A DNA stretch of 64,000 nucleotides. Origin: Spirochaetota bacterium (lineage in GTDB: Bacteria > Spirochaetota > UBA4802 > UB4802). How positions within the stretch are numbered: the stretch's first letter is position 1; each line of letters opens with the position of its first letter. The stretch is from assembly GCA_026414805.1 (NCBI GenBank), contig JAOAIH010000005.1, positions 1 through 64,000 on the forward strand, given 5' to 3'. A model generated the notes under the pieces. That model searched no databases, was not told the origin of the DNA, and saw only the letters and a program-made list of their open reading frames with translations. The position numbers and the translations under genes are program-made. This document shows positions 1 through 64,000 of this stretch, one piece after another.

Positions 1-67
1 CTTTTAACTAGTTTTGTCTTATTTGTCATGACTTACTCAGTTCCAATTTCCGTTATTTTTATAAAAA

Positions 68-841
68 TTAGTATCGGCTTAACAAATTGAAAAAGAATTT
101 TAATGTTGCTGCAAATCCAAAATCTCTTGAATTATTTAAACCCTTTGCAAATTCATTCTGGAAATAAATATTACCAAGGTTAAAACCTATAAAAAGGCTT
201 GCAGCAGCTTCGCCTTCGGTAAAACGCTTTCCTAATGCACTGCTTGATTGTGCAGAAGCAAATTCACCCCCAACACCAATTATTCCTATGTTATTAATAT
301 TATAAAATACACCACCGTGTCCACCAAATGTATGTTCTCTTTCGTTTTTACTGTAGGTTAATTCATACACAGGATGGATAACTACAATAAAGCTTGATAC
401 ATAAAAAAGATTTGGTATTGAAAAGTGAGCCATATTCTCATCAATATCCACACCTGTGTGATGTTCGGCAACTAAATCCATATAGTAATTGCCGCTGGCA
501 GCCCTAATTGTATTGAAAACACCTCTTACTGACCATGATTCTATGCTGTACTTGTTTTCTGCTCGGGTAGTTTCAGCCTGAGTTAAACCAAACTGTACGG
601 ATACTCTTTCAGCCAATCCATAATACATGCTGTAATTGGTGAAATATGAATCATTTTCTGGTGCATTGGTATCGTTAAATGAGTATTCACCTAAAACATC
701 AGCGGCAAAATAGCCCGTTGGATAAACCATGGATTTGTGATGCAAAAATAAAAAAGTATCAAAGCATGCATCTGCTGGGTTAATAAAAAAAACTGATGCA
801 GCAAAAAGAACAGTGAGAAAAATAAAAAACCTCTTTAACAT
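68..841 (-). CDS. Putative outer-membrane beta-barrel protein
   Basis: I do not recognise a named family. The N-terminus is a clear Sec signal: Lys-Arg, then about 15 hydrophobic residues, with probable cleavage after the Ala-Asp-Ala at the end of the hydrophobic stretch. The mature part alternates polar and aromatic residues, is rich in Tyr, Phe and Gly, and ends in a C-terminal Tyr, as outer-membrane barrels usually do. I chose the ATG at 841 because an AGGAGG lies 6 bases upstream; an in-frame ATG at 868 sits before that Shine-Dalgarno and would make it coding. It is the last of three minus-strand genes (corC-like, recO, this one), 107 bases behind recO, so it may have its own promoter. 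Barrel assignment is inference. Confidence 0.6.
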   Translation of the reverse strand: MLKRFFIFLTVLFAASVFFINPADACFDTFLFLHHKSMVYPTGYFAADVLGEYSFNDTNAPENDSYFTNYSMYYGLAERVSVQFGLTQAETTRAENKYSIESWSVRGVFNTIRAASGNYYMDLVAEHHTGVDIDENMAHFSIPNLFYVSSFIVVIHPVYELTYSKNEREHTFGGHGGVFYNINNIGIIGVGGEFASAQSSSALGKRFTEGEAAASLFIGFNLGNIYFQNEFAKGLNNSRDFGFAATLKFFFNLLSRY

Positions 842-947
842 AGAATAACCTCCTAAATATATTATCATAAAGTGTATAACATAAATATGATAGTAGCACT
901 ATATGTCAACAAAAATATATATAGACGCTTTTATAAGATATATTTTA

Positions 948-1688
948 TTATATTGTAGTATTGAATAATAAATCTTTAGTTTTTATATTTATATTGAAGT
1001 AATGATCAATGTATATTAGGATATTAAATAGAAATTTTTTAATATCGTGTGAATCATATTTATTTGTTTCAATTGTCATAAATTTTTTTGTTAATATTTC
1101 ATTCATTACAGGAGCTATCGCCTTAAAGACAATAGCATTTGGCGGTGCGCAATTATTGCAAAACACTGTTAGCTGATATTCGGACATATATACATCGCCA
1201 CTAACATCCTTTTGACAAACTGTGCAATGAAAAAAATCAGGCAATATGCCTGATATTTTCAGATAATGAATAACAAATGCCAGTGCAAAAAAAATATACG
1301 CATTGGTTTGATGTAACGTTTGTATAGCCCCTTTTAATAGAGTATATATTTTTTCATTGGGATCGTTGAAGCCAGTTGTTTTATCAACAATTTCTAGCAG
1401 TAAAAAAAGAGTTATCATTGACTGGTAATTATTGCGCAGTGATAAAGTATCATGCAAGAGAGAAAATTCTTTTACATGCAGCATTTGTTTTTGTTCATTA
1501 TAATAATATACAAGTTGCACAATGCTTCCGGGCTCAATAGCAGACAAACTACGTCGCTTGGTTTTTTTTATGCCTTTAAAAATAAATGTCCGTTTGCCAT
1601 GATTTTGTGTATAGATAATATCTGCGACATCAGCTTCCAGAACTGGAATTTTCCGTAAAACAATCCCCTCTGCTTTCTGTATATCCAT
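948..1688 (-). CDS. recO: DNA repair protein RecO
   Basis: RecO helps load RecA at gaps and anneals strands in the RecFOR recombination pathway. The 246-residue length is normal. The N-terminal OB-fold begins with the typical EGIVLR stretch, followed by a helical domain. A four-cysteine zinc site is present as CTVC near residue 155 and CNNC near 177. It starts 7 bases after the end of the upstream CBS-domain gene, so the two are probably co-transcribed; recO beside corC/ybeY-type genes is common in bacteria. Sequence similarity is modest, as usual for this fast-evolving family, but the start motif plus the paired Cys motifs make the call firm. Confidence 0.85.
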   Translation of the reverse strand: MDIQKAEGIVLRKIPVLEADVADIIYTQNHGKRTFIFKGIKKTKRRSLSAIEPGSIVQLVYYYNEQKQMLHVKEFSLLHDTLSLRNNYQSMITLFLLLEIVDKTTGFNDPNEKIYTLLKGAIQTLHQTNAYIFFALAFVIHYLKISGILPDFFHCTVCQKDVSGDVYMSEYQLTVFCNNCAPPNAIVFKAIAPVMNEILTKKFMTIETNKYDSHDIKKFLFNILIYIDHYFNINIKTKDLLFNTTI

Positions 1689-1695
1689 TGAATGC

Positions 1696-2574
1696 TTAAT
1701 CAGTATCAGAATTTTTTTGTGGTGTAACTGTTACGATTATCCTTCCGATCCGTGTACCTTTTATATCTTTAATTTTAAACGATATATTTGAATATTTTAT
1801 TTGTTCATCTTTTTTGGGTATTTTGCCAAAAAGGTCAAAAACAAATCCTCCTATAGTATCAAATTCCTGGTCGGGTAGCTGGCAACCGGTATGTTCATTG
1901 AAATCTGATATTGATAACCGTGAGTCAACCTCCCAGCTATTTTTTGAGATATTCTGAATTTCAGGCGTCTCATCTTCATCAAATTCATCTCGTATTTCAC
2001 CAACAATTTCTTCAAGAATATCTTCAAGGGTCACAATTCCAGCAACCCCACCATATTCATCAACAACTATCGCCAAATGTAAATTTTGTTTTTGAAATTG
2101 TAGAAGCAAATCATCCAATGTCATGGTTTCGGGTACAAAGTATGGTTTGTGTAAAAGCTTTTTAATATTAAATTTCATTCGCCTGTCAATTATAAACGGC
2201 ATGAGGTCTTTAACATATAAAATACCAGTAATATTGTCGATAGTTCCTGAATATACAGGTATACGTGAATGCCCTTCATCAATTATTAATTTCACCAGTT
2301 CTTTTAATGAAATAGATTCCTCAACTGCATTAATATCAACACGGGGTATCATCACCTCCCTTACATTTTTTGTAGAGAGGCTTAAAATGCCCTGAATCAT
2401 CTCCTGTTTCTGGATAGCAAGTGAATCTTTTGATGGCGAGGAATTCTTTTTATCATATAGTTTTAGTTTATTGAGTTTTTCTTTCAATAACACTAAAAGG
2501 CTGTTATTTTTGAGTTTACTGGGCTTTTGTTCATCAGAAGCCATAGTGTGTTCTCTTAAAATACCTCCCTTCAT
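1696..2574 (-). CDS. CorC/TlyC-type CBS domain protein without membrane domain
   Basis: The protein has a charged N-terminal region (to about residue 65), two CBS domains (about 70-195, with MIPRVDI opening the first and VVDEYGG in the second) and a C-terminal CorC_HlyC FAD-like domain (about 208-288). Family members are linked to magnesium or cobalt efflux or transporter control; the 'haemolysin C' name is historical. It lacks the DUF21 membrane domain seen in the two paralogues at 9814 and 11061, so it should be cytosolic or membrane-associated. The start is uncertain: ATG 2574 has no clear ribosome site, and ATG 2544 lies 19 bases behind a GGGAGG, which is too far. Confidence 0.8.
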   Translation of the reverse strand: MKGGILREHTMASDEQKPSKLKNNSLLVLLKEKLNKLKLYDKKNSSPSKDSLAIQKQEMIQGILSLSTKNVREVMIPRVDINAVEESISLKELVKLIIDEGHSRIPVYSGTIDNITGILYVKDLMPFIIDRRMKFNIKKLLHKPYFVPETMTLDDLLLQFQKQNLHLAIVVDEYGGVAGIVTLEDILEEIVGEIRDEFDEDETPEIQNISKNSWEVDSRLSISDFNEHTGCQLPDQEFDTIGGFVFDLFGKIPKKDEQIKYSNISFKIKDIKGTRIGRIIVTVTPQKNSDTD

Positions 2575-2741
2575 AGTATGCTACATACTACTAATTGGCA
2601 AATTAAATTGTCAATTTGATTTTTTTTACTAAATAACCAGAACTATGCTGTATATGTAATATACATGAAAAGGTGTTCATTGTATTCAAAATTTTAGTTG
2701 TATTTAATTTGATTGTGATGTATAATTATTTTTTAACCGAT

Positions 2742-2765
2742 AGTTACTATAGGAGTTACTATAGG
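2742..2765 (+). repeat. Perfect 12-bp tandem duplication carrying a Shine-Dalgarno
   Basis: The unit AGTTACTATAGG occurs twice head to tail and is followed by AG, so AGGAG is present twice, 12 bases apart. The second AGGAG stands 8 bases before the ATG of the short reading frame at 2776. The duplication is directly visible. A role in modulating translation, or as a slippage-prone element, is inference. Confidence 0.75.
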
Positions 2766-2775
2766 AGTGTATTAA

Positions 2776-2823
2776 ATGTTTACAAAATACAAAACAGAAC
2801 AAAACTTTGGTAAAGCTCCATGA
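2776..2823 (+). CDS. Short leader reading frame coupled to fapA
   Basis: A 15-codon frame starts at an ATG placed 8 bases after AGGAG and ends with TGA at 2821-2823. Its stop overlaps the fapA start as ATGA (2820-2823). The encoded peptide is hydrophilic (MFTKYKTEQNFGKAP) and resembles nothing known to me. fapA itself has no Shine-Dalgarno directly upstream, so ribosomes terminating here could re-initiate on fapA. The architecture is what translational coupling looks like, but the peptide may be only a vehicle. An alternative is that a longer FapA N-terminus has been interrupted by a frameshift; FapA as annotated looks complete, so I favour the leader. Confidence 0.5.
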   Translation: MFTKYKTEQNFGKAP

Positions 2824-4550
2824 AATTAACTATTTTTTACTTTGATCCTAGTGTTTCATCAATATTTGTTGAAAAAACAGATGAATCTGGTAATAAGTTC
2901 TATACACTTTCCTCTCCTTATAATTTTGTTTACAAAGATGAAATAGTTGCTCGTGTAGTAGATGTTGATGATCCTGCAGATATTGTCTATCATTTGGATT
3001 CAGGATATAAATATTATAAATCTGAAAAATTCAAACCATTTAAAGCAGGTGATGGCATTATTTTTGATTCAATTAGTGGCTGCTATCGTGCTACTGATTA
3101 CGGATTTGTTGTGTATGATCAGAGGACTTCCCGTATTCAGTTAAAATTGCCATTACAGGTATCAAAAAACAAACTGAAAGCTTCATACATCGTTTTCCCA
3201 ACCAAATTTTTGAAGTTGCCAGTATATAAAGATATTGAACAACAACTTCTTGCTAATAAAATTATAAGCATTATAGATAAAAGTGAAATTGAATCACAGT
3301 TAAATGAGATTGATCCTCATAATCCCAGAGTTCATAGAATTATCGTTGCTCGTGGCAAAGAGCCTATGGATGGGTATGATGATTATTATATACCACTGAT
3401 ACAGATTGAAAAAAAAGCTGGCAAGTTGTTAGACGATGGCAGAATTGATTTTAAAGAAGTTGGTGCAATTATTGAAATTAAAAAAGGCCAAGAAGTTTTA
3501 CAAAAAATACCAGGAATGAAACCTGAAGATGGCTTTGACATTTATGGCGAAAAAGTATCAGCCACCATTGTTAAGAAGGATGGATACTATCCTGGAGAAA
3601 ATATTATTGCATCAGATACAAATCCATTGATATTTGTTTCACAGATAGATGGATGCCTGAATATTGAAGGGAAGACTTTATCAGTATTGCCTGTAGCTAT
3701 CATCAAAGGTGATGTGAACTATGAATCAGGAAATATAGATTTTGATGGTTCAGTACAGGTTATGGGTTCAGTATTACCTGGTTTTACAGTGAATGCAACT
3801 GGTAATATTTATGTAGATAAAAATGTAGATGATGCAAAACTGTCAGCACAGGGCGATATAGTAGTAAAATTAGGAATTGTTGGTAAAGGGGAAACAAAGA
3901 TAATTGCAGGAGGTTCAGTAAAAGCAAAATTTGTTTTAAATTCAACTATAGAAGCTTTAGGAAAAATTGAAATAGAGGATTCAATAATAAATAGTGTAGT
4001 ATTTTCAAATGATGCCGTAATAGTAACTGGAAGGCATGGTAAGATTATTGGAGGTGAAACTACTGCACGTCATGAAATTTTAGTCAACGTAGCAGGGTCA
4101 CAATTGCAAAATGTTACCAAACTGACAGCAGGCAAAAGTTTGATTGTTGAAAGGGAATTAGCTGAATTGCGCAAACAAATGGAAAAATATAAAACAAATG
4201 TGGAAGAAATACTTAAAAAAATTAAAAACAGTTTTGGTGAGGGTGTATTTGAAAATCCAAAAGAGTTTTTGAATATTTTACCACCAGTTAAAAAGAAAAA
4301 TTGTTTATTGTTGTTAAAAGAACTTTCAGATAATAATCGCCAATTAAAGTTGCTTTTGGATCAAAGAGGTGAAATTGAAAAAAAATATAAACTGGAGCGA
4401 GAACCATCAATAAGTATTACCGATATTGCATATCCGGGCGTAATTATAACTATTAAGCGAAGTAAATTACAGATTGAGAAAGCTATGCAAAATACTAAAT
4501 TTTATGAAGACAACGAAACAAAAAGAATAGTTTTCACATCAGCAGTTTAA
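2820..4550 (+). CDS. fapA: FapA family (DUF342) protein
   Basis: The 576-residue protein has the FapA architecture. There is a mixed N-terminal domain to about residue 170, then the conserved segment with repeated 'G..P..G.D' turns (GKEPMDGYDD near 180 and KIPGMKPEDGFDIYG near 235). A right-handed beta-helix of short Gly/Val/Ile repeats follows (about 285-430), then a C-terminal coiled coil (about 445-520). The family is widespread in spirochaetes, Firmicutes and Vibrio. It is thought to act as a scaffold or polar cytosolic protein; in Vibrio FapA it links to glucose-dependent control and the flagellum. No signal peptide or membrane segment is visible. The start overlaps the stop of the leader frame. 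The specific role here is unknown. Confidence 0.8.
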   Translation: MKLTIFYFDPSVSSIFVEKTDESGNKFYTLSSPYNFVYKDEIVARVVDVDDPADIVYHLDSGYKYYKSEKFKPFKAGDGIIFDSISGCYRATDYGFVVYDQRTSRIQLKLPLQVSKNKLKASYIVFPTKFLKLPVYKDIEQQLLANKIISIIDKSEIESQLNEIDPHNPRVHRIIVARGKEPMDGYDDYYIPLIQIEKKAGKLLDDGRIDFKEVGAIIEIKKGQEVLQKIPGMKPEDGFDIYGEKVSATIVKKDGYYPGENIIASDTNPLIFVSQIDGCLNIEGKTLSVLPVAIIKGDVNYESGNIDFDGSVQVMGSVLPGFTVNATGNIYVDKNVDDAKLSAQGDIVVKLGIVGKGETKIIAGGSVKAKFVLNSTIEALGKIEIEDSIINSVVFSNDAVIVTGRHGKIIGGETTARHEILVNVAGSQLQNVTKLTAGKSLIVERELAELRKQMEKYKTNVEEILKKIKNSFGEGVFENPKEFLNILPPVKKKNCLLLLKELSDNNRQLKLLLDQRGEIEKKYKLEREPSISITDIAYPGVIITIKRSKLQIEKAMQNTKFYEDNETKRIVFTSAV

Positions 4551-4701
4551 ATTTAACAAATAAAAATTAGATATTTTTATATAATTTGCATATATTATAA
4601 GCAATATTACGATATATGATTTTAATATTTTTTAAAATATTTGACAAAATATTGTGATATACTATCTGTGAGCAAATTAAAAATGAATGGAGGCTTTTAT
4701 T

Positions 4702-4869
4702 ATGAGTATGCCAGGACTTCCGGAATTACTTATAATATTCTTTATAGTATTGATAATTTTTGGTGCAGGGAAAATACCAAAAATAGCCAAAGATATTGGT
4801 ACTGGTATTAAAGAATTCAAAAAAGCTATGAATTCTGATGATGAAACCAAGGATGAAAAAAAATCCTAA
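4702..4869 (+). CDS. tatA: Sec-independent translocase subunit TatA/TatE
   Basis: TatA forms the pore-like oligomer of the twin-arginine pathway, which exports folded cofactor-loaded proteins. The 55-residue product shows the family pattern: short N-terminal stretch, one membrane helix with PELLIIF, the FGAGKIPKIAKDIG hinge and amphipathic helix, and an acidic-lysine tail. The start at 4702 is set by GGAGG 8 bases upstream; the ATG at 4687 precedes that site. A TTGACA at 4641 with TATACT at 4658 suggests its own promoter, although the spacing is shorter than standard. tatC is not adjacent but lies at 42252-43274. A likely client is the [FeFe] hydrogenase at 26015. Confidence 0.9.
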   Translation: MSMPGLPELLIIFFIVLIIFGAGKIPKIAKDIGTGIKEFKKAMNSDDETKDEKKS

Positions 4870-4899
4870 AATGCGATATGTATACTTGGGCTGTCTTAC

Positions 4900-4923
4900 A
4901 ACATTTATTATTGAATAAATGTT
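4900..4923. other. 10-bp inverted repeat downstream of tatA
   Basis: AACATTTATT and AATAAATGTT form a perfect 10-bp stem around the loop ATTG, 30 bases after the tatA stop. It is AT-only apart from one C-G pair and is not followed by a clean T-run, so it is a weak terminator or mRNA-stabilising hairpin at best. The rest of the 281-base gap before rlmN shows no supported gene. Confidence 0.45.
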
Positions 4924-5150
4924 AGAGGGTTGTTTTTATAAAAGATTCCTTGAAAATTTTAAAAAAGTAGAATTTGTATAGAAACTGATTTATAGGCAGC
5001 CCATTATCTACAAAGAAGTTGTTTGCAAAACATTTGAGAAGAACTTTTGTATATTTTATCCAGCCTGATAATTTATTGCGATGCATTGTTTTCCTTTTCA
5101 AATTCAAAGTATAAAAATTAAAAAAGTTATTTCTTCTAGCTTGTTTTAAT

Positions 5151-6191
5151 ATGAAAGAATGTATTAAAAATTACACTCTCAAAGAAGTTGAATTATTGTT
5201 TGCATCAATCAATGAAAAGAGCTATCGAGCCAAACAACTATTTAATTGGCTTTATGAACGCAACATAGATAATTTTTTTGAAATAACAAACTTTTCCAAA
5301 GAACTAAGAAATTATTTACATGAGCATTATGAAATTTCACCTTTAAAATTAGTTGATAGAAAAAAATCAAACATTGATGGAACTGAAAAATTTTTATTTC
5401 AAACTTTTGATGGTCATTTTATTGAATCAGTATTTATCCGTAATGATGGCACTGACGAAGGCCGGCTGACAATTTGTGTATCAAGCCAGGTTGGGTGCCC
5501 AATGGGTTGTGCATTTTGCCAAACAGCTAAAATTGGTTTTAAGCGCAATTTACAAACTGGCGAGATACTTGATCAGATAAATCAGGTTAGGCGATTAACA
5601 GGGCTAAAAAATAATAATGTTGTGTTTATGGGAATGGGGGAGCCATTCCTTAACTATGATAATGTCCTAAAGGCTGCTGATATTATGAATTATACTTTTG
5701 GGTTTCATATATCGGCTAGAAAAATTACCATATCAACGTGTGGTATTTATGATGGAATTGAACGTTTTATAGACGAAAAACGCCCTTATAATTTAGCAAT
5801 ATCGTTAAATGATACTGATATGGTAAAACGAGCAAAATATATGCCTGTTGAGAAAAAATTTCCAATGCAATCAATTATACAATTACTTGAAAAAAAGTTT
5901 CCTGCATCACGAAACCGTGTAACAATAGAATACATTATGCGAAAGGATAATATAACAGAAAATGACGCATTGAGATTAAAGACAATGTTTAAATATAACC
6001 GCATTAAACTTAATCTTATACCCCTTAATAAGGGAAAGCATACATTTGAAATACCTACTGAAGAAGAAATAAATAAATTTATAAAAAGGCTTGAAATTAT
6101 GAATATACCTATTTCTATAAGGAAAAGTGCCGGTAGTGATATTGAAGGTGCATGCGGTCAGCTTTCCGGGAAGTATTACACACAACATTAA
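5151..6191 (+). CDS. rlmN: Dual-specificity 23S rRNA/tRNA A2503/A37 methyltransferase RlmN
   Basis: RlmN is a radical-SAM enzyme that methylates C2 of adenosine 2503 in 23S rRNA and A37 in some tRNAs, using two SAM molecules. The 346-residue protein carries the CxxxCxxC cluster motif as CPMGCAFC (about residue 120), the SAM-binding GMGEP stretch (about 162), and the C-terminal GACGQL cysteine that forms the methyl-protein intermediate. Length is typical. No strong Shine-Dalgarno precedes the ATG at 5151. It is followed after 25 bases by the penicillin-binding protein gene. Confidence 0.95.
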   Translation: MKECIKNYTLKEVELLFASINEKSYRAKQLFNWLYERNIDNFFEITNFSKELRNYLHEHYEISPLKLVDRKKSNIDGTEKFLFQTFDGHFIESVFIRNDGTDEGRLTICVSSQVGCPMGCAFCQTAKIGFKRNLQTGEILDQINQVRRLTGLKNNNVVFMGMGEPFLNYDNVLKAADIMNYTFGFHISARKITISTCGIYDGIERFIDEKRPYNLAISLNDTDMVKRAKYMPVEKKFPMQSIIQLLEKKFPASRNRVTIEYIMRKDNITENDALRLKTMFKYNRIKLNLIPLNKGKHTFEIPTEEEINKFIKRLEIMNIPISIRKSAGSDIEGACGQLSGKYYTQH

Positions 6192-6216
6192 ACAAAACCA
6201 TTAAAAGGTTTCCATT

Positions 6217-8472
6217 ATGGATTTTAGTCTTTTTGATTGGATAAAGAAACATAAATATTTTTCATTTATTGGTTTACCTGTTATTGTATTAACTTTGATA
6301 ACAGTATATACTTCTATTATATATGTTCAATGGGTACACGATAAGCAGAAGGCTCTTGATAAGTTATTTAAATATAAACAGCTTATTGATCGCACTGAAG
6401 AATTACGAGAAGGGTATACATACAATTATAGTGAAATAGATGTTTCTGCTAAAGTGGTGGATATTCCCACACGTATTTATGATAGGAATAATGAAATTAT
6501 AGGAGAGTTCTTTGAACAAAAAAGGGAGATAGTTCCTTATTCATATTTTCCAAAATGGCTAATCAAAGCAGTTATTGCCAGTGAAGATAGAGATTTTTAC
6601 ACCCACAAAGGTGTGAGTTTAAAAGGAATTGCCAGAGCTTTTGCTGTTAACATAATTCATTTACGAGTGGTGCAGGGTGGCAGTACAATTACTCAGCAGC
6701 TAGCTAAAGTTTTGTTTACCGATATGGAACGTAATATAAAGCGCAAAATATATGAAATATTTTGTGCACTTGAAATAGAAAAACATTATGATAAGCAAGA
6801 TATTTTGTCAATGTATCTCAATTATATATATTTTGGTAACGGTGCGTATGGCGTTGAAGCTGCTGCAAAGATGTTTTTTGGCAAGTCAATCATTGATTGC
6901 AATGAAACTGAATGTGCAATGATTGTTGCTACTATCTCAAATCCGTTAATTTATTCGCCACTTAATAACCTTGATGTATCATTACGAAAAACAAAACGAA
7001 TCCTCCAATCGATGGTTGATGCAGGTTTTTTGAAACAGGAACAGGCTGACATCCAGTATAATAATTTCCTTAAACAATGGAATGTACAATTTTCAAAAGA
7101 AAATGTTGCGACATCATCGTCAATTGGCAGCTTTATATTCAGTTTATACCGCATTAACAGGGCACCATTTTTCAATGAATATATACGAAGAATACTTGTT
7201 AATAAATTTTCAGAGGAAGTTGTTAAAAAGGGTGGATTAAGTGTTTACACTACACTGGATGCCAAAAAACAGGATATTGCACTTGTTGCATTACGTAAAG
7301 GCATTCAATTACAACGCGAGTATCATGAAAAAAATGCAAAATATATAAAAAATCCTGAGCGTGCACTTGCTGAAATGGAAAAAGCAAAAAATATTGAGGG
7401 AGCCTTTGTTTCACTCAATCCATTTACTGGCGAAATTATATCTTATGCAGGGGGATATAATTTTTCATACCAAAATCAGCTTGATCATGTGCAACAGATT
7501 AGAAGACAGCCAGGCTCGTCATTCAAACCTATCATTTATGCCGCTGCCATTCAAGATAAGGTCATCACACCTTCTACCGTGTTTGATGATATACCTATGA
7601 CTTTTAAAGGAGGATATTCCCCAAAAAATTATGATGGGATATATCTTGGAAAAGTAATTGTAAGAGAAGCTTTAAAAAAATCAATAAATGTTGTTGCGGT
7701 CCAGGTACTTGAAAAAGAAGGGTACAGCCGGATAATGTCAATCATTCAAAAAGGGTTGAATATATCAAGCAGTGAACTTGAAACACGTTTCTACAAAACA
7801 TTATCACTGGCTCTTGGTACCTATGAGCTATCGCCTCTTGAAAATGCTGTACTGCATTCAATCATTGTGAATGGTGGTGATTTTATTATTCCCTATGGCA
7901 TCCGTTATGTGAAAGATTATAACGGGAATATTGTCTGGAATAATGAAGAAGAGGTATTATTGCAAATACAGGAAAAACGTAAAGAATATGGTAAAATAAT
8001 TGATCCAATAGCGTGCGCTATTGTTGTTTCTATGCTTAAAGGAGTTTTTGAGGATGGAGGTACAGCATCATGGGTAATGAAAAATAAATCTATACCTGTC
8101 GATATTTCAGGTAAAACGGGTACAAGCAGCGATTATGTTGATGCGTGGTTTTTGGGATATACACCAGATTCTGTTACTGCAGTATGGGTTGGTAATAAAG
8201 CAGGAGCTATCTCTTTGGGGAAAGGAAGAAGTGGAGGTGTTGTGGCAGCACCAATTTGGGCAGATTATATTTTTGCTATCAGCAAAGATTCTGAATATAA
8301 ATCATTCATAATACCTCAAGGAGGTATTACTAAACAGACTATATGCCTTGATAGCGGTTTAGTACCAAGAAAAGAGGGTTTATGCCCTCGTGTAGCTGTA
8401 AATGAATTATTTTATACTGGTACAGAACCTGGTGAATATTGTACAATCCATACAATACAGGAATCTCATTGA
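6217..8472 (+). CDS. Class A penicillin-binding protein (PBP1A-like)
   Basis: This bifunctional peptidoglycan synthase polymerises lipid II and cross-links peptides in the periplasm. One N-terminal membrane helix (about 16-40) is followed by a GT51 transglycosylase domain with SEDRDFYTHKG and GGSTITQQLAK (about 118-165). The transpeptidase domain has the SxxK motif as SSFK (about 431), SxN as SIN (about 488) and KTG as SGKTGTS (about 630). All catalytic motifs are intact over 751 residues. AAAAGG 8 bases upstream supports the start. The downstream M23 peptidase gene starts 8 bases after its stop, which suggests joint expression of wall synthesis and remodelling. Confidence 0.95.
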   Translation: MDFSLFDWIKKHKYFSFIGLPVIVLTLITVYTSIIYVQWVHDKQKALDKLFKYKQLIDRTEELREGYTYNYSEIDVSAKVVDIPTRIYDRNNEIIGEFFEQKREIVPYSYFPKWLIKAVIASEDRDFYTHKGVSLKGIARAFAVNIIHLRVVQGGSTITQQLAKVLFTDMERNIKRKIYEIFCALEIEKHYDKQDILSMYLNYIYFGNGAYGVEAAAKMFFGKSIIDCNETECAMIVATISNPLIYSPLNNLDVSLRKTKRILQSMVDAGFLKQEQADIQYNNFLKQWNVQFSKENVATSSSIGSFIFSLYRINRAPFFNEYIRRILVNKFSEEVVKKGGLSVYTTLDAKKQDIALVALRKGIQLQREYHEKNAKYIKNPERALAEMEKAKNIEGAFVSLNPFTGEIISYAGGYNFSYQNQLDHVQQIRRQPGSSFKPIIYAAAIQDKVITPSTVFDDIPMTFKGGYSPKNYDGIYLGKVIVREALKKSINVVAVQVLEKEGYSRIMSIIQKGLNISSSELETRFYKTLSLALGTYELSPLENAVLHSIIVNGGDFIIPYGIRYVKDYNGNIVWNNEEEVLLQIQEKRKEYGKIIDPIACAIVVSMLKGVFEDGGTASWVMKNKSIPVDISGKTGTSSDYVDAWFLGYTPDSVTAVWVGNKAGAISLGKGRSGGVVAAPIWADYIFAISKDSEYKSFIIPQGGITKQTICLDSGLVPRKEGLCPRVAVNELFYTGTEPGEYCTIHTIQESH

Positions 8473-8480
8473 GGGTATAC

Positions 8481-9350
8481 ATGAATATATACAAACCATT
8501 TGCAATTATAACAGCACTTGTGTTATTATCAAGTTTTGCTTTATCATTTCAATGGCCAGTTACAAATGGTACAATACATTCTACATTTGGTGAACCACGA
8601 CCTGACCATTTCCATAATGGTGTGGATATTTCCTCCATTGATAAAAAGGTATTTCCTGTAAAGGAAGGCAATCTAGTATTTTGTTGGGATAAATCATTAT
8701 TCCCTCTTGAACAGTATCCAGGTGTTGGGAATTATTGTATATTAGAACATCAAAAAAATGAAAAATCAGTATATGTACATCTTGATAATAGCTTAAATAT
8801 ACAAAAAAGATACCAACTTACTGATACTATTGCATATATGGGGAATACAGGTAGATCTTATGGCACACATCTTCATTTTACAGTGCTTAGCAATGGTAAC
8901 GTTTCAATAAATCCATTTACAATATTACCTCAAATAGACGATAAAAAGCCACCAGTAATAGAAGGCATATATATTAAAGTGGGCGATAGTTACACGCGAT
9001 TGCGTGAAGGCAGTAATATCAGGTTGACACAACATCATCCGTTGGCTATTCAGTGCTTTGATGCAATCAAGCGAAATGAGCGATGTGGTATTTTTGCACT
9101 CAAAGTGATTATGAACAATGCTACTATTTTGGATGTACGATTTGACACTATAAAACTTGATAATAAAAATAAGTTGACAATTAAAGCAATAGGATTTGAA
9201 AATTTATATGATAGCAAAGGAAATTACATTGCTACAAATGTTTCATATAATTCTGGCATTAATTCTCTGACAGTTATCGCAGAAGATTTTGCAGGCAATA
9301 AAACCTCTCAATCAGTTAACTTTAATGTGGTTCTTGATTTCAAGAAGTGA
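8481..9350 (+). CDS. Secreted M23 family metallopeptidase
   Basis: A signal-like hydrophobic N-terminus (residues 5-23) precedes a lysostaphin-type M23 domain. Zinc ligands are visible as HNGVD (H and D, about residues 45-49) and the HxH of GTHLHF (about 133). The C-terminal 140 residues form a beta-rich extension I cannot name. M23 enzymes cut peptidoglycan peptide bridges or, when inactive, activate other hydrolases; here the motif residues are present. GAGG 6 bases upstream of ATG 8481 fixes the start 8 bases after the penicillin-binding protein gene. No LysM domain is present, unlike the second M23 protein at 19931. Confidence 0.85.
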   Translation: MNIYKPFAIITALVLLSSFALSFQWPVTNGTIHSTFGEPRPDHFHNGVDISSIDKKVFPVKEGNLVFCWDKSLFPLEQYPGVGNYCILEHQKNEKSVYVHLDNSLNIQKRYQLTDTIAYMGNTGRSYGTHLHFTVLSNGNVSINPFTILPQIDDKKPPVIEGIYIKVGDSYTRLREGSNIRLTQHHPLAIQCFDAIKRNERCGIFALKVIMNNATILDVRFDTIKLDNKNKLTIKAIGFENLYDSKGNYIATNVSYNSGINSLTVIAEDFAGNKTSQSVNFNVVLDFKK

Positions 9351-9378
9351 AAGCAGGGTTTCAAGGAGGAAAAATTTT

Positions 9379-9792
9379 GTGGCTAATATGATTCTTTATT
9401 ATAGAAGAAAGAAAAATATCAAACAGGTTGATATGGCAAAGGCATTACACGTGTCGCCATCATATTTATGCAAGATTGAACGTGGTGTACAAGAACCAAC
9501 TGAAGAATTTAAGAAACAATGTGCAAAGTATCTCAACGTCAGCATAGCCAAATTATTCCCTGAAAGCATACCTGACAAAAAAGAAATCATAAATGATTTT
9601 ATACCATCTAATAATAAGCTGTGGAGTATTAGGGTATCCAAAGGGATTAAACAGTATGAATTGGCTAAAATGCTACATTGCTCCCCATCCTATCTTTCAA
9701 AAGTTGAAAAAGGTTTACAACAACCAACTGATGAATTTAAAAAAATATGCGCAAAAGTATTAAAAGTAAAAGAAATAGAAATATTTCCTTAA
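9379..9792 (+). CDS. Two-headed XRE-type helix-turn-helix protein
   Basis: The 137-residue protein is made of two tandem HTH_3 (Cro/CI-like) domains, about residues 4-62 and 79-137, joined by a short linker. The two copies are very alike: each has GIKQ/NIKQ, then SPSYL.K.E+G.Q.PT.EFKK.CAK.L.V. The duplication must be fairly recent or under concerted constraint. A GTG start at 9379 is chosen because AAGGAGG ends 9 bases upstream; an ATG at 9388 is possible. It probably binds DNA as an intramolecular tandem or dimer. No ligand domain is visible and the target is unknown. It begins 28 bases after the M23 gene. Confidence 0.8.
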   Translation: MANMILYYRRKKNIKQVDMAKALHVSPSYLCKIERGVQEPTEEFKKQCAKYLNVSIAKLFPESIPDKKEIINDFIPSNNKLWSIRVSKGIKQYELAKMLHCSPSYLSKVEKGLQQPTDEFKKICAKVLKVKEIEIFP

Positions 9793-9813
9793 GGCTCACG
9801 TAGCAAAGAAAAA

Positions 9814-11064
9814 ATGGATTATATTCATTTACAGATAGCAATCATTTTTGTATGTTTGTTTTTTTCTGCTTTTTTTTCTGGATCTGAAACTGCATTATTT
9901 TCTTTTAAAAAAAGCGAACTCATCAGATTTTCATTTTCTGAAAATGCTTTGGAAAATCAGATAGCTAAATTTTTATCACATCCCCATAATATATTAATAA
10001 CACTCTTAACAGGTAATTTATTTGTAAACATTTTATTATCATCATTATCAACCTCGCTGTTGTTATCCTTATGGCCTCGTTATGGCCATATAATAACTAT
10101 AGCTATCGTAACCCCAATATTGATTCTTTTTGGTGAGATATTGCCAAAACTAATATCGCTATATAACTACAAAAAACTTATTTATTATATACTTCCACTA
10201 ATATCTCTGATACATCAAATTATATTACCTGTTCGTTATATTTTATTAACTATTTCTGAATTATTCATACAATTTTTCAAAATACGATTGGATGGCACTT
10301 TAGATATATCTGAAGATGAATTATCTATAGCAATTTATTATGGCGAAAAGTACGGGATATTATCTGGCGATGAAAAGCAGTTTATAAGTAATCTTTTGCG
10401 ATTCACAAAAAAAACAGCAGAGAATGCAATGATACATAGAAATAAAGCATTGTTTATTCCTTATAATGCATCAATGCATGAGGTGATTAATATTTTTAAA
10501 GAAACAGATGTCATACGAGCACCTGTTTTTAAAAATAATTTGGACACTATTGTTGGCTTGATTGATTCTCGTGAGTTAGTTCCCTATGCAGCTGGTATAA
10601 AGAAAGCAAAAACCATAACAAAACTTATTCATCCAATTTATCATTATCCAGCATCTGTGTCATTGAGTGAACTGTTGGAGGAATTTTTACGTAATAAAAT
10701 ACAGATTGCTATTATTGTTGATGAATATGGTGGTACACTTGGTGTTGTAACGTTAAAACGAATAATTGCAGAATTATTTGGACGTGGATACACATTATGG
10801 GAAGATGTTCCCAAACCAGAAATAAAAAAAGAAAAGGATGTTGTGATAGTTCCTGGTGATATGCAGATTGATGAATTTAATGCAATGTTTAACGTTTCAG
10901 TTAATTCTACTGAAAGCGAAACAATTGGTGGATATATAATTGAGAAGTTAGGGTACTTACCAAAGCGAAGAGCATCTATTATGGTTGATGATTATATTTT
11001 AACAGTGCGTTATGTTGCTAAAAACAGGATCCAATCAATAGAAGTAAAAAGAGAAGAATCATGA
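9814..11064 (+). CDS. DUF21-CBS-CorC membrane protein (TlyC/CNNM-like)
   Basis: This 416-residue protein has a DUF21 domain with several hydrophobic helices (about 1-140, including the FSGSETALFS signature near 20-30). Two CBS domains follow (about 195-320, the second with VVDEYGG) and then a C-terminal CorC_HlyC domain (about 335-410). The family is related to bacterial CorB/CNNM magnesium transporters. Its stop overlaps the start of the next paralogue by ATGA (11061-11064). The two could form a heterodimeric membrane complex, since CNNM/CorB proteins dimerise; that is inference. The Shine-Dalgarno is weak. Confidence 0.85.
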   Translation: MDYIHLQIAIIFVCLFFSAFFSGSETALFSFKKSELIRFSFSENALENQIAKFLSHPHNILITLLTGNLFVNILLSSLSTSLLLSLWPRYGHIITIAIVTPILILFGEILPKLISLYNYKKLIYYILPLISLIHQIILPVRYILLTISELFIQFFKIRLDGTLDISEDELSIAIYYGEKYGILSGDEKQFISNLLRFTKKTAENAMIHRNKALFIPYNASMHEVINIFKETDVIRAPVFKNNLDTIVGLIDSRELVPYAAGIKKAKTITKLIHPIYHYPASVSLSELLEEFLRNKIQIAIIVDEYGGTLGVVTLKRIIAELFGRGYTLWEDVPKPEIKKEKDVVIVPGDMQIDEFNAMFNVSVNSTESETIGGYIIEKLGYLPKRRASIMVDDYILTVRYVAKNRIQSIEVKREES

Positions 11065-12329
11065 AAGATATGTATATTGGCACACAACTATTAATACTTC
11101 TTTTTACATTCCTATCTGCATATTTTTCTGCAACTGAAACAGCAATTGTATCAAGCAATATAATAAATATCCAGAATCTTATTAATAAAGGAGTTAAAAA
11201 AGCTCGCAGTCTTTTGCATATAATAGAAAATCCTGACAGTGCTCTTGTCATGGTTCTTATAGGCAATAATATCTCAAATATAGGTGCAACTGCATTTATT
11301 ACTTTTTTTGCAAGCAAAGCGTTATTTATTAAAGACACCATGCTTTTTATAGTTACTATCGCTCAAACTATTTTCTTTTTAATTTTTTGCGAGCTCTTTC
11401 CAAAAATTGTTTCACGTTCAAAACCTGAGAAGTTTCTACTCTATACTTACTGGTTATTCTATTTTTTTTCAATAACGTTAAAACCACTTATTGCTATAGT
11501 GTTAAAAATTTCTACCATAGTTAAAAACAGATTCAATACTAATGAGATAAAACCCCTGCCAATAAGTTCACGTGATGAAATTGATACGTTGTTTAAAGCT
11601 GTAGAAAAAGAAGGAATTATTGAATCACAGCACTACATATATTTTAATGAAATTCTTTCTTTTAGGGATGTACGGGCCAATGAAGTCATGACACCTTTGA
11701 TTGATATTATTTCGGTAGAAAAGAATCAGCCTATAAAACATTGCATCCGATTAATAGAAAAGACCCGGTTTTCGCGAATACCCGTTTTTGACCAGAGGGT
11801 TGATAACATAATTGGATACATCTATTATCAGGATTTATTAAAAAATAAATCGGTTAAAAATATTGAACAGATATTAAGAAAGCCGTATTTTGTCCCTTCC
11901 ACCAAGAAGATATATGAACTGATTAACGAAATGGAAGAACATGAAGTATCTATGGTTTTTGTTGTAAATGAATATGGAGCTGTAGAAGGGTTATTGACTG
12001 ATGAAGATATTGCAGAGGAGATCGTAGGTGAAATACAAACAAGGGATCATCCACAAGATGATTCAATTAAGGAGATAGCTCCCTGGAAGTTCAGTGTTGC
12101 AGGAAATATAGACATTGAATATTTCCAGCGCAGATTTGGGATAAAAATAGAAAAACATGATTTTGAAACATTAGCTGGGTTTTTGCTGTACATATTAGGC
12201 TACATTCCTGAAATTGGTCAAAAAGTACACTATCAGGATATAACATTCCAAATTGAAGAAGCTACTGATAGGGCTATAGAAAGGGTTATTGTTTCTATAC
12301 CCAGACGCAAGACTATTTCACAAGCATAG
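11061..12329 (+). CDS. DUF21-CBS-CorC membrane protein, second paralogue
   Basis: Architecture matches the upstream gene. DUF21 (about 1-145, FSATETAIVSS signature) is followed by paired CBS domains (MTPLIDI near 212 and VVNEYGA near 310), and by a CorC_HlyC domain to residue about 415. It starts inside the stop codon of its neighbour, so translation is coupled. Its 3-prime end overlaps the convergent HIT gene by 17 bases. The two tandem copies differ in the loops and in the first CBS domain, so they are old paralogues rather than a fresh duplication. Likely role is Mg2+ or related cation transport; not proven from sequence. Confidence 0.85.
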   Translation: MKDMYIGTQLLILLFTFLSAYFSATETAIVSSNIINIQNLINKGVKKARSLLHIIENPDSALVMVLIGNNISNIGATAFITFFASKALFIKDTMLFIVTIAQTIFFLIFCELFPKIVSRSKPEKFLLYTYWLFYFFSITLKPLIAIVLKISTIVKNRFNTNEIKPLPISSRDEIDTLFKAVEKEGIIESQHYIYFNEILSFRDVRANEVMTPLIDIISVEKNQPIKHCIRLIEKTRFSRIPVFDQRVDNIIGYIYYQDLLKNKSVKNIEQILRKPYFVPSTKKIYELINEMEEHEVSMVFVVNEYGAVEGLLTDEDIAEEIVGEIQTRDHPQDDSIKEIAPWKFSVAGNIDIEYFQRRFGIKIEKHDFETLAGFLLYILGYIPEIGQKVHYQDITFQIEEATDRAIERVIVSIPRRKTISQA

Positions 12330-12657
12330 GACCCAGGTCTTCCTTACCAGCCAATATATGAACATGTAAATGCCATATGACCTGACCAGCCGCAGGACCG
12401 TTATTGATGATCACACGATAGCCTTTGTCTAATTTTTCCTGTTGGGCTATTTTATTTATTGCAAGGAATATATCGCTCATAATGTAACTATTTGTTTCAT
12501 TAATTTCATCAATATTTTGGGTGTGTTCTTTATGAACAACTAATACATGAAAAGGCGCCTGGGGATTAATATCCTTAAACGCATACACTTTATCATTTTC
12601 AAAAACTTTTGTTGATGGAGTTTTCCCACTTATGATATTGCAAAATAGACATCCCAT
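12313..12657 (-). CDS. HIT family nucleotide hydrolase (HinT-like)
   Basis: A histidine-triad protein of 114 residues that cleaves purine nucleoside phosphoramidates or related AMP-X compounds. The active-site motif HLHVHIL is near the C-terminus and the N-terminal CLFC pair is the zinc site common in bacterial HinT. The start is placed at 12657, where AGGAG lies 7 bases upstream; an in-frame ATG at 12675 is a less likely alternative. The gene is convergent with, and overlaps by 17 bases, the DUF21-CBS gene. Confidence 0.9.
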   Translation of the reverse strand: MGCLFCNIISGKTPSTKVFENDKVYAFKDINPQAPFHVLVVHKEHTQNIDEINETNSYIMSDIFLAINKIAQQEKLDKGYRVIINNGPAAGQVIWHLHVHILAGKEDLGPMLVK

Positions 12658-12806
12658 AAATTTACTCCTATCCAAGAAAAATTTATTGTAAAAAAATTTA
12701 TTGTAACAAGCAAGATTATAAATAATATGTGTATGATAAAAAATGCAATCAAAAAAGTGTACTGTTGTAAAAAATTATTTTATTATTAGTGGTAAAATTA
12801 TCTTAA

Positions 12807-13937
12807 ATGAGGAGTGTAAAAGACATACAGTATTTAGTATACCCTGATAAAGAGGAATGTAATAGTATTGTACAAAGGTTTTTGGAAAATCCAATACCAT
12901 ATCGTATTGCGTATAGTAGCGACGTCGAATTAGATTCAATACTACATGAATTACAGTGTAAAGATATAGATTCAAAGGATGTTATAGTATTAAAGACTTT
13001 TTTAGGAAGATTCTATCAGGTATGCCCCGGCTCACCGCACATGATATGCTGCAGATACAGGGTTATAAACACTTGTTTTAATTGTTTATATAACTGCACA
13101 TATTGTTATATGCATGTGTACCTGAATAGCTATGGGATAATACAATTTACTAATACTGAGAGGCTTTTTAATGAATTAAATGATTTTATTAGTAATTGTT
13201 CTCCTTCGATGGTGTACAGAATTGGAACAGGAGAATTTACCGATTCACTAATGTTTGATGAAATCACGGGTCTTGGCAGTGAATTGATACGGTTTTTTTC
13301 TCAACATCAAAATATTTTCTTTGAGCTTAAAACTAAGTCATCAAATGTTGATCATTTACTAAATATACCATATAAAGGCAATGCTGTGATTGCCTGGAGT
13401 TTAAACACGCCACACAATATCAACTACTATGAACATCACACCGCTGCGTTGCAGGAAAGAATTAATGCTGCTATTAAAGCTATTGATGCTGGCTATTATG
13501 TGGCATTTCATTTTGATCCCATTATTCTGTATAAGGATTGGGAACATGATTATTACAGCGTATTACAATTGTTAAAGAAAGAAATTGATCCTAATAAGGT
13601 TGTATGGATATCTTTGGGTGGCTTTAGGTATCATTTGCATTTCAGAGAAATATTAAGAGAAAAATTTCCTGATGAGATGATGACAGTAAACGAGATGTTT
13701 CCAGGAATTGATGGAAAATATCGCTACTATAAACCATTAAGGATATACATATATTCATTTATGTATCAGCAATTGCGTGAGATATTTAAAAAAGCATATA
13801 TCTATTTATGTATGGAAACAGATTATATGTGGCAAGAGATTACAGGTAAAAATTTTACTTCTTCGGAGGATTTGGAAATTGATATTTCAAATCATTTGAG
13901 CTATCACTTTATTAAAAAAAATCACATTTTATATTGA
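12807..13937 (+). CDS. Radical-SAM protein of the spore photoproduct lyase (SplB) type
   Basis: The 376-residue protein has the radical-SAM triad CLYNCTYC (about residues 92-99) and a downstream pattern typical of SPL-like proteins. That pattern is ELKTKS.NVDHLL, then AWSLNTP, then FHFDPIILYKDWE, then WISLGGFRYH. SplB repairs the spore photoproduct in Bacillus DNA, yet SPL-family homologues occur in many non-sporulating bacteria, where the substrate is uncertain. No sporulation gene is visible in the window. It stands alone between the divergent HIT gene and prfB. The ATG at 12807 lacks a clear Shine-Dalgarno. Family assignment is fairly sure; DNA repair is inference. Confidence 0.7.
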   Translation: MRSVKDIQYLVYPDKEECNSIVQRFLENPIPYRIAYSSDVELDSILHELQCKDIDSKDVIVLKTFLGRFYQVCPGSPHMICCRYRVINTCFNCLYNCTYCYMHVYLNSYGIIQFTNTERLFNELNDFISNCSPSMVYRIGTGEFTDSLMFDEITGLGSELIRFFSQHQNIFFELKTKSSNVDHLLNIPYKGNAVIAWSLNTPHNINYYEHHTAALQERINAAIKAIDAGYYVAFHFDPIILYKDWEHDYYSVLQLLKKEIDPNKVVWISLGGFRYHLHFREILREKFPDEMMTVNEMFPGIDGKYRYYKPLRIYIYSFMYQQLREIFKKAYIYLCMETDYMWQEITGKNFTSSEDLEIDISNHLSYHFIKKNHILY

Positions 13938-13985
13938 CCATGCGCTATAATACATATTTATTGTAATCATTAAGCGGAAATAGTA

Positions 13986-13999
13986 TTGATTTTAATCAA
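13986..13999. promoter_or_regulatory. Perfect FNR/CRP-type palindrome upstream of prfB
   Basis: TTGAT-TTTA-ATCAA matches the FNR consensus TTGATnnnnATCAA exactly. A TATAAT at 14010-14015 follows. The centre of the box is 17.5 bases from the -10 hexamer, so the box would overlap the -35 region; that is closer than class II activation (about 29.5) and would suit repression. Whether a CRP/FNR protein binds it is unknown, and none is encoded in the window. Confidence 0.4.
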
Positions 14000-14155
14000 T
14001 TGAGGATGGTATAATTTTTAGGGCATCATACTATGGTATACGTAAATGTCACTTTAATAAACAAAAATAAAAGAAAACATTATCAAAAAGAAATAAATTT
14101 GTTATTTTGATATATTAAGATTTGAAATGAAATACAATTGCACAGGAGATTACAA

Positions 14156-15280
14156 TTGGAATATACAGATGTAAAAGACTTGATGCGTGAATTACAGCAA
14201 CTTGAAACTAATATTAATGAGCTCTATACTGCTCTTCATATAGAAGATAAGAAGCAGCAGTTGCAATTATTAGTTGAAGAAACATATAAAGAGGATTTCT
14301 GGCAGGATCAAGCACGAAGTACTTCTATCCAGCAGCAAATCACTCAGATTAAAAAGAATGTAGAGCCATGGGATACTTTAAGAAAAGAAGTATCAGACTC
14401 AATATCACTTCTTGAAATGGCAATAGATGAAAATGATAACGAAGTAATTGTAGAAATTGCTTCAAGAGTAGACCAGTTTAAAAAACGATTTGAACAATTG
14501 GAAACAAGGGAATTATTATCAGAACCCGATGATGATAAAAATGCAATTATGACTATTCATCCTGGTGCTGGCGGTACTGAATCACAGGATTGGGCAAGCA
14601 TGCTTATGCGTATGTATGTTCGTTGGGCTGAAGATAATGGATTTGCTATAGAAATACTGGATTACATGCCAGATATTGAAGCTGGTATTAAAGAAGTTGT
14701 AATGCTAATTAAAGGTGATTATGCCTATGGGCTGTTAAAAGGAGAACGGGGTATACATAGATTAGTACGTATCTCGCCATTTGATAGCAACCAGAGGCGA
14801 CATACTTCCTTTGCATCAGTTGATGTTATTCCTGAAGCGCCAGAAGATATTGATATTGAAATTAAGGAATCTGACTTAAGAATTGATACATATAGAGCAT
14901 CTGGAGCTGGTGGGCAACATGTTAACAGGACTGATTCAGCGGTACGAATTACTCATTTACCAACAGGTATTGTGGTTCAATGTCAGAATGAACGTTCACA
15001 ACATAAAAACAAAGCCTATGCTATGAAGATTTTGAAATCGCGGTTATATGAACTTAAAAGAAGTGAGATAGAAAAAGAGAAATTAGAAAAATTTGGTGAA
15101 AAAAAAGACATAGCATGGGGCAATCAAATCCGTTCATACGTGTTTCATCCATATACAATGGTGAAAGACCATCGTACAGGAGAGGAAACCGGCTCGGTAG
15201 ACCATGTCATGGATGGTGACATTAACAGATTTATTTACGCATATCTGAAAAGCCTTAAAAGTATAAAAATTAAGCGATAA
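14156..15280 (+). CDS. prfB: Peptide chain release factor 2
   Basis: RF2 ends translation at UGA and UAA. The codon-recognition tripeptide SPF is present in RISPFDSNQ (about residue 200) and the catalytic GGQ in GAGGQHVNR (about 250). TTG at 14156 is chosen as the start because AGGAG lies 7 bases before it; an upstream in-frame TTG at 14138 precedes that site. The product is then 374 residues, normal for RF2. The programmed +1 frameshift near codon 25, found in many bacteria, is absent: the frame runs straight through the matching region with no CTTTGA slip site. Autoregulation by frameshifting therefore seems to be lost here. Confidence 0.95.
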   Translation: MEYTDVKDLMRELQQLETNINELYTALHIEDKKQQLQLLVEETYKEDFWQDQARSTSIQQQITQIKKNVEPWDTLRKEVSDSISLLEMAIDENDNEVIVEIASRVDQFKKRFEQLETRELLSEPDDDKNAIMTIHPGAGGTESQDWASMLMRMYVRWAEDNGFAIEILDYMPDIEAGIKEVVMLIKGDYAYGLLKGERGIHRLVRISPFDSNQRRHTSFASVDVIPEAPEDIDIEIKESDLRIDTYRASGAGGQHVNRTDSAVRITHLPTGIVVQCQNERSQHKNKAYAMKILKSRLYELKRSEIEKEKLEKFGEKKDIAWGNQIRSYVFHPYTMVKDHRTGEETGSVDHVMDGDINRFIYAYLKSLKSIKIKR

Positions 15281-15439
15281 ATTCCCATTTTTTTATTGCA
15301 TAAATTGAAATCAGCTTGTGTACTATTTATATAGTGTACGAATATATAACAAGTACAGTATTGCTAATGTTATTCTACTCATACTGTTGATTTACACTAC
15401 AGCAGTTAGGCATGATGTGTATGATTTTGAAAATTTATT

Positions 15440-16636
15440 ATGTATAATAAAAAATATAAAATCTATCTTGCAACAACTGCTCTGATATTTATTATAATCA
15501 TACAACGTTATACTTACGCTGCTGGAACTATTGGAACTTCTGGTGCTGATTTTTTAGAGATTGGTGTAGGGAGCAGACCTTTAGGAATGGGAGAAGCATT
15601 TACAGCCGAAGTGGGTGATGTAAATGCAATTTATTATAATCCTGCAGGTTTGGGGACTCTTAAGTTCCCTGTTATGAGCTTAATGCATCAGGAACTTATT
15701 GTGGATTCACGATTTGAGAACGTTTCATTAGCTTTTCCATTATATAAAGGTTTTTTTGGTTTTTCTACATCAGTTTTTTGGGTTCCTCCTTTTGATAAAA
15801 TTGATATAAATGGCAATAAGGTAGGTACAGTAAACTTTTATAATGTAAGTGGTATTTTGGCATACGGTTATTCTTTAGGATTCATGGAAGTAGGCGGTTC
15901 ACTTAAATATATATATCAGCAGATTGATACATTACAGTTACAATCATTGGCCTTTGATATAGGAATTTTAAAACGTATTACTATGTATTCACCATTTGAT
16001 GCACCAATAAGAAACTTATCACTTGGGTTATCAATACAAAATATTGGAACAAATGCTAAAGATGATAGCTTGCCACGATTAATAAGGGCAGGTTTGTCAT
16101 ATAAAATGTCTTATTTTTTTGGTTTTAATATTGATTTGGTAGAAAATGCCATAACATCATCTGACTTATATGACTTTACTTCAGGATTTAATGAAAGTTT
16201 CAGAGTTAATACTGGTTTTGAACTGAATTATCTTGATATTTTATTTTTTAGAGCTGGATATAAATTTAATGATGCAGGTAAATATACTTTTGGCCTTGGT
16301 TTTAATTATGCTATAAAAAATGTTGCATTTGTTGTTGATGCTTCGTATCAGGATGCTGGGGTATTTGGTCCTATATATTCATTTACTATCACATATAAGC
16401 TTATACCCAAAGTTATCACAATCGAGGACAAGTTAAAAGCAGAAGTACATTATCAACGGGGAATAAAGTATTTTATCACTGACGATATTGATAGCGCAAT
16501 TGAAGAATTTAAAAAAGCTAGAGATTATAATCCTTATCATAAAAATGTTGATAAAAAAATACAGGATCTAGAAGAATTAAAAGAACTTAAGAGGCAAAAT
16601 GAGTTACTTGAGAAAGAACAACAGAAAATTAGATGA
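15440..16636 (+). CDS. PorV/UPF0164-like outer-membrane protein with C-terminal TPR
   Basis: After a signal peptide (hydrophobic residues about 10-25, Ala-Ala at the end), the protein begins with the family hallmark GSRPLGMGEAFTA, followed by YYNPAGL. A FadL-like barrel follows to about residue 325. The last 65 residues look like a TPR-type helix pair (HYQRGIKYFITDDIDSAIEE) and a charged coiled coil. UPF0164 proteins are abundant in Treponema, and PorV is part of type IX secretion in Bacteroidetes. Function here is not established. The end overlaps rph by 38 bases. A paralogue is at 56949. Confidence 0.75.
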   Translation: MYNKKYKIYLATTALIFIIIIQRYTYAAGTIGTSGADFLEIGVGSRPLGMGEAFTAEVGDVNAIYYNPAGLGTLKFPVMSLMHQELIVDSRFENVSLAFPLYKGFFGFSTSVFWVPPFDKIDINGNKVGTVNFYNVSGILAYGYSLGFMEVGGSLKYIYQQIDTLQLQSLAFDIGILKRITMYSPFDAPIRNLSLGLSIQNIGTNAKDDSLPRLIRAGLSYKMSYFFGFNIDLVENAITSSDLYDFTSGFNESFRVNTGFELNYLDILFFRAGYKFNDAGKYTFGLGFNYAIKNVAFVVDASYQDAGVFGPIYSFTITYKLIPKVITIEDKLKAEVHYQRGIKYFITDDIDSAIEEFKKARDYNPYHKNVDKKIQDLEELKELKRQNELLEKEQQKIR

Positions 16637-17324
16637 AATAAGGAAAGTAATAGTTACACCTAATTTTTGTCCTGCTTCATTAGGGTCGGTTTTATATCAA
16701 TGTGGCAATACACAGGTAATTTGTGCTGTATCAATTACACCACAGGTGCCACAACATGCACTTGATAAAGGCACTGGTTGGATAACAGCTGAGTACAGTT
16801 TACTACCCTATGCCACAAATCCAAGAACTGAAAGAAGAAATATACGCCCAGATGGAAGATCAGTAGAAATTCAACGGCTGATTGGTAGAAGTTTGCGTAC
16901 AATTTTGGATTTAGAAAAAATGCAGGGTGTTTCTTTAATTGTTGATTGCGATGTTCTTCAGGCTGATGGTGGAACAAGGACTGCAGCAATATCTGGTGCA
17001 TATATTGCACTGCAGTTAGCAATTAAAAGATTATTACACCAAAATTACATTACCGATAATCCTATTAAAGCACAGGTTGCGGCAATCTCTATAGGTTATA
17101 TTGGAAATGATTTATTATTAGATCTTGATTATGAAGAAGATTCCCAATGTGATGTTGACATGAATTTAGTGATGGATAGTAAAAATAACATAATTGAAAT
17201 TCAGGGAACTGGTGAAAAAAGATCATTTTCAAATAGTGAGCTTGAATCAATGCTTCGATTAGCTCAAGATGGGATACAAAAGATATTTGCAATACAAAAT
17301 GATGTGCTTAAATTGTATCTATAA
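16599..17324 (+). CDS. rph: Ribonuclease PH
   Basis: RNase PH trims tRNA 3-prime ends by phosphorolysis. The 241-residue protein aligns along the whole family: GSVLYQCGNTQVICA near 30, GWITAEYSLLPYAT near 65, the RRNIRPDGRSVEIQRLIGRSLR block (in part) near 85, and the phosphate-site DADGGTR-like LQADGGTRTAA near 125. Length is typical. The start inside the preceding gene is the only in-frame choice that retains the full N-terminus, and it gives a 38-base overlap. Confidence 0.93.
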   Translation: MSYLRKNNRKLDEIRKVIVTPNFCPASLGSVLYQCGNTQVICAVSITPQVPQHALDKGTGWITAEYSLLPYATNPRTERRNIRPDGRSVEIQRLIGRSLRTILDLEKMQGVSLIVDCDVLQADGGTRTAAISGAYIALQLAIKRLLHQNYITDNPIKAQVAAISIGYIGNDLLLDLDYEEDSQCDVDMNLVMDSKNNIIEIQGTGEKRSFSNSELESMLRLAQDGIQKIFAIQNDVLKLYL

Positions 17325-17388
17325 AAGCCGAATATAAATAGTATACAGTATCTTTTTTTAATCAATAATATGGATGGTCCATTGTGCT

Positions 17389-18120
17389 ATGCGGAAAGCC
17401 CTGATAACATTAATTTTCATTACTATTACTCATTTAGCAAATGCTCAATATTATGTAAGAAATACAACTGTCATTGACACCCCAACTGCATATACAATAG
17501 CACGAGGTACTTACCAGTTGTCATTTCTGGGATATGATAATGGAGGAGTAGAACTTAAAGCTTTTATTGGTCTACACAACAATTTTTTTCTAGGTGCTTC
17601 ATTAGATATACAGAGTGCAATTGGAAAAGATGATCCTGATCCAAATGTTCCAGGAGTTGTAGGAAAAATTAAATTTACTGATGGATGGGAAATGTTCCCC
17701 ATTTCATTTGCAATAGGTTATGATTCTTTTTACATTGGTGAAGAAGGAAAAACATACAACAGTAGGAATGAACTGAATCAAATGATATATGGACCCTATT
17801 TTGTGATAACCAAGCCAATATATCTATTTAATGATGAGCAACATATACATTTTGGCATGCGTATTCCAACACAACCGGAATATGTTCCTAAAGATACATC
17901 ATATTTTCTTGCTCTTGATATACCACTTGGCGAAATATTTGTGTTTAAAGCTGAAATGGAACGCGTATACTATAATTTTGAAAGAGCAAAAGAATGGTTA
18001 TACAATGTTGGGATGAGATATTCATATATGCAAAGGTTGGGGATTGAATTTGATGTATTATTTCAAAAAGATGAAAATCCAAATAGAATAATACGGATAG
18101 AATATATAAATGAATTTTGA
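17389..18120 (+). CDS. Putative outer-membrane beta-barrel protein
   Basis: No family is recognised. A short signal peptide (Arg-Lys, hydrophobic core, cleavage after ANA) is followed by amphipathic beta strands rich in Tyr, Phe and Gly and a C-terminal Phe, which fits a small outer-membrane barrel of about 225 mature residues. Two in-frame ATGs exist (17374 and 17389); the second starts the signal peptide cleanly, but neither has a strong Shine-Dalgarno. It sits between rph and a DUF192 gene, spaced by 64 and 33 bases. Confidence 0.55.
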   Translation: MRKALITLIFITITHLANAQYYVRNTTVIDTPTAYTIARGTYQLSFLGYDNGGVELKAFIGLHNNFFLGASLDIQSAIGKDDPDPNVPGVVGKIKFTDGWEMFPISFAIGYDSFYIGEEGKTYNSRNELNQMIYGPYFVITKPIYLFNDEQHIHFGMRIPTQPEYVPKDTSYFLALDIPLGEIFVFKAEMERVYYNFERAKEWLYNVGMRYSYMQRLGIEFDVLFQKDENPNRIIRIEYINEF

Positions 18121-18153
18121 AGTTTATACTCTCTATTGCAAATATTTGAAATC

Positions 18154-18645
18154 ATGAAAAAAAACACTATATTTATAGTGATAGCCATATACGCTATTTT
18201 TATTACTGCCATTCAAAACTATTACTTCATTATTGATAATTTTTTATATGCACAGAGTAAAAAGCACTGCGTTATTTACATACTCAATGGAGTAGGTGAA
18301 CAAGTTCCTTGTTATGTTGAACTTGCACGCACGGCTTTTGAGCATGCTAAAGGCTTGATGAATAGATCCCAATTGTGTAATAGTTGTGGAATGTTATTTA
18401 TTTTTGATGACGAGGAATACAGAACATTCTGGATGAAGGATACAAAAATACCATTAAGTATTGCTTTTATTGATTCTGTTGGAATAATTAATGATATTCA
18501 GGATATGAAACCATTTCAAACTTTTCCAACATATTCATCAAAATATCCTGCCAAATATGCTTTGGAAGTAAATCAAGGTTGGTTTAAAAAAAATAATATT
18601 AAGACTGGATCAAAAGTAATATTCAATGGATGCATCGGTAAATAG
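18154..18645 (+). CDS. DUF192 family exported protein
   Basis: The 163-residue protein has an N-terminal membrane/signal segment (about 5-25) and a DUF192 domain (about 50-160). Conserved DUF192 features seen are the GLMNR stretch, MLFIFDD, the FWMKDTKIPLSIAFID core and the final ALEVNQGWF. Family function is unknown; structures suggest a small beta-barrel. Extra Cys residues (CNSC near 84) may form a disulfide or bind metal. The ATG at 18154 is preferred over a TTG at 18136. The C-terminal 20 bases overlap hflX. Confidence 0.8.
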   Translation: MKKNTIFIVIAIYAIFITAIQNYYFIIDNFLYAQSKKHCVIYILNGVGEQVPCYVELARTAFEHAKGLMNRSQLCNSCGMLFIFDDEEYRTFWMKDTKIPLSIAFIDSVGIINDIQDMKPFQTFPTYSSKYPAKYALEVNQGWFKKNNIKTGSKVIFNGCIGK

Positions 18646-19780
18646 AATACCAATTTCTGAAAATGAAAAAGCTATTCTTATAGGCATACAACTTCCTCAT
18701 AATGATGAATTGGAAGTACTTCATTCAATAGATGAGCTATCGCAATTAGTAGTTACAGCTGGTGCTGTAGTAGTTACTAAACAAATAGTCAAACGTGCAT
18801 CTCTTGATCCTGCATATATTATTGGAAGCGGAAAACTTGATGAAATAAAAAAAATAATTACAGAACAATCAATAAAGTTAGTTGTATTTGATCTTAATAC
18901 TATTCGTCCTGTTCAAATCAGAAACCTTGAAAATTTGCTTGGGTGCCGAGTAATAGGCAGGACAGAAGTTATTCTAGATATCTTTGCTCGAAGGGCTAAA
19001 ACAGTTGAGTCCAAGATTCAGGTTGAGCTTGCTCAACTAAACTACATTCTACCAAGGCTCAAAGGACTTGGAGGTGTACTATCAAGGTTGGGTGGTGGCA
19101 TTGGGACAAGAGGCCCGGGGGAGAAGATGCTAGAAACCGACAGAAGACATATTGTTAAAAGGATACAAACACTTAAAAAGAAACTATCGCACATATCACG
19201 ACATAGAAATGTGCAAAGACAGGAGCGTTTACAGAATGAGATTATTGGTGCGGTAGTGGGGTATACCAACGCAGGAAAATCTACATTGGTGAATGTGCTG
19301 GCAAAAGACGATTTGTTTGTGGAAGATAGATTATTTGCTACTTTGGATGCCTATACTAGAATTGTTTATTTAGATGAATCGCATAAGATATTGTTAACGG
19401 ATACAGTTGGTTTCATTAATAATCTCCCTTCACATCTGGTAGAATCATTTAAATCTACGCTAGAGGAAATAAAATATTCGGATTTTATTATACATGTTGT
19501 TGGTCTTGATTCAGATATAGATAAGGTGGTTAGAGTTGTAAATCATGAATTACAAGTACTGAATTCCAATAATAAACCTATTGTATTATATTTTAATAAA
19601 CTGGATATTGCAAAAGAAGAAACAATAAATTATGTAAAGTTGCAGTTTCCCGATGCTGTTGTTGGTTCAAGTTTAACAGGTGAAGGTATTCAATTGTTGA
19701 AAGAAAAAATAATCGAAATAATAGAGAAGATAGACAAAAAGAAACAAATATTCTTGGAATATTCTAAAGATGTAGTATAG
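18626..19780 (+). CDS. hflX: GTPase HflX
   Basis: HflX is a ribosome-associated GTPase that splits stalled or stress-arrested 70S ribosomes. The N-terminal HflX domain carries GSGKLDEI and the glycine-rich linker GGIGTRGPGE (about 160). The G domain shows G1 GYTNAGKST (about 212), G3 DTVGF (about 258) and G4 NKLD (about 328). Length 384 is slightly short of the E. coli protein but complete at both ends for the conserved core. It overlaps the DUF192 gene by 20 bases. Confidence 0.95.
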   Translation: MDASVNRIPISENEKAILIGIQLPHNDELEVLHSIDELSQLVVTAGAVVVTKQIVKRASLDPAYIIGSGKLDEIKKIITEQSIKLVVFDLNTIRPVQIRNLENLLGCRVIGRTEVILDIFARRAKTVESKIQVELAQLNYILPRLKGLGGVLSRLGGGIGTRGPGEKMLETDRRHIVKRIQTLKKKLSHISRHRNVQRQERLQNEIIGAVVGYTNAGKSTLVNVLAKDDLFVEDRLFATLDAYTRIVYLDESHKILLTDTVGFINNLPSHLVESFKSTLEEIKYSDFIIHVVGLDSDIDKVVRVVNHELQVLNSNNKPIVLYFNKLDIAKEETINYVKLQFPDAVVGSSLTGEGIQLLKEKIIEIIEKIDKKKQIFLEYSKDVV

Positions 19781-19930
19781 CCTGGGTTAATATTTGCCAG
19801 TTGTCAGTTTTTGCTTACTTCTTTATATGAGCAATTATTAACAAATTGATTAATTCTGTATCCTTCAGATGTCGATTAATATAATACATTAGGAATAGAA
19901 CATTACTATTGATTCAGGGTTAAAATTACG

Positions 19931-21070
19931 ATGTATGATTTTAAACGGTATACCTTCCCCGACGAAAGGAAAAAGAATTCCTATATTTATGGTTTTTTTT
20001 CAATATTATTTATACTGGTGATAGTTATATTCACTCTCATTGCTGACAAGCCACAAAGTAATGTTAAAAAAATTGCTTCATCTAATCTTGCATCAGTAGA
20101 AAATAAGTTGATAGTTGACGGCCTTAAAATGGAAGATGATGTCCCACCAGCTGAATCCGAGGGCGAAATTATTTTTGATGATAGTTTTGATGATGATATT
20201 GATATTACAAACATAGTTCCTGTTGAAACTCAAAAAAGTAAAAAAAAAGTAATCAATTTTAATATAGAAGAATTAAGAAAGAAAGATAAACGCTGGCATG
20301 TATCTAAATATACAATACAGAAAAACGACAATGTATGGAAAATTGCAAAAAGATACAATACAAGTTATAAATTAATCTTGCTTGCTAACAACATAAACAA
20401 TCCCGAACTCTTACAACCAGGCAAAATGATTCTTGTTCCAAATAAAAACGGCGTATTTCATAGAATAAATAAAGGTCAATCATTGATTTCAATTGCACGT
20501 CATTATAATGTGCCGTTACGAGATATAATAGCTAGTAATCAATTAAAGGATTCAGATCAGGTGATTCATGGACAAACAATCTTTGTTCCAGATGCACGAT
20601 CTACATATAATGATAAAAAAAATGAACAGAGTATTGTAAAAAAAGAGATAGTAAAAGTAAACAATCGAAATAAAATGAATATCACTTTGCTATGGCCAGT
20701 GGTAGGAAAACTTACATCTAGTTTTGGAAGCAGAAGGAATCCACTTGGGAAAGGTAAACAATTTCACTGTGGGCTTGATATTAGCTGTGATATAGACACA
20801 CCTGTAAAAGCAGCATTGGATGGTACAGTTATTTATTCAGGTTGGAAAGATGGATATGGAAATGTTGTTGTTTTGCGACATGATAACGGGTATATTTCAG
20901 TATATGGACATAATAGCAAAAACATGGTTCAGGAAGGGGAAAGCGTGAAAAAGGGACAGGTTATTGCCAAAAGTGGTATGACGGGTTCGGTAACAGGTGC
21001 TCATTTGCACTTTGAATTTAGAAAGTATATGACCCCACTTAATCCAATTAAGTTTTTGAAGGAAAAGTAA
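19931..21070 (+). CDS. LysM-LysM-M23 cell wall endopeptidase
   Basis: A single membrane anchor (about 20-40) leads into an acidic linker. Two LysM peptidoglycan-binding domains follow (about 120-172, YTIQKNDNVWKIAKRYN; and about 175-222, INKGQSLISIARHYN). The C-terminal M23 domain has zinc ligands HCGLD (about 282) and the HxH of GAHLHFEF (about 358). This is the NlpD/DipM-like layout, often linked to cell separation. It shares a base with the start of the next gene (TAATG), which suggests coupling. There is no clear Shine-Dalgarno. Confidence 0.9.
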   Translation: MYDFKRYTFPDERKKNSYIYGFFSILFILVIVIFTLIADKPQSNVKKIASSNLASVENKLIVDGLKMEDDVPPAESEGEIIFDDSFDDDIDITNIVPVETQKSKKKVINFNIEELRKKDKRWHVSKYTIQKNDNVWKIAKRYNTSYKLILLANNINNPELLQPGKMILVPNKNGVFHRINKGQSLISIARHYNVPLRDIIASNQLKDSDQVIHGQTIFVPDARSTYNDKKNEQSIVKKEIVKVNNRNKMNITLLWPVVGKLTSSFGSRRNPLGKGKQFHCGLDISCDIDTPVKAALDGTVIYSGWKDGYGNVVVLRHDNGYISVYGHNSKNMVQEGESVKKGQVIAKSGMTGSVTGAHLHFEFRKYMTPLNPIKFLKEK

Positions 21071-22146
21071 TGGGCATATCTATCAAAAAAACTTTTGAAA
21101 TTTTGAATTATTCAATATTAACTGTATTACTATTGGTAAGTTCTATTTTTGCAACAGGACAAATGAAATATGATAATCCTTCACAAATTATTCCTATATT
21201 TTATACTCAAAATGATTATGTTTCATGGAAAGCGATAGTTAAAGGGAGAATTATAAGCATTGGTGAAAGGGAAGATACAGCAAAGCAGGAATTAACACGC
21301 ACTCTTCAGCCAAAAACAAAGATAACAGTACGTCTCTATAACACAGAAGGTATCCATAAAGGCACAACTTTATATGTTATTAATTCCAGTAATTTAATTG
21401 TATCCCGTTTTACAGTTGAAAACATTTTCAGATCCCAGTCATTTGGCGATATGTTGGTTGGATATGGATTTTTTAGATTATCAACAATAGGAGATAGAGT
21501 GGTACAACGCTTTGAAGGCGCCTATCCTGAATTTGCAAAAATACATAAAGCAAGAGGTGATTATTATAAAAATACTGGAGAATTTGGCAATGCTATAAAA
21601 GAATACAATCAGGCAATAATTCTTGATGCTCACTATCCGGAAGCACATATTGAATTAGGCAAAATATATTTCAATGATAATGTTTTACAATTTGCTTTTA
21701 ACGAATTTGAGCATGCATATAAAAATAAAGAAAGAATAATTGATAAACAGGATCATTTTGAATTGCTTTTGTATATGACTAAAACGCGTTATATTGAAGC
21801 ATACGAAACAAATATACCATTAAAGCTTAAAGAGCAATATATTAATGATGGAATCAAATATGCCAAAGAAGCGTTAGAAATAATACCAGATTCTGTGGAA
21901 ATATTGTATATGTTAGGAATAATGTATTACAAAAAAGTTGATCCTGATGATGTGGCTGCTAAAAAGACTTTTGAAAAGGTAATTGAATTGGATCCAACAC
22001 ACATTGGTGCATATATTGCTTTGTCTGAATTGTACTTAAAACATAAAAATCATAGTAAAGCTAATTATTACTCACAAAAAGCCCTTACTATAGATCCGGC
22101 AAACGAACGAGCTCGTTTCTTATACAGAATGACAAAAGGAAAATAG
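21070..22146 (+). CDS. Exported TPR-repeat protein
   Basis: The 358-residue protein has an N-terminal hydrophobic segment (about 12-30), a beta-rich domain (about 50-140) resembling nothing I can name, and TPR-type repeats from about 158. Typical units are GDYYKNTGEFGNAIKEYNQAI, shown in part as GEFGNAIKEYNQAI, then a second at about 195, and two more around 285-350 (AAKKTFEKVIELDP and KANYYSQKALTIDP). TPRs mediate protein contacts, so this is probably a periplasmic partner of the M23 enzyme encoded immediately before it; that link is inference from the 1-base overlap. Confidence 0.7.
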   Translation: MGISIKKTFEILNYSILTVLLLVSSIFATGQMKYDNPSQIIPIFYTQNDYVSWKAIVKGRIISIGEREDTAKQELTRTLQPKTKITVRLYNTEGIHKGTTLYVINSSNLIVSRFTVENIFRSQSFGDMLVGYGFFRLSTIGDRVVQRFEGAYPEFAKIHKARGDYYKNTGEFGNAIKEYNQAIILDAHYPEAHIELGKIYFNDNVLQFAFNEFEHAYKNKERIIDKQDHFELLLYMTKTRYIEAYETNIPLKLKEQYINDGIKYAKEALEIIPDSVEILYMLGIMYYKKVDPDDVAAKKTFEKVIELDPTHIGAYIALSELYLKHKNHSKANYYSQKALTIDPANERARFLYRMTKGK

Positions 22147-22278
22147 TTTAATAACATAAACGTTATCAATAAATCTATAAAAAGGTTAATAAATCTTTTA
22201 AATATACTTGACTATAATAATTGATGCTGAATATGCTGATTAGCCCATACTATTTTATTATGTATCAGGATAGCATAT

Positions 22279-23064
22279 ATGATTGAATTGCTTCAAAATG
22301 AAATTGTACATTCACTGTTACCGTTGATAGTAATAAATTGCCTGGCATTAATTAGTTTTTTTATTTTTTTATTTATTTACCCTAAAAGGCCTAAAGATCC
22401 AGAAATTATTGCAAGGATGCATGAAACCTTTATTGGTTTGATATTCAGAGAATTTTGGTACTGGGTAAATAAGCCTTTCATTAATGTGTTTATTTATTTA
22501 CAAATAAAACCAAATACTATTACTTCGCTTTCACTGGTTCTTGCATTTATAAGTGCATACTTTTACTATATTGGCAATTTTGGTTTAGCAGGTTGGATAC
22601 TAATTGTTAGCGCTACATTAGATATAATTGATGGGAAGGTAGCACGTACCACTAATATGGTAACAAAATCAGGAGCATACTGGGATTCATGTGTCGATAG
22701 ATATAGTGAAGGGGTGGTATTTTTAGGAATAGCTATGTATTATCAAAACAACTTCATTGCATTGCTTGCTACCATAGTTGCCTTAATTGGTTCTGAGCTT
22801 GTAAGTTATACAAAAGCCCGTGGCGAAGCAATAGGTGTCACAACAAAACGTGGAGTGATGCAGAGAGCTGAACGCTTAGCTATTCTTTGTGTTGTTTCTG
22901 TATTGCATCCATTTTTCCAGGTAATTTTTAAAAATTCATCAACCAACCCTGAAATAGTTATGATTGGTGCTATGATTGTAATGGCAGTTTCCACAAATTT
23001 AACTGCAGCAACCAGAATGCGTATTATTTTCAGGGAGATACAGAAAACTGAGAGCAATGCATGA
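22279..23064 (+). CDS. CDP-alcohol phosphatidyltransferase family membrane enzyme
   Basis: This 261-residue integral membrane protein carries the full catalytic signature DGx2ARx8Gx3Dx3D as DGKVARTTNMVTKSGAYWDS followed by CVDR (about 118-141). Such enzymes make phospholipids from CDP-diacylglycerol and an alcohol, for example glycerol phosphate, serine or inositol. The long N-terminal part and an arginine-rich final segment do not tell me which acceptor is used. Its last 8 bases overlap mtaB. Confidence 0.85.
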   Translation: MIELLQNEIVHSLLPLIVINCLALISFFIFLFIYPKRPKDPEIIARMHETFIGLIFREFWYWVNKPFINVFIYLQIKPNTITSLSLVLAFISAYFYYIGNFGLAGWILIVSATLDIIDGKVARTTNMVTKSGAYWDSCVDRYSEGVVFLGIAMYYQNNFIALLATIVALIGSELVSYTKARGEAIGVTTKRGVMQRAERLAILCVVSVLHPFFQVIFKNSSTNPEIVMIGAMIVMAVSTNLTAATRMRIIFREIQKTESNA

Positions 23065-24325
23065 AAAAACTTTTTCAATTAAAACATTAGGTTGTAAATG
23101 CAATCAGTATGAATCTGCACAAATAGCTTCACAGTTTGTATCATCTGGATATAAGCCAGTTCCTTTTGGCTCACCTGCCGATGTTGTTATAATTAACACC
23201 TGTACAGTAACCGATAAGAGCAACAAAAAATGCCGTAATTATATTCGTCAAGGAGCTAAATTTTCAAAAACGGGTAAAGTCATTGTGACCGGTTGCATGG
23301 TGGAAACTCACAAAGATGAACTTGATGCTATGAATGAAGTGCTTGCCACTTTTACTAATTCTCAAAAGGAACATCTGGTTGTAGAATATGGTGCTTTTGC
23401 TCATAATATTGATAACTCGACCTTAGATGCAATTTACACTACCTATGCACTACCATACATGCGTACTCGTGGTTACATAAAAATTCAGGATGGATGTGAT
23501 GGTGAGTGTTCATACTGTATAGTACCAAAAGTGAGAGGAATTCCTGTATCACGAAGGCTTAATGATATTGTTGAACATGCAAAATATTTGATTGCCCATA
23601 AATGCCCTGAGATTGTATTAACAGGAATTACAATTGGTAAATATCATTTCGAGAATGATAATTTAGCTACGCTTATAAAAAAATTGATTAATCTTGAAGG
23701 TGATTTCAGGATACGTGTTACTTCTGTTGAACCCACTCATGTTAATAAAGAACTTATAGATGTGTTGAAGCATGTTAAAGTATGTAAACACATTCATCTC
23801 CCACTGCAATCAGGTTCGGATAAAATACTCTCTGATATGCATAGGCCGTATACAGTGGATTTTTATAGACAATTAGTGAAGGAAATTAGATTGGCAATAC
23901 CTGAAATTGCCATTGGTACAGATATTATTGTAGGATATCCAACAGAAAGTGATGATGATTTCGAATCCACAGTACAATTGGTTAAAGAATTGTCGTTTGC
24001 GTATGTACATCAGTTTAGCTACTCACCACGAGAGGGAACTATATCTAGTAACTATCGCCCATTACCATATGATACAGTAAGCAAACGTGCCCATATATTA
24101 CGCCAGGTAGCTCATTTACAATCAGTTGCGTATAAAAGAAAATTTTTACATGCATGTAGGCCTGCTGTTATAGAAAAAGATACAGATGGTATAACGGCAC
24201 TCACTGATAATTATCTCAAAGTTATTCTTGATAATAATCATTTTAACTTAAGCAAAGTAGGTACATTGCAATCAGTACATATATATGCCATTGAAGATAT
24301 GCTGCTTTTTGGAGAAATAGTGTAA
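23057..24325 (+). CDS. mtaB: tRNA threonylcarbamoyladenosine methylthiotransferase MtaB
   Basis: MtaB adds a methylthio group to t6A37 in tRNAs reading ANN codons. The 422-residue protein has the UPF0004 domain with three Cys (LGCKCNQYES near 11, NTCTVT near 50 and GCMVE near 80). The radical-SAM motif CDGECSYC is near 145 and a C-terminal TRAM-like segment is present. The KCNQ after the first Cys and overall length favour MtaB over MiaB or RimO. It begins in the stop region of the preceding gene. Confidence 0.88.
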   Translation: MHEKTFSIKTLGCKCNQYESAQIASQFVSSGYKPVPFGSPADVVIINTCTVTDKSNKKCRNYIRQGAKFSKTGKVIVTGCMVETHKDELDAMNEVLATFTNSQKEHLVVEYGAFAHNIDNSTLDAIYTTYALPYMRTRGYIKIQDGCDGECSYCIVPKVRGIPVSRRLNDIVEHAKYLIAHKCPEIVLTGITIGKYHFENDNLATLIKKLINLEGDFRIRVTSVEPTHVNKELIDVLKHVKVCKHIHLPLQSGSDKILSDMHRPYTVDFYRQLVKEIRLAIPEIAIGTDIIVGYPTESDDDFESTVQLVKELSFAYVHQFSYSPREGTISSNYRPLPYDTVSKRAHILRQVAHLQSVAYKRKFLHACRPAVIEKDTDGITALTDNYLKVILDNNHFNLSKVGTLQSVHIYAIEDMLLFGEIV

Positions 24326-24349
24326 TAAAAGTGATGAGCTATGCTTTTT

Positions 24350-25291
24350 TTAGGGTGGGCATTTAGCACAGATTGATTGGAATAATGCAGTTGATAAGTA
24401 CCTATCACCTCTATCAGGTAGGATAGTTACAATTCTACCATGTTTAATACGCTTGGCTACTTCTATACTCCCTGCAACCGCAGCGCCACTTGACATTCCA
24501 CAAAAAAGACCTTCCTGCAAGGCCAATTTACGGGTATATTCAAATGCTGTTTCGTCATCAACTGTTATAATGTCATCAAGAATGTCGGGGTTGTAAATTG
24601 AAGGAACAATTGCTTCTTTCATATTTTTTAAACCCTGTATTGAATGACCAATTACAGGTTCTACCGCAAAAATTTTTATTGATGGATTATATTCTTTAAG
24701 GCGTTTGGTTACTCCCATTATAGTTCCGGTTGTACCTATTCCTGCAACAAAAGCGTCAATTTGGCCACCTGTTTGCGCTAGTATTTCAGCGCCTGTTGTT
24801 TCATAATGAGCAAGGACATTTGCAGGATTTGAAAACTGATCGGGCATAAAATATATTTCAGGGTTTTCCTGATACATTTTACGGGCCTGAATAATAGCAC
24901 CATCAGTGCCCAAACATCCTTCGGTTAAAACTAATTGAGCGCCAAATGCTATAAGCGTTTGCTGACGTTCAACACTTACACATTTTGGCATACATAATAT
25001 GACTTTATATCCTAATGCCGAACCAACCATAGCAAGGCCTATCCCTGTATTGCCACTGGTAGGTTCAAGAATAATTTTATCAGGAGTAAGTTCACCTGAT
25101 TCAATTGCCTTTTTTATCATATACCATGCGGTACGGTCTTTAATGGAACCACCAGGGTTAGCACCTTCAAATTTTGCTAATATTATGGTGTTATCAGGAG
25201 ATAATTTATGAAGCTTAATAAGTGGAGTATTCCCTATGGCATGAACTAGGGAATAGTCTGAAATATGTAATTTGTTATTAATTTTTTGCAT
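24350..25291 (-). CDS. cysK: Cysteine synthase (O-acetylserine sulfhydrylase)
   Basis: A PLP-dependent fold-type II enzyme making cysteine from O-acetylserine and sulfide. The PLP lysine lies in GGSIKDRTAW (about residue 50), the substrate loop is PTSGNTGIGLA (about 78), and the phosphate-binding GTTGT occurs near 187. Length 313 is typical of CysK/CysM. The C-terminus has an additional Cys pair (CAKC). It is the last of the minus-strand group hydA, small subunit, tRNA-Gly, cysK, but a 200-base AT-rich gap separates it from the tRNA. That gap holds a 15-bp direct repeat (25399-25413 and 25417-25431) and no other feature I can support. Confidence 0.92.
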   Translation of the reverse strand: MQKINNKLHISDYSLVHAIGNTPLIKLHKLSPDNTIILAKFEGANPGGSIKDRTAWYMIKKAIESGELTPDKIILEPTSGNTGIGLAMVGSALGYKVILCMPKCVSVERQQTLIAFGAQLVLTEGCLGTDGAIIQARKMYQENPEIYFMPDQFSNPANVLAHYETTGAEILAQTGGQIDAFVAGIGTTGTIMGVTKRLKEYNPSIKIFAVEPVIGHSIQGLKNMKEAIVPSIYNPDILDDIITVDDETAFEYTRKLALQEGLFCGMSSGAAVAGSIEVAKRIKHGRIVTILPDRGDRYLSTALFQSICAKCPP

Positions 25292-25491
25292 AAAGATAAT
25301 AAAATTTAAAATTATTTATACAAATAATATACTAAATGTCAATAGTATTATATCACGGTGGATGTAAAGCTAAATAATTTTTTATTTATTATTAAATATT
25401 TGAAAGATATTTAAATTTTGAAAGATATTTAGATATTTAAAAAGATGAAATAAATTTTTCAAATTTTAAGTATGTACTTTCAAGCTGTATG

Positions 25492-25563
25492 AGCGGGCGA
25501 TGGGACTCGAACCCACGACGTTCAGCTTGGGAAGCTGACATTCTACCACTGAATTACACCCGC
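25492..25563 (-). tRNA. tRNA-Gly (anticodon CCC)
   Basis: On the minus strand the acceptor stem GCGGGTG pairs with CGCCCGC, followed by a U discriminator, which is usual for bacterial tRNA-Gly. The anticodon stem TCAGC/GCTGA holds the loop TTCCCAA, giving anticodon CCC (reads GGG). The T-arm GTGGGTTCGAGTCCCAT is canonical. CCA is not encoded: the bases after the discriminator are CAT. Confidence 0.93.
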
Positions 25564-25655
25564 TTTATTCAAATTTTATACACCGTTTACTCTATATGTA
25601 GCAGTATAGCTTTTTTTTCAAGAATTTTTTGAAAATTAATATTTATATTGATAGT

Positions 25656-25967
25656 TCATATTAAAATTCTTTTTTCTTTTAAAGCTTTATACCCTGAAGA
25701 CCTGTCTATGTAATGTGTATGAAGTAATTTATGAGCCAGATGCGAATGGGGATGTTCAAGGTATTCTTTATAAAGTGTTTTTATTAATGGATTATCCTGT
25801 GATTTTCTTATTTGCATAGATTTATCATATTCATACACTCCCTTTGTTCTTTTACTTTTTAAAGTGTAATGTGTAGAAGCAAAAACTTTTGAAACAAAAT
25901 TGAAGCTACTAAAGAAAATAACACTTATGATTGATAAATTTATAAAGGATTTTCTTGTATGTTTCAT
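25656..25967 (-). CDS. Exported iron-hydrogenase small subunit
   Basis: The C-terminal half of this 103-residue protein (IRKSQDNPLIKTLYKEYL, then LLHTHYI) is the iron-hydrogenase small-subunit domain. It closely matches the last 40 residues of the cytoplasmic HydA encoded at 29519. Here it is a separate polypeptide, as in periplasmic Desulfovibrio HydAB. An N-terminal signal is present: HTRKSF, a hydrophobic core, and probable cleavage after VFA. The TRKxF pattern resembles the Tat motif (S/T)RRxFLK with the second Arg replaced by Lys. ATG 25967 is preferred over a GTG at 25976 because GAGGTGG precedes it by 5 bases. It follows its large-subunit gene by 47 bases. Confidence 0.8.
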   Translation of the reverse strand: MKHTRKSFINLSIISVIFFSSFNFVSKVFASTHYTLKSKRTKGVYEYDKSMQIRKSQDNPLIKTLYKEYLEHPHSHLAHKLLHTHYIDRSSGYKALKEKRILI

Positions 25968-26014
25968 AATAGCCACCTCATTGTTTTTGAATTTTAGTAA
26001 ATTTTTTTATTAAT

Positions 26015-27280
26015 CTATAAAATAAATACATTATCGGGATCAAGGGGTTGTCCACCACCATTTACACATCCACCCGGGCAAGTCATTACTTCAATAAAAT
26101 GATATTTTGATTTTCCGCTTTTAACCATTTCAATTACAGTTTTTGCATTTTTTAAACCTGAGATAACACATACATTAATCATGACACCTCCAATAGGTAT
26201 AGACGCTTCCCTCACTCCTTGATCGCCCCTAACAGATTCAAATTCAATTTTTGATAACTTTCTCCCCGAGACTGTCTCATAGGCATACCTTAAAGCCGCT
26301 TCCATAACACCACCGGAAACACCGAATATGGTAGCAGCCCCTGTAGAAATTCCAAGTAAAGGATCGGGGTTTTCTTTTGTCATCTTTTTGAGATCTATTT
26401 TATTTTTCTTTAACATATATGCCAGCTCCCTTGTATTTATTGTAGCATCAATATCTCTATATCCGCTTGAATTAAATTCTGGGCGTAAGCCTTCAAATTT
26501 TTTGGCGATGCACGGCATTATCGAAACCGTAAAGATATCTTTTGGATCCTTTTTTATCTTTTTTGCTCCATAAGTTTTAGCTAATGCTCCAAGCATTCCA
26601 ATAGGCGATTTGCAGGTAGACAAATGTGGTATTAATTCAGGGTGAAATGTTTCCACGTATTTTATCCATGCGGGGCAGCACGAAGTAAACTGTGGTAAGG
26701 GTTTATCTATTTTCTTTGTAATCCTTGAAATAAGTTCACTTCCCTCTTCAATTATAGTAAGGTCTGCTGCAAATTCATTATCCCATATTATATCAAAACC
26801 CAATTGTTTTAAAGCAGAGGTTAATTCATTCATTGCATTATAACCTGGTTCAAAACCAAATGGTTCACCAATAGCATACCTAACAGCAGGAGCAACCATA
26901 GCGATTACTGTTTTTCTTTTATCGCTCAATGCATTTTCAATGTTAGATATAAATGAAACCTGTTCTTCAATTGCTCCATATGGACAGTTTATAAGGCATT
27001 GACCACAGTTAACACAACCATCATAATGGTAAACAGTATGCTTTTTATCAATCTTTTTATCTTCACCATTAATAATTTCAGTTGGGCATACTTCTGTACA
27101 CGTATGACAAGCGTGGCATTTTGCTTGATTTACCTGAACATAAAAGATTTTGTTATACTCTTCAACTTGAGGAGAGTAATCTTTAATTGATATTCCTTCT
27201 GTTTTTGAATATTTATTGCATGATACCAGCAGTGGTGCAAGGATTGAACTTTTTAAAAAATCTTTCCTAGTAATATTCAT
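26015..27280 (-). CDS. [FeFe] hydrogenase large subunit with export-type N-terminus
   Basis: The 421-residue protein has an N-terminal TRKDFLK segment, a hydrophobic stretch and a lipobox LVSC (Cys21), so it may be a Tat-type lipoprotein. A two-[4Fe-4S] ferredoxin domain follows (Cys55/58/61/65 and 89/92/95/99). The H-cluster domain has L1 TSCCPAW (Cys201-202), L2 MPCIAKKFE (Cys257) and L3 EVMTCPGGCVNGGGQP (Cys401 and 405). All ligands are intact. The small subunit is a separate gene downstream. GGAGG 6 bases upstream supports the start. H2 oxidation or production outside the inner membrane is inferred. The second Arg of the Tat motif is Lys, which is unusual and leaves some doubt about export. 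Confidence 0.88.
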   Translation of the reverse strand: MNITRKDFLKSSILAPLLVSCNKYSKTEGISIKDYSPQVEEYNKIFYVQVNQAKCHACHTCTEVCPTEIINGEDKKIDKKHTVYHYDGCVNCGQCLINCPYGAIEEQVSFISNIENALSDKRKTVIAMVAPAVRYAIGEPFGFEPGYNAMNELTSALKQLGFDIIWDNEFAADLTIIEEGSELISRITKKIDKPLPQFTSCCPAWIKYVETFHPELIPHLSTCKSPIGMLGALAKTYGAKKIKKDPKDIFTVSIMPCIAKKFEGLRPEFNSSGYRDIDATINTRELAYMLKKNKIDLKKMTKENPDPLLGISTGAATIFGVSGGVMEAALRYAYETVSGRKLSKIEFESVRGDQGVREASIPIGGVMINVCVISGLKNAKTVIEMVKSGKSKYHFIEVMTCPGGCVNGGGQPLDPDNVFIL

Positions 27281-27337
27281 TGTATCCTCCTATGGTTGAT
27301 TACATATAAATACATAAATGAAAGAGAATTTCTTGCA

Positions 27338-27443
27338 ATTATTAAATAAGTAATACATTTGTCAATAAAATATTATTTATCATATAAAAATATATAAAAA
27401 ATAGCATTAATAATATTGACAAATAAATATAGCAGTATATTTT
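27338..27443. promoter_or_regulatory. Divergent promoter region between the two [FeFe] hydrogenase units
   Basis: ATTTGTCAATA (27357-27367) and TATTGACAAAT (27414-27424) form a perfect 11-bp inverted repeat that places a TTGACA -35 box facing each gene set. On the plus strand TTGACA 27416-27421 is followed after 16 bases by TATTTT (27438-27443). On the minus strand TTGACA 27365-27360 is followed after 16 bases by AATAAT (27343-27338). The symmetry may simply be two good -35 boxes, or may be a paired operator that regulates both enzymes together. Promoter calling is by eye. Confidence 0.5.
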
Positions 27444-27477
27444 GTGTATATATTTTTATAGGAGGTAATATTATTTT

Positions 27478-27930
27478 ATGATTGATTCAATTTTAAAAGA
27501 TTTTAATCCTCAAAATAAAGAATTAATACTAGTAGCATTGCAAACGCTTACCCAACATGGGCAACTTGATCAGGAAGCGTTTCAAAAAGTAGCAAATTAT
27601 TTTAATGTTTCTCCTGCTAAGGTATATGCAGTGGGTTCTTTTTATTCCTTTATTCCTTTAGAGCAAAAAGGTAAATATGTAATACGTATATGTAAAAGCA
27701 TTTCTTGCGATATGGAACATAAAGAAGAGGTTATTGCGGCAATAAAACAATTTCTAGGAATTGATGTTGGACAAACTACAAACGATAAAATGTTTTCGAT
27801 AACTGAAGTAAATTGTCTGGGCTGGTGTGATGAAGCCCCAGTGATGATAATTAATGATATACCATATACAAAACTTACTAAGGAAAAAGCTATAGCAATT
27901 CTTACAGAATTAAAAAATAAACAAATATAA
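27478..27930 (+). CDS. NuoE/HydC-like [2Fe-2S] subunit of NAD-linked [FeFe] hydrogenase
   Basis: This 150-residue thioredoxin-fold ferredoxin has the four cluster ligands of NuoE as C72-x4-C77 and C113-x3-C117 (the second is CLGWC). It is the small electron-transfer subunit of trimeric HydABC-type hydrogenases, passing electrons between the flavin subunit and HydA. It opens the operon HydC, receiver, HydB, HydA. GGAGG stands 12 bases before the ATG, a somewhat long spacing. The N-terminal helical region is shorter than in complex I NuoE. Confidence 0.88.
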   Translation: MIDSILKDFNPQNKELILVALQTLTQHGQLDQEAFQKVANYFNVSPAKVYAVGSFYSFIPLEQKGKYVIRICKSISCDMEHKEEVIAAIKQFLGIDVGQTTNDKMFSITEVNCLGWCDEAPVMIINDIPYTKLTKEKAIAILTELKNKQI

Positions 27931-27968
27931 TAAACGTAAATAAAATATAATTTTAGGAGCCATACTAT

Positions 27969-28319
27969 ATGAAAAAAATACTTATAGTTGATGATGATCG
28001 TGATGTTGTTATTTCATTAAAGGCAATCCTTTCGTCAAAAGGTTTTATTGTTTTTGAAGCATATAGTGGTGAAGAAGGGTTAGAAGTTTTTAATAAAGTT
28101 AATCCAGACATTGTGCTTCTTGACTTAATGATGGAGCAAGTAGATACAGGAATTAGTGTATGCAAGAAAATGCGTGCTGAAAATTCGAACGTAAAAATCT
28201 TTATGTTGAGTGCAGTTGGAGATGAAGCAGCAACTACTATTGATGTAATGAAAGTCGGTTTTAATGGCGCTATCTCCAAACCAGTATCTCCTGATGAATT
28301 GTTGCACTTAATTGATTAA
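27969..28319 (+). CDS. Stand-alone receiver-domain protein inside the hydrogenase operon
   Basis: A 116-residue CheY-like receiver with nothing else attached. The acidic pocket Asp8-Asp9-Asp10, phospho-acceptor Asp52, Ser81 at the Thr/Ser switch position and Lys104-Pro105 are all present, so it should be phosphorylatable. It has its own AGGAG site 9 bases upstream and lies between the NuoE-like and NuoF-like structural genes. It shares with the receiver at 40505 the less usual stretches MME..D.G right after the phospho-acceptor and GFNG...KPV.PD.L at the end, so the two form a subfamily. No output domain means it acts through protein contacts or as a phosphate shuttle. A kinase partner is not adjacent; the histidine kinase at 43538 is a candidate. 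Confidence 0.9.
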   Translation: MKKILIVDDDRDVVISLKAILSSKGFIVFEAYSGEEGLEVFNKVNPDIVLLDLMMEQVDTGISVCKKMRAENSNVKIFMLSAVGDEAATTIDVMKVGFNGAISKPVSPDELLHLID

Positions 28320-28331
28320 GGGAGGAATTCC

Positions 28332-29504
28332 ATGGAAGGTTTAGATATAAAATCTTTGCAGGAAAAATTTTCCTTAATATTTTCTATAAGAGATCATAAC
28401 AAAATATTACAATCAATAGTGAGCAAAAGTCCAGATGAAATTATAACACAAATTACAAAATCGGGTCTTAGAGGAAGAGGTGGAGCCGGATTCCCAACAG
28501 GAATTAAATGGAAAGCAGCTCAGGAAGTATATGCAAATCAAAAATTTGTAATTTGCAATGCGGATGAAGGTGAACCAGGCACCTTTAAGGATAGAAAAAT
28601 CCTACAAGAACATTGTGAGCTAGTGCTTTTGGGTATGTGTGCTGCTGCTAAGGCTATTGGTGCAACTATGGGTTATATCTATCTACGCGGGGAGTATGCA
28701 TTTTTAAAAAACTTAATTTCAGAACACATTAATGAATACAACAATCTATTCAAAAAATTTTCACTTAATTTTGCCATTTACCTGCGAATGGGAAGTGGTG
28801 CGTATGTTTGCGGTGAAGAGAGTGCTTTAATCGAATCCATTGAAGGCAACCGTGGTGAACCTCGCAATAAACCCCCATTCCCTGTGTCAAAAGGTTTATT
28901 TAATTGTCCCACTGTAGTCAATAATGTAGAAACACTTGCATATGCTGCAATCATTATGGATGAAGGATCTGCAAAATTTGCAGCAATTGGTACAAAGGAT
29001 TCTAAAGGTTCAAAAATGTTTTCAATTTCAGGAGATGCAAAAATCAAAGGTGTTTTTGAACTTCCTTTAGGAATGAAAGTAAAAGAACTTGTAGATATTT
29101 TTTCTGATGGTGATTCAAAAGCCGTTCAGATTGGAGGAGCATCAGGTTATTGTGTAGCACGTAAACAATTTGAAGATAGAATCATAGGTTATGAAGGTAT
29201 CCCTACAGGAGGTTCAATAATATTCTTTAATAGTTCGCGATCGATGTACAGGGTATTAATGAATTATCTTGATTTTTTCAAGGAAGAGTCATGCGGTCAA
29301 TGTACCCCTTGTAGAGTTGGTTGTCAGCAACTTTATTATGGTATAAAAGCAATAAGAAGTGGGAATAAACCTATAGATTATTTAAATGAATTGCAAAAAC
29401 TGGCACAAACAATGTCCATCACTGCAAAATGTGGACTTGGACAGTCTGTTGCAAATCCATTTATTTCAATCACAGAAAATTTCAAAGAAGAGATTTGCTT
29501 TTAG
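28332..29504 (+). CDS. NuoF/HydB-like NAD(H)- and FMN-binding subunit
   Basis: The 390-residue diaphorase subunit carries the NADH/FMN motifs GRGGAGFPTG (about 50) and CNADEGEPGTFKDR (about 76), GAYVCGEESAL (about 157), and the C-terminal [4Fe-4S] motif ESCGQCTPCRVG (about 318) with a later Cys in KCGLGQ (about 366). It lacks both the N-terminal thioredoxin domain and the C-terminal 2[4Fe-4S] ferredoxin domain of Thermotoga HydB. This could bear on whether the enzyme is electron-bifurcating or only NAD-linked; the sequence alone does not settle that. GGAGG 6 bases upstream fixes the start, 12 bases after the receiver gene. Confidence 0.92.
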   Translation: MEGLDIKSLQEKFSLIFSIRDHNKILQSIVSKSPDEIITQITKSGLRGRGGAGFPTGIKWKAAQEVYANQKFVICNADEGEPGTFKDRKILQEHCELVLLGMCAAAKAIGATMGYIYLRGEYAFLKNLISEHINEYNNLFKKFSLNFAIYLRMGSGAYVCGEESALIESIEGNRGEPRNKPPFPVSKGLFNCPTVVNNVETLAYAAIIMDEGSAKFAAIGTKDSKGSKMFSISGDAKIKGVFELPLGMKVKELVDIFSDGDSKAVQIGGASGYCVARKQFEDRIIGYEGIPTGGSIIFFNSSRSMYRVLMNYLDFFKEESCGQCTPCRVGCQQLYYGIKAIRSGNKPIDYLNELQKLAQTMSITAKCGLGQSVANPFISITENFKEEICF

Positions 29505-29518
29505 TCGGAGGCATTACG

Positions 29519-31291
29519 ATGAAAACAGTTTCGCTAACGATAAACGACAATAAAATAGAGGTTCCAGAATATTACACTGTACTTTACGCAGCAAAAGAAG
29601 CGGGTATTATTATCCCAACACTGTGTTACCATGATGATCTTTGTATAGCTGGTAACTGTAGAGTATGTTTGGTTGAGCAGAAAGGTATGAGATCACTTCA
29701 GGCTTCCTGTACTTTACAAGTGGCACAAGGCATGATTATTTACACCAATACCAGACGAGTACGAGAAGCACGTAGGACAATTATTGAATTACTATTATCT
29801 GAGCATTCTGATAATTGCACAACTTGTTATAAAAATGGAAAATGTGAGTTACAGCAACTTGCAAAAGAATATTTGATAGATGGAGAAAAATATATAAAAA
29901 TCATACGTCATTGGAATGTAGATGATTCATCTCCATCACTAATTAAAGATGATAGTAAATGTATAAAATGTACCAGATGTGTGCGTACATGTGAAGAATT
30001 GCAAGGTGTGTCAGCATTGTACAGTTCACACAAAGGTGAAGATTTAAAAATAACTACATTTTTTGATAAACCACTTAACGATGTAATTTGTACAAATTGT
30101 GGTCAGTGTATAAACAGGTGTCCTACAGGTGCTCTTATTGAAAAAAACTATATTAAGGAAGTATGGGATGCTATTGATGATGAAGAAAAATTTGTAGTTG
30201 TTCAGACAGCCCCTGCAGTACGCGTTAGTATATCTGAAGCATTAGGTTACGAGATTGGTCAAATTAGTACTGGAAAGCTTGTTGCTGCATTACGGAGACT
30301 TGGCTTTAATGCTGTTCTCGATACGGATTTTACTGCTGATTTAACAATTATTGAAGAAGGCAATGAATTTTTACAAAGAATTACCAAGGCGTTACGTGAT
30401 AAACAAAATGTAGCATTACCAATGACGACCTCATGTTCGCCAGGTTGGATAAAATTTGTTGAACATAAGTATCCCGAATTATTGGATAATGTTTCAACGT
30501 GCAAATCACCACAACAAATGTTTGGCGCACTTGCAAAAACCTATTACGCAAATAAGCGTAATATAGATCCTGCAAAAATGATTACTGTTTCAATTATGCC
30601 TTGTACAGCCAAAAAGTACGAAGCCAATAGACCAGAAATGTATTCTAGCGGATATAAAGATGTGGATTACGTGTTAACAACTAGAGAGTTAGCATTGATG
30701 ATACAACAAGCAGGTATTGATTTTGAAAAACTTCCAGATGAGAATTATGATTCAATAATGGGACAGTCAACTGGTGCAGCAGTAATTTTTGGAGCTACTG
30801 GCGGTGTAATGGAAGCTGCATTACGTACGGTTTATGAAATAGTAACCGGGAAGGAAGTGCCATTTGATAAATTGAACATTTTGCCTGTAAGAGGAATGGA
30901 AGGCGTGCGTTCTACTTCAATTACTATTTCTGGAACAAGGTCAGAGTACAATTTTCTTGAAGGGGTAACATTAAATGTTGCAGTAGCTCATGGTCTAGCG
31001 AATGCGGCGTTATTGATGGATGAAGTAAAAGAGGGGAAGAGCAATTATCATTTTATTGAAATAATGGCATGCCCTGGTGGATGTATAGGAGGAGGAGGGC
31101 AGCCACTACCTACCAACCGTGTTATTAGAAAAATACGTTCTGAAGCGATATACGAAGCAGATATGCAATTGCCTATACGCAAATCACATGAAAATCCAGA
31201 AATTAAACAAATTTACCAAGAGTTCCTTAAACAACCTTTGGGACATATATCGCATAATCTGTTACATACTCATTATATTAAACGACAGTAA
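29519..31291 (+). CDS. hydA: [FeFe] hydrogenase catalytic subunit HydA (NuoG-like N-terminus)
   Basis: The 590-residue cytoplasmic enzyme has, in order: a [2Fe-2S] domain (Cys36/47/50/64), a His-Cys3 [4Fe-4S] site (His96, Cys100/103/109), two ferredoxin-type clusters (Cys148/151/154/158 and 191/194/197/201), the H-cluster domain, and a fused small-subunit domain (about 548-590). H-cluster motifs are L1 TSCSPGW (Cys306), L2 MPCTAKKYEA (Cys362) and L3 EIMACPGGCIGGGGQP (Cys518/522). The second position of L1 is Ser, unlike the Cys in the exported paralogue; C or S is tolerated there in known L1 signatures. CGGAGG upstream fixes the start at 29519. With the NuoE- and NuoF-like subunits it should form a trimeric NAD-linked, possibly bifurcating, hydrogenase. 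Confidence 0.95.
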   Translation: MKTVSLTINDNKIEVPEYYTVLYAAKEAGIIIPTLCYHDDLCIAGNCRVCLVEQKGMRSLQASCTLQVAQGMIIYTNTRRVREARRTIIELLLSEHSDNCTTCYKNGKCELQQLAKEYLIDGEKYIKIIRHWNVDDSSPSLIKDDSKCIKCTRCVRTCEELQGVSALYSSHKGEDLKITTFFDKPLNDVICTNCGQCINRCPTGALIEKNYIKEVWDAIDDEEKFVVVQTAPAVRVSISEALGYEIGQISTGKLVAALRRLGFNAVLDTDFTADLTIIEEGNEFLQRITKALRDKQNVALPMTTSCSPGWIKFVEHKYPELLDNVSTCKSPQQMFGALAKTYYANKRNIDPAKMITVSIMPCTAKKYEANRPEMYSSGYKDVDYVLTTRELALMIQQAGIDFEKLPDENYDSIMGQSTGAAVIFGATGGVMEAALRTVYEIVTGKEVPFDKLNILPVRGMEGVRSTSITISGTRSEYNFLEGVTLNVAVAHGLANAALLMDEVKEGKSNYHFIEIMACPGGCIGGGGQPLPTNRVIRKIRSEAIYEADMQLPIRKSHENPEIKQIYQEFLKQPLGHISHNLLHTHYIKRQ

Positions 31292-31317
31292 CAACCGCAT
31301 CTATTGGTATCAGGTTA

Positions 31318-31352
31318 ATGGGGTGTGAAACATTCATACCCCATCTTTTTTA
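31318..31352 (+). terminator. Rho-independent terminator after hydA
   Basis: ATGGGGT and ACCCCAT form a 7-bp stem that continues through a G-T pair into TGAA/TTCA around an ACA loop, and is followed by CTTTTTT. It separates the hydrogenase structural operon from the maturase genes, so hydGEF probably have separate transcription or depend on read-through. Confidence 0.85.
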
Positions 31353-31394
31353 TGTGGTTTCATGTGATATAATAAAGATCAAAGGTATAAGATT

Positions 31395-32777
31395 ATGAAA
31401 GCATTCATAGATGAACGTCACATAGATAAAATTTTGAAACATGCTAATCCAGAAAAGTATAAAATAAACGAAATACTAGCTAAAGCTAAAGAATTAAAAG
31501 GTTTAAGTCTTGAGGATGTTGCGGTATTGAGTGTGTTACCTGATGAGATGACGCAAGATTTATATGCAACAGCTGATTATATTAAAAAACAAATTTATGG
31601 TAACAGAATAGTCCTCTTTGCACCATTGTATATATCAAATTATTGTAGTAACGATTGCATATATTGTGCATTCAGAGCAAGCAATACAAAAGCAAAGCGT
31701 AGTTTCTTGACAATGGACGAAATACAAAAAGAAGTAGAAACGCTCATTCAGCAGGGTCATAAACGTATTTTACTGGTTTCCGGTGAATCTTATCCCCCTT
31801 ATAAAGAAAATGGGCTTAAGTATATATTAAATGCCATTCAATGTATTTATAATAGCAAAAAAGATAAAGGGGAGATACGTCGTGTTAATGTAAATATTGC
31901 ACCGTTAACTGTTGAAGAATTTAAAGAACTAAAAACAGCCCAAATTGGTACATATCAGCTATTTCAGGAGACATATCACCACCAAACATACTCAAAGGTA
32001 CATCCTAAAGGGAAAAAAGCAGATTATTCATGGCGATTATACGCAATGGATAGAGCAATGCAGGCTGGTATTGATGATGTGGGAATAGGAGTGCTTTTTG
32101 GTTTGTATGATTGGCGTTTTGAGCTATTGGCATTAATGCAACATATTGAACATTTGGAAAAAACTTTTGGCGTAGGGCCACATACAATAAGCGTTCCCAG
32201 AATTGAGCCAGCAGTGAACACACCATTTTCACAAAACCCTCCATATCCTGTGAGCGATAGTGATTTTTTGAAAATCATTGCACTGTTACGCTGTGCTGTT
32301 CCATATACAGGGATAATACTTTCAACAAGAGAAAATCCTAATATACGCAGAAAAGCCTTGGAGTTGGGCGTATCACAAATATCAGCAGGAAGCAAAACAA
32401 ATCCAGGCGGGTATTCACTCAATGATGAAGTGGATGCGCAATTTAGTATTGGGGACCATCGTAGTCTTGATGAAGTTATCTTTGACCTAATAAATATGGG
32501 GTTTATTCCCTCATTCTGCACTGCTTGTTACCGACTTGGAAGAACGGGAATTGATTTTATGGATAAAGCAAAACCCGGACTTATAAAGCAATATTGCACA
32601 CCTAATGGAATTGCAACTTTTATGGAGTATCTTTTAGATTATGCACAAGAAGAAACAAGATTAAAAGGAATGGAGCTAATCCAATCAATGCTCTTGCAAA
32701 TGGAAAAGACTTTGTCACATAAAACGCAAAGGCTACTAAAACTCATTGAAAGTGGAAAACGGGATGTTTACTGCTAA
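31395..32777 (+). CDS. hydG: [FeFe] hydrogenase H-cluster maturase HydG
   Basis: HydG is a radical-SAM tyrosine lyase that makes the CO and cyanide ligands and the iron synthon for the H-cluster. The radical-SAM motif is CSNDCIYC (about residue 85). The C-terminal auxiliary-cluster motif is CTACYR with a later Cys (KQYCTPNG, about 22 residues on). Length 460 is typical. AAAGG upstream supports the ATG. It is the first of hydG-hydE-hydF, a maturation set sufficient for both [FeFe] enzymes in the window. Confidence 0.95.
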   Translation: MKAFIDERHIDKILKHANPEKYKINEILAKAKELKGLSLEDVAVLSVLPDEMTQDLYATADYIKKQIYGNRIVLFAPLYISNYCSNDCIYCAFRASNTKAKRSFLTMDEIQKEVETLIQQGHKRILLVSGESYPPYKENGLKYILNAIQCIYNSKKDKGEIRRVNVNIAPLTVEEFKELKTAQIGTYQLFQETYHHQTYSKVHPKGKKADYSWRLYAMDRAMQAGIDDVGIGVLFGLYDWRFELLALMQHIEHLEKTFGVGPHTISVPRIEPAVNTPFSQNPPYPVSDSDFLKIIALLRCAVPYTGIILSTRENPNIRRKALELGVSQISAGSKTNPGGYSLNDEVDAQFSIGDHRSLDEVIFDLINMGFIPSFCTACYRLGRTGIDFMDKAKPGLIKQYCTPNGIATFMEYLLDYAQEETRLKGMELIQSMLLQMEKTLSHKTQRLLKLIESGKRDVYC

Positions 32778-33852
32778 CATGATAAAAGAAATTTGTTCTA
32801 CAGGAAATTTTGGGATCGAGGAATGTATATCTATATTATCTATTGAGGATAATGAATTAATTAATGAAATATTTTCTTGTGCACGAGAGATCACCGATAG
32901 ATTTGTTGGCCGCAAAATTTATTTACGTGGATTAATTGAAGTTTCAAATATATGCAAAAAAAATTGTTACTATTGTGGTATACGGCGTGATAATAAAAAA
33001 ATAAAACGGTATATGTTACAGTTTGAGGAGATAGCAACTGCAATCAATTTTAGCTATAATGTTGGTTTTGGTTCGATTGTTCTTCAGGCTGGTGAACAAA
33101 CGTCCAAAGAATTTATTTCTCTAATTACAAAGTGTATACAATACGCAAAAAGAATTAGCAATGGACAATTAGGTATTACATTATCGATGGGTGAGCAAAA
33201 AAAGGAAGTATTTCAACAGTGGTTTGATGCTGGTGCTGATAGATATTTACTTCGCATTGAAACTTCAGATCCATCACTTTATGCAAAGCTTCACCCTTGT
33301 GACCATTCATTTACCAGGCGAATGGAATGTCTGTATGATTTAAAAGAAATTGGATATCAGGTTGGAACAGGTGTAATGATTGGTGTGCCGCATCAAACGG
33401 TTGAAAATTGTGCAAGGGACATTCTTTTTTTTAAGGAAATGGATGTGGATATGATTGGCATGGGACCTTATATAGTGCATCCAGATACCCCTATAGGAGC
33501 TATCGCACATAATTATAATAAAAAAAGGATAGTACAGCAAACTTTGCTAATGATTGCACTTTCACGAATCATATGCAGAGATGTCAATATTGCTTCTACT
33601 ACAGCGCTTGAAGTACTTGATAAAGATGCAATAATCAAAAGCTTGTATGCAGGTGCCAACGTTAAGATGATAAATGTAACTCCTGAAAAAGCTAGAAAAC
33701 ACTATGAATTATACAAAGAGAAAACAAACCCTTCTTTGCTCATTGCTGTAAAAGAATTTGAAGAGATGGTCAAAGCATCTGGTTTTGATGTAGCATACTT
33801 TGCAAAAGGTGATCCGCTCCATTTTCATGAAAGGAAGCTGTCATGTCAGTAG
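32764..33852 (+). CDS. hydE: [FeFe] hydrogenase H-cluster maturase HydE
   Basis: HydE is a radical-SAM enzyme acting with HydG and HydF to build the diiron subcluster. The motif CKKNCYYCGIR (about residue 62) is present, and the protein is about 362 residues, as expected for HydE of the BioB/ThiH-like group. The ATG at 32764 overlaps the hydG stop by 14 bases; a second ATG at 32779 is possible. The downstream hydF start overlaps its end by 10 bases, so the three maturases are tightly coupled. Confidence 0.93.
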   Translation: MFTANMIKEICSTGNFGIEECISILSIEDNELINEIFSCAREITDRFVGRKIYLRGLIEVSNICKKNCYYCGIRRDNKKIKRYMLQFEEIATAINFSYNVGFGSIVLQAGEQTSKEFISLITKCIQYAKRISNGQLGITLSMGEQKKEVFQQWFDAGADRYLLRIETSDPSLYAKLHPCDHSFTRRMECLYDLKEIGYQVGTGVMIGVPHQTVENCARDILFFKEMDVDMIGMGPYIVHPDTPIGAIAHNYNKKRIVQQTLLMIALSRIICRDVNIASTTALEVLDKDAIIKSLYAGANVKMINVTPEKARKHYELYKEKTNPSLLIAVKEFEEMVKASGFDVAYFAKGDPLHFHERKLSCQ

Positions 33853-35108
33853 TAGTTGAACGCAACATTATTGGAATTTTTGGCTGCATGAATGTTGGTA
33901 AAAGTTCTGTTCTTAATCTAATAGTGCAGCAGGAAGCTTCTATTGTTGATGCTACTCCTGGAACTACTGCCGATACAAAAGAGGTCTTGTGCGAAATTCA
34001 CGGTATTGGTCCTGTAAAACTTCTTGATACAGCAGGTTTTGATGAAGAAGGAATGCTTGGCCAAAAGAAAAGAAAAAAAGTGTACGATAATCTTAAAGAA
34101 TGCGATTGTGTATTACTGATTATTGATCCATCGCGTGAAAACTTTTTATACGAAGAATCATTTATTAAAAATGCCCGCGAACAGAGTAAACAGATACTAA
34201 TTGTTTTTAATATATTTGACAATACCAACCCAGAAAAAATTGAAAATATTGCTGATAAATTGCCAGTTCTTAAATTTTTCCCTTGGATTCAAATCAAAGC
34301 AACTGATGAAGTGTATAGAAATAATCTTATTCAATTTATTATTTCCCATTTTACACCTAAAACTAAAGATACCCCACTGATACCGTTTTTAAAAAAAGAT
34401 CATTTTTATGTTCTGATTATCCCAATGGATGAAGAAACACCAAAAGGGCGGTACCTACGTCCACAGGCAATGGTTGAAGAATATATAACTCGCAATTGGG
34501 CATATCCTGTGTCGTATCGATTGAATTTGACAAAAGCGCGAGGAACTGAAGAAGAAAAAAAAGAAGAATATGAAAGATTTACTAAATTTTTATCATCACT
34601 AAAACAAAAGCCACATTGCATTTTTACTGATTCTCAGGCTATCGATGTAATAGGATTGTGGTGTCCTGATGATATAATGCTGACTACTTTTTCAATTGTT
34701 ATGATACACTACCAAAGTAATGGTAAGTTACATAAATTTGTTAATGCAGTAAAGACAATTGACTCATTACCCAAAAATTCAATGGTGCTAATAGCAGAAG
34801 CCTGCAATCATAATAGAATTGCAGAAGATATTGGTACAGTTCAAATTCCACGAATTTTAAAAAACAAATATCCAGGATTACGCGTTGAGCATTCGTTTGG
34901 AAAAATATTTATGGATATCGAACAAATTAAACAATATTCACTTATTATCCACTGTGGTGGATGTATGATATCGCGGCAGGCATTGCAAGCTCGCATGCGA
35001 GATTATGATATTGCTGATGTTCCATATACAAACTATGGAATATTTCTTTCATATATTCAAGGGGAAAAAATTTTTAAAAAAGTATTGTCTCCATGGATGC
35101 TCATGTAA
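33843..35108 (+). CDS. hydF: [FeFe] hydrogenase maturation GTPase/scaffold HydF
   Basis: HydF carries the assembled diiron subcluster to apo-HydA. The 421-residue protein has a GTPase domain with P-loop GCMNVGKSS (about 14) and DTAGF (about 61), a middle dimerisation domain, and the C-terminal Fe-S motif CxH...HCxxC seen as EACNHNR (about 320) and HCGGC (about 377). All expected ligands are present. Confidence 0.94.
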   Translation: MSVVVERNIIGIFGCMNVGKSSVLNLIVQQEASIVDATPGTTADTKEVLCEIHGIGPVKLLDTAGFDEEGMLGQKKRKKVYDNLKECDCVLLIIDPSRENFLYEESFIKNAREQSKQILIVFNIFDNTNPEKIENIADKLPVLKFFPWIQIKATDEVYRNNLIQFIISHFTPKTKDTPLIPFLKKDHFYVLIIPMDEETPKGRYLRPQAMVEEYITRNWAYPVSYRLNLTKARGTEEEKKEEYERFTKFLSSLKQKPHCIFTDSQAIDVIGLWCPDDIMLTTFSIVMIHYQSNGKLHKFVNAVKTIDSLPKNSMVLIAEACNHNRIAEDIGTVQIPRILKNKYPGLRVEHSFGKIFMDIEQIKQYSLIIHCGGCMISRQALQARMRDYDIADVPYTNYGIFLSYIQGEKIFKKVLSPWMLM

Positions 35109-35446
35109 TCATACAGCAGGGATATTGGTATGATTATCATTGATAATAAAAAAATAGAAATAGTAAAGCCATCAGATATAATAAAATTGAATATTCAAAT
35201 TAAAATTTTTTGTTTATTAATCGTAGCAAAATAAGAATAATTTTTATAATATAATAATATTATGAGAATAACATTAATATAATAGTAGCATGTATTGGGA
35301 AAAATGTTTTTATTTAAAATTTTTTTATTGAAAATAAAATTCTTTATCAAAGGATTGTACTGATTACAGTGCACCATTGTTTTTTACGTAACTATTATTA
35401 AATTTTTAATAATCAAAATTATTATTAAATATTAAAAAGAGGTACT
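35109..35446. other. 338-base AT-rich gap before the Hox operon
   Basis: This is the longest gene-free stretch in the window. It contains a possible 34-codon frame at 35130-35234 (ATG 6 bases after AGGGATATTGGT-type purines, product MIIIDNKKIEIVKPSDII and on), which I cannot support as a gene. It also has a 12-base palindrome ACTGATTACAGT at 35359-35370 that could be an operator. A weak ATTATC/GATAAT hairpin is at 35133-35147. An AT-rich inverted repeat around 35400-35430 lies just before the AGAGG site of the first hox gene. No clear sigma-70 promoter pair was found, although this region must hold the hox promoter. Confidence 0.5.
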
Positions 35447-37255
35447 ATGGCAAGCTTAGATGCGGTTGTTAAACAGGTTGTTTCAAAGTACAACAACGAC
35501 AAGACCCGTTTAATGGACATCGTTACTGATGTACAATTAGAATTAGGGTGTGTGTCGGATGAGGCTGTTGTTCAGATTGCCAATCAACTTAACGTTTCCA
35601 AAGTGGATGTTGAAGGAGTGGTAACTTTCTATCACTTCTTCACTAAAGTCCCACGAGGGAAATATACGGTATATCTGAACAACAGTGCGGTTGCTAATAT
35701 GAAAGGTCGTGCTGCAGTTGCAAAAGCTTTTGAAGAAGCTGCAGGTTGCAGCTTTGGAAGGACAACTTCCGATGGCCTTATTGGTTTGTACGATACTTCT
35801 TGTATCGGCATGAATGATCAGGAACCTGCTGCTATCATAAATGGTGTTGTTTTTACCAGTCTTACACCAGATACGGTTAAAGAGATAGTAGCCGGGATGA
35901 AAGCAGGAAAGGATGTGAAGGACCTGGTGAAAGAATATGGTGATGGGGCTAATCAGTCTGATTTAATTCGTGCAATGGTGAAAAATAATATTATGCGTAA
36001 AGGTCCTGTGCTTTTTGCACCATACGAACAGGGTTCCGCAATTAAAGCTGCACTTTCCCGAAAGCCGGAAGATGTAATTGAAGAAGTTAAAATTGCAAAT
36101 CTTAGAGGTAGAGGTGGTGCAGGTTTCCCTACAGGTATGAAATGGGAATTTTGCAGAAAAGCAGAAGGTGCGAAACATTATGTAATCTGCAATGCTGATG
36201 AAGGCGAACCAGGAACATTTAAAGATCGTGTTATTTTAACCGAGTTGCCTCATATGTTGTTTGAAGGTATGGCAATAGCTGGATATGCTGTTGGTGCTAA
36301 TGAGGGTATATTATATCTAAGAGCTGAGTACTTGTATTTGAAAAAGTATCTTGAAAAAATTTTGGATGATTTACGCTCAAAAAACCTTCTAGGTAAAAAC
36401 ATTGCAGGTAAAGGATTTGATTTTGATATCCGTATTCAGATGGGTGCAGGTGCCTATATATGTGGTGAGGAGTCAGCGCTCATTGAATCAGCTGAAGGCA
36501 AGCGTGGTGAACCTCGTAACCGTCCTCCATTCCCGGTACAGAAAGGATATCTTGGCTATCCTACTACAGTCAACAATGTTGAAACGTTATGCTGTGCAGT
36601 TCGCATTATGTTAGAAGGTGGCGAATGGTTTGCCAAGATGGGGACAGCTCAGTCAAAAGGAACAAAACTATTAAGCGTTTCAGGTGATTGCCAAAATCCA
36701 GGTATTTATGAAGTAGAATTTGGGATTACTATCTCAACATTGCTAGAAATGGTTGGTGGAAGAACCGCAAAAGCTGTTCAGGTGGGCGGTCCTTCAGGTA
36801 CCTGCATAGGTAAAAAAGACTTTGGGCGAAGAATTTGTTTTGATGACCTTGCAACTGGTGGTTCAATAATTATTATTGGGCCTAATCGTGATTTGTTTGA
36901 TATAGTCCATAACTTTATGGATTTCTTTGTAGAAGAGTCTTGTGGATGGTGTGTACCCTGCCGAGCTGGTAATGTGATATTGAAGCAAAAACTTGAAAAA
37001 ATAATGTCAGGGAAAGCATCAATCAAGGACATTGATGAACTTGAAAGCTGGTGTAAGATAGTTAAAGCTACCAGCCGTTGCGGATTAGGGCAGACATCAC
37101 CAAATCCTATATATACAACAATTCAAAATTTCAGGGAAATTTATGAAGCAAAGGTAAAGAAGGATACAGATTATGTATCCACATTTGATCTTTTAGCTGC
37201 TGTTGAAGAATCATGCAAAGCAGCAGGAAGAATCCCAAGGGTAGAGGAACACTAA
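35447..37255 (+). CDS. hoxF: Fused HoxE-HoxF diaphorase subunit of NAD-linked [NiFe] hydrogenase
   Basis: The 602-residue protein joins a NuoE-like thioredoxin-fold domain (about 1-135) to a NuoF-like flavoprotein (about 180-585). The flavoprotein half is intact: GRGGAGFPTG (about 222), CNADEGEPGTFKDR (about 249), CGEESAL (about 334) and ESCGWCVPCRAG (about 499). In the NuoE-like half the [2Fe-2S] ligands are gone: the first Cys pair is replaced around residues 78-84 (NNSAVAN) and only Cys119 remains of the second (SCIGMND). A cluster-less N-terminal domain is also known in Ralstonia-type HoxF. AGAGG 5 bases upstream sets the start. It opens the hox operon. Confidence 0.92.
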   Translation: MASLDAVVKQVVSKYNNDKTRLMDIVTDVQLELGCVSDEAVVQIANQLNVSKVDVEGVVTFYHFFTKVPRGKYTVYLNNSAVANMKGRAAVAKAFEEAAGCSFGRTTSDGLIGLYDTSCIGMNDQEPAAIINGVVFTSLTPDTVKEIVAGMKAGKDVKDLVKEYGDGANQSDLIRAMVKNNIMRKGPVLFAPYEQGSAIKAALSRKPEDVIEEVKIANLRGRGGAGFPTGMKWEFCRKAEGAKHYVICNADEGEPGTFKDRVILTELPHMLFEGMAIAGYAVGANEGILYLRAEYLYLKKYLEKILDDLRSKNLLGKNIAGKGFDFDIRIQMGAGAYICGEESALIESAEGKRGEPRNRPPFPVQKGYLGYPTTVNNVETLCCAVRIMLEGGEWFAKMGTAQSKGTKLLSVSGDCQNPGIYEVEFGITISTLLEMVGGRTAKAVQVGGPSGTCIGKKDFGRRICFDDLATGGSIIIIGPNRDLFDIVHNFMDFFVEESCGWCVPCRAGNVILKQKLEKIMSGKASIKDIDELESWCKIVKATSRCGLGQTSPNPIYTTIQNFREIYEAKVKKDTDYVSTFDLLAAVEESCKAAGRIPRVEEH

Positions 37256-37256
37256 T

Positions 37257-37952
37257 ATGAGTACGATAAATTTTACTATAGATGGAAAACCATGTAAAGC
37301 AAAACCAGGCCAAACTATTGTTGAAGCTGCCAAGGATAATGGCATTTATATTCCTACCTTATGCCATTTTGAAGGCTTGAAGCCTGCGGGAACATGTCGC
37401 ATTTGTACGGTAAAAGTAGCGGGTAGAAATATGGCTGCCTGTACCACACCTGTAACCGAAGGTATGGTGGTGGAAAATAAAACTGCAGAACTTGAAGATT
37501 ACCGCAAAGCTATCATAGAGATGCTTTTTGTTGAAGGCAACCATATGTGCCCAACCTGTGAGAAGAGTGGAAATTGTGAATTACAGGCATTAGGGTACAG
37601 GTATATGATGATGGTACCACGTTTCCCATTCCTGTTCCCCAAACGTACTCTTGATGCCTCACTTCCAAAGATTGTGATTGAACGTAACCGATGTGTTCAG
37701 TGCTTGCGATGTGTACGCGGCATCACAACATCTGATGGCAAACGTATCTTTGGTATTGTGAACAGAGGTGGGCATGTAGAAATCACTGTTGATAAGGATC
37801 TTGCAGCAAGCATGACCGATGAAATGGCTCAGAAAGCAATGGATTTATGCCCGGTAGGTGCTATCTTGAAGAAAGAAGTTGGTTTTGCCATTCCTATTGG
37901 CAAACGTAAATTTGATACTAGACCTATTGGCAGCGAAATTGAAAAAGCGTGA
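37257..37952 (+). CDS. hoxU: HoxU, diaphorase small subunit (ferredoxin-like)
   Basis: HoxU bridges the flavin subunit and the hydrogenase module. The 231-residue protein carries a [2Fe-2S] domain (CHFEGLKPAGTCRIC followed by a Cys 12 residues on), the His-Cys3 site in HMCPTCEKSGNCELQ (about 97), and a further ferredoxin-type cluster (CVQCLRCVRG, about 148, with a distal CPVG). This is the NuoG N-terminal plan cut down to Hox size. It starts 1 base after the hoxF stop. Confidence 0.92.
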   Translation: MSTINFTIDGKPCKAKPGQTIVEAAKDNGIYIPTLCHFEGLKPAGTCRICTVKVAGRNMAACTTPVTEGMVVENKTAELEDYRKAIIEMLFVEGNHMCPTCEKSGNCELQALGYRYMMMVPRFPFLFPKRTLDASLPKIVIERNRCVQCLRCVRGITTSDGKRIFGIVNRGGHVEITVDKDLAASMTDEMAQKAMDLCPVGAILKKEVGFAIPIGKRKFDTRPIGSEIEKA

Positions 37953-37982
37953 TATCTTAACGAAGATCTATGGAGGAACACA

Positions 37983-38522
37983 ATGAGTAAACCAGTTGTC
38001 GCAACTGCTTCATTGGCAGGATGTTTTGGATGCCATATGTCCATTCTGGACATTGATGATAGAATTTTAAAGCTGATTGAATTGGTAGAATTTAATAAGT
38101 CACCAATTGATGATATTAAAACATTCACCAAACAGTGTGATATTGGGCTGATTGAAGGTGGATGCTGTAACAGTGAAAATGTAGAAAACTTAAAGTTATT
38201 CCGAAAAAATTGTAAAATTCTTATATCAGTTGGCGAATGTGCAATAATGGGTGGATTACCAGCAATGCGCAATGGTATTCCTGTAAAAGAATGTCTGGAA
38301 GAAGCTTATTTAAAGTGCCCAACAGTAGATGATAATATCATTCCCAATGATGATGAATTGCCAATGATTCTGGATAGAGTATACCCATGCCATGAAATAG
38401 TCAAAATTGATTATTTCCTTCCCGGCTGCCCACCACGTGCAGATTTAATCTGGGAAGCGCTGGTAGCACTTCTGACTGGCAAAGAATTAGATTTGCCATA
38501 TGAAGTTGTTAAGTTTGACTAA
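37983..38522 (+). CDS. hoxY: HoxY, [NiFe] hydrogenase small subunit
   Basis: HoxY holds the proximal [4Fe-4S] cluster that takes electrons from the NiFe site. The 179-residue protein shows the ligands in LAGCFGCHMS (about 14), GGCCNS (about 60), GECAIMGG (about 87) and PGCPPRAD (about 148). It is short, as in soluble group 3d enzymes, with no Tat signal and no membrane anchor. GGAGG 6 bases upstream supports the start. Confidence 0.93.
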   Translation: MSKPVVATASLAGCFGCHMSILDIDDRILKLIELVEFNKSPIDDIKTFTKQCDIGLIEGGCCNSENVENLKLFRKNCKILISVGECAIMGGLPAMRNGIPVKECLEEAYLKCPTVDDNIIPNDDELPMILDRVYPCHEIVKIDYFLPGCPPRADLIWEALVALLTGKELDLPYEVVKFD

Positions 38523-38547
38523 TTTTGTTTTTAGGAGATGAAAGCTT

Positions 38548-39999
38548 ATGGCTAGAAAAATAACGATAGAACCTGTAACAAGGGTTGAAGGTCATGGTAA
38601 AGTGACCATTCAGCTTGATCCTCAAAACAATGTTCTTGAATCGCGATTCCATGTAGTAGAATTTAGAGGATTTGAACGTTTTGTTCAGGGCAGACCATAT
38701 TGGGAAGCACCTGTTTTGGTGCAGCGTCTTTGTGGTATATGCCCTGTAAGCCATCATTTAGCAGCAGCTAAAGCGATGGATGTAATCGTTGGTGTTGGCC
38801 CAGATGGATTAACACCTACTGCAGAAAAAATGCGACGACTTATGCATTATGGGCAGATGTTCCAATCCCATGCATTACATTTCTTCCATTTGGTATCTCC
38901 AGATTTACTCTTTGGGGTTGATGCAGATCCAACAATACGCAATGTTATTGGTGTAGCATTGAAATTCCCTGATCTGGCAGTACAGGGTGTAATGATGAGA
39001 AAGTTTGGTCAGGAGATAATCAGGGCAACTGCTGGTAAAAAGATTCATGGTACTGGAGCAATTCCAGGTGGTATAAACAAAAACCTGAGTATTCAGGAAC
39101 GAGATGAGTTTCTTAAAGGCGCTGACCCAATGAACATCAAAAAGATGATTGAATGGTCAGTGGCAGCAGTAAATCTCTTTAAAGATTATCATAAGAAGAA
39201 TAAAGATTTCATTGATAACTTTGCAGCATTTCCGTCCAATCATTTGAGTTTAGTACGAAAAGACGGAGCGCTTGATCTTTATCATGGTGTATTACGTGCA
39301 GTTGATGCTGATGGTAAGAAAATATTAAATGATGTAGACTATCAGGACTATTTACAATACATAGGCGAGGAAGTACGTTCCTGGAGTTACATGAAGTTCC
39401 CATACCTTAAATCATTAGGCAAAAAAGATGGATGGTACAGGGTAGGGCCACTTGCTCGACTGAATACTGCTGAATTTATACCTACACCACTTGCTCAAAA
39501 AGAATTTGAAGAATTTAAAGCTTATACAAAAGGCAAGCCAAATAATATGTCAATGCACATGCATTGGGCACGGCTCATTGAGTTGTTGCATTCAGCAGAG
39601 GTAATTGAACAGCTCCTTAATGATCCTGACCTTCAGGGTGATAAACTAGTAACCAAAGGTAAGAAGGTTAAAGAAGGTGTTGGACTGATTGAAGCTCCAC
39701 GAGGTACCTTATTCCATCACTATCGCATCAATGATAATGACCAGATTGAGATGGCAAACCTCATTGTCTCAACCACAAATAACAATGAGCCAATGAACAG
39801 GGCAGTAAACTGGGTAGCGGTGAATCAAATTAGCGGCAAGAAAGAGATTACCGAAGGCATGCTCAATGCTGTTGAAGTAGCCATACGAGCGTATGACCCA
39901 TGCTTAAGCTGTGCAACGCATGCATTGGGCAAAATGCCTTTAGAAGTAACATTGGTTGATTCAGAGGGTAATGTCATAGATCAAAAAAGGAAGCAATAA
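38548..39999 (+). CDS. hoxH: HoxH, [NiFe] hydrogenase large subunit
   Basis: HoxH binds the Ni-Fe active site through four Cys: RLCGICPVSHH (about 61-71) and DPCLSCATH (about 450-458). The residues after the final His form a C-terminal extension of about 25 residues, which must be removed by a maturation protease before the site closes; the hoxW gene directly downstream supplies one. Length 483 is typical for HoxH. AGGAG lies 10 bases before the ATG. Confidence 0.95.
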   Translation: MARKITIEPVTRVEGHGKVTIQLDPQNNVLESRFHVVEFRGFERFVQGRPYWEAPVLVQRLCGICPVSHHLAAAKAMDVIVGVGPDGLTPTAEKMRRLMHYGQMFQSHALHFFHLVSPDLLFGVDADPTIRNVIGVALKFPDLAVQGVMMRKFGQEIIRATAGKKIHGTGAIPGGINKNLSIQERDEFLKGADPMNIKKMIEWSVAAVNLFKDYHKKNKDFIDNFAAFPSNHLSLVRKDGALDLYHGVLRAVDADGKKILNDVDYQDYLQYIGEEVRSWSYMKFPYLKSLGKKDGWYRVGPLARLNTAEFIPTPLAQKEFEEFKAYTKGKPNNMSMHMHWARLIELLHSAEVIEQLLNDPDLQGDKLVTKGKKVKEGVGLIEAPRGTLFHHYRINDNDQIEMANLIVSTTNNNEPMNRAVNWVAVNQISGKKEITEGMLNAVEVAIRAYDPCLSCATHALGKMPLEVTLVDSEGNVIDQKRKQ

Positions 40000-40481
40000 T
40001 GTTGAAAAATGTTAAGTGCTTGTTATATGGTTATGGCAATCCCGGCAGGCAGGATGATGGGCTGGGCATTGAGCTTGCAATGCTTGTTGAAAATGATCAT
40101 TTGTTACATCAGTATGTAGATGTAGATTATAACTATCAGCTCAATATTGAAGATGCCTTAACCATTTCAGAATATGATATGGTAATATTTGCTGATGCAG
40201 CACTTAACATTGATAAACCATTTGAATTAAATAGGATTCAGCCGGCACATACAATTACATTTACTACTCATGAGCTGTCGGCTGAATCTATACTTGCGCT
40301 TTGCCATGATTTGTATGATAAAAAGCCTGAGAGCTATATGCTGGCTATTAGGGGCTATGAGTGGGAAATGGGATTACCAATGACAGATATGGCAAAACGT
40401 AATTTAAATGATGCATACAAATTTGTATCAGAATTTATTGTAAACCACTTTGCTCGTTACCAAGTGGGCAAGGGGATTTAA
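39999..40481 (+). CDS. hoxW: HoxW-like [NiFe] hydrogenase maturation protease
   Basis: This 160-residue endopeptidase of the HyaD/HoxW family clips the HoxH C-terminal tail once nickel is inserted. The family start is present as GYGNPGRQDDG (about residues 11-21) with the metal-sensing acidic residues, DADAA-like FADAA (about 67), and the HE of TTHELS (about 91). Its ATG shares a base with the hoxH stop, so the two are translationally coupled, which fits a one-substrate enzyme. Confidence 0.88.
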   Translation: MLKNVKCLLYGYGNPGRQDDGLGIELAMLVENDHLLHQYVDVDYNYQLNIEDALTISEYDMVIFADAALNIDKPFELNRIQPAHTITFTTHELSAESILALCHDLYDKKPESYMLAIRGYEWEMGLPMTDMAKRNLNDAYKFVSEFIVNHFARYQVGKGI

Positions 40482-40504
40482 TTTTACTAACCAGGAGTGA
40501 TAGT

Positions 40505-40879
40505 ATGGCAAACAAGAAAGTTATTTTAGTAATTGACGATGATCCGGATATTTTAGATTCTATTAAAGCTATTCTCTCTGCAAATGGGTTTGACGTTGTG
40601 ACCGCAATGAGCGGAAAAGAAGGTATTGATGCGGTTACAGCAAGTAAACCAGACCTCATTTTGTGTGACATGATGATGGAAAGAATAGATGCTGGGACTA
40701 AGGTTGCACAGGAAATTAAGAAAAGCAATCCAGCTATACCAATTTATCTTTTAAGCAGTATTGGCACTGCAACGGCAACCAATGTTGAAATTGATAAATT
40801 AGGGTTTAATGGGGTTTTCCAGAAACCGGTTAACCCTGATAACCTTGTATCAACAATAAAGAAGGCGCTTAATATTTAA
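40505..40879 (+). CDS. Stand-alone receiver-domain protein ending the Hox operon
   Basis: A 124-residue CheY-like protein with Asp11-13, phospho-acceptor Asp55, Ser84/85 and Lys107-Pro108 all in place, and no output domain. It resembles the receiver at 27969, sharing KAILS..GF.V, the MME..D.G block after the phospho-acceptor and GFNG...KPV.PD.L. AGGAG 8 bases upstream and 23 bases spacing from hoxW make it part of the operon, and the terminator follows directly. So each NAD-linked hydrogenase has its own receiver protein. The function is unknown: it may tune activity or assembly by direct binding, or accept phosphate from an unlinked kinase. Confidence 0.9.
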   Translation: MANKKVILVIDDDPDILDSIKAILSANGFDVVTAMSGKEGIDAVTASKPDLILCDMMMERIDAGTKVAQEIKKSNPAIPIYLLSSIGTATATNVEIDKLGFNGVFQKPVNPDNLVSTIKKALNI

Positions 40880-40916
40880 GTTTTATGTAAATTAAATATC
40901 TGCAAATATGTAGAAA

Positions 40917-40943
40917 AAAAAGCGGGTTTTTTAACCCGCTTTT
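40917..40943. terminator. Bidirectional terminator between the hox operon and pgk
   Basis: AAAAGCGGGTT, loop TTTT, and AACCCGCTTTT form an 8-bp GC-containing stem extended by A-T pairs. The T-runs on both strands serve the receiver gene from the left and pgk from the right. Confidence 0.9.
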
Positions 40944-40968
40944 ATTATGTATATGCGATAGTAACTGC

Positions 40969-42153
40969 TTATTTATCCAATGCTTTAACTGCTGGTAAAG
41001 TTTTACCTTCCATAAGCTCCAGGAAAGCACCACCTGCTGTAGATATATAAGACATTTTATTAGCATATCCAGAAGCATTAATGGCAGCACCTGTGTCACC
41101 ACCACCAATAACGCTGGTACATCCAGATTCACCAACAACCTTGGCGATTTCATTTGTGCCATCAGCAAACTCTTTGGTTTCAAATGCACCTAATGGGCCA
41201 TTCCATATAACAGTTTTAGACTGTTTTATTATATCTGAAAATTTTTTGCGTGTAGCTGGGCCAATATCAACGCCTTCTTTATTATCAGGAATATTTGTGA
41301 TTGGAACAACTTCTTTGCCTTCTGGACTATCAAATGAATTGGCAACTACTATATCCTCAGGCAGCACCAAGTTTACATTGTGCTTTTTGGCCATTTCAAT
41401 AATTTCTTTTGCAGTATTGAGCTGGTCATCTTCAACAACTGATTTGCCAATTTTATAACCAAGTGCTTTTAAAAATGTGTATGACATGCCGCCGCCTATA
41501 AGAAGGTTATCAACTTTTGGAATAATATTTTTAAGTACATCTATTTTTGTAGAAATTTTAACACCACCTATGATTGCAGTAACAGGTTTTTCTGGTTGCA
41601 CCAATGCCTTTTTAAAATATTCAAGCTCATCCTTCATCAAAAATCCTGCCACACATTCTTTTACATAACGTGTTATAGCTTCATTTGACGCATGGCCCCG
41701 ATGTGCTGTAGCAAATGCATCATTTACATATACATCAGCAAGTGAGCCAAGTAGTTTACCAAAATTTTCATCATTTTTTTCTTCTTCTGGATAAAACCGT
41801 ATATTTTCAAGAAGTGCAACATCACCCGGCTTTAATTTGTTTATATCATCCTGAATGCCCTGAGTTATAGGTTTATCAATAAAGATTACGTCTTTTTTCA
41901 GTAATTCTGAAAGCCGTTTTGCAACTGGTTTTAACGACATCTCAGGAACGGGTTTCCCTTTTGGCCTACCCAAATGCGATACTAAAATCACAGTTGCATT
42001 TTGTTTTAAGCAATATTCAATAGTTGGCAGGGTTGAAGTGATTCTGGTATCGTCAGTAATATTCATGTTTTTATCATACGGAACATTAAAATCAGCCCGT
42101 ATTAATACTTTTTTATTGCTGACATTAATTTGATCAAGATATTTTATAGCCAT
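40969..42153 (-). CDS. pgk: Phosphoglycerate kinase
   Basis: Glycolytic enzyme making ATP from 1,3-bisphosphoglycerate. Conserved segments seen are KKVLIRADFNVP (about 14), SHLGRPKG (about 58), the substrate-site AHRGHAS (about 163), GGVKISTKID-like loop (about 196), and the nucleotide-binding GGGDTGAA near the C-terminus (about 348). Length 394 is typical. GAGGTGG sits 3-4 bases before the ATG. The gene is convergent with the hox operon and shares its terminator. gap and tpi are not adjacent in this window. Confidence 0.97.
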   Translation of the reverse strand: MAIKYLDQINVSNKKVLIRADFNVPYDKNMNITDDTRITSTLPTIEYCLKQNATVILVSHLGRPKGKPVPEMSLKPVAKRLSELLKKDVIFIDKPITQGIQDDINKLKPGDVALLENIRFYPEEEKNDENFGKLLGSLADVYVNDAFATAHRGHASNEAITRYVKECVAGFLMKDELEYFKKALVQPEKPVTAIIGGVKISTKIDVLKNIIPKVDNLLIGGGMSYTFLKALGYKIGKSVVEDDQLNTAKEIIEMAKKHNVNLVLPEDIVVANSFDSPEGKEVVPITNIPDNKEGVDIGPATRKKFSDIIKQSKTVIWNGPLGAFETKEFADGTNEIAKVVGESGCTSVIGGGDTGAAINASGYANKMSYISTAGGAFLELMEGKTLPAVKALDK

Positions 42154-42251
42154 ATTCCACCTCTAACGTAAATTTAAAAATATTATAATAGTAGAATAAT
42201 ATTTTTACCAATGACTACATATCGCTATACATTGAATAAATTGTCAAATAG

Positions 42252-43274
42252 TTATTGAGATAGTTCCTTACGCTTTTTGCGTATAACTATAAATTTAGAA
42301 ATTACTATCGATAGCTCATATAAGAGCATTAATGGGATAGCAACAAGAGTTAGAGTCAGAGGATCAGTTGTTGGAGTTATCACTGCTGCAAATATCCAAA
42401 TCAGAACTATCGCATATTTCCTTTTGCTTATTAAAAATGCTGGAGATACAATGCCAATACGTGTCAATATCATGATAATAATTGGCATTTCAAAAGTTAT
42501 TCCGATAGCTACGGCAAATAAAATTGCAAAGTTAAAATATTTTGAAGCATTTATCATATTCTCCATATCAGGAGGAGTAAAACTAAGTAATACTTTTATT
42601 GAAAGAGGAAGCAGGTAAAAATATGTTGCTCCAAGACCTATGTAAAACAGTATAATGGCAGCAACAATTGAATTTACAGCAAATTTTCTGTTATCGATAT
42701 CAATTGCAGGTTTAATATATTGCCACAGGTGATACACAAGTAGTGGAAGGCCAATGAGAAGTCCCGTTACAAATGAAGCTTTAATCCTCAGTACAAAACC
42801 TTCTACAAGATTAAATATATTGAGTTTGTACCCTGATTCCAAAAAAGGCTTATTGATTGCGTTAAGTAAAATATCAGAAAAATAGAATCCCAATACAGTA
42901 AGAGCTATTACAGTAACAAGTACTATTAAGAGCCTTGATCGGAATTCATCTAAATGTTCAACTATATTCATAGGTTTATCACCACGGCGAAGTGCTTCAG
43001 GATCTATTTCAACTTCTTCGGCAGAATTATTGTTCACATTTACGTCTGCTTCTTTTATTAATGCTTCTAAAAGATTTTTTTCTTGTTTTCCTTGGTTTTT
43101 GCTACTTTCAGTTTTTTTTAAATGTATATCCTCAGCAGGTAATTGTTCCTTTTTAATTCTGCTTTGAGAACTGCCACTTTCAGGTTTAATTTTTGAACTA
43201 TGTTTAATGTTATCTTTTTCCCTTTTTGTACTTTTTTTCTTCTTGTTGTTATCTACCTTTTGTTTTTTAGCCAA
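42252..43274 (-). CDS. tatC: Twin-arginine translocase subunit TatC with long N-terminal extension
   Basis: TatC recognises Tat signal peptides. The core (from residue 102, MNIVEHLDEFRSRL) has the family motif and six hydrophobic helices. In front of it is about 100 residues of Lys-, Ser- and Glu-rich, probably disordered sequence. The long start at 43274 is supported by GAGG 6 bases upstream; an internal ATG at 42971 would give a normal-sized TatC. tatA is 37 kb away in the window and no tatB is seen, fitting a minimal TatAC system. The gene lies 98 bases upstream of pgk on the same strand. Confidence 0.9.
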   Translation of the reverse strand: MAKKQKVDNNKKKKSTKREKDNIKHSSKIKPESGSSQSRIKKEQLPAEDIHLKKTESSKNQGKQEKNLLEALIKEADVNVNNNSAEEVEIDPEALRRGDKPMNIVEHLDEFRSRLLIVLVTVIALTVLGFYFSDILLNAINKPFLESGYKLNIFNLVEGFVLRIKASFVTGLLIGLPLLVYHLWQYIKPAIDIDNRKFAVNSIVAAIILFYIGLGATYFYLLPLSIKVLLSFTPPDMENMINASKYFNFAILFAVAIGITFEMPIIIMILTRIGIVSPAFLISKRKYAIVLIWIFAAVITPTTDPLTLTLVAIPLMLLYELSIVISKFIVIRKKRKELSQ

Positions 43275-43420
43275 TGTAATACCTCAAATTAAAAAGTATC
43301 GTACCTACATGTCGCAATACTTATTAACATGTTGAAGTGTAATTTTGTAAATTATTACTGAAAATATATAAGAATTTTGTCAAGAGATAATCATAATAAA
43401 TTTTATCAAGGTGATATGTC

Positions 43421-43449
43421 TTGACAATGAATCACAAATATACTATCAT
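43421..43449 (+). promoter_or_regulatory. Sigma-70-type promoter for the PAS histidine kinase gene
   Basis: TTGACA (43421-43426), a 17-base spacer and TATCAT (43444-43449) match the standard promoter with one deviation in the -10 box. It lies about 90 bases before the preferred start of the kinase gene. Confidence 0.55.
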
Positions 43450-43537
43450 ATGAGTTAGAGCATCATAGTCAAACGGTGCAATAACCTTATTGTACTATGT
43501 GCATTTATGTTATTATTTAATACAAACTATAACAGAA

Positions 43538-46500
43538 ATGATGAATAATTATAGATATCTTGATGCGATTAAAATTCCAATTATCATTTGTAACAATGAT
43601 GGAGCAATCAAATATATCAATCAATCATGTTTAATAGATGAGATAATACCTGATTATATATTAGCGGATTACAAAAAATATACCATATACGATATTTTTT
43701 TGTTAAATAAAGAACAAAGGGGAGAAATAGAAAAGGTTTTTCATCACGTTATCCATGAAAACAAAGTTATTTTAGATTTATATGAATTAATTATTACTAA
43801 AATAAAAAAAAATCATATAATAGTACAGATATTTCAAAACAAAAGCGCTGTTTTACAGAATGGTGTTAAAACAGAACATATAGAGCAAAAAGCCGATCAT
43901 GAAATTAGCCCATTTTTTTCAGCGTATGATCTACTTGATGATTTGATACACATTACAGACAAAAATGGCAAGATTATATATGCAAATACGGCAATAAAGA
44001 AATTATATGGAGATATAAAAGGACAATATTGTTATCAAGTTTTTGGTTTTTGTGAAGATTATTGTCCTGATTGTAAATTATCCTTAGTATTAGATGGCAA
44101 TACCATACGATATGAAGTAAAGTTGAAAAAAAATAATCAATATTATGATGTAATCAATTCCCCATTCGTGGATTTTGATGGCAATATATATAAAATATCT
44201 ATCATGAGGAATCTTGAAGAAATTGTTGAGAAACAAAATACACTGGTGTTATTTCAAAATGCTATTAACAGATCACGCAATTTAGTATGTTTTACCAGTC
44301 AGGACGGACAAATATTATATGCCAATGATACATTTATTAAATATTTTGGTGAGACATATAAAAAAGAAAATAATATTTTAAAATTATTGAATTATTCAAA
44401 AGATGATTTGTTTATGACAGAGGATCATAAAGAAATAAAAATCAAAATTATCAATGATGAACTATATTTCAAAGTATTCGTTTATCCTATTCAATCCTTA
44501 AATAATGAAACTGTATTTGTTTTTATAGCTAGTGATATTACAGATCTTAAAAATTTAGAAAAGAAAATTGATATAGAAAAAAACTATTTTAAAAGCATCA
44601 TTGATAATACAATTGATGGATTTTTTGTCATTGATAAAGATCAAAATATTATAGATTGCAACCCTTCATTTTATAAGATGTTTAATATATCTACTGATAG
44701 CTTGGGTACATTAAAGCTTTCCGATCTCTTTGACCCTTTTTATAAAAGAGAATTTGATAAAAAAATTAATTATCTTAAAAAATCACGAGTTTCACAAATC
44801 ACTGAAGTAAGCCGATCAAATAAAGAATTCCATAATTATATAATAAGCCTTAACTATTTATCAATATCAGGTAATGATAACGAACACTATTATGGTTTTG
44901 TTAAAGACATAACGGACATAACACGTTTGCATAAGATTATTGAAAATGAAAGAAACTATAACAGAAGAATAATTGAAACCGTTAAATTGGGTTTTGTAGT
45001 TATAAATGAATATGGTGCAATCATTGATTATAATAATGCTTTTTTGCAATTAATTGGTCGTTTGGGCAAGAATGTCAAAGGTGAGATGTTCAGCTTGTAT
45101 ATTACGCCACTAGATAAAGAAATTTTTGATGATGCAACGATTTCTTCCCAAGAGATGCTTCTTGATTTTGAAGCTATAGTTCATTCAGCAGACAATGAGG
45201 ATAAAAATGTAATTGTATCCATGTCAAAGTTATATGACATTTTGGGTAATTACTTAGGACATTTTGCTTTCATACGCGATATTACACATCAAAAAAAAAT
45301 TGAAAATGAAATTATACAACAATCCAAGCAGGTTATTGAATTGATTAATTCATTAACGCAATTTACAATAAATATTGTACGTATTGATGATGTTGAAAAT
45401 CTTATATCACAAATATATTTATTTATTAATACAATACTGAGTCCTGATTATATTGAAATTCTAGTGAATACCAATAATATATATTACAGCCATATATATA
45501 AAAATAATGAGTATATGGTTAAAAATACTGAAATAAGTTATAAAACTTCTTTTGTTATACAAAAGTTATCAAAGAATAAATCAATCCTTACAATAACTAA
45601 TCCAGATGTTGAACTCAACGATGAGGATCAATTATTGTTCAACAATATACTAGGATTCCAAAATATTATTTTCATACCTATCTTTGTTGTAAAAGATCTT
45701 AAAATAGTAATAATAGTCGCTTTCAATAAAAAAATTGAGGCAATAAATAACGTTGTTGTTACAGTATTAACTGGAGTTGCTAATTTAATTGCTATTGCAT
45801 ATGAAAAAATTACTTCACTCTCAGAGCAAGTAAAAATGAAGGAAGCACTTGATAGATATGAAAAGTTAGTTGCAATTGGAAGAATAATAGCAGGAGTTGC
45901 CCATGAAATCAATAATCCTTTATCAATTATGCAATTGGATATAGCTGAGTTAGATCAAAAGCTTGGGGAAGGAGATTACGATCAGGAAATAAAAGATATC
46001 ATCAAATCACTTTTGGAGGAAATTCAGCGTATTAGTAATATTGTTAAGCAACTTAAAGATTATGCTAAACCTGCAGCATTGAATGATGATATTATACATC
46101 TCAATGAAATTTTCAGAATGTATCCATTAAAAATATTATCTAAAAATATTCAAAAGAAGGGTATACCAATAAATATAAACATTCCTAAACAAAAAATATT
46201 TGTTAAGATGCCACTTACAAGATTAATTCAGGTTGTTATGAATATTTTAACTAATGCTGAAGATGCTGTAGTTGAAAAAGGTGAGGGAAGCATAACTATT
46301 GATATATCAACTGAACTTAGAGACAGTAAACAATTTGCACGGTTAACCATCAAAGATACTGGAATAGGTATTCATGATGAAAATAAACATTTATTATTTG
46401 AACCATTTTTTACTACCAAATCAAAGGAAGGTACAGGTTTGGGTTTGTCAATATCCTATTCAATAGTAAAAAGCTATAATGGTGAGATAGAGATAAATAG

Positions 46501-46558
46501 TAAAAGAGGATTAGGTACTGAAGTTATAATATTATTGCCAATGTATCAAAAAAGTTAA
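43538..46558 (+). CDS. Soluble multi-PAS sensor histidine kinase
   Basis: About 1006 residues with no membrane segment. Five PAS-like repeats come first, each with a D/E-x-D-G or 'ANxxF' type core, then a GAF-like region (about 610-760), a dimerisation domain with VAHEINNPL (phospho-His near residue 788), and a HATPase with NILTNAEDA, KDTGIGI and GTGLGLSIS. The second PAS contains CYQVFGFCEDYCPDC, a Cys-rich motif seen in some PAS domains that may bind metal or a cluster. No receiver is fused and no response regulator is adjacent, so the partner is open; the hydrogenase receivers are possible. A TTG at 43490 would add 16 residues; ATG 43538 is chosen, but neither has a good Shine-Dalgarno. 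Confidence 0.88.
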   Translation: MMNNYRYLDAIKIPIIICNNDGAIKYINQSCLIDEIIPDYILADYKKYTIYDIFLLNKEQRGEIEKVFHHVIHENKVILDLYELIITKIKKNHIIVQIFQNKSAVLQNGVKTEHIEQKADHEISPFFSAYDLLDDLIHITDKNGKIIYANTAIKKLYGDIKGQYCYQVFGFCEDYCPDCKLSLVLDGNTIRYEVKLKKNNQYYDVINSPFVDFDGNIYKISIMRNLEEIVEKQNTLVLFQNAINRSRNLVCFTSQDGQILYANDTFIKYFGETYKKENNILKLLNYSKDDLFMTEDHKEIKIKIINDELYFKVFVYPIQSLNNETVFVFIASDITDLKNLEKKIDIEKNYFKSIIDNTIDGFFVIDKDQNIIDCNPSFYKMFNISTDSLGTLKLSDLFDPFYKREFDKKINYLKKSRVSQITEVSRSNKEFHNYIISLNYLSISGNDNEHYYGFVKDITDITRLHKIIENERNYNRRIIETVKLGFVVINEYGAIIDYNNAFLQLIGRLGKNVKGEMFSLYITPLDKEIFDDATISSQEMLLDFEAIVHSADNEDKNVIVSMSKLYDILGNYLGHFAFIRDITHQKKIENEIIQQSKQVIELINSLTQFTINIVRIDDVENLISQIYLFINTILSPDYIEILVNTNNIYYSHIYKNNEYMVKNTEISYKTSFVIQKLSKNKSILTITNPDVELNDEDQLLFNNILGFQNIIFIPIFVVKDLKIVIIVAFNKKIEAINNVVVTVLTGVANLIAIAYEKITSLSEQVKMKEALDRYEKLVAIGRIIAGVAHEINNPLSIMQLDIAELDQKLGEGDYDQEIKDIIKSLLEEIQRISNIVKQLKDYAKPAALNDDIIHLNEIFRMYPLKILSKNIQKKGIPININIPKQKIFVKMPLTRLIQVVMNILTNAEDAVVEKGEGSITIDISTELRDSKQFARLTIKDTGIGIHDENKHLLFEPFFTTKSKEGTGLGLSISYSIVKSYNGEIEINSKRGLGTEVIILLPMYQKS

Positions 46559-46724
46559 TATAAATTCATTACTTTAACAATATATACAATCTTTACTAAA
46601 ATCAATATAAACATAAATATAATTAAAAATAAATGTTGACATAAAACATATTATATTGACTTATAATAAATATATTAAAAATAAATAAGATTGTATATAA
46701 AATATTATCTATTCGGAGGATCTT

Positions 46725-48539
46725 ATGATTCAATATACAGAATCGTCGATGCCCGCAATATTTCAAAGACAGGTTAAACAATTAGGTGATAAAGGGTGTG
46801 TAGCATACAAGAAAGATGGAGTATACGTTGATGTATCCTGGAATGAAATGGACCAACTTATACGTAATTTTGCCTATTACCTTTTATCCCTGGGCATAAA
46901 GAAAGGTGCTAAGATAGCCCTTTTTTCGCCCAATCGATATGAGTGGTTTGTAGCAGATATGGCAATATTATCAATTGGTGCAGTAAATGTACCAATATAT
47001 GCAACCAACTCATCTGAAGAAGCATATTATATTATTGATAATTCAGATAGCGTTTGTTGTATTGTTGGCACTGAAGACCATTTAAATAGAGTTTTAAAAG
47101 TAAAAAAAAGATTACCCAAGCTAAAACAGATTATTATATTTGACGAATTAAAAAAAATAAAACCGGGTGTTATTACCCTTTCTCAGGCAATTGAAAAAGG
47201 GAAAACCTATAAAAACAAAAAAGAATTTGATAACAGAATTAAATCTATTAAAAAAACTGACTTGGCTACTATTATTTATACTTCAGGCACTACAGGAAAT
47301 CCCAAAGGTGTTATGCTTACTCATGGCAATTTTGTAGCTAATGTAAATCAGATTTTATATGATTTCAGTGATTATGTAACATATAATGATGTATGCCTTT
47401 CATTTTTACCATTATCACATTCATTAGAAAGAACTGCGGGCTATTATCTTGCTATTGCTGGAGGTGCTAAAATTGCCTATGCTGAAGATTTTTCTACTGT
47501 ACCACAAAATTTAGCAGAAGTACGGCCTAATTTCATAGTGAGTGTACCTCGGTTATATGAAAAAATTCATGCTGGGATTCTTGCTAGAGCCGCTGACGTT
47601 AAAGGAATAAAGAAAGCTTTGTTCAACTGGTCATTATATGTTGCAAAGCGAAATACTCCGTATGTTTGTCAGGATAAAAAGCCAAAAGGGCTTCTTGGCT
47701 TACAGGTTCGTTTAGCGGATAAACTCATTTGGTCCAAATTAAAAGCAGCTTTGGGTTTTGATAGAATACGAATTGCTGTATCAGGCGGAGGACCACTAGC
47801 GGTATCGGATGCTGAATTTTTCCTTGGTATGGGTATTGTAATACTTGAAGGTTTTGGTCTTACCGAAACAACTCCAGTGACCAATGTAAATAGGCCAGGT
47901 ATGATACAACCCGGTTCAGTAGGCCCAGCATTAAAAGATACTATTATTAAAATTGCAGATGATGGTGAAATTTTAATAAAAGGGCCACAGGTGATGAAAG
48001 GGTATTATAAAAACCCCAAAGCAACAAAGGAAGTATTTACTAAAGATGGCTTTTTCAAAACAGGTGATATAGGAGTAATTGATGAAAAAGGCAGATTATA
48101 TATTACTGGCAGAATAAAGGATATCATCGTTACAGCAGGTGGTAAAAACATCTCACCTCAAAATATTGAAAACAGTCTGAAAGAATCAAAATATATAGAG
48201 CAGGTGGCAGTTATCGGCGATAGAAGAAAATATCTATCAGCTCTTGTTATCCCAGCCTTTGAGGAACTTGGTAAATGGGCTAAGAAGCAAGGGATACAGT
48301 TTTCAAATAACAAGGAATTGATCGAAAATGAAAAGGTTATTGAGTTAATCTCCAATGAGATTCAGCGGTATACAAAACAATTTTCACGTGTTGAACAAAT
48401 TAGGAAGTTTAAACTATTAGATGCTGAATGGAGTCAAGCAAGTGGTGAGCTTACTCCAACATTAAAAGTAAAACGGCGTGTTATTGAAGAAAAATATGCA
48501 AAAGAGATAGAATCAATGTATCCCAAGGATGCGGAATAA
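46725..48539 (+). CDS. Long-chain acyl-CoA synthetase (AMP-binding)
   Basis: An adenylate-forming enzyme of 604 residues that activates fatty acids to acyl-CoA. The P-loop-like TIIYTSGTTGNPKGVML (about 185-201), the FGLTETTPV motif (about 380), FKTGDIG (about 445) and the late GRIKDIIVTAGGKNISP stretch (about 462) identify the family, and the layout matches the FadD15/FAA-type group. GGAGG 5-6 bases upstream fixes the start. The upstream gap has two TTGAC boxes and a TATAAT, but with non-standard spacing. Substrate chain length cannot be read from sequence. Confidence 0.9.
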   Translation: MIQYTESSMPAIFQRQVKQLGDKGCVAYKKDGVYVDVSWNEMDQLIRNFAYYLLSLGIKKGAKIALFSPNRYEWFVADMAILSIGAVNVPIYATNSSEEAYYIIDNSDSVCCIVGTEDHLNRVLKVKKRLPKLKQIIIFDELKKIKPGVITLSQAIEKGKTYKNKKEFDNRIKSIKKTDLATIIYTSGTTGNPKGVMLTHGNFVANVNQILYDFSDYVTYNDVCLSFLPLSHSLERTAGYYLAIAGGAKIAYAEDFSTVPQNLAEVRPNFIVSVPRLYEKIHAGILARAADVKGIKKALFNWSLYVAKRNTPYVCQDKKPKGLLGLQVRLADKLIWSKLKAALGFDRIRIAVSGGGPLAVSDAEFFLGMGIVILEGFGLTETTPVTNVNRPGMIQPGSVGPALKDTIIKIADDGEILIKGPQVMKGYYKNPKATKEVFTKDGFFKTGDIGVIDEKGRLYITGRIKDIIVTAGGKNISPQNIENSLKESKYIEQVAVIGDRRKYLSALVIPAFEELGKWAKKQGIQFSNNKELIENEKVIELISNEIQRYTKQFSRVEQIRKFKLLDAEWSQASGELTPTLKVKRRVIEEKYAKEIESMYPKDAE

Positions 48540-48552
48540 ACATTAGCATTAC

Positions 48553-48586
48553 AGTGCAGGGTCAAGTTAAATCCTGCCCCTGCACT
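48553..48586. terminator. Terminator between the acyl-CoA synthetase and ahcY genes
   Basis: AGTGCAGGG and CCCTGCACT form a 9-bp stem with a 16-base loop. The loop itself contains CCTGC, which can pair with GCAGG as an alternative shorter hairpin. It lies between two convergent genes and probably serves both. Confidence 0.7.
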
Positions 48587-48592
48587 TTATAT

Positions 48593-50044
48593 TTAATACC
48601 TGTAATGATCTGGTTTGTATGGTCCATCAACATCTACGCCTAGATAGGCAGCTTGTTTTTCTGTTAATCGAGTTAATTTCACGCCCAATCTGCCAAGGTG
48701 TAATCGTGCAACTTCCTCATCTAATTTCTTTGGTAATGTATAAACTTTCTTTTCCAATTTCTTTGTTGCAAGTTCAATTTGTGCTAAGGTTTGATTAGTA
48801 AAACTGGTACTCATCACAAAACTTGGATGACCATTTGCATTCCCAAGGTTAACCAGTCGACCTTCTGAAAGAACAATTATTGATCTGCCTGATTCTAGAA
48901 TCCATTTGTCAACCTGAGGTTTAATATTAATTCGTTTGCACTTTTTATTATTTTCAAGATAGCTCATTTCAATTTCGCTGTCAAAATGGCCAATGTTGCA
49001 TACTATCGCTTCATCTTTCATGCGTTCCATATGTTCACCACGTATAACATCACAACAACCGGTTGCAGTTACAAAAATATCACCAATTTCAACAACGTCT
49101 TCAAGGGTTTTTACTTCATACCCCTCCATAACAGCCTGTAAAGCACAGATGGGATCAATTTCAGTAACTATCACCCGTGCTCCAAACCCACGCATAGATT
49201 GGGCACAACCTTTACCAACATCACCGTATCCACATACCACGACAACTTTACCAGCAACCATTATTCCTGTAGCTCGTTTGATCCCATCAGCTAAAGATTC
49301 ACGGCATCCGTATAAATTATCAAATTTAGACTTGGTTACTGAATCATTGACATTTATGGCAGGGAATAATAGTTCCCCTGATTTTTCAAGCTGATACAAA
49401 CGATGAACTCCCGTGGTAGTTTCTTCGGAGACGCCTCTGATTTTTGAGGCTATAGTAGTCCATCGTTTTGGGTTCGTAGCGTAGGATAACCGTAATCTGT
49501 CTATAAGGCACTGCATATCCTTACTATCATACGTTTGTTCAAGTATTGAAGGGTCTTTTTCGGCTTTTACTCCTAAATGTACAAATAATGTTGCATCGCC
49601 ACCATCATCAACAATCAGATCAGGACCTGAACCATCAGGCCATATTAATGCCTGCTCGGTACACCACCAGTATTCTTCAAGTGTTTCGCCTTTCCATGCA
49701 AAGACTGCAGCTGTACCTGCTTTTGCTATAGCAGCAGCAGCATGGTCCTGAGTGGAAAATATATTGCAGGATGCCCAGCGAATATCAGCACCTAAATGGT
49801 GAAGGGTTTCAATCAACATTGCTGTCTGAATAGTCATGTGAAGACTTCCGCTTATGCGTAAACCTTTTAAAGGTTTCTGGCTGCCGTATTTCTGGCGCAA
49901 TGCCATAAGTCCTGGCATTTCGTTTTCGGCTAATTCCAATTCTTTCCTGCCTAATTCTGCCAAAGAAATATCTTTAACCTTATAAGGAAGTTTTGCATCA
50001 TATTCTAAAATAGTAGTAGTATCTTTTCGTAAAGGCTGAATCAT
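48593..50044 (-). CDS. ahcY: S-adenosylhomocysteine hydrolase
   Basis: AhcY cleaves S-adenosylhomocysteine to adenosine and homocysteine, keeping methylation and the many SAM enzymes here free of product inhibition. The NAD-binding [10 protein letters not shown] (about 275), the substrate-site HMTIQTA (about 48), [13 protein letters not shown] (about 75) and the C-terminal KPDHYRY are all present. The 483-residue length indicates the long form with the extra loop. The ATG at 50044 is chosen because GAGGTG lies 4 bases before it; an ATG at 50056 overlaps that site. I saw no SAH riboswitch in the 109-base upstream gap. Confidence 0.96.
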
Positions 50045-50153
50045 AGTACACCTCATTTTTATGGTTTTTGGGTTTATTTATAACACTATTCATGGAAAGA
50101 ATATCGATATTGTCAATATAAATATTTTGTAGGGCATTGACGATGGTAATAAT

Positions 50154-50684
50154 ATGAATAGCAAAGGTTATGTAGTTATTTTATTATTATGGGTATTTTT
50201 ACTAATTTCATGTATGTCTTCTCAATGGCAGTATAGAAACATACCATTGAAACGAAAACAAATAATTAATACAGCAACACAGTATATTGGGACTCCTTAC
50301 AGACATGGTGGCACCACGCCAACTGGCTTTGATTGTTCTGGGTACGTATATTTTGTATATAAAAAAAATGGCATACTAATACCACGCAGTACCCAACAGC
50401 AATATTTAAAAGGTCATAAAATTCCGTATAAAATGGTGCAACCGGGTGATTTGCTCTTTTTCAAGATTAACATGGATGATATTAGCCATGTAGGTATTTA
50501 TATTGGGAATGATACCTTTGTTCATGCTCCTAGCAGTGGCAAACATATTCGGTACGATTCTATCAACAATCCATATTGGAAAAAACGGTTTTATAGAGCT
50601 GTCTCATATTTAAAAGCTGTACCGGTACACCAATCACTTATCAAGCAAAGCGATAGTTACCATGAGGAGCGCTTTGTATGGTAA
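50154..50684 (+). CDS. NlpC/P60 family lipoprotein
   Basis: A 176-residue putative peptidoglycan endopeptidase. A signal ends in the lipobox LISC (Cys20), so it should be a lipoprotein. The catalytic Cys lies in FDCSGYV (about 61), the His in SHVGIYIG (about 108), and the third polar residue in FVHAPSSG (about 122), all as expected for Spr/NlpC proteins that cut the D-Glu-diaminopimelate bond. It stands alone between ahcY and coaD. Confidence 0.88.
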   Translation: MNSKGYVVILLLWVFLLISCMSSQWQYRNIPLKRKQIINTATQYIGTPYRHGGTTPTGFDCSGYVYFVYKKNGILIPRSTQQQYLKGHKIPYKMVQPGDLLFFKINMDDISHVGIYIGNDTFVHAPSSGKHIRYDSINNPYWKKRFYRAVSYLKAVPVHQSLIKQSDSYHEERFVW

Positions 50685-50773
50685 TGAAAAAAATATTGAA
50701 ATATGAATAAATGTTGACAAAATGTAATTATAAGGTTAGTTTTGTTGAACCGATCAGGATAGGTTAGCATTGT

Positions 50774-51256
50774 ATGCAAATTGGAATTTATCCGGGATCT
50801 TTTGATCCTTTAACGTGTGGACACCTGGATATAATTAAAAGAGCAACACAGTTATTTGATAAGCTTATAGTTGCCGTTGCTCGCAATAGTGAAAAGTCTC
50901 CTCTTTTTTCAGTTGAAGAACGTCTTGCAATGCTTGCAGAGTGTTGTAAAGATATATCTAAAGTTGAAATAACAAGCTTTGATGGCCTTCTTGCTGAGTA
51001 TTGCAGGAAGAACAATATTAATTTTATTGTTAGAGGATTGCGGGCGATAGTTGATTTTGAATATGAGTATGCCATAGCATTAATGAATAAGGAATTAGCA
51101 CCTTCTGTAGAGACTATCTTCTTAATGTCAAAAAGTGAATTCTCCTTTGTTTCATCCAAGATGGTCAAAGAAGTTGCAAGCTATGGTGGTGATATATCCA
51201 GACTTGTCCCACATTTTGTCAATTCAAGACTTAAGGAAAAATTCCAATCCGCATAA
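50774..51256 (+). CDS. coaD: Phosphopantetheine adenylyltransferase
   Basis: CoaD makes dephospho-CoA from phosphopantetheine and ATP. The nucleotidyltransferase motif GSFDPLTCGHLDII (about 8-21), RGLRAIVDFEYE (about 90) and the SSKMVKEVA segment (about 128) are present; 160 residues is the usual length. A TTGACA at 50713 lies upstream, without a well-spaced -10. It opens the run coaD-rny-ymdB-dxs-tlyA. Confidence 0.96.
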   Translation: MQIGIYPGSFDPLTCGHLDIIKRATQLFDKLIVAVARNSEKSPLFSVEERLAMLAECCKDISKVEITSFDGLLAEYCRKNNINFIVRGLRAIVDFEYEYAIALMNKELAPSVETIFLMSKSEFSFVSSKMVKEVASYGGDISRLVPHFVNSRLKEKFQSA

Positions 51257-51319
51257 CCTGTCCTGAGGCTACATCCGTAGCATAAAATTGCAGTTAAACT
51301 TCAGGTAAGGAGGATTACT

Positions 51320-52855
51320 ATGAATATATTCACTATCCTCCTGATTGTTGCTCTGCCGGTAGCAGCATTGTCAGGCTATTTGATCAGAGCATACATAGGG
51401 AAGATTAAGCTTAGTACAGCCGAAGCCCAATCCCGAAAAATCATTCAGGATGCTATCAGGGAGGCAGAAGCAAAACGTAAAGAGCTTCTGTTAGAAGCTA
51501 AGGATCAACTTTTAAAAGAAAGAAACCAATTTGAAAAAGAAATGCGTGAAAGGAGGATTGAGTTACAAAATATTGAACGAAAAATTCTTCAAAAAGAAGA
51601 AATGATTGAAAACAAAATTCAGCAGTTAGAAAAGCAAGAAAAGTTATTGCAAATCAAGGAAAAAGAAAATTTAGAAAAAGAACAAGAATTGAATAAACTA
51701 CAAGAAAAGCACAAACAGGAGCTTGAAAGGATTTCAGGATTAACACGTGACGAAGCCAAACAACTTCTGCTAAAAAATCTTGAAAATGAAGTTCGATTTG
51801 AGGCAATAAAGTTAATAAATAAAGTGGAAGAAGAAGCACGTAGAACTGCAGATAAAAAAGCAAAAGAGATAGTGCTTGCTGCATTACAGCGAAGTGCATC
51901 TGATTACACACAGGAAAGTACCATTACTACAGTGTCACTCCCTTCAGATGACATGAAAGGGAGAATAATAGGGCGTGAAGGCAGGAACATCCGAACGCTG
52001 GAGAATCTCACAGGTGTTGATATGATTATTGATGACACACCTGAAGTAGTGGTAATTTCAGGCTTTGACCCCATACGAAGAGAGATTGCACGGTTATCAT
52101 TGGAACGCCTTATTGAAAATGGTCGAATTCACCCTGCACGGATTGAGGAAGTTGTGGAAAAAGTCAAAAATGAATTAGAAGAGAACATGCTGGAAGAAGG
52201 TGAACGAGCAGCATTTGAACTGGGAATTCCTGGATTATCAAAAGATGCCTTATACCATATTGGAAAGTTGAAATACAGATCAAGTTATGGGCAAAATGTT
52301 CTTTCGCACAGTAAAGAAGTTGCTAATCTGGCAGCAATAATGGCAGGGGAATTAAAGCTTGATGTTGCAACAGCAAAAAGAGCAGGGTTGTTGCATGATA
52401 TTGGTAAAGGCAGTATTGTTGAAGGTGAAGGTGCTCATGCTATTGTTGGAGCAGAACTGGCTAAAAAATTTGGTGAAAATGATATGGTTGTCAATATCAT
52501 TGCTTCACATCACAATGATAAGGAGCCTGAATCATTTGAAGCCATTCTAGTTCAGGTTGCAGATGCTATTTCAGCTTCTCGTCCGGGTGCACGTCGTGAA
52601 TCACTTGATACCTATCTTAAGAGGCTTGAAAACCTTGAGAATATTGCCTATGGGTTCAAAGGTGTTGAAAAATGTTATGCAATACAGGCTGGCAGGGAAA
52701 TCAGGGTCATGGTATCTAATGAACAAGTAAGTGATGAAGAAGCTACAATTCTGGCACGGGATATTGCTTCAAAGATTGAGTCTGAGTTAAAATATCCTGG
52801 CATTGTACGGGTAACGGTTATAAGGGAAACAAGAATAGTAGATTATGCCCGATAA
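51320..52855 (+). CDS. rny: Ribonuclease Y
   Basis: RNase Y is a membrane-anchored endoribonuclease that starts mRNA decay. The 511-residue protein has an N-terminal membrane helix, a long coiled coil (about 30-190), a KH domain with GRIIGREGRNIR (about 214) and an HD domain with LLHDIGKG (about 355). GGAGG 7 bases upstream supports the ATG. It is followed by a strong hairpin and then ymdB, a pairing frequent in bacteria with RNase Y. Confidence 0.96.
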   Translation: MNIFTILLIVALPVAALSGYLIRAYIGKIKLSTAEAQSRKIIQDAIREAEAKRKELLLEAKDQLLKERNQFEKEMRERRIELQNIERKILQKEEMIENKIQQLEKQEKLLQIKEKENLEKEQELNKLQEKHKQELERISGLTRDEAKQLLLKNLENEVRFEAIKLINKVEEEARRTADKKAKEIVLAALQRSASDYTQESTITTVSLPSDDMKGRIIGREGRNIRTLENLTGVDMIIDDTPEVVVISGFDPIRREIARLSLERLIENGRIHPARIEEVVEKVKNELEENMLEEGERAAFELGIPGLSKDALYHIGKLKYRSSYGQNVLSHSKEVANLAAIMAGELKLDVATAKRAGLLHDIGKGSIVEGEGAHAIVGAELAKKFGENDMVVNIIASHHNDKEPESFEAILVQVADAISASRPGARRESLDTYLKRLENLENIAYGFKGVEKCYAIQAGREIRVMVSNEQVSDEEATILARDIASKIESELKYPGIVRVTVIRETRIVDYAR

Positions 52856-52862
52856 TAAAATT

Positions 52863-52901
52863 ACACTCAGCAATTAGCGATTCAAGCTTATTGCTGAGTG
52901 T
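52863..52901 (+). other. Stable hairpin between rny and ymdB
   Basis: ACACTCAGCAAT (52863-52874) and ATTGCTGAGTGT (52890-52901) are perfect 12-bp reverse complements. The loop can add AGC/GCT after one mismatch. No T-run follows, so this is not a classical terminator. It fills most of the 60-base gap and could be an RNA processing or stabilising element. Confidence 0.75.
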
Positions 52902-52915
52902 GTCAATAATAAATT

Positions 52916-53719
52916 ATGAATACAGTAAATATACTTTTTATAGGCGATATTGTTGGAAAACCTGGAAGAGCGATAATTAAAGATCATCTTAATGAGATAG
53001 TAAGGCAGTTTTCAGTAGATTGTGTTATAGCAAATTGTGAAAATGCTGCTGGTGGAATGTCAATAACACCTGAAATTGCACAGGAATTATTTTCATATGG
53101 GATTCATATCCTTACAACCGGTAATCATATCTTTAACAACAGGACCATAATCAAGCTTCTGGAAACAAATCACGCAATATTGCGTCCTGCAAATTTTCCT
53201 CATGGTGTTCCTGGCTGCGGTTATACTATTCTGAATGTTAATACTATTAATATTGCTGTTGTAAATTTGATTGGCAGAATAAATATGGAGCCAGTGAATT
53301 GTCCATTCATTACTTATGATATGTTACATGAAGAAATAAAACAAAAGTCTAGTATAATAATTATAGATTTTCATGCCGAAGCAACTTCTGAAAAAAAGGC
53401 TTTTGGATGGTTTGTAGATGGGCGAGCTACAGCGGTATGCGGTACCCATACCCATGTGCAAACTGCTGATGAAACAATACTCCCAAATGGCACTGCATAT
53501 ATTACCGATGTTGGTATGACTGGTCCATTTGATTCTGTCATTGGGATGGATAAAGAGTCATCAATTCATAATTTTATATATCACACCAGGATAAAATTTA
53601 AAGTGGCACAAAATGATCCTACATTAAATGCTGTGCTTATTACTTGCAACATTGATGGAAAAGCAAAATCAATTACACGGATTATTAAATCCTATGAGCT
53701 ATCGCCAAGTAATACTTGA
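52916..53719 (+). CDS. ymdB: YmdB family metallophosphoesterase
   Basis: A 267-residue phosphodiesterase of the TIGR00282/YmdB group, which acts on 2',3'-cAMP in Bacillus and influences gene expression. Metal ligands are seen in FIGDIVGKPGR (about 8), NCENAAGG (about 40), TGNHIF (about 67), DFHAEATSEK (about 152) and GTHTHVQTAD (about 180). All sites are intact. The ATG lacks a clear Shine-Dalgarno and lies 15 bases after the hairpin. Confidence 0.9.
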   Translation: MNTVNILFIGDIVGKPGRAIIKDHLNEIVRQFSVDCVIANCENAAGGMSITPEIAQELFSYGIHILTTGNHIFNNRTIIKLLETNHAILRPANFPHGVPGCGYTILNVNTINIAVVNLIGRINMEPVNCPFITYDMLHEEIKQKSSIIIIDFHAEATSEKKAFGWFVDGRATAVCGTHTHVQTADETILPNGTAYITDVGMTGPFDSVIGMDKESSIHNFIYHTRIKFKVAQNDPTLNAVLITCNIDGKAKSITRIIKSYELSPSNT

Positions 53720-53805
53720 CAATAGTGCAATATAAAATTTTACTATTATTAGTAGTAAAGGCGTGATATACTTAAAAATAATTATTCTTTTTAACAATAA
53801 TTTAT

Positions 53806-55728
53806 ATGCTAAGCAATATATACGGACCAAAGGATATAAAGAAATTATCAGTCAAACAACTTCCGGCTCTTGCCGATGAAGTGAGATCACGTATTCTTGA
53901 AGTTGTTTCAAAAAATGGTGGACATCTGGCCTCATCGTTGGGTGTTGTTGAGCTGACAATAGCATTACACTATGTTTTTAATTCGCCACATGATAGAATT
54001 ATATGGGATGTGGGCCATCAGTGTTATGCCCATAAGATTCTAACTGGCCGAAATCAGCAATTTGACACATTGCGTACATTCAAAGGTATAAGTGGTTTTC
54101 CAAAGGTTTCGGAATCCATCCATGATCATTACAATACAGGCCACAGCAGTACAAGCCTTTCATTGGCATTGGGTGAGGCAATTGCCCGTGATATAAGTAA
54201 TGCAAAATATAATATTGTTGCCGTCATTGGTGATGGTTCAATGACGGGAGGAATGGCATTTGAGGCATTGAATCACATTGGCCATTTGAAAAAAGATATT
54301 ATTATAATTTTAAATGACAATGAGCATTCAATATCAAAAAACGTTGGTGCCCTTTCAGAATATTTAATACGACTCATTACTGGCGGAACGTATAATAAGT
54401 TACGAAGAAAATCGTATGAATTTATAAGCAAGATACCAAAAATTGGTCCTAAACTTTTTACCTTATTCGATCGCATTGAAGCTCGTATTAAAGGTATATT
54501 TATCCCAAGCAGCTTTTTTGAAGATTTAGGAATTCGATATTTTGGCCCCATTGACGGCCACAATATACCAATGATGATAGAAATGTTTAACAGAATTTCT
54601 AAACTCAATAAAGGTCCTAAGATAATTCATGTATATACAAAAAAAGGAAAAGGATATATACACGCTGAAAATGACCCTGCTAAATTTCATGGAATTGGCC
54701 CTTTTGATATAAAAACTGGAAAACCAATTAAGAAATCCTCAATAAGTTATTCACAGATAGCTGGCAAAACTCTGGTTGACATAGCCAAACATGATAAAAA
54801 AGTCTTTGCAATTACCGCTGCAATGAAATTAGGAACAGGGTTGTCAGAGTTTGAGGAAAAGTTCCCTAATAGATTTATCGATGTTGGAATATGCGAGCAA
54901 CATGCAGTAACTTTAGCATCTGCACTGGCCAAAAATGGATTAAAGCCATTTGTGTCAATATATTCTACTTTCATGCAAAGAGCAGTTGACCAAATCATAC
55001 ATGATGTTGCATTGATGAATTTGCCTGTGAAACTGTTGGTTGATAGAGCAGGGATAGTAGGAGATGATGGTGAAACGCATCATGGATTGTTTGATGTGGG
55101 AATAATCCGTTCAATTCCAAATTTTGTTCTTTTATCACCAACTAATGGAAATGAGCTTAAAGACATGATATACTATGCTGCTAGTTATGACAATGGTCCA
55201 ATTGCTATACGATACCCAAGAGGTGATGACGATAAATATGAACATACAGCGCATAAGTCAAACATAAAGCTTCCACTATTGAAAGCATATTATAAAAGTC
55301 AACGACCTGTCATAGCATTATTTGCTGTTGGCGATATGTTACCAATGGCAATAGAAGTGCATAAAAAATTACAATCGCATAATATTAAATCCTCAGTTTA
55401 TGGTATACTGTCAATTAAACCTATGCCTATTAAACAAATAGAATTTATAATGGATTCTATACCATATTATATTGTTATGGAAAACAGCTATGCAAATGGT
55501 GGTATAGCCGAATTTATAAATTCGCACATTGAAAGGTCATTGCGGCATAAAAATCTTTTTAATGTTGCTTTTCCAGATAGCTTTATACCGCATGGAAAAG
55601 TTTCAGAGTTATTGCAATATTTTCAGCTGGATTCGGATTCCATTACTCATAAAATAGTAAGCATGATTAATGCAGAGAAAAATACTCATGCCAAAAAACC
55701 GGTTAGATCAGTATCTGCTTCAAAATAA
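53806..55728 (+). CDS. dxs: 1-deoxy-D-xylulose-5-phosphate synthase
   Basis: Dxs makes the first intermediate of the MEP isoprenoid pathway from pyruvate and glyceraldehyde-3-phosphate with thiamine diphosphate. The GDGSMTGGMAFEALN motif (about 145-159), the catalytic Glu in DVGICEQHAV (about 362) and DRAGIVGDDGETHHG (about 413) are present in 640 residues. A TTGACA at 53716 with TTTACT 17 bases on is a plausible promoter. The MEP enzyme IspH is also in the window (62032). The 3-prime end overlaps tlyA by 41 bases. Confidence 0.96.
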   Translation: MLSNIYGPKDIKKLSVKQLPALADEVRSRILEVVSKNGGHLASSLGVVELTIALHYVFNSPHDRIIWDVGHQCYAHKILTGRNQQFDTLRTFKGISGFPKVSESIHDHYNTGHSSTSLSLALGEAIARDISNAKYNIVAVIGDGSMTGGMAFEALNHIGHLKKDIIIILNDNEHSISKNVGALSEYLIRLITGGTYNKLRRKSYEFISKIPKIGPKLFTLFDRIEARIKGIFIPSSFFEDLGIRYFGPIDGHNIPMMIEMFNRISKLNKGPKIIHVYTKKGKGYIHAENDPAKFHGIGPFDIKTGKPIKKSSISYSQIAGKTLVDIAKHDKKVFAITAAMKLGTGLSEFEEKFPNRFIDVGICEQHAVTLASALAKNGLKPFVSIYSTFMQRAVDQIIHDVALMNLPVKLLVDRAGIVGDDGETHHGLFDVGIIRSIPNFVLLSPTNGNELKDMIYYAASYDNGPIAIRYPRGDDDKYEHTAHKSNIKLPLLKAYYKSQRPVIALFAVGDMLPMAIEVHKKLQSHNIKSSVYGILSIKPMPIKQIEFIMDSIPYYIVMENSYANGGIAEFINSHIERSLRHKNLFNVAFPDSFIPHGKVSELLQYFQLDSDSITHKIVSMINAEKNTHAKKPVRSVSASK

Positions 55729-56497
55729 TTTATGTTCTTCACGTGAAAAAGCCAAAAATTTAATTATAGCTGGTTGTGTCAGAGTCAATAATCAGATAAT
55801 TTGTAAACCTTCATTTCTTGTTAAAGAAAATGATACAGTAACTATTCATCAATCTTTACAACAATATGTCAGCAGAGGCGGTGAAAAGCTGAAAAAAGCA
55901 ATTGATTTTTTTGCTATTGATGTTAAGGGGAAAGTTGTATTGGATTTGGGTTCATCCACAGGTGGGTTTGTTGATTGTCTGTTGCAGCATGGAGCACATA
56001 AGGTATATGCGGTGGATGTGGGTTATGGCCAACTTGATTATACATTACGAATTAATCCAAAAGTTGTGGTCATGGAGCGCAAAAATGCGCGGCACTTAAC
56101 AAAGCAAGATTTTGTTGATCATATAGATTTGATTACAGCAGATCTTTCATTTATTTCAATTATCAAAGTTATGCAGACAATAGCATCAATATTTGATTAT
56201 AAGATTGATGCAGTACTTTTAATAAAACCTCAATTTGAAGCCCAGAGTTACCAACATAAAAAAGGGGTGGTTAAAGTCCCTCAACATCATAAAGATATTC
56301 TATTAAAAGTGATACAAAATCTTCAAATACTTAATATAACGATAAGGGGATTAACTTATTCGCCTATCAAAGGTCCAAAGGGAAATATTGAGTTTTTGCT
56401 TTTTTGTAACATAAATTCTCCCAATAATAATTCTATTGAAAATTACAAAACTCTTATTGATTCATGTGTTAATGAAGCTCATCAGTTGCTGGAATAA
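55688..56497 (+). CDS. tlyA: TlyA family rRNA methyltransferase / haemolysin-like protein
   Basis: TlyA proteins join an N-terminal S4 RNA-binding domain (RLDQYLLQNN..SSREKAK, about 4-60) to a FtsJ-type methyltransferase domain. The SAM site is VVLDLGSSTGGF (about 84) and the family motif SRGGEKLKKA is near 62. In mycobacteria TlyA 2'-O-methylates 16S and 23S rRNA. Start choice is uncertain: ATG 55688 gives the usual M-x-x-x-RLD beginning, while ATG 55670 would add six residues. Confidence 0.9.
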   Translation: MPKNRLDQYLLQNNLCSSREKAKNLIIAGCVRVNNQIICKPSFLVKENDTVTIHQSLQQYVSRGGEKLKKAIDFFAIDVKGKVVLDLGSSTGGFVDCLLQHGAHKVYAVDVGYGQLDYTLRINPKVVVMERKNARHLTKQDFVDHIDLITADLSFISIIKVMQTIASIFDYKIDAVLLIKPQFEAQSYQHKKGVVKVPQHHKDILLKVIQNLQILNITIRGLTYSPIKGPKGNIEFLLFCNINSPNNNSIENYKTLIDSCVNEAHQLLE

Positions 56498-56592
56498 ATT
56501 AAAAATTGTACGTTATCTAAATATATTAATTGACGAATACTAACCCATACTACATTATAAAATTAATAAATTTATTATATATGGATTGAATC

Positions 56593-56949
56593 ATGAATAT
56601 GTTTAAATATATTATTAGTTTAATATTATTCTTTCTATATTTTTGTTCGATAGCTCATACAAGTTATGCTATTGACCTGAATCAGGTATATGCATATCCT
56701 GTGCCCTTTATCCCTGATAAACATGGCATATTAACTATCAAAATATCTGATGCACAATCTATGAAATGTACAATATATGATATAAATGGAGACATTGTAA
56801 AAGTATTATTCGGTACTACCGATCTAAAATGGAATGGAAGAAATGACGTGGGTAAAGTTGTTGCTCCGGGTTTATATATTATAAAAATAGAGTTGGAAAA
56901 AACAGATGGCGAATATAGGAAAAAAATTATAAGGATATTGGTCCAATAA
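56593..56949 (+). CDS. Exported FlgD-Ig-like domain protein
   Basis: A 118-residue protein with a signal peptide (to about SYA, residue 26) and a single FlgD-type Ig domain: VYAYPVPF, then TIYDINGDIVK, then LKWNGRNDVGKVVAPGLYIIKIE. Such domains usually sit at the C-terminus of large surface proteins, where they resemble type IX sorting domains; here the domain stands alone. Its stop shares one base with the start of the PorV-like gene (TAATG), so the two are coupled and probably work together outside the inner membrane. Confidence 0.75.
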   Translation: MNMFKYIISLILFFLYFCSIAHTSYAIDLNQVYAYPVPFIPDKHGILTIKISDAQSMKCTIYDINGDIVKVLFGTTDLKWNGRNDVGKVVAPGLYIIKIELEKTDGEYRKKIIRILVQ

Positions 56950-57974
56950 TGATTGCAAGAGTATTTTTGCTTAAGTTTTTAGCTATTATCTTACTGCTAT
57001 TCCCTGTATATGTTTATGCAGTCAATGATGCTGGCTCTCGTGCAAGTTTCACACGTACTGGTTGGGTTGGGAGCCGTTATATTGCCATGGGCAAAGCCGC
57101 AGAAGTGGTTGTAAATGATGTTTTTGCTATATACTGGAATCCTGCAGGGTTATTAGATCTACAGGGAAAACCACCTTTGACGCCTGAAGAAATTAAACAA
57201 AAGGCAAAACAGGGTAAAATAGACAGCATATCCGAAGAAGATCTATTAACATTCTCACAGGATGAATCAAGCTTTAACATATTACAAATTGGTGCATCAG
57301 GAGGAATGGTGGATGCATCCCGGTATGCAGGTTATGGTGGCATTGCATATAAATTCAATGGGAATGCCCTAGGTATAGGCTTATATTCTATACGTTCACC
57401 AGATATTGATACTTATGACATGAGCGGGAATAAAACTGGGACAACATCGTATTCTACCAATGTAGGGATGTTTTCATACGCTACCTATTTTGGAGATGCA
57501 GCAGTGGGGTTTACTATCAAAGGATTATATGAAAGGATAGCTGATGTTTCTTATGCAGGTACAGGGCTTGATATTGGAGTAATAACTGAGGTTATCCCAT
57601 TTTTAAAAGTTGGTTTTGTTATTCAAGATATTGGAACAGGTTTATATCCTACGGGAGAATATGAATACATTGAAAAAAAGTATGTTTTGGGTTCACCTTC
57701 CATTAAAATTAGCTCGGCCATCATAAGCAGAGCAAATAATTTTACAATTGCATTTTCAGGTATTAAAAAAATTGAACAAGATGATTATGAATACAATATA
57801 GGTTTTGAATTATTGGTATATAAAAACTTATCAGTTCAATTAGGTTTAAACAATAAGCTTTTTACTACCGGCTGCACAATAGTTATTGGTAATTGTAACA
57901 TTGGGTATGCTTTTTCATATGATTCAGTTGATTTAGGCTATAATAATTTTTTATCGGTTATGCTGATATTATGA
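56949..57974 (+). CDS. PorV/UPF0164-like outer-membrane protein
   Basis: A 341-residue protein with a signal peptide (to about YAV, residue 25), then GSRYIAMGKAAEVVVND and YWNPAGL, the hallmark of the family also seen at 15440. A charged insertion (about 80-105) interrupts the early barrel. Unlike the first paralogue it has no TPR tail and ends in a hydrophobic strand. It overlaps folP by ATGA. A role in secretion or lipid uptake is possible but not shown. Confidence 0.75.
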   Translation: MIARVFLLKFLAIILLLFPVYVYAVNDAGSRASFTRTGWVGSRYIAMGKAAEVVVNDVFAIYWNPAGLLDLQGKPPLTPEEIKQKAKQGKIDSISEEDLLTFSQDESSFNILQIGASGGMVDASRYAGYGGIAYKFNGNALGIGLYSIRSPDIDTYDMSGNKTGTTSYSTNVGMFSYATYFGDAAVGFTIKGLYERIADVSYAGTGLDIGVITEVIPFLKVGFVIQDIGTGLYPTGEYEYIEKKYVLGSPSIKISSAIISRANNFTIAFSGIKKIEQDDYEYNIGFELLVYKNLSVQLGLNNKLFTTGCTIVIGNCNIGYAFSYDSVDLGYNNFLSVMLIL

Positions 57975-58795
57975 AAAAGAATATTGATCTAAAAAATGGA
58001 CCGTTAGTTATGGGAATACTTAATATTACCCCCGATTCATTTTATGATGGAGGCAAATACAATTCTATTGATAAAGCATTAAATCATGTCAGAGAAATGA
58101 TTAATTATGGTGTTGACATAATTGATGTAGGAGGTGAGTCAACCAGGCCTGGTGCAATTGAAGTTCCTTTACAGGAAGAAATTGATAGAGTGTGTCCTGT
58201 CATTGAACAAATTACACACGAATTTAATATTCCAGTTTCTATCGACACCCGTAAATCAAAAGTTGCCACTGAAGCATTGCGGCTTGGTGCTTGTATGGTA
58301 AATGATATATCTGGTTTGAGGGAAGATCCTGATATGGCAGCTGTTATTGCCAAATATAATGCTTATTGTGTTATTATGCATATAAGAGGTACACCGCAGA
58401 CAATGCAATTAAATGTGGAATATACTGATTTGTTACAGGAAATTAGCAATTATTTACGCACATCAATCTTAATTGCAAAAAATGAAAATATTGCCGATGA
58501 TAAAATTATAATAGATCCAGGAATAGGTTTTGGAAAATCCTTAGAACAAAATTATATTATCATTAACAATATCAATTTTTTTAAAAAATTAGGATATCCA
58601 GTATTAATTGGATTATCCCGTAAATCATTGATAGGTAAATTGTATGATACCGATGAAGATAGATTGCCTGCAACTATAGCATTAAATGCTATTGCTATAT
58701 ATAATGGAGCAGATATCATACGTGTACATGATGTTAAAGAGCATAAGTTAATTATTAAGCCTTTAAAAAAGCTAATTCAGGTTACTAATCAATGA
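57971..58795 (+). CDS. folP: Dihydropteroate synthase
   Basis: FolP condenses p-aminobenzoate with the pterin diphosphate in folate synthesis. The pterin-site MGILNITPDSFYDGG (about 14-28), GGESTRPGA (about 56), SIDTRKSKVA (about 94) and the late IDPGIGFGKS (about 180) and GLSRKS (about 214) are all present. Length 274 is normal. It is joined by ATGA overlaps to the genes on both sides. folP next to cdaA/glmM is a common arrangement. Confidence 0.95.
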   Translation: MKKNIDLKNGPLVMGILNITPDSFYDGGKYNSIDKALNHVREMINYGVDIIDVGGESTRPGAIEVPLQEEIDRVCPVIEQITHEFNIPVSIDTRKSKVATEALRLGACMVNDISGLREDPDMAAVIAKYNAYCVIMHIRGTPQTMQLNVEYTDLLQEISNYLRTSILIAKNENIADDKIIIDPGIGFGKSLEQNYIIINNINFFKKLGYPVLIGLSRKSLIGKLYDTDEDRLPATIALNAIAIYNGADIIRVHDVKEHKLIIKPLKKLIQVTNQ

Positions 58796-59598
58796 ATCCC
58801 TTTTTAACAACATTGTGGGGTTACATAAAAATAAGCTGGGATTATGCACGAATCATAATCGATATATTAATTGTAGCATATATATTTTACTGGATTTACA
58901 CATTCTTATCCCGTTCCCGAGCTATTCAGATTTTAAAAGGCTTAATAATAATCTTTATTGCTGCTGTGCTGTCAAAAGTTTTACGTCTTGAGACTTTAAA
59001 TTGGCTTATAACGAATTTGACTTCGTACATAGTCATTATGATTATTATACTTTTTCAACCAGAGTTACGCAGGATTATAACACAGTTTGGTCAAAGAAAT
59101 TGGCTGCCAACTTCAATCAATATTGATGCCTTTCCTTTAGATGAATTGGTTAATGCAATCATTGCAATGTCAGAGGAGAAAGTTGGTTCGCTTATTGTTA
59201 TTGAGCGTGGAACTGATCTTCGTGGGTATATTGAATCAGGAGTGGTTGTAAATGCTGGTATAACTGAGGAGTTAATACGCACAATCTTTTTTCCTAATAC
59301 ACCACTCCATGATGGTGCAATAATAATCAAAGAGGCAAAGATTGCTGCTGCTGCGTGTTATTTGCCATTAAGTGATTCACGCCAGTTAAAGAAGCAACAT
59401 GGTGCAAGGCATAGGGCGGCTTTAGGAATGGCTGAGGAAACAGATGCACTTGTCATTGTTACTTCTGAAGAAACGGGCAATATTTCCATTATGGTCAACG
59501 GAAAAATGCATTCAAAGATAAAATTCAATGAATTAAAGAACATGATATTATTTTACATGAATCCCAAAAGTAAAGAGGAGATTTATAACATTAAATGA
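58792..59598 (+). CDS. cdaA: Diadenylate cyclase CdaA
   Basis: CdaA makes the second messenger c-di-AMP from two ATP. Three N-terminal membrane helices (about 15-85) precede the DAC domain, where the catalytic DGA occurs in HDGAIII (about 173) and the second motif in RHRAALGM (about 205). Both motifs are intact. ATGA overlaps link it to folP and to cdaR. c-di-AMP usually governs potassium and osmolyte balance and wall homeostasis. Confidence 0.95.
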   Translation: MNPFLTTLWGYIKISWDYARIIIDILIVAYIFYWIYTFLSRSRAIQILKGLIIIFIAAVLSKVLRLETLNWLITNLTSYIVIMIIILFQPELRRIITQFGQRNWLPTSINIDAFPLDELVNAIIAMSEEKVGSLIVIERGTDLRGYIESGVVVNAGITEELIRTIFFPNTPLHDGAIIIKEAKIAAAACYLPLSDSRQLKKQHGARHRAALGMAEETDALVIVTSEETGNISIMVNGKMHSKIKFNELKNMILFYMNPKSKEEIYNIK

Positions 59599-60542
59599 TA
59601 TCATTTCTTGAAAAATTGAAAATGTTAATTAAACAATATGATCTTTTACCTAAGTTGTTATCAATTCTTCTGGCTGTAATATTATGGGCAAACTTACAAA
59701 ACAGCCAGATTGATGAAATTTCATATCACATTTATCCCGAAATTAGGAATTTACCACAAGATTATATAATATTGGAAGATATACAAAAATTGCGAATCAC
59801 TTTAAGGGGTAAAAAAGAATACATTAAATCAGTTAATATAGCAAATATCAAATTATATATTGATTTATCTAACCCTGTTATAGGAAAAAGCCATGAATAT
59901 ACTGTGCGGCTACAACATAATGATACTTTGAGCAATATTGAATATCTTATAGAAAAAGATAAATTAAGCATAACAGTCTGCAAATTAAAAAATAAATCAG
60001 TGCCAGTAGAACCTGTAATAATAGGGGAGTTATTGCCACAATATAAAAAAGGACAAATAATTGTAGAACCGCCATTGGTCCAGGTATCGGGTCCAGATAT
60101 TGTTGTTGATAGTGTTAAAAGTGTAAAGACATATTCAGTAAATATTGAAAAAGAAATCCAAACTATACATGTACCGGTGAATATAAATGTAAAAGAATTT
60201 TCAAAACTAAACATAGTCCCAAGTGTTGTCACGCTTACAATACCAATTATTAATGTATCTAATTTAGTTCACTTTGCAATACCCATTGAAATTAAAAATA
60301 AAAAGAATGGTTTGAATTATGATGTTAAAATAAAGAAAGTAAATATATATGTTAAAAAATATTCTCATAATATTGAAACAATCGAAAATTTATTTTCTGC
60401 ATATATAAATGGAGATCTACAGACTAATGATGAAGGTGCTATCCATTTACCAGTAATTGTAGAAAAAAAATCAAAGATTCCTTTTGAAATATTTACATAT
60501 GAACCATCCGAAGTAGAAGTATTTATAACTAATAAACAATAG
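59595..60542 (+). CDS. cdaR: YbbR-domain protein CdaR
   Basis: A 315-residue protein with one N-terminal membrane helix (about 15-32) and YbbR-type beta repeats in the extracytoplasmic part. The N-terminal LLSILLAVILWANLQN is typical of the family. CdaR binds and modulates CdaA in Gram-positive bacteria; the ATGA overlap with cdaA supports the same pairing here. Repeats are divergent and I count about three. Confidence 0.85.
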   Translation: MISFLEKLKMLIKQYDLLPKLLSILLAVILWANLQNSQIDEISYHIYPEIRNLPQDYIILEDIQKLRITLRGKKEYIKSVNIANIKLYIDLSNPVIGKSHEYTVRLQHNDTLSNIEYLIEKDKLSITVCKLKNKSVPVEPVIIGELLPQYKKGQIIVEPPLVQVSGPDIVVDSVKSVKTYSVNIEKEIQTIHVPVNINVKEFSKLNIVPSVVTLTIPIINVSNLVHFAIPIEIKNKKNGLNYDVKIKKVNIYVKKYSHNIETIENLFSAYINGDLQTNDEGAIHLPVIVEKKSKIPFEIFTYEPSEVEVFITNKQ

Positions 60543-60563
60543 TAATTAAGGAGGTCTTGTCTG

Positions 60564-61292
60564 ATGGCTCACGTCCAATTATGTGTAAATGTTGATCATA
60601 TAGCAACATTGCGTCAGGCACGAGGTGGTAAAGAACCTGATCCAATACAAGGGGCTATTATTTGTGAAGAAAATGGTGCAGCAGGTATAACAGTTCATTT
60701 GCGTGAAGACAGACGTCATATACAAGATTATGATGTTTTTGCATTACGCTCAGTGGTTAAAGGGAAGTTTAACCTGGAAATGGCATTGTCCGATGAAATC
60801 ATTGCAATCGCATTGAAAGCAAAACCTGACCAAATTACTCTGGTTCCAGAAAAAAGAAAGGAGATAACAACCGAAGGTGGACTTGATGTTAAAAAAAATT
60901 TTAAAAGAATTTGTGAGATAGTGTCTCTTTTTCACAATGAAAATATTTTAGTTTCCTTGTTTATTGAACCAGAGGAGGAAGCTGTAAAGCTTTCAAAGGA
61001 GACTGGTGCAGATTTTATAGAATTACATACTGGTACCTATTGCAATGCTAGAGATAGTCAAATTATTGAAATGGAAAAAAAGAGGCTATTTGATGCAGCA
61101 AAAATTGCAACATCCATAGGCATAAGGGTAAATGCTGGTCATGGTTTGAATTATATTAATACAGCTCCTATTCTTAATATGCCCGGATTGGAAGAATTAA
61201 ATATTGGACATTCAATAATATCCCGTTCTATTTTTACTGGATTAGCTAATGCAGTAAGTGAAATGGTCAAAATTATTTCTGAAAGGCGATAA
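60564..61292 (+). CDS. pdxJ: Pyridoxine 5'-phosphate synthase
   Basis: PdxJ closes the ring of pyridoxine phosphate in the DXP-dependent vitamin B6 pathway, using the dxs product made by the enzyme at 53806. Signature segments are VNVDHIATLRQARGG (about 8-22), HLREDRRHI (about 45), ELHTGTYCNA (about 154) and NAGHGLNY (about 192). Length 242 is typical. AAGGAGG lies 12 bases before the ATG. B6 cofactor is required by cysteine synthase, among others. Confidence 0.95.
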   Translation: MAHVQLCVNVDHIATLRQARGGKEPDPIQGAIICEENGAAGITVHLREDRRHIQDYDVFALRSVVKGKFNLEMALSDEIIAIALKAKPDQITLVPEKRKEITTEGGLDVKKNFKRICEIVSLFHNENILVSLFIEPEEEAVKLSKETGADFIELHTGTYCNARDSQIIEMEKKRLFDAAKIATSIGIRVNAGHGLNYINTAPILNMPGLEELNIGHSIISRSIFTGLANAVSEMVKIISERR

Positions 61293-61398
61293 ATTTTTTG
61301 TTTAATTTAAAAGTTGACAAATATAGTTATGAAACTTGCAGTATAAAAATTGTTTAATAATTATATTTGTATAAATTATAGATTAGTATAAGGTTATT

Positions 61399-61599
61399 AT
61401 GATAGGAAATTTAATAAGAATTATTTTTTTCTTTTTTATTATATATTTTTTTATTCATGTAATTAAATATATAATAAAAATTATTACCACTCAATCACAA
61501 AATATTAGTGGAAAAAACAATGATTATACGTATCATGAACAACAAAGAAAAACTAATAAAGTAATAGAATTAGACAAAGATGATTACAAAGTTGAATAA
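61399..61599 (+). CDS. Small membrane protein of unknown function
   Basis: A 66-residue product with one strongly hydrophobic N-terminal helix (about 4-30) and a hydrophilic Lys/Asp/Gln-rich tail. I recognise no family. AAGG stands 6 bases before the ATG, and its 3-prime end overlaps the next lipoprotein gene by 20 bases, so the two are likely one unit. A TTGACA at 61314 lies upstream. Confidence 0.55.
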   Translation: MIGNLIRIIFFFFIIYFFIHVIKYIIKIITTQSQNISGKNNDYTYHEQQRKTNKVIELDKDDYKVE

Positions 61600-61978
61600 A
61601 AGTATATTTCTTTTATTTATTTTTTTGCTTATACTTTATTGTTCAAAAGCAACAGGGACATTTGCATTTAAAAATAGTAATGATGACCGATACATTATCA
61701 AAGATGAATTGTGTGAATTTAATCACGATGAGAAAATAGATTGGTCTTTTTGCTTTGCGAAATTATCAAAGCAAAAAAAAATTGGAGTAGTTATATTAAA
61801 AAAAGAGAAGGTATGGATAGATATTTACTCTTTTTATGACAATGTTTCAAAAAATAAACCATGTATTTATGGAAATATTCAAAATTATGAAGAGGGCAGA
61901 TACAAAATAGTAATAGTAGATAGCGGGAATACAATAGCTGAAAAAGAATTTGTAATTTATAATGAAAATAATGAATAG
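61580..61978 (+). CDS. Putative small lipoprotein
   Basis: A 132-residue product with a lysine start, a hydrophobic core and a lipobox LILYC (Cys at about 21), so it is probably a lipoprotein. The mature part is beta-rich, contains two further Cys-bearing segments and ends in an acidic tail; no family is recognised. A TTG at 61592 is an alternative start that would give a shorter signal. It is convergent with the ispH fusion gene, 53 bases away. Confidence 0.6.
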   Translation: MITKLNKSIFLLFIFLLILYCSKATGTFAFKNSNDDRYIIKDELCEFNHDEKIDWSFCFAKLSKQKKIGVVILKKEKVWIDIYSFYDNVSKNKPCIYGNIQNYEEGRYKIVIVDSGNTIAEKEFVIYNENNE

Positions 61979-62031
61979 TTAAATTATAGTTTGATATATA
62001 TTGCAGTTTTATAAATTATTTCATAAATAAT

Positions 62032-63777
62032 TTAAGTATTTAACAATATTATCAAACACAAGATAATAAATAATAAAAAATTACAATCAGTTAATATTTC
62101 ATATTTTAAAGATATAAAATATTTAAGATTAATAATTTTATAGAAAAGAAAATTGTAAAAAACTATGTTAATAATAAATACTATATACATTATATTATAG
62201 AGTAATGCCAGATAAAATATCGATACCATTGATATTATTGATAATATATAAAATATAAATTTAGCTTTCTTAAGACCTAATATAATTGGTATTGTGATAT
62301 TGCCTATAATAAGATCTCCACTAAATCCAATAAAATCTAATAATAGATTTCTTGAAATAATAAGAAAAGATAGAAATAATATCAACGAGATGATGAAATA
62401 CGTATTTAATTGATCTTTATTATTTTGATAGGCATTGAGTAGTGGTATTATTAAAGTGATTGTTATCCATCCAATGTTAGCAGGAATTGATTTAATAGAA
62501 TATATTGTTTGAATAAAAGATGGTAAATATTTCTTTATAAAAAATTGCATATAGCTTGTAGAATATACCATTCCTGTAAATAATATAATGTAATACAAAA
62601 TTATACTAACATAGTCATTAATTAAAAAAGTAATAATCATTGAAAATAAAATTAAAGCAACAGTTGCAGTTAAAATAACAAAATGGTTATTTTTATGTAG
62701 CTTATATTTAAATGGGTTAGTTATTTTAAGAGTGTCTTTAAGGAAGTAGTTGTTTATTGCATACATTAAAAATATAAAAGATGCTGAAAGCAATGGGAAT
62801 TTGTATGATGACCATATTCCTAATATTTCTTCCAACAACAGGGACATAAAAAAACTAGCAATTGAGGAAAGCAAATTTAATCTTGTTGCTATTTCCAAAA
62901 AACGCATTAGCACATGCTTTATTGGGCTTTCGTATTTGTTTGATATTGAATACAATTTTTCCAACACATTATTAATAATCCATCCTGGAGTTGATGCTCC
63001 AGCTGTAACAAGAACATATTTTGAATTCATAAAATCTTCATCATGCAAATCATCTTCAGTTTCGATATGGAATGTTTTTATGTTGCTATTTTTACCTATT
63101 TTTGCAAGCCTTTGGGTATTTGCTGAATTTTTACCACCAACAACAACCAATGTATCTATGCCTTCTTTTATTGCATTAATTACATCACTTTGTCTATTAT
63201 GGGTGGAATCACAAATAGTATTAAATATTAAAAGATTATCATATTTGCTTTTTAAAATTTGAGTAATTTTTTCAAATAAGTTTTCATCAAATGTTGTTTG
63301 TGCTACTACAATATATTTAATTGCTTTTGGAATTTTATCTATATCATCGGTACTGGATATTACAACTACACCTGCATCCGTATAACTCTTAACACTTTCA
63401 ACTTCAGCATGGTGGTCATCGCCAATAATAATTGCAAAATAACCTTCTTTGGAATATTTTTTAACAATTCCCTGAACACGAGCAACTCTTGGACAGGTTA
63501 AATTTATAATTCTAGATGCCTTTTCCTTTAAAATCCTCAAGGATTCTTTAGGCATGCCATGAGTACGAATAGCAACTATTTTATTATTTATATTGCCAAA
63601 AGAATCAATGGTGATAAGACCACGTGATTGCAAAATAGAAACTGTTTGGGGATTGTGAATAAGTGGCCCTAAAATATAAATAGATTCTTCGCTGTGATTT
63701 ATTTCATTCACTATATCAAGGACAGCCTTGCGCACTCCCATGCAAAAACCAGTGTTTTCAGCAACTTTTATTTTCAT
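62032..63777 (-). CDS. ispH: IspH reductase fused to a UbiA-like prenyltransferase domain
   Basis: Residues 1-280 are a complete IspH (LytB), the last MEP-pathway enzyme, making IPP and DMAPP. The [4Fe-4S] ligands Cys12, Cys95 and Cys189 are present, with His41, His123 and Glu125, Thr162 and the NSAN loop (about 217-220). Residues about 285-581 form a polytopic membrane region with about nine helices. Two segments match the Asp-rich motifs of UbiA: NNYFLKDTL (N343, D348) and LLLDFIGFSGDLIIGN (D482, D489), the latter followed by ITIPIILG. UbiA enzymes transfer prenyl chains to aromatic or lipid acceptors. The first motif is weaker than usual. The fusion is a single uninterrupted frame. Confidence 0.82.
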   Translation of the reverse strand: MKIKVAENTGFCMGVRKAVLDIVNEINHSEESIYILGPLIHNPQTVSILQSRGLITIDSFGNINNKIVAIRTHGMPKESLRILKEKASRIINLTCPRVARVQGIVKKYSKEGYFAIIIGDDHHAEVESVKSYTDAGVVVISSTDDIDKIPKAIKYIVVAQTTFDENLFEKITQILKSKYDNLLIFNTICDSTHNRQSDVINAIKEGIDTLVVVGGKNSANTQRLAKIGKNSNIKTFHIETEDDLHDEDFMNSKYVLVTAGASTPGWIINNVLEKLYSISNKYESPIKHVLMRFLEIATRLNLLSSIASFFMSLLLEEILGIWSSYKFPLLSASFIFLMYAINNYFLKDTLKITNPFKYKLHKNNHFVILTATVALILFSMIITFLINDYVSIILYYIILFTGMVYSTSYMQFFIKKYLPSFIQTIYSIKSIPANIGWITITLIIPLLNAYQNNKDQLNTYFIISLILFLSFLIISRNLLLDFIGFSGDLIIGNITIPIILGLKKAKFIFYILSIISMVSIFYLALLYNIMYIVFIINIVFYNFLFYKIINLKYFISLKYEILTDCNFLLFIILCLIILLNT

Positions 63778-63788
63778 ACTATCGCTTT

Positions 63789-64000
63789 TTATTGGGTAAC
63801 AATATTAGGATTACCTATAGTACCCATTATTTTTATTATGATGTTTTTTGTACCAGATTTTGTCATAGATTCTAATAATACTTTATAATCTTCTAGAATT
63901 TTTGATTGCGAGTCAATCTGTATTGTTATATTCAGTGAAGAATTTTGAAAGTAATTAGACAATGTTATTGTTCCATATGCATTGCCTCTGATGTCTGAGC
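63789..64000 (-). CDS. C-terminal end of an AsmA/GspN-like protein (partial)
   Basis: An open minus-strand frame enters from the right edge and stops at 63789-63791, 11 bases before ispH. About 69 residues are visible, rich in beta-strand patterns (GNAYGTITLSNY, then LNITIQI) and ending KIMGTIGNPNIVTQ. A final 'GT..NP' is typical of AsmA-like and type II secretion GspN proteins, which span the periplasm, so that is my best guess. The rest of the gene is outside the window. Confidence 0.5.
   Translation of the reverse strand, partial: SDIRGNAYGTITLSNYFQNSSLNITIQIDSQSKILEDYKVLLESMTKSGTKNIIIKIMGTIGNPNIVTQ

Follow-up and report, generated by a model that had tools for sequence, protein, structure and literature searches.

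The usual view of soluble hydrogenases is that gene expression, redox state and substrate levels control them. The locus analyzed here raises the question of what a stand-alone response-regulator receiver does inside each of two hydrogenase operons of one genome. The window, a 64,000-nucleotide stretch from a Spirochaetota bacterium, belongs to a draft genome of 3.24 Mb in 186 contigs (G000) and carries an [FeFe]-hydrogenase operon in the order NuoE-RR_F-NuoF-HydA-HydG-HydE-HydF and a [NiFe]-hydrogenase operon in the order HoxEF-U-Y-H-W-RR_N, in which RR_F and RR_N denote the two receivers (Table 1). Both receiver genes run in the same direction as the enzyme genes, are tightly spaced with them and are each directly preceded by a Shine-Dalgarno-like sequence. 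A preliminary description had assigned the receivers to one subfamily, called the two operons unrelated and inferred that phosphorylation may gate the activity or assembly of the enzymes.

Table 1. Coordinates of the two hydrogenase operons and neighbouring features in the window.
Feature	Coordinates	Strand	Evidence
NuoE-like subunit (HydC type)	27478..27930	+	PF01257 2.5e-40
RR_F, stand-alone receiver within the [FeFe]-hydrogenase operon	27969..28319	+	PF00072 2.3e-26
NuoF-like subunit (HydB type, short, without C-terminal ferredoxin domain)	28332..29504	+	PF01512 and PF10589 only
HydA, catalytic [FeFe]-hydrogenase	29519..31291	+	NF040763 876 bits, cut-off 765
HydG maturase	31395..32777	+	TIGR03955 529 bits
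HydE maturase	32746..33852	+	TIGR03956 332 bits
HydF maturase	33843..35108	+	TIGR03918 319 bits, slightly below cut-off 325.6
HoxEF fusion (diaphorase)	35447..37255	+	PF01257, PF01512, SLBB, PF10589
HoxU	37257..37952	+	Fer2_4, NADH-G_4Fe-4S_3
HoxY small subunit	37983..38522	+	NF045875 129 bits (under cut-off); position
HoxH large subunit	38548..39999	+	closest solved protein 5xf9, NAD-reducing Hox enzyme, 544 bits
HoxW-type maturation protease	39999..40481	+	TIGR00072 68 bits, above cut-off
RR_N, stand-alone receiver, last gene of the Hox operon	40505..40879	+	PF00072 2.3e-23
Terminator-like hairpin, bidirectional, downstream of RR_N	40918..40943	.	sequence
PAS-rich sensor histidine kinase	43490..46558	+	PAS domains, HisKA, HATPase_c

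Both reading frames encode what had been claimed for them, namely full-length receivers with nothing attached: the proteins are 116 and 124 aa long, and in each a single PF00072 domain (profile positions 1-110 of 111) spans the whole protein without an output domain. Both keep the DDD pocket, the Ser, the Lys and the phospho-acceptor Asp, which is D52 of RR_F and D55 of RR_N, and this intact site predicts that both proteins are phosphorylation-competent. The two blocks singled out earlier as shared are likewise exact, the first reading MMEQVDTG in RR_F and MMERIDAG in RR_N, the second GFNGAISKPVSPDELL and GFNGVFQKPVNPDNLV, respectively. The receivers are 44% identical over 114 residues and are each other's best match (110 bits) among the genome's 50 PF00072 matches, which bears out their assignment to one subfamily; one and the same third protein ranks next for both (75-80 bits) and is also hydrogenase-linked. 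The monomer model of RR_N (pLDDT 86) displays an ordinary receiver fold with five strands alternating with five helices.

The description of the operons as unrelated holds for the catalytic subunits only, whereas the NuoE/NuoF-type diaphorase modules are homologous, with about 45% identity between the NuoF parts. PF01512 (NuoF-type) has three matches in the genome, comprising those in both window operons and a 440-aa protein judged, from its length alone, to be RnfC-like. The HydA reading frame starts at 29429, yet homology extends from about residue 31.

The gene of the third receiver has a formate-hydrogenlyase-like gene set on one side and a gene for a histidine kinase on the other. Its locus begins with a molybdopterin oxidoreductase, a sulfhydrogenase-beta-like protein, a flavin/NAD subunit, a HycI protease and an antiporter, and continues with NuoCD-like, NuoH, NuoI and NuoB proteins, the receiver and the kinase. 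Since this receiver ends a formate-hydrogenlyase-like operon, each of the genome's three mutually closest stand-alone receivers accompanies a different H2 or formate complex. The three also share a peculiarity after the phospho-Asp: the motif D-x-x-M-[not P]-x4-G is present in three of the 51 receiver domains of the genome, exactly the three linked ones, while the ordinary D-x-x-M-P is found in 21 of the 51. Among 16 aligned members of the wider lineage, DDD, the phospho-Asp and the Lys are invariant and the switch position is S or T; the Pro-less, lengthened loop is common to the lineage, being present in most linked receivers, but the strict MME form is not.

Phylogenetic analysis of 135 receivers (a tree from 125 columns, built by a quick method) placed all receivers judged to be operon partners within a 54-row clade (SH-aLRT 95) that also includes a few background rows, and placed RR_F and RR_N together within a 25-row clade (SH-aLRT 99). 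The label "linked" requires 8 changes on this tree, compared with 30-41 in 300 shuffles. One labelled row outside the 54-row clade, L169_8118 (345 aa), was rejected as a regulator of another kind located about 3 kb from its hydrogenase genes, and the receivers that follow a [NiFe]-MetV locus in tandem in Nitrospirota (L172, L174), which carry the ordinary MP motif, were left out. It is proposed that these single-domain response regulators form one lineage devoted to enzymes of H2 and formate metabolism, most of them NAD(P)-linked. That lineage is wider than the original subject, two NAD-linked hydrogenases, since group 3b, formate-hydrogenlyase-like and formate dehydrogenase operons are also covered.

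Within the spirochaete order, a search of 59 related genomes, in which a score gap separates the subfamily from other receivers, identified 58 members, 38 of them no more than 6 kb from a NuoF or HoxH homologue; the remaining 20 include some at contig ends and others beside kinases. Counted in reverse, a receiver lies no more than 3 kb from 26 of the 31 HoxH orthologues of the order, and each of the five short-HydB [FeFe] operons possesses one. The placement NuoE-RR-NuoF-HydA is kept in four relatives (G004, G028, G036 and G040), and for the 25 Hox loci in which hoxW and the receiver gene could both be located, the distance from the hoxW stop to the receiver start is -8 to +81 bp, with the genes further downstream varying between families. 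In G028, HoxH lies at the end of one contig and RR_N at the end of another. Additional members occur in some genomes of the order in Fdh-HoxEF-MFS-rubrerythrin-RR operons, beside kinases or with no obvious partner, and at one locus (L149) the receiver adjoins HoxEF and a Cache-type kinase. The idea that the linkage extends to every NuoF-type diaphorase was rejected, as a receiver accompanies 5 of the 89 other NuoF homologues in the related genomes and is missing from 84.

Beyond the order, the prediction that receivers with these blocks neighbour hydrogenase genes passed across several phyla, and the scattered, unlinked relatives named in advance as the refuting outcome were not seen in these linkage checks. 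A conserved-block scan of species genomes recovered a receiver that ends a Hox operon (L167) and receivers that precede nuoE or a NuoEF fusion in contigs of Acidobacteriota, Ignavibacteriota and Actinomycetota, together with many unlinked generic receivers. In the Bacteroidota set (248 genomes of the phylum of L179; NCBI lists Ignavibacteriota apart), 23 NuoF matches run on into HydA; in 22 of these 23 operons a stand-alone receiver directly precedes nuoE. For Acidobacteriota, a profile of 16 receivers, built from linked members and holding no neighbour information, yielded 97 matches in 247 genomes; among the best 30 loci, 26 are linked within 1.5 kb, four of the 30 being query sequences, so that the independent count is 22 of 26. 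Of these 26 linked loci, 25 are linked to catalytic or maturation genes and one to a sensory hydrogenase-kinase. The weaker matches, read for about 4 kb on each side, are linked in 16 of 20 cases; among these 16, L424 lies by a sensory kinase only and L436 by weak matches. The partner operons in this phylum encode Hox, [FeFe], group 3b, formate-hydrogenlyase-like and formate dehydrogenase enzymes. Because of vertical inheritance and operon transfer, the linkage counts are inflated and do not represent independent events. Generality to all group 3b hydrogenases was likewise rejected: a receiver is present at 2 of 30 group 3b loci in Chloroflexota, so the association there is patchy, and its lack at the other 28, as at the 84 NuoF homologues mentioned above, implies that these enzymes can function in its absence. 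None of the loci examined showed a receiver-enzyme fusion, and a receiver-NuoE fusion suspected in L168 proved to be an out-of-frame upstream extension.

Candidates for the phosphorylating kinase come mainly from Bacteroidota, where 11 of 20 extended loci, along with L179 and L203, contain within the operon a fusion of a sensory [FeFe]-hydrogenase to a kinase. The gene order at such loci is sensory [FeFe]-hydrogenase domain-HisKA-HATPase, receiver, receiver-PAS-kinase, receiver, NuoE, NuoF, HydA, and these cassettes often directly follow a second HydB-HydA pair. The last receiver, before NuoE, persists in most loci without the kinase cassette, and in 8 of the 20 extended loci the receiver is kept while the sensory kinase is missing. 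The window genome has a HydS-kinase of the same make (G000:C97, 659 aa, 41% identical over its length), with no receiver beside its gene. This HydS-kinase and the kinase encoded beside the third receiver are 59% identical in their kinase domains, and sequence resemblance of this kind suggests that both kinases serve the present receiver set. The PAS kinase of the window was not preferred and is a weak candidate, because it is kept beside RR_N in the genus only and its kinase domain is 32% identical to that of the sensory protein.

A receiver without an output domain has to work by binding. It is therefore proposed that a histidine kinase, often a sensory [FeFe]-hydrogenase-kinase fusion and in the window genome probably the G000:C97 HydS-kinase and/or related kinases, would phosphorylate the receiver at its Asp, and that the phospho-receiver would bind its own enzyme or a maturation intermediate of it. 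Binding would change the activity or assembly of the enzyme, so that the flux of H2, NAD(P)H or formate might follow the sensed H2 or redox state with no wait for transcription. A precedent is provided by the single-domain regulator EpsW, whose phosphorylated form activates an enzyme directly (PMC12802240). Direct control of the enzyme is likely on the evidence of gene neighbourhoods, its main rival being a phosphate relay to a transcription factor; with regard to the full proposal of a dedicated phospho-switch on H2 and formate enzymes, acting directly on the enzyme or on its assembly, belief and doubt carry about equal weight. Such receivers accompany several catalytic units that are unrelated to one another, in several phyla, and genes for histidine kinases, of which some have an H2-sensor domain, are often nearby. 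The broader scheme, in which an [FeFe]-sensor or related kinase would act through enzyme-specific receivers to gate [FeFe], Hox, group 3b and formate-hydrogenlyase-type enzymes as a widespread post-translational control that sets the direction or share of H2, NAD(P)H and formate flux, falls slightly short of that balance.

The relay would cast the receivers as Spo0F/DivK-like intermediates or phosphate sinks between a sensor kinase, receiver-kinase proteins and a distant transcription factor, their place in the operon serving expression feedback. Receiver-HisKA-HATPase proteins do flank the receivers at many loci, the C9 cluster around the third receiver of the window genome contains a hybrid kinase with a GerE (LuxR-type DNA-binding) domain, and the nearest solved folds to the receiver model include Spo0F and DivK, a likeness of fold only. 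A hybrid kinase of this type and relay-type neighbours would suit a transcriptional output. Nevertheless, at many loci no signalling gene besides the receiver was seen, and it stays with the structural genes although the kinases vary, as in the eight Bacteroidota loci noted above, and a separate copy for each enzyme would be needless in a shared relay, making this account rather unlikely, though it is the strongest competitor. An effect on cofactor insertion or proteolytic processing instead of on the finished enzyme is improbable: in Hox and several group 3b operons the receiver comes straight after the maturation protease, and one subfamily member (L134) adjoins hypF, but the [FeFe] operons have no such protease, and the receiver there abuts nuoE and not hydE, hydF or hydG. 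Direct action on the enzyme or its assembly is favoured over both the relay and a role in maturation only, because the constant neighbour is the enzyme or protease, each enzyme has a copy of its own and kinases are optional. That the receiver was simply caught in an old operon with no functional tie is very improbable, for while conserved order within one taxonomic order could reflect common descent and copy numbers and positions vary, the association recurs with several enzyme types in several phyla, at differing positions (upstream of nuoE, between that gene and nuoF, or downstream of the protease gene), and the linked receivers cluster in one clade.

If direct control is correct, a dedicated phospho-receiver for each enzyme would bring in an additional, fast form of switching driven by a sensor, with relevance to the engineering of H2 and formate metabolism. 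It would also offer a candidate answer concerning the signal output of putative sensory [FeFe]-hydrogenases: for those of group D the route of signal transfer has been stated as open (PMC8163306), and window-type receivers are candidates for this output. The linkage itself names a small gene set in several phyla, mostly in uncultured bacteria. A literature search found no description of direct receiver control of H2 or formate enzymes, and no description of a hydrogenase-linked receiver lineage was found in the open-licence literature; an earlier account elsewhere is possible. Sensory [FeFe]-hydrogenases and histidine-kinase-like genes in hydrogenase operons have already been described (PMC11406978, PMC8163306, PMC8880783), a receiver gene adjoining a cytoplasmic [NiFe]-hydrogenase has been mentioned in passing for Syntrophaceticus schinkii (PMC5113046), and the search otherwise gave one generic count of neighbour families (PMC12727194).

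Among known enzymes, the [FeFe]-hydrogenase of the window resembles the short-HydB trimeric type (BfuABC sub-type II, PMC11406978; NCBIfam group "A6"), in that its HydA passes the NADH-dependent model NF040763 and its 390-aa HydB has no extra ferredoxin domains; it thus appears, from domain content rather than a tree, to be of sub-type II. The C-terminal 2x[4Fe-4S] region of HydB that serves as a criterion for electron-bifurcating HydABC is lacking, no Fer4 domain having been found in the window HydB, and the closest solved HydA is 7q4v. A receiver gene is not mentioned in the main text of the BfuABC paper (PMC11406978), nor are receivers in that of the Hydrogenedentota paper. The gene set HoxEF-U-Y-H-W corresponds to that of Hox NAD-reducing group 3d [NiFe]-hydrogenases (structure 5xf9), a group assigned from the matches of HoxH to solved proteins (5xf9 544 bits, 7t2r 500, 5odc 411); unlike known Hox operons, however, that of the window ends in a receiver. 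The next closest system is the bifurcating NiFe-HydABCSL of Acetomicrobium mobile, whose operon has a gene called HisK (PMC8880783).

On the signalling side, the [FeFe] domain-HisKA-HATPase fusions in Bacteroidota operons and in the window genome are like the sensory group C/D [FeFe]-hydrogenases (HydS). In the H2-sensing HoxJ/HoxA (HupT/HupR) two-component systems, the receiver bears a transcription-factor output. The logic of a hydrogenase-like sensor, a kinase and a receiver is the same as in HoxJ/HoxA (PMC2974642), but the window receivers have no output domain. They share the receiver fold, the complete phosphorylation site and the lack of an output domain with CheY, DivK, Spo0F and EpsW, and the post-translational regulation of an enzyme by the phospho-form, described for EpsW of Myxococcus xanthus (PMC12802240), is what is proposed here. 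Unlike all four of these proteins, the present lineage constitutes a separate clade with a loop that is mostly Pro-less and one residue longer, and it is genetically tied to H2 and formate enzymes.

Formate dehydrogenase alpha occurs in two pieces of about 354 and 531 aa in two of the loci, the splitting stop falling at a similar position in both; this stop may be a selenocysteine codon. In the genome of the window, kinases and receivers lie on either side of the formate-hydrogenlyase-like operon; the genes are arranged in much the same way in Ca. Saccharicenans (L447), where two of the receivers stand alone. A protein of about 170 aa without a Pfam match adjoins kinases or RR_N-type receivers (the type that ends the Hox operon of the window) in such loci, and its C-terminal block (I/L)P(K/R)GM(V/I)KERF(L/I/V)GG is conserved. 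Another protein, of about 236 aa, adjoins an RR_F-type receiver (the type within the [FeFe]-hydrogenase operon) and is divergent from the Hox operon; its L122 copy has no Pfam match.

RR_N-type receivers are duplicated in tandem at two loci. In Nitrospirota, two tandem receivers, which follow [NiFe]-hydrogenase and MetV-type genes, carry the ordinary MP motif and were placed outside the proposed subfamily of receivers linked to H2 and formate enzymes.

The genome of the window also encodes a histidine kinase fused to a sensory [FeFe]-hydrogenase domain, with no receiver gene beside it at that locus. In several Bacteroidota loci, two HydB-HydA sets flank the sensory kinase and receivers, an arrangement as though two hydrogenases shared one switch.

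Features and their coordinates
Feature	Locus	Position (strand)
Split formate dehydrogenase alpha	L145	736-3444
Split formate dehydrogenase alpha	L431	
Formate-hydrogenlyase-like locus (G000:C9)	L276	7225-18268
Same, continued	L277	1-5903
~170-aa protein	L165	9409-9921
~170-aa protein	L136	5299-5811 (-)
~170-aa protein	L277	5352-5903 (-)
~236-aa protein	L115	3220-3927 (-)
~236-aa protein	L122	7559-8269 (-)
Tandem RR_N-type receivers	L145	7229-8423
Tandem RR_N-type receivers	L150	517-1654
Tandem Nitrospirota receivers	L172	6192-7032
Tandem Nitrospirota receivers	L174	8971-9805
Kinase fusion (G000:C97)	L453	2050-4029
Two HydB-HydA sets	L375, L376, L378-L380, L386, L388, L390, L391	
Second [FeFe]-hydrogenase, large subunit	window	26015-27280 (-)
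Small-subunit-like ORF	window	25656-25976 (-)

Divergent from the [FeFe] operon of the window lies the large subunit of a second [FeFe]-hydrogenase, whose N-terminus is lipoprotein- or export-like, and a separate ORF resembles a hydrogenase small subunit; this pair is likened to periplasmic two-subunit enzymes.

Follow-up and report, generated by a model that had tools for sequence, protein, structure and literature searches.

A constrained, aspartate-depleted UbiA-fold membrane domain fused to IspH in Spirochaetota

IspH, the [4Fe-4S] HMBPP reductase that yields IPP and DMAPP, catalyses the final step of the MEP pathway. In a 64,000-nucleotide stretch of a Spirochaetota genome (positions 1 to 64,000 of contig JAOAIH010000005.1; hereafter the window), the reading frame for this enzyme continues into a membrane domain, which raises the question of what such a domain contributes to the protein. 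The original prediction, made from the letters of the DNA, was of a complete IspH running unbroken into a polytopic domain. This description holds: the ispH-UbiA-like fusion gene occupies exactly positions 62032-63777 on the (-) strand as one uninterrupted ORF of 581 codons plus stop. Its IspH (LytB) domain spans residues 1-283 (62929-63777, (-) strand), as identified with PF02401, TIGR00216 and Foldseek, and residues 285-581 (62035-62925, (-) strand) form a UbiA-fold membrane domain with nine predicted transmembrane helices, as assigned with AlphaFold2, Foldseek and hhalign. A frame error or pseudogene is ruled out by the absence of stops from the ORF and by a dN/dS of about 0.17 for the membrane domain.

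The N-terminal half matches PF02401 over residues 3-275 (E=1.3e-82; 277.5 bits versus a gathering score of 24.5) and TIGR00216 with 257 bits (cut-off 187.85); its best NCBIfam match is PRK00087, at a score below the PRK00087 cut-off. Foldseek comparison of the full fusion model with IspH crystal structures gave TMt values of up to 0.86. The protein carries C12, the first IspH Fe-S ligand (63742-63744), the further Fe-S ligands C95 (63493-63495) and C189 (63211-63213), all on the (-) strand, as well as E125, T161/T162, H41, H123, S218, N220 and S262. In the alignment these catalytic and Fe-S residues are invariant wherever the column is filled, with the sole exception of C95 in one fragmentary row. 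The prediction of an IspH with all of its cluster ligands is therefore confirmed, as the three Fe-S cysteines and the catalytic residues are conserved. Furthermore, the fusion is the sole PF02401 match in the host genome, which also encodes dxs (in the window), ispG and a UPP-synthase-type (uppS-type) gene. Because its residues are fully conserved and no other IspH exists in the genome, we infer that this half functions as an ordinary [4Fe-4S] HMBPP reductase, and its sequence predicts that it is active. IspH likewise forms the N-terminus of a longer protein in the IspH-RPS1 fusions of Firmicutes; the C-terminal half of those proteins consists of S1 repeats, whereas the window protein has a membrane domain instead.

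An AlphaFold2 model of residues 285-581, computed from 34 aligned sequences, is all-helical (pLDDT 94.4, pTM 0.91), and we assigned the nine helices from this model. When it was compared with the PDB using Foldseek, the best 14 matches were all UbiA-family proteins (TM about 0.5-0.58, E from 6e-4), with 7bpu, 6m31, 4od4/4od5 and 4tq3-6 as the top structures. DGGGP synthase (7BPU, 6M31) is the best fold match, and the overall fold is common to AfUbiA/ApUbiA and MenA-type UbiA prenyltransferases (4TQ3-6, 4OD4/5). Alignment of the domain with intact UbiAs of the phylum using hhalign gave a probability of 96 and an E value of 4e-9. The Pfam UbiA family (PF01040) scores 10.9 bits on the domain, under its gathering cut-off of 34.2, and Pfam and PDB sequence searches with the membrane domain alone returned matches too weak to decide; the best of them, itself weak, is chlorophyll synthase (9SAU) in motif 2 (D......GD). 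Both DGGGP synthase and chlorophyll synthase are described as enzymes; the window protein, for its part, lacks the canonical motif 1. The models indicate that the C-terminal domain has a UbiA-type fold, so the polytopic UbiA-fold C-terminus that had been proposed is upheld by domain and structure checks of residues 285-581.

Fusions of IspH to UbiA are a published class. Rao, O'Dowd, Li, Wang and Oldfield (2015; PMC4746011) named IspH-UbiA a Rosetta-stone protein on describing 47 sequences, every one reportedly from a sulfate reducer and with two DXXXD repeats. These authors proposed that the fusion localises to the membrane with a local supply of IPP/DMAPP, and their expression of active full-length IspH-UbiA failed; spirochaetes, Brachyspira included, go unmentioned in the report (PMC4746011). 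Their fusions share with the window protein an N-terminal IspH and a C-terminal UbiA-fold domain of about nine helices in one ORF, a separate UbiA/MenA in the genome and the same proposed role. In contrast to the two DXXXD repeats given in the published description, the aspartates are largely lost from the Spirochaetota protein. The fusion type had thus already been described in 2015, and there is no published biochemistry on any active full-length member. Local supply of IPP/DMAPP at the membrane is likewise an idea already present in that work. The window gene represents a real and conserved variant of an already described fusion, and what is new here is its spirochaete range, the loss of metal-binding aspartates, the constraint on the domain and its setting in a type II secretion system (T2SS) operon.

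The same IspH plus membrane-domain layout occurs in about 33 full-length relatives and, additionally, in Brachyspira-type genomes, which rules out an assembly chimera or artefact. Most searched genomes of the host order gave full-length or near full-length fused matches, and other families of the phylum supplied two more. When 393 genomes of the phylum were searched with a profile, the domain was located in 72, mostly in open frames of about 575-600 codons, the length that the fusion would predict; nearly all of the matches inspected are IspH plus domain, and a few weak ones are stand-alone UbiA-like proteins. Since most genomes of the order have full-length homologues, as do several further families of the phylum, the fusion is neither a chance event nor a chimera. 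Both outcomes that had been named beforehand as counting against the prediction, absence of the fusion from close relatives and absence of a UbiA fold, failed to occur. The only PF01040 signal in Brachyspira-type genomes is weak (E mostly about 1e-4) and presumably represents the fused domain itself. IspH is missing from three genomes of the order (G002, G020, G040), which also lack gspL but have ispG; for this reason we read the absences as assembly gaps rather than losses. Scans with the full protein yielded nothing beyond one distant Firmicutes IspH in a genome-contig collection, and no match in viral contigs.

Phylogenetic analysis groups all fused domains in a single clade (support 91/79) beside stand-alone UbiAs, at least two of which retain more of the aspartates. 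The position of this clade is not secure because the neighbouring stand-alone UbiAs lie on long branches. One stand-alone UbiA-like gene (L093, G088 C247, 193-1965) has an intact second motif (DIRDxxGD) and a first motif of the form N-R-x-x-D-x-x-x-D; two further partial UbiA-like frames follow it, possibly as a broken duplicate.

Residues of the membrane domain were mapped with three alignments (MAFFT of the fused set, MAFFT with intact UbiAs, and hhalign), all of which agree. In AfUbiA, N68, D72, D198 and D202 coordinate Mg2+, GPP binding is abolished by the mutations N68A and D72A, and in MenA, mutants at the equivalents of these four ligands lose function (PMC4106721). The window protein departs from both catalytic motifs. 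For motif 1, NDxxDxxxD (N68, D72, D76), the protein keeps N342 at the N68 position (62752-62754) and has L346 (62740-62742) and L350 (62728-62730) at the positions of D72 and D76. For motif 2, DxxxD (D198, D202), it has G484 at the D198 position (62326-62328) and keeps D488 at that of D202 (62314-62316; all codons on the (-) strand). N342, Y405, D488 and, by position, R299 are remnants of the binding site. Relative to AfUbiA/MenA-type UbiAs, then, the N68 and D202 positions and a Y139-type Tyr are retained, and the D72, D76 and D198 positions are lost from a domain that scores below the Pfam UbiA cut-off.

This pattern extends through the relatives. All 33 rows of the host order have D488, and 32 of them have N342. 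At position 346, 10 rows carry D, 13 carry E and the other 10 carry L, M, T, R or Q; with N also seen, this position is unconstrained. Only L, I or M occurs at position 350 in the order, and the D76 equivalent is lost in all fused relatives examined, where the position is hydrophobic. Position 484 is D in a single row of the order (lost in the other 32), and the D198 equivalent is gone from nearly all fused relatives examined. Of the residues that the original prediction had cited as Asp motifs, the first pair, N343...D348, is misplaced in all three alignments: the metal-binding Asn is N342, and D348 is neither a motif position nor conserved. The second pair, D482...D489, is really D481/D488, the numbering being off by one, and only D488 is a canonical ligand position. 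With canonical NDxxDxxxD and DxxxD absent, the adjacent prenyl-transfer step finds no support in the residues cited for it. Because the equivalents of D72, D76 and D198 are lost, the membrane half is most likely not a canonical Mg-dependent prenyltransferase.

The main rival to this reading is an active prenyltransferase whose metal site has been remodelled to consist of N342, D/E346 where present, and D481 and D488 as substitutes for the usual pair. It would use IPP/DMAPP-derived diphosphates made alongside, as Rao et al. proposed for their Rosetta-stone protein and as the original prediction also had it. Several features speak for this view, including the UbiA fold with its pocket-side conservation, the joining of two isoprenoid-related domains and the two DXXXD repeats reported for Desulfobacterales fusions (Rao et al., PMC4746011). 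D481 and D488 are conserved across the host order, and in a weak alignment chlorophyll synthase shows this outer Asp pair too, Ser standing between them at the AfUbiA D198 position; loss of D198 alone is therefore no proof of inactivity. Similarly, D or E at the D72 position in 23 of the 33 rows means that a Mg site may survive in some members. However, the window protein itself has L346, L350 and G484, the D72 position varies even within the order, the D76 position is always hydrophobic in the fusions, and D481 is replaced by E in most Brachyspira-type fusions. The gene also adjoins T2SS genes, with no acceptor pathway beside it. On balance we consider an active prenyltransferase possible but unlikely.

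If catalysis of the standard type has been lost, the domain could be a plain membrane anchor under weak constraint, retained solely to tether IspH. It does evolve faster than IspH, with dN/dS between species of the genus of 0.14-0.19 compared with 0.06-0.07 for IspH (some dS values are high), and also faster than real UbiA, as judged from its lower identity within the genus (63-66% versus 86-88% for the genuine UbiA). The domain is moreover absent from the IspH encoded at the same locus in one family of the order (f3). The dN/dS values of the membrane domain nevertheless lie well below 1 (about 0.17), and the domain is under purifying selection despite its Asp losses. A total of 25 of the 28 membrane-domain positions conserved at >=90% in the host order fall on the cytosolic half (Fisher p=5e-6, with helix limits taken from the AlphaFold model). 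The loops of the window protein contain 12 Lys/Arg on the inner side and 1 on the outer side, which under the positive-inside rule agrees with an orientation in which the conserved side and IspH would both face the cytosol. Conserved residues on that side are N342, N343, K357, Y405, R476, D481, D488, Y559 and E560, and they make the domain look like more than an anchor; a plain anchor would not require R476, D488 and E560 to be invariant. We regard this explanation as improbable.

The genomic setting suggests a further possibility. The fusion gene lies 11 bases downstream of a gspN-like gene (63789-64000 in the window, continuing to contig position 64628, (-) strand), at the end of a T2SS operon running from gspC to gspN (L047 5790-17845). 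The gsp names derive from sequence and gene order, with Pfam support for the gspL product and weak support for the gspM product. The order gspM-gspN-ispH is conserved through the host order and is kept even in f3, where an IspH without the membrane domain occupies the same operon position and is followed by ribH- and nusB-like genes. The fusion might thus work for the T2SS encoded in the same operon, for instance by linking the supply of isoprenoids to assembly of the envelope. This proposal appears highly improbable, because IspH is a single-copy core enzyme of the MEP pathway and because no match to T2SS proteins was found in the inspected flanks of fused loci outside the host order. By phylogeny, the f3 IspH groups as the sister of the host order's fused clade, so the membrane domain was likely lost in f3, an unfused ancestor being the alternative. 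The f3 enzyme lacks the domain, so IspH activity does not depend on it in near relatives. The IspH of one f3 genome (L045, G012) is unlike those of its relatives, with 33% identity to the window protein, and its sequence suggests a gene replacement. A 132-aa ORF (window 61580-61978, (+) strand), which has a hydrophobic stretch at its N-terminus and matches no Pfam family, is convergent to ispH-UbiA, an arrangement conserved in many genomes of the order.

The host genome has a separate intact UbiA (FNRxxDxxxD) within a futalosine menaquinone cluster. The fused domain is consequently unlikely to be the menaquinone prenyltransferase of this genome, as the intact protein covers that step. Three species of one genus of the order (L115, L127 and L128, at G036 C69, G040 C33 and G042 C64) have this stand-alone, futalosine-type UbiA fused behind an ABC-transporter permease domain, with PF00528 and PF01040 in one frame of 548-558 codons (Pfam run on L128).

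Our preferred reading, which we hold with about even confidence, is that an active IspH sits on a membrane module of UbiA fold, Asp-depleted yet constrained, which is no standard Mg-dependent prenyltransferase and instead acts as an anchor/docking or ligand-binding part. The cell's only IspH would be carried on this module, which retains the fold, a pocket on the cytosolic side and some of the binding site, and has lost most metal-binding aspartates and probably canonical Mg-dependent activity with them. It would hold IspH at the cytosolic face of the membrane, its conserved pocket may dock IspH or bind a prenyl-diphosphate or lipid, and IPP/DMAPP could be handed over beside their membrane-bound users. 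A more specific and rather doubtful version is that of a pseudo-prenyltransferase, in which the metal box is dismantled and the pocket reused as a metal-independent module that binds a prenyl-diphosphate or lipid and, at the membrane, would dock IspH, feed it or regulate it. No publication on UbiA pseudoenzymes was found among the papers searched.

IspH-UbiA has been a published class whose membrane half was never assigned a function, and the Asp-depleted yet constrained spirochaete members argue against the view that every such fusion is a ready-made prenyltransferase. They also provide a natural set of variants for probing the role of the domain, differing at the D72 position (D, E, L or N) and, in f3, lacking the domain altogether. 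If the pseudo-prenyltransferase model is true, this domain would serve the MEP pathway of Spirochaetota as a device for feedback or hand-over.
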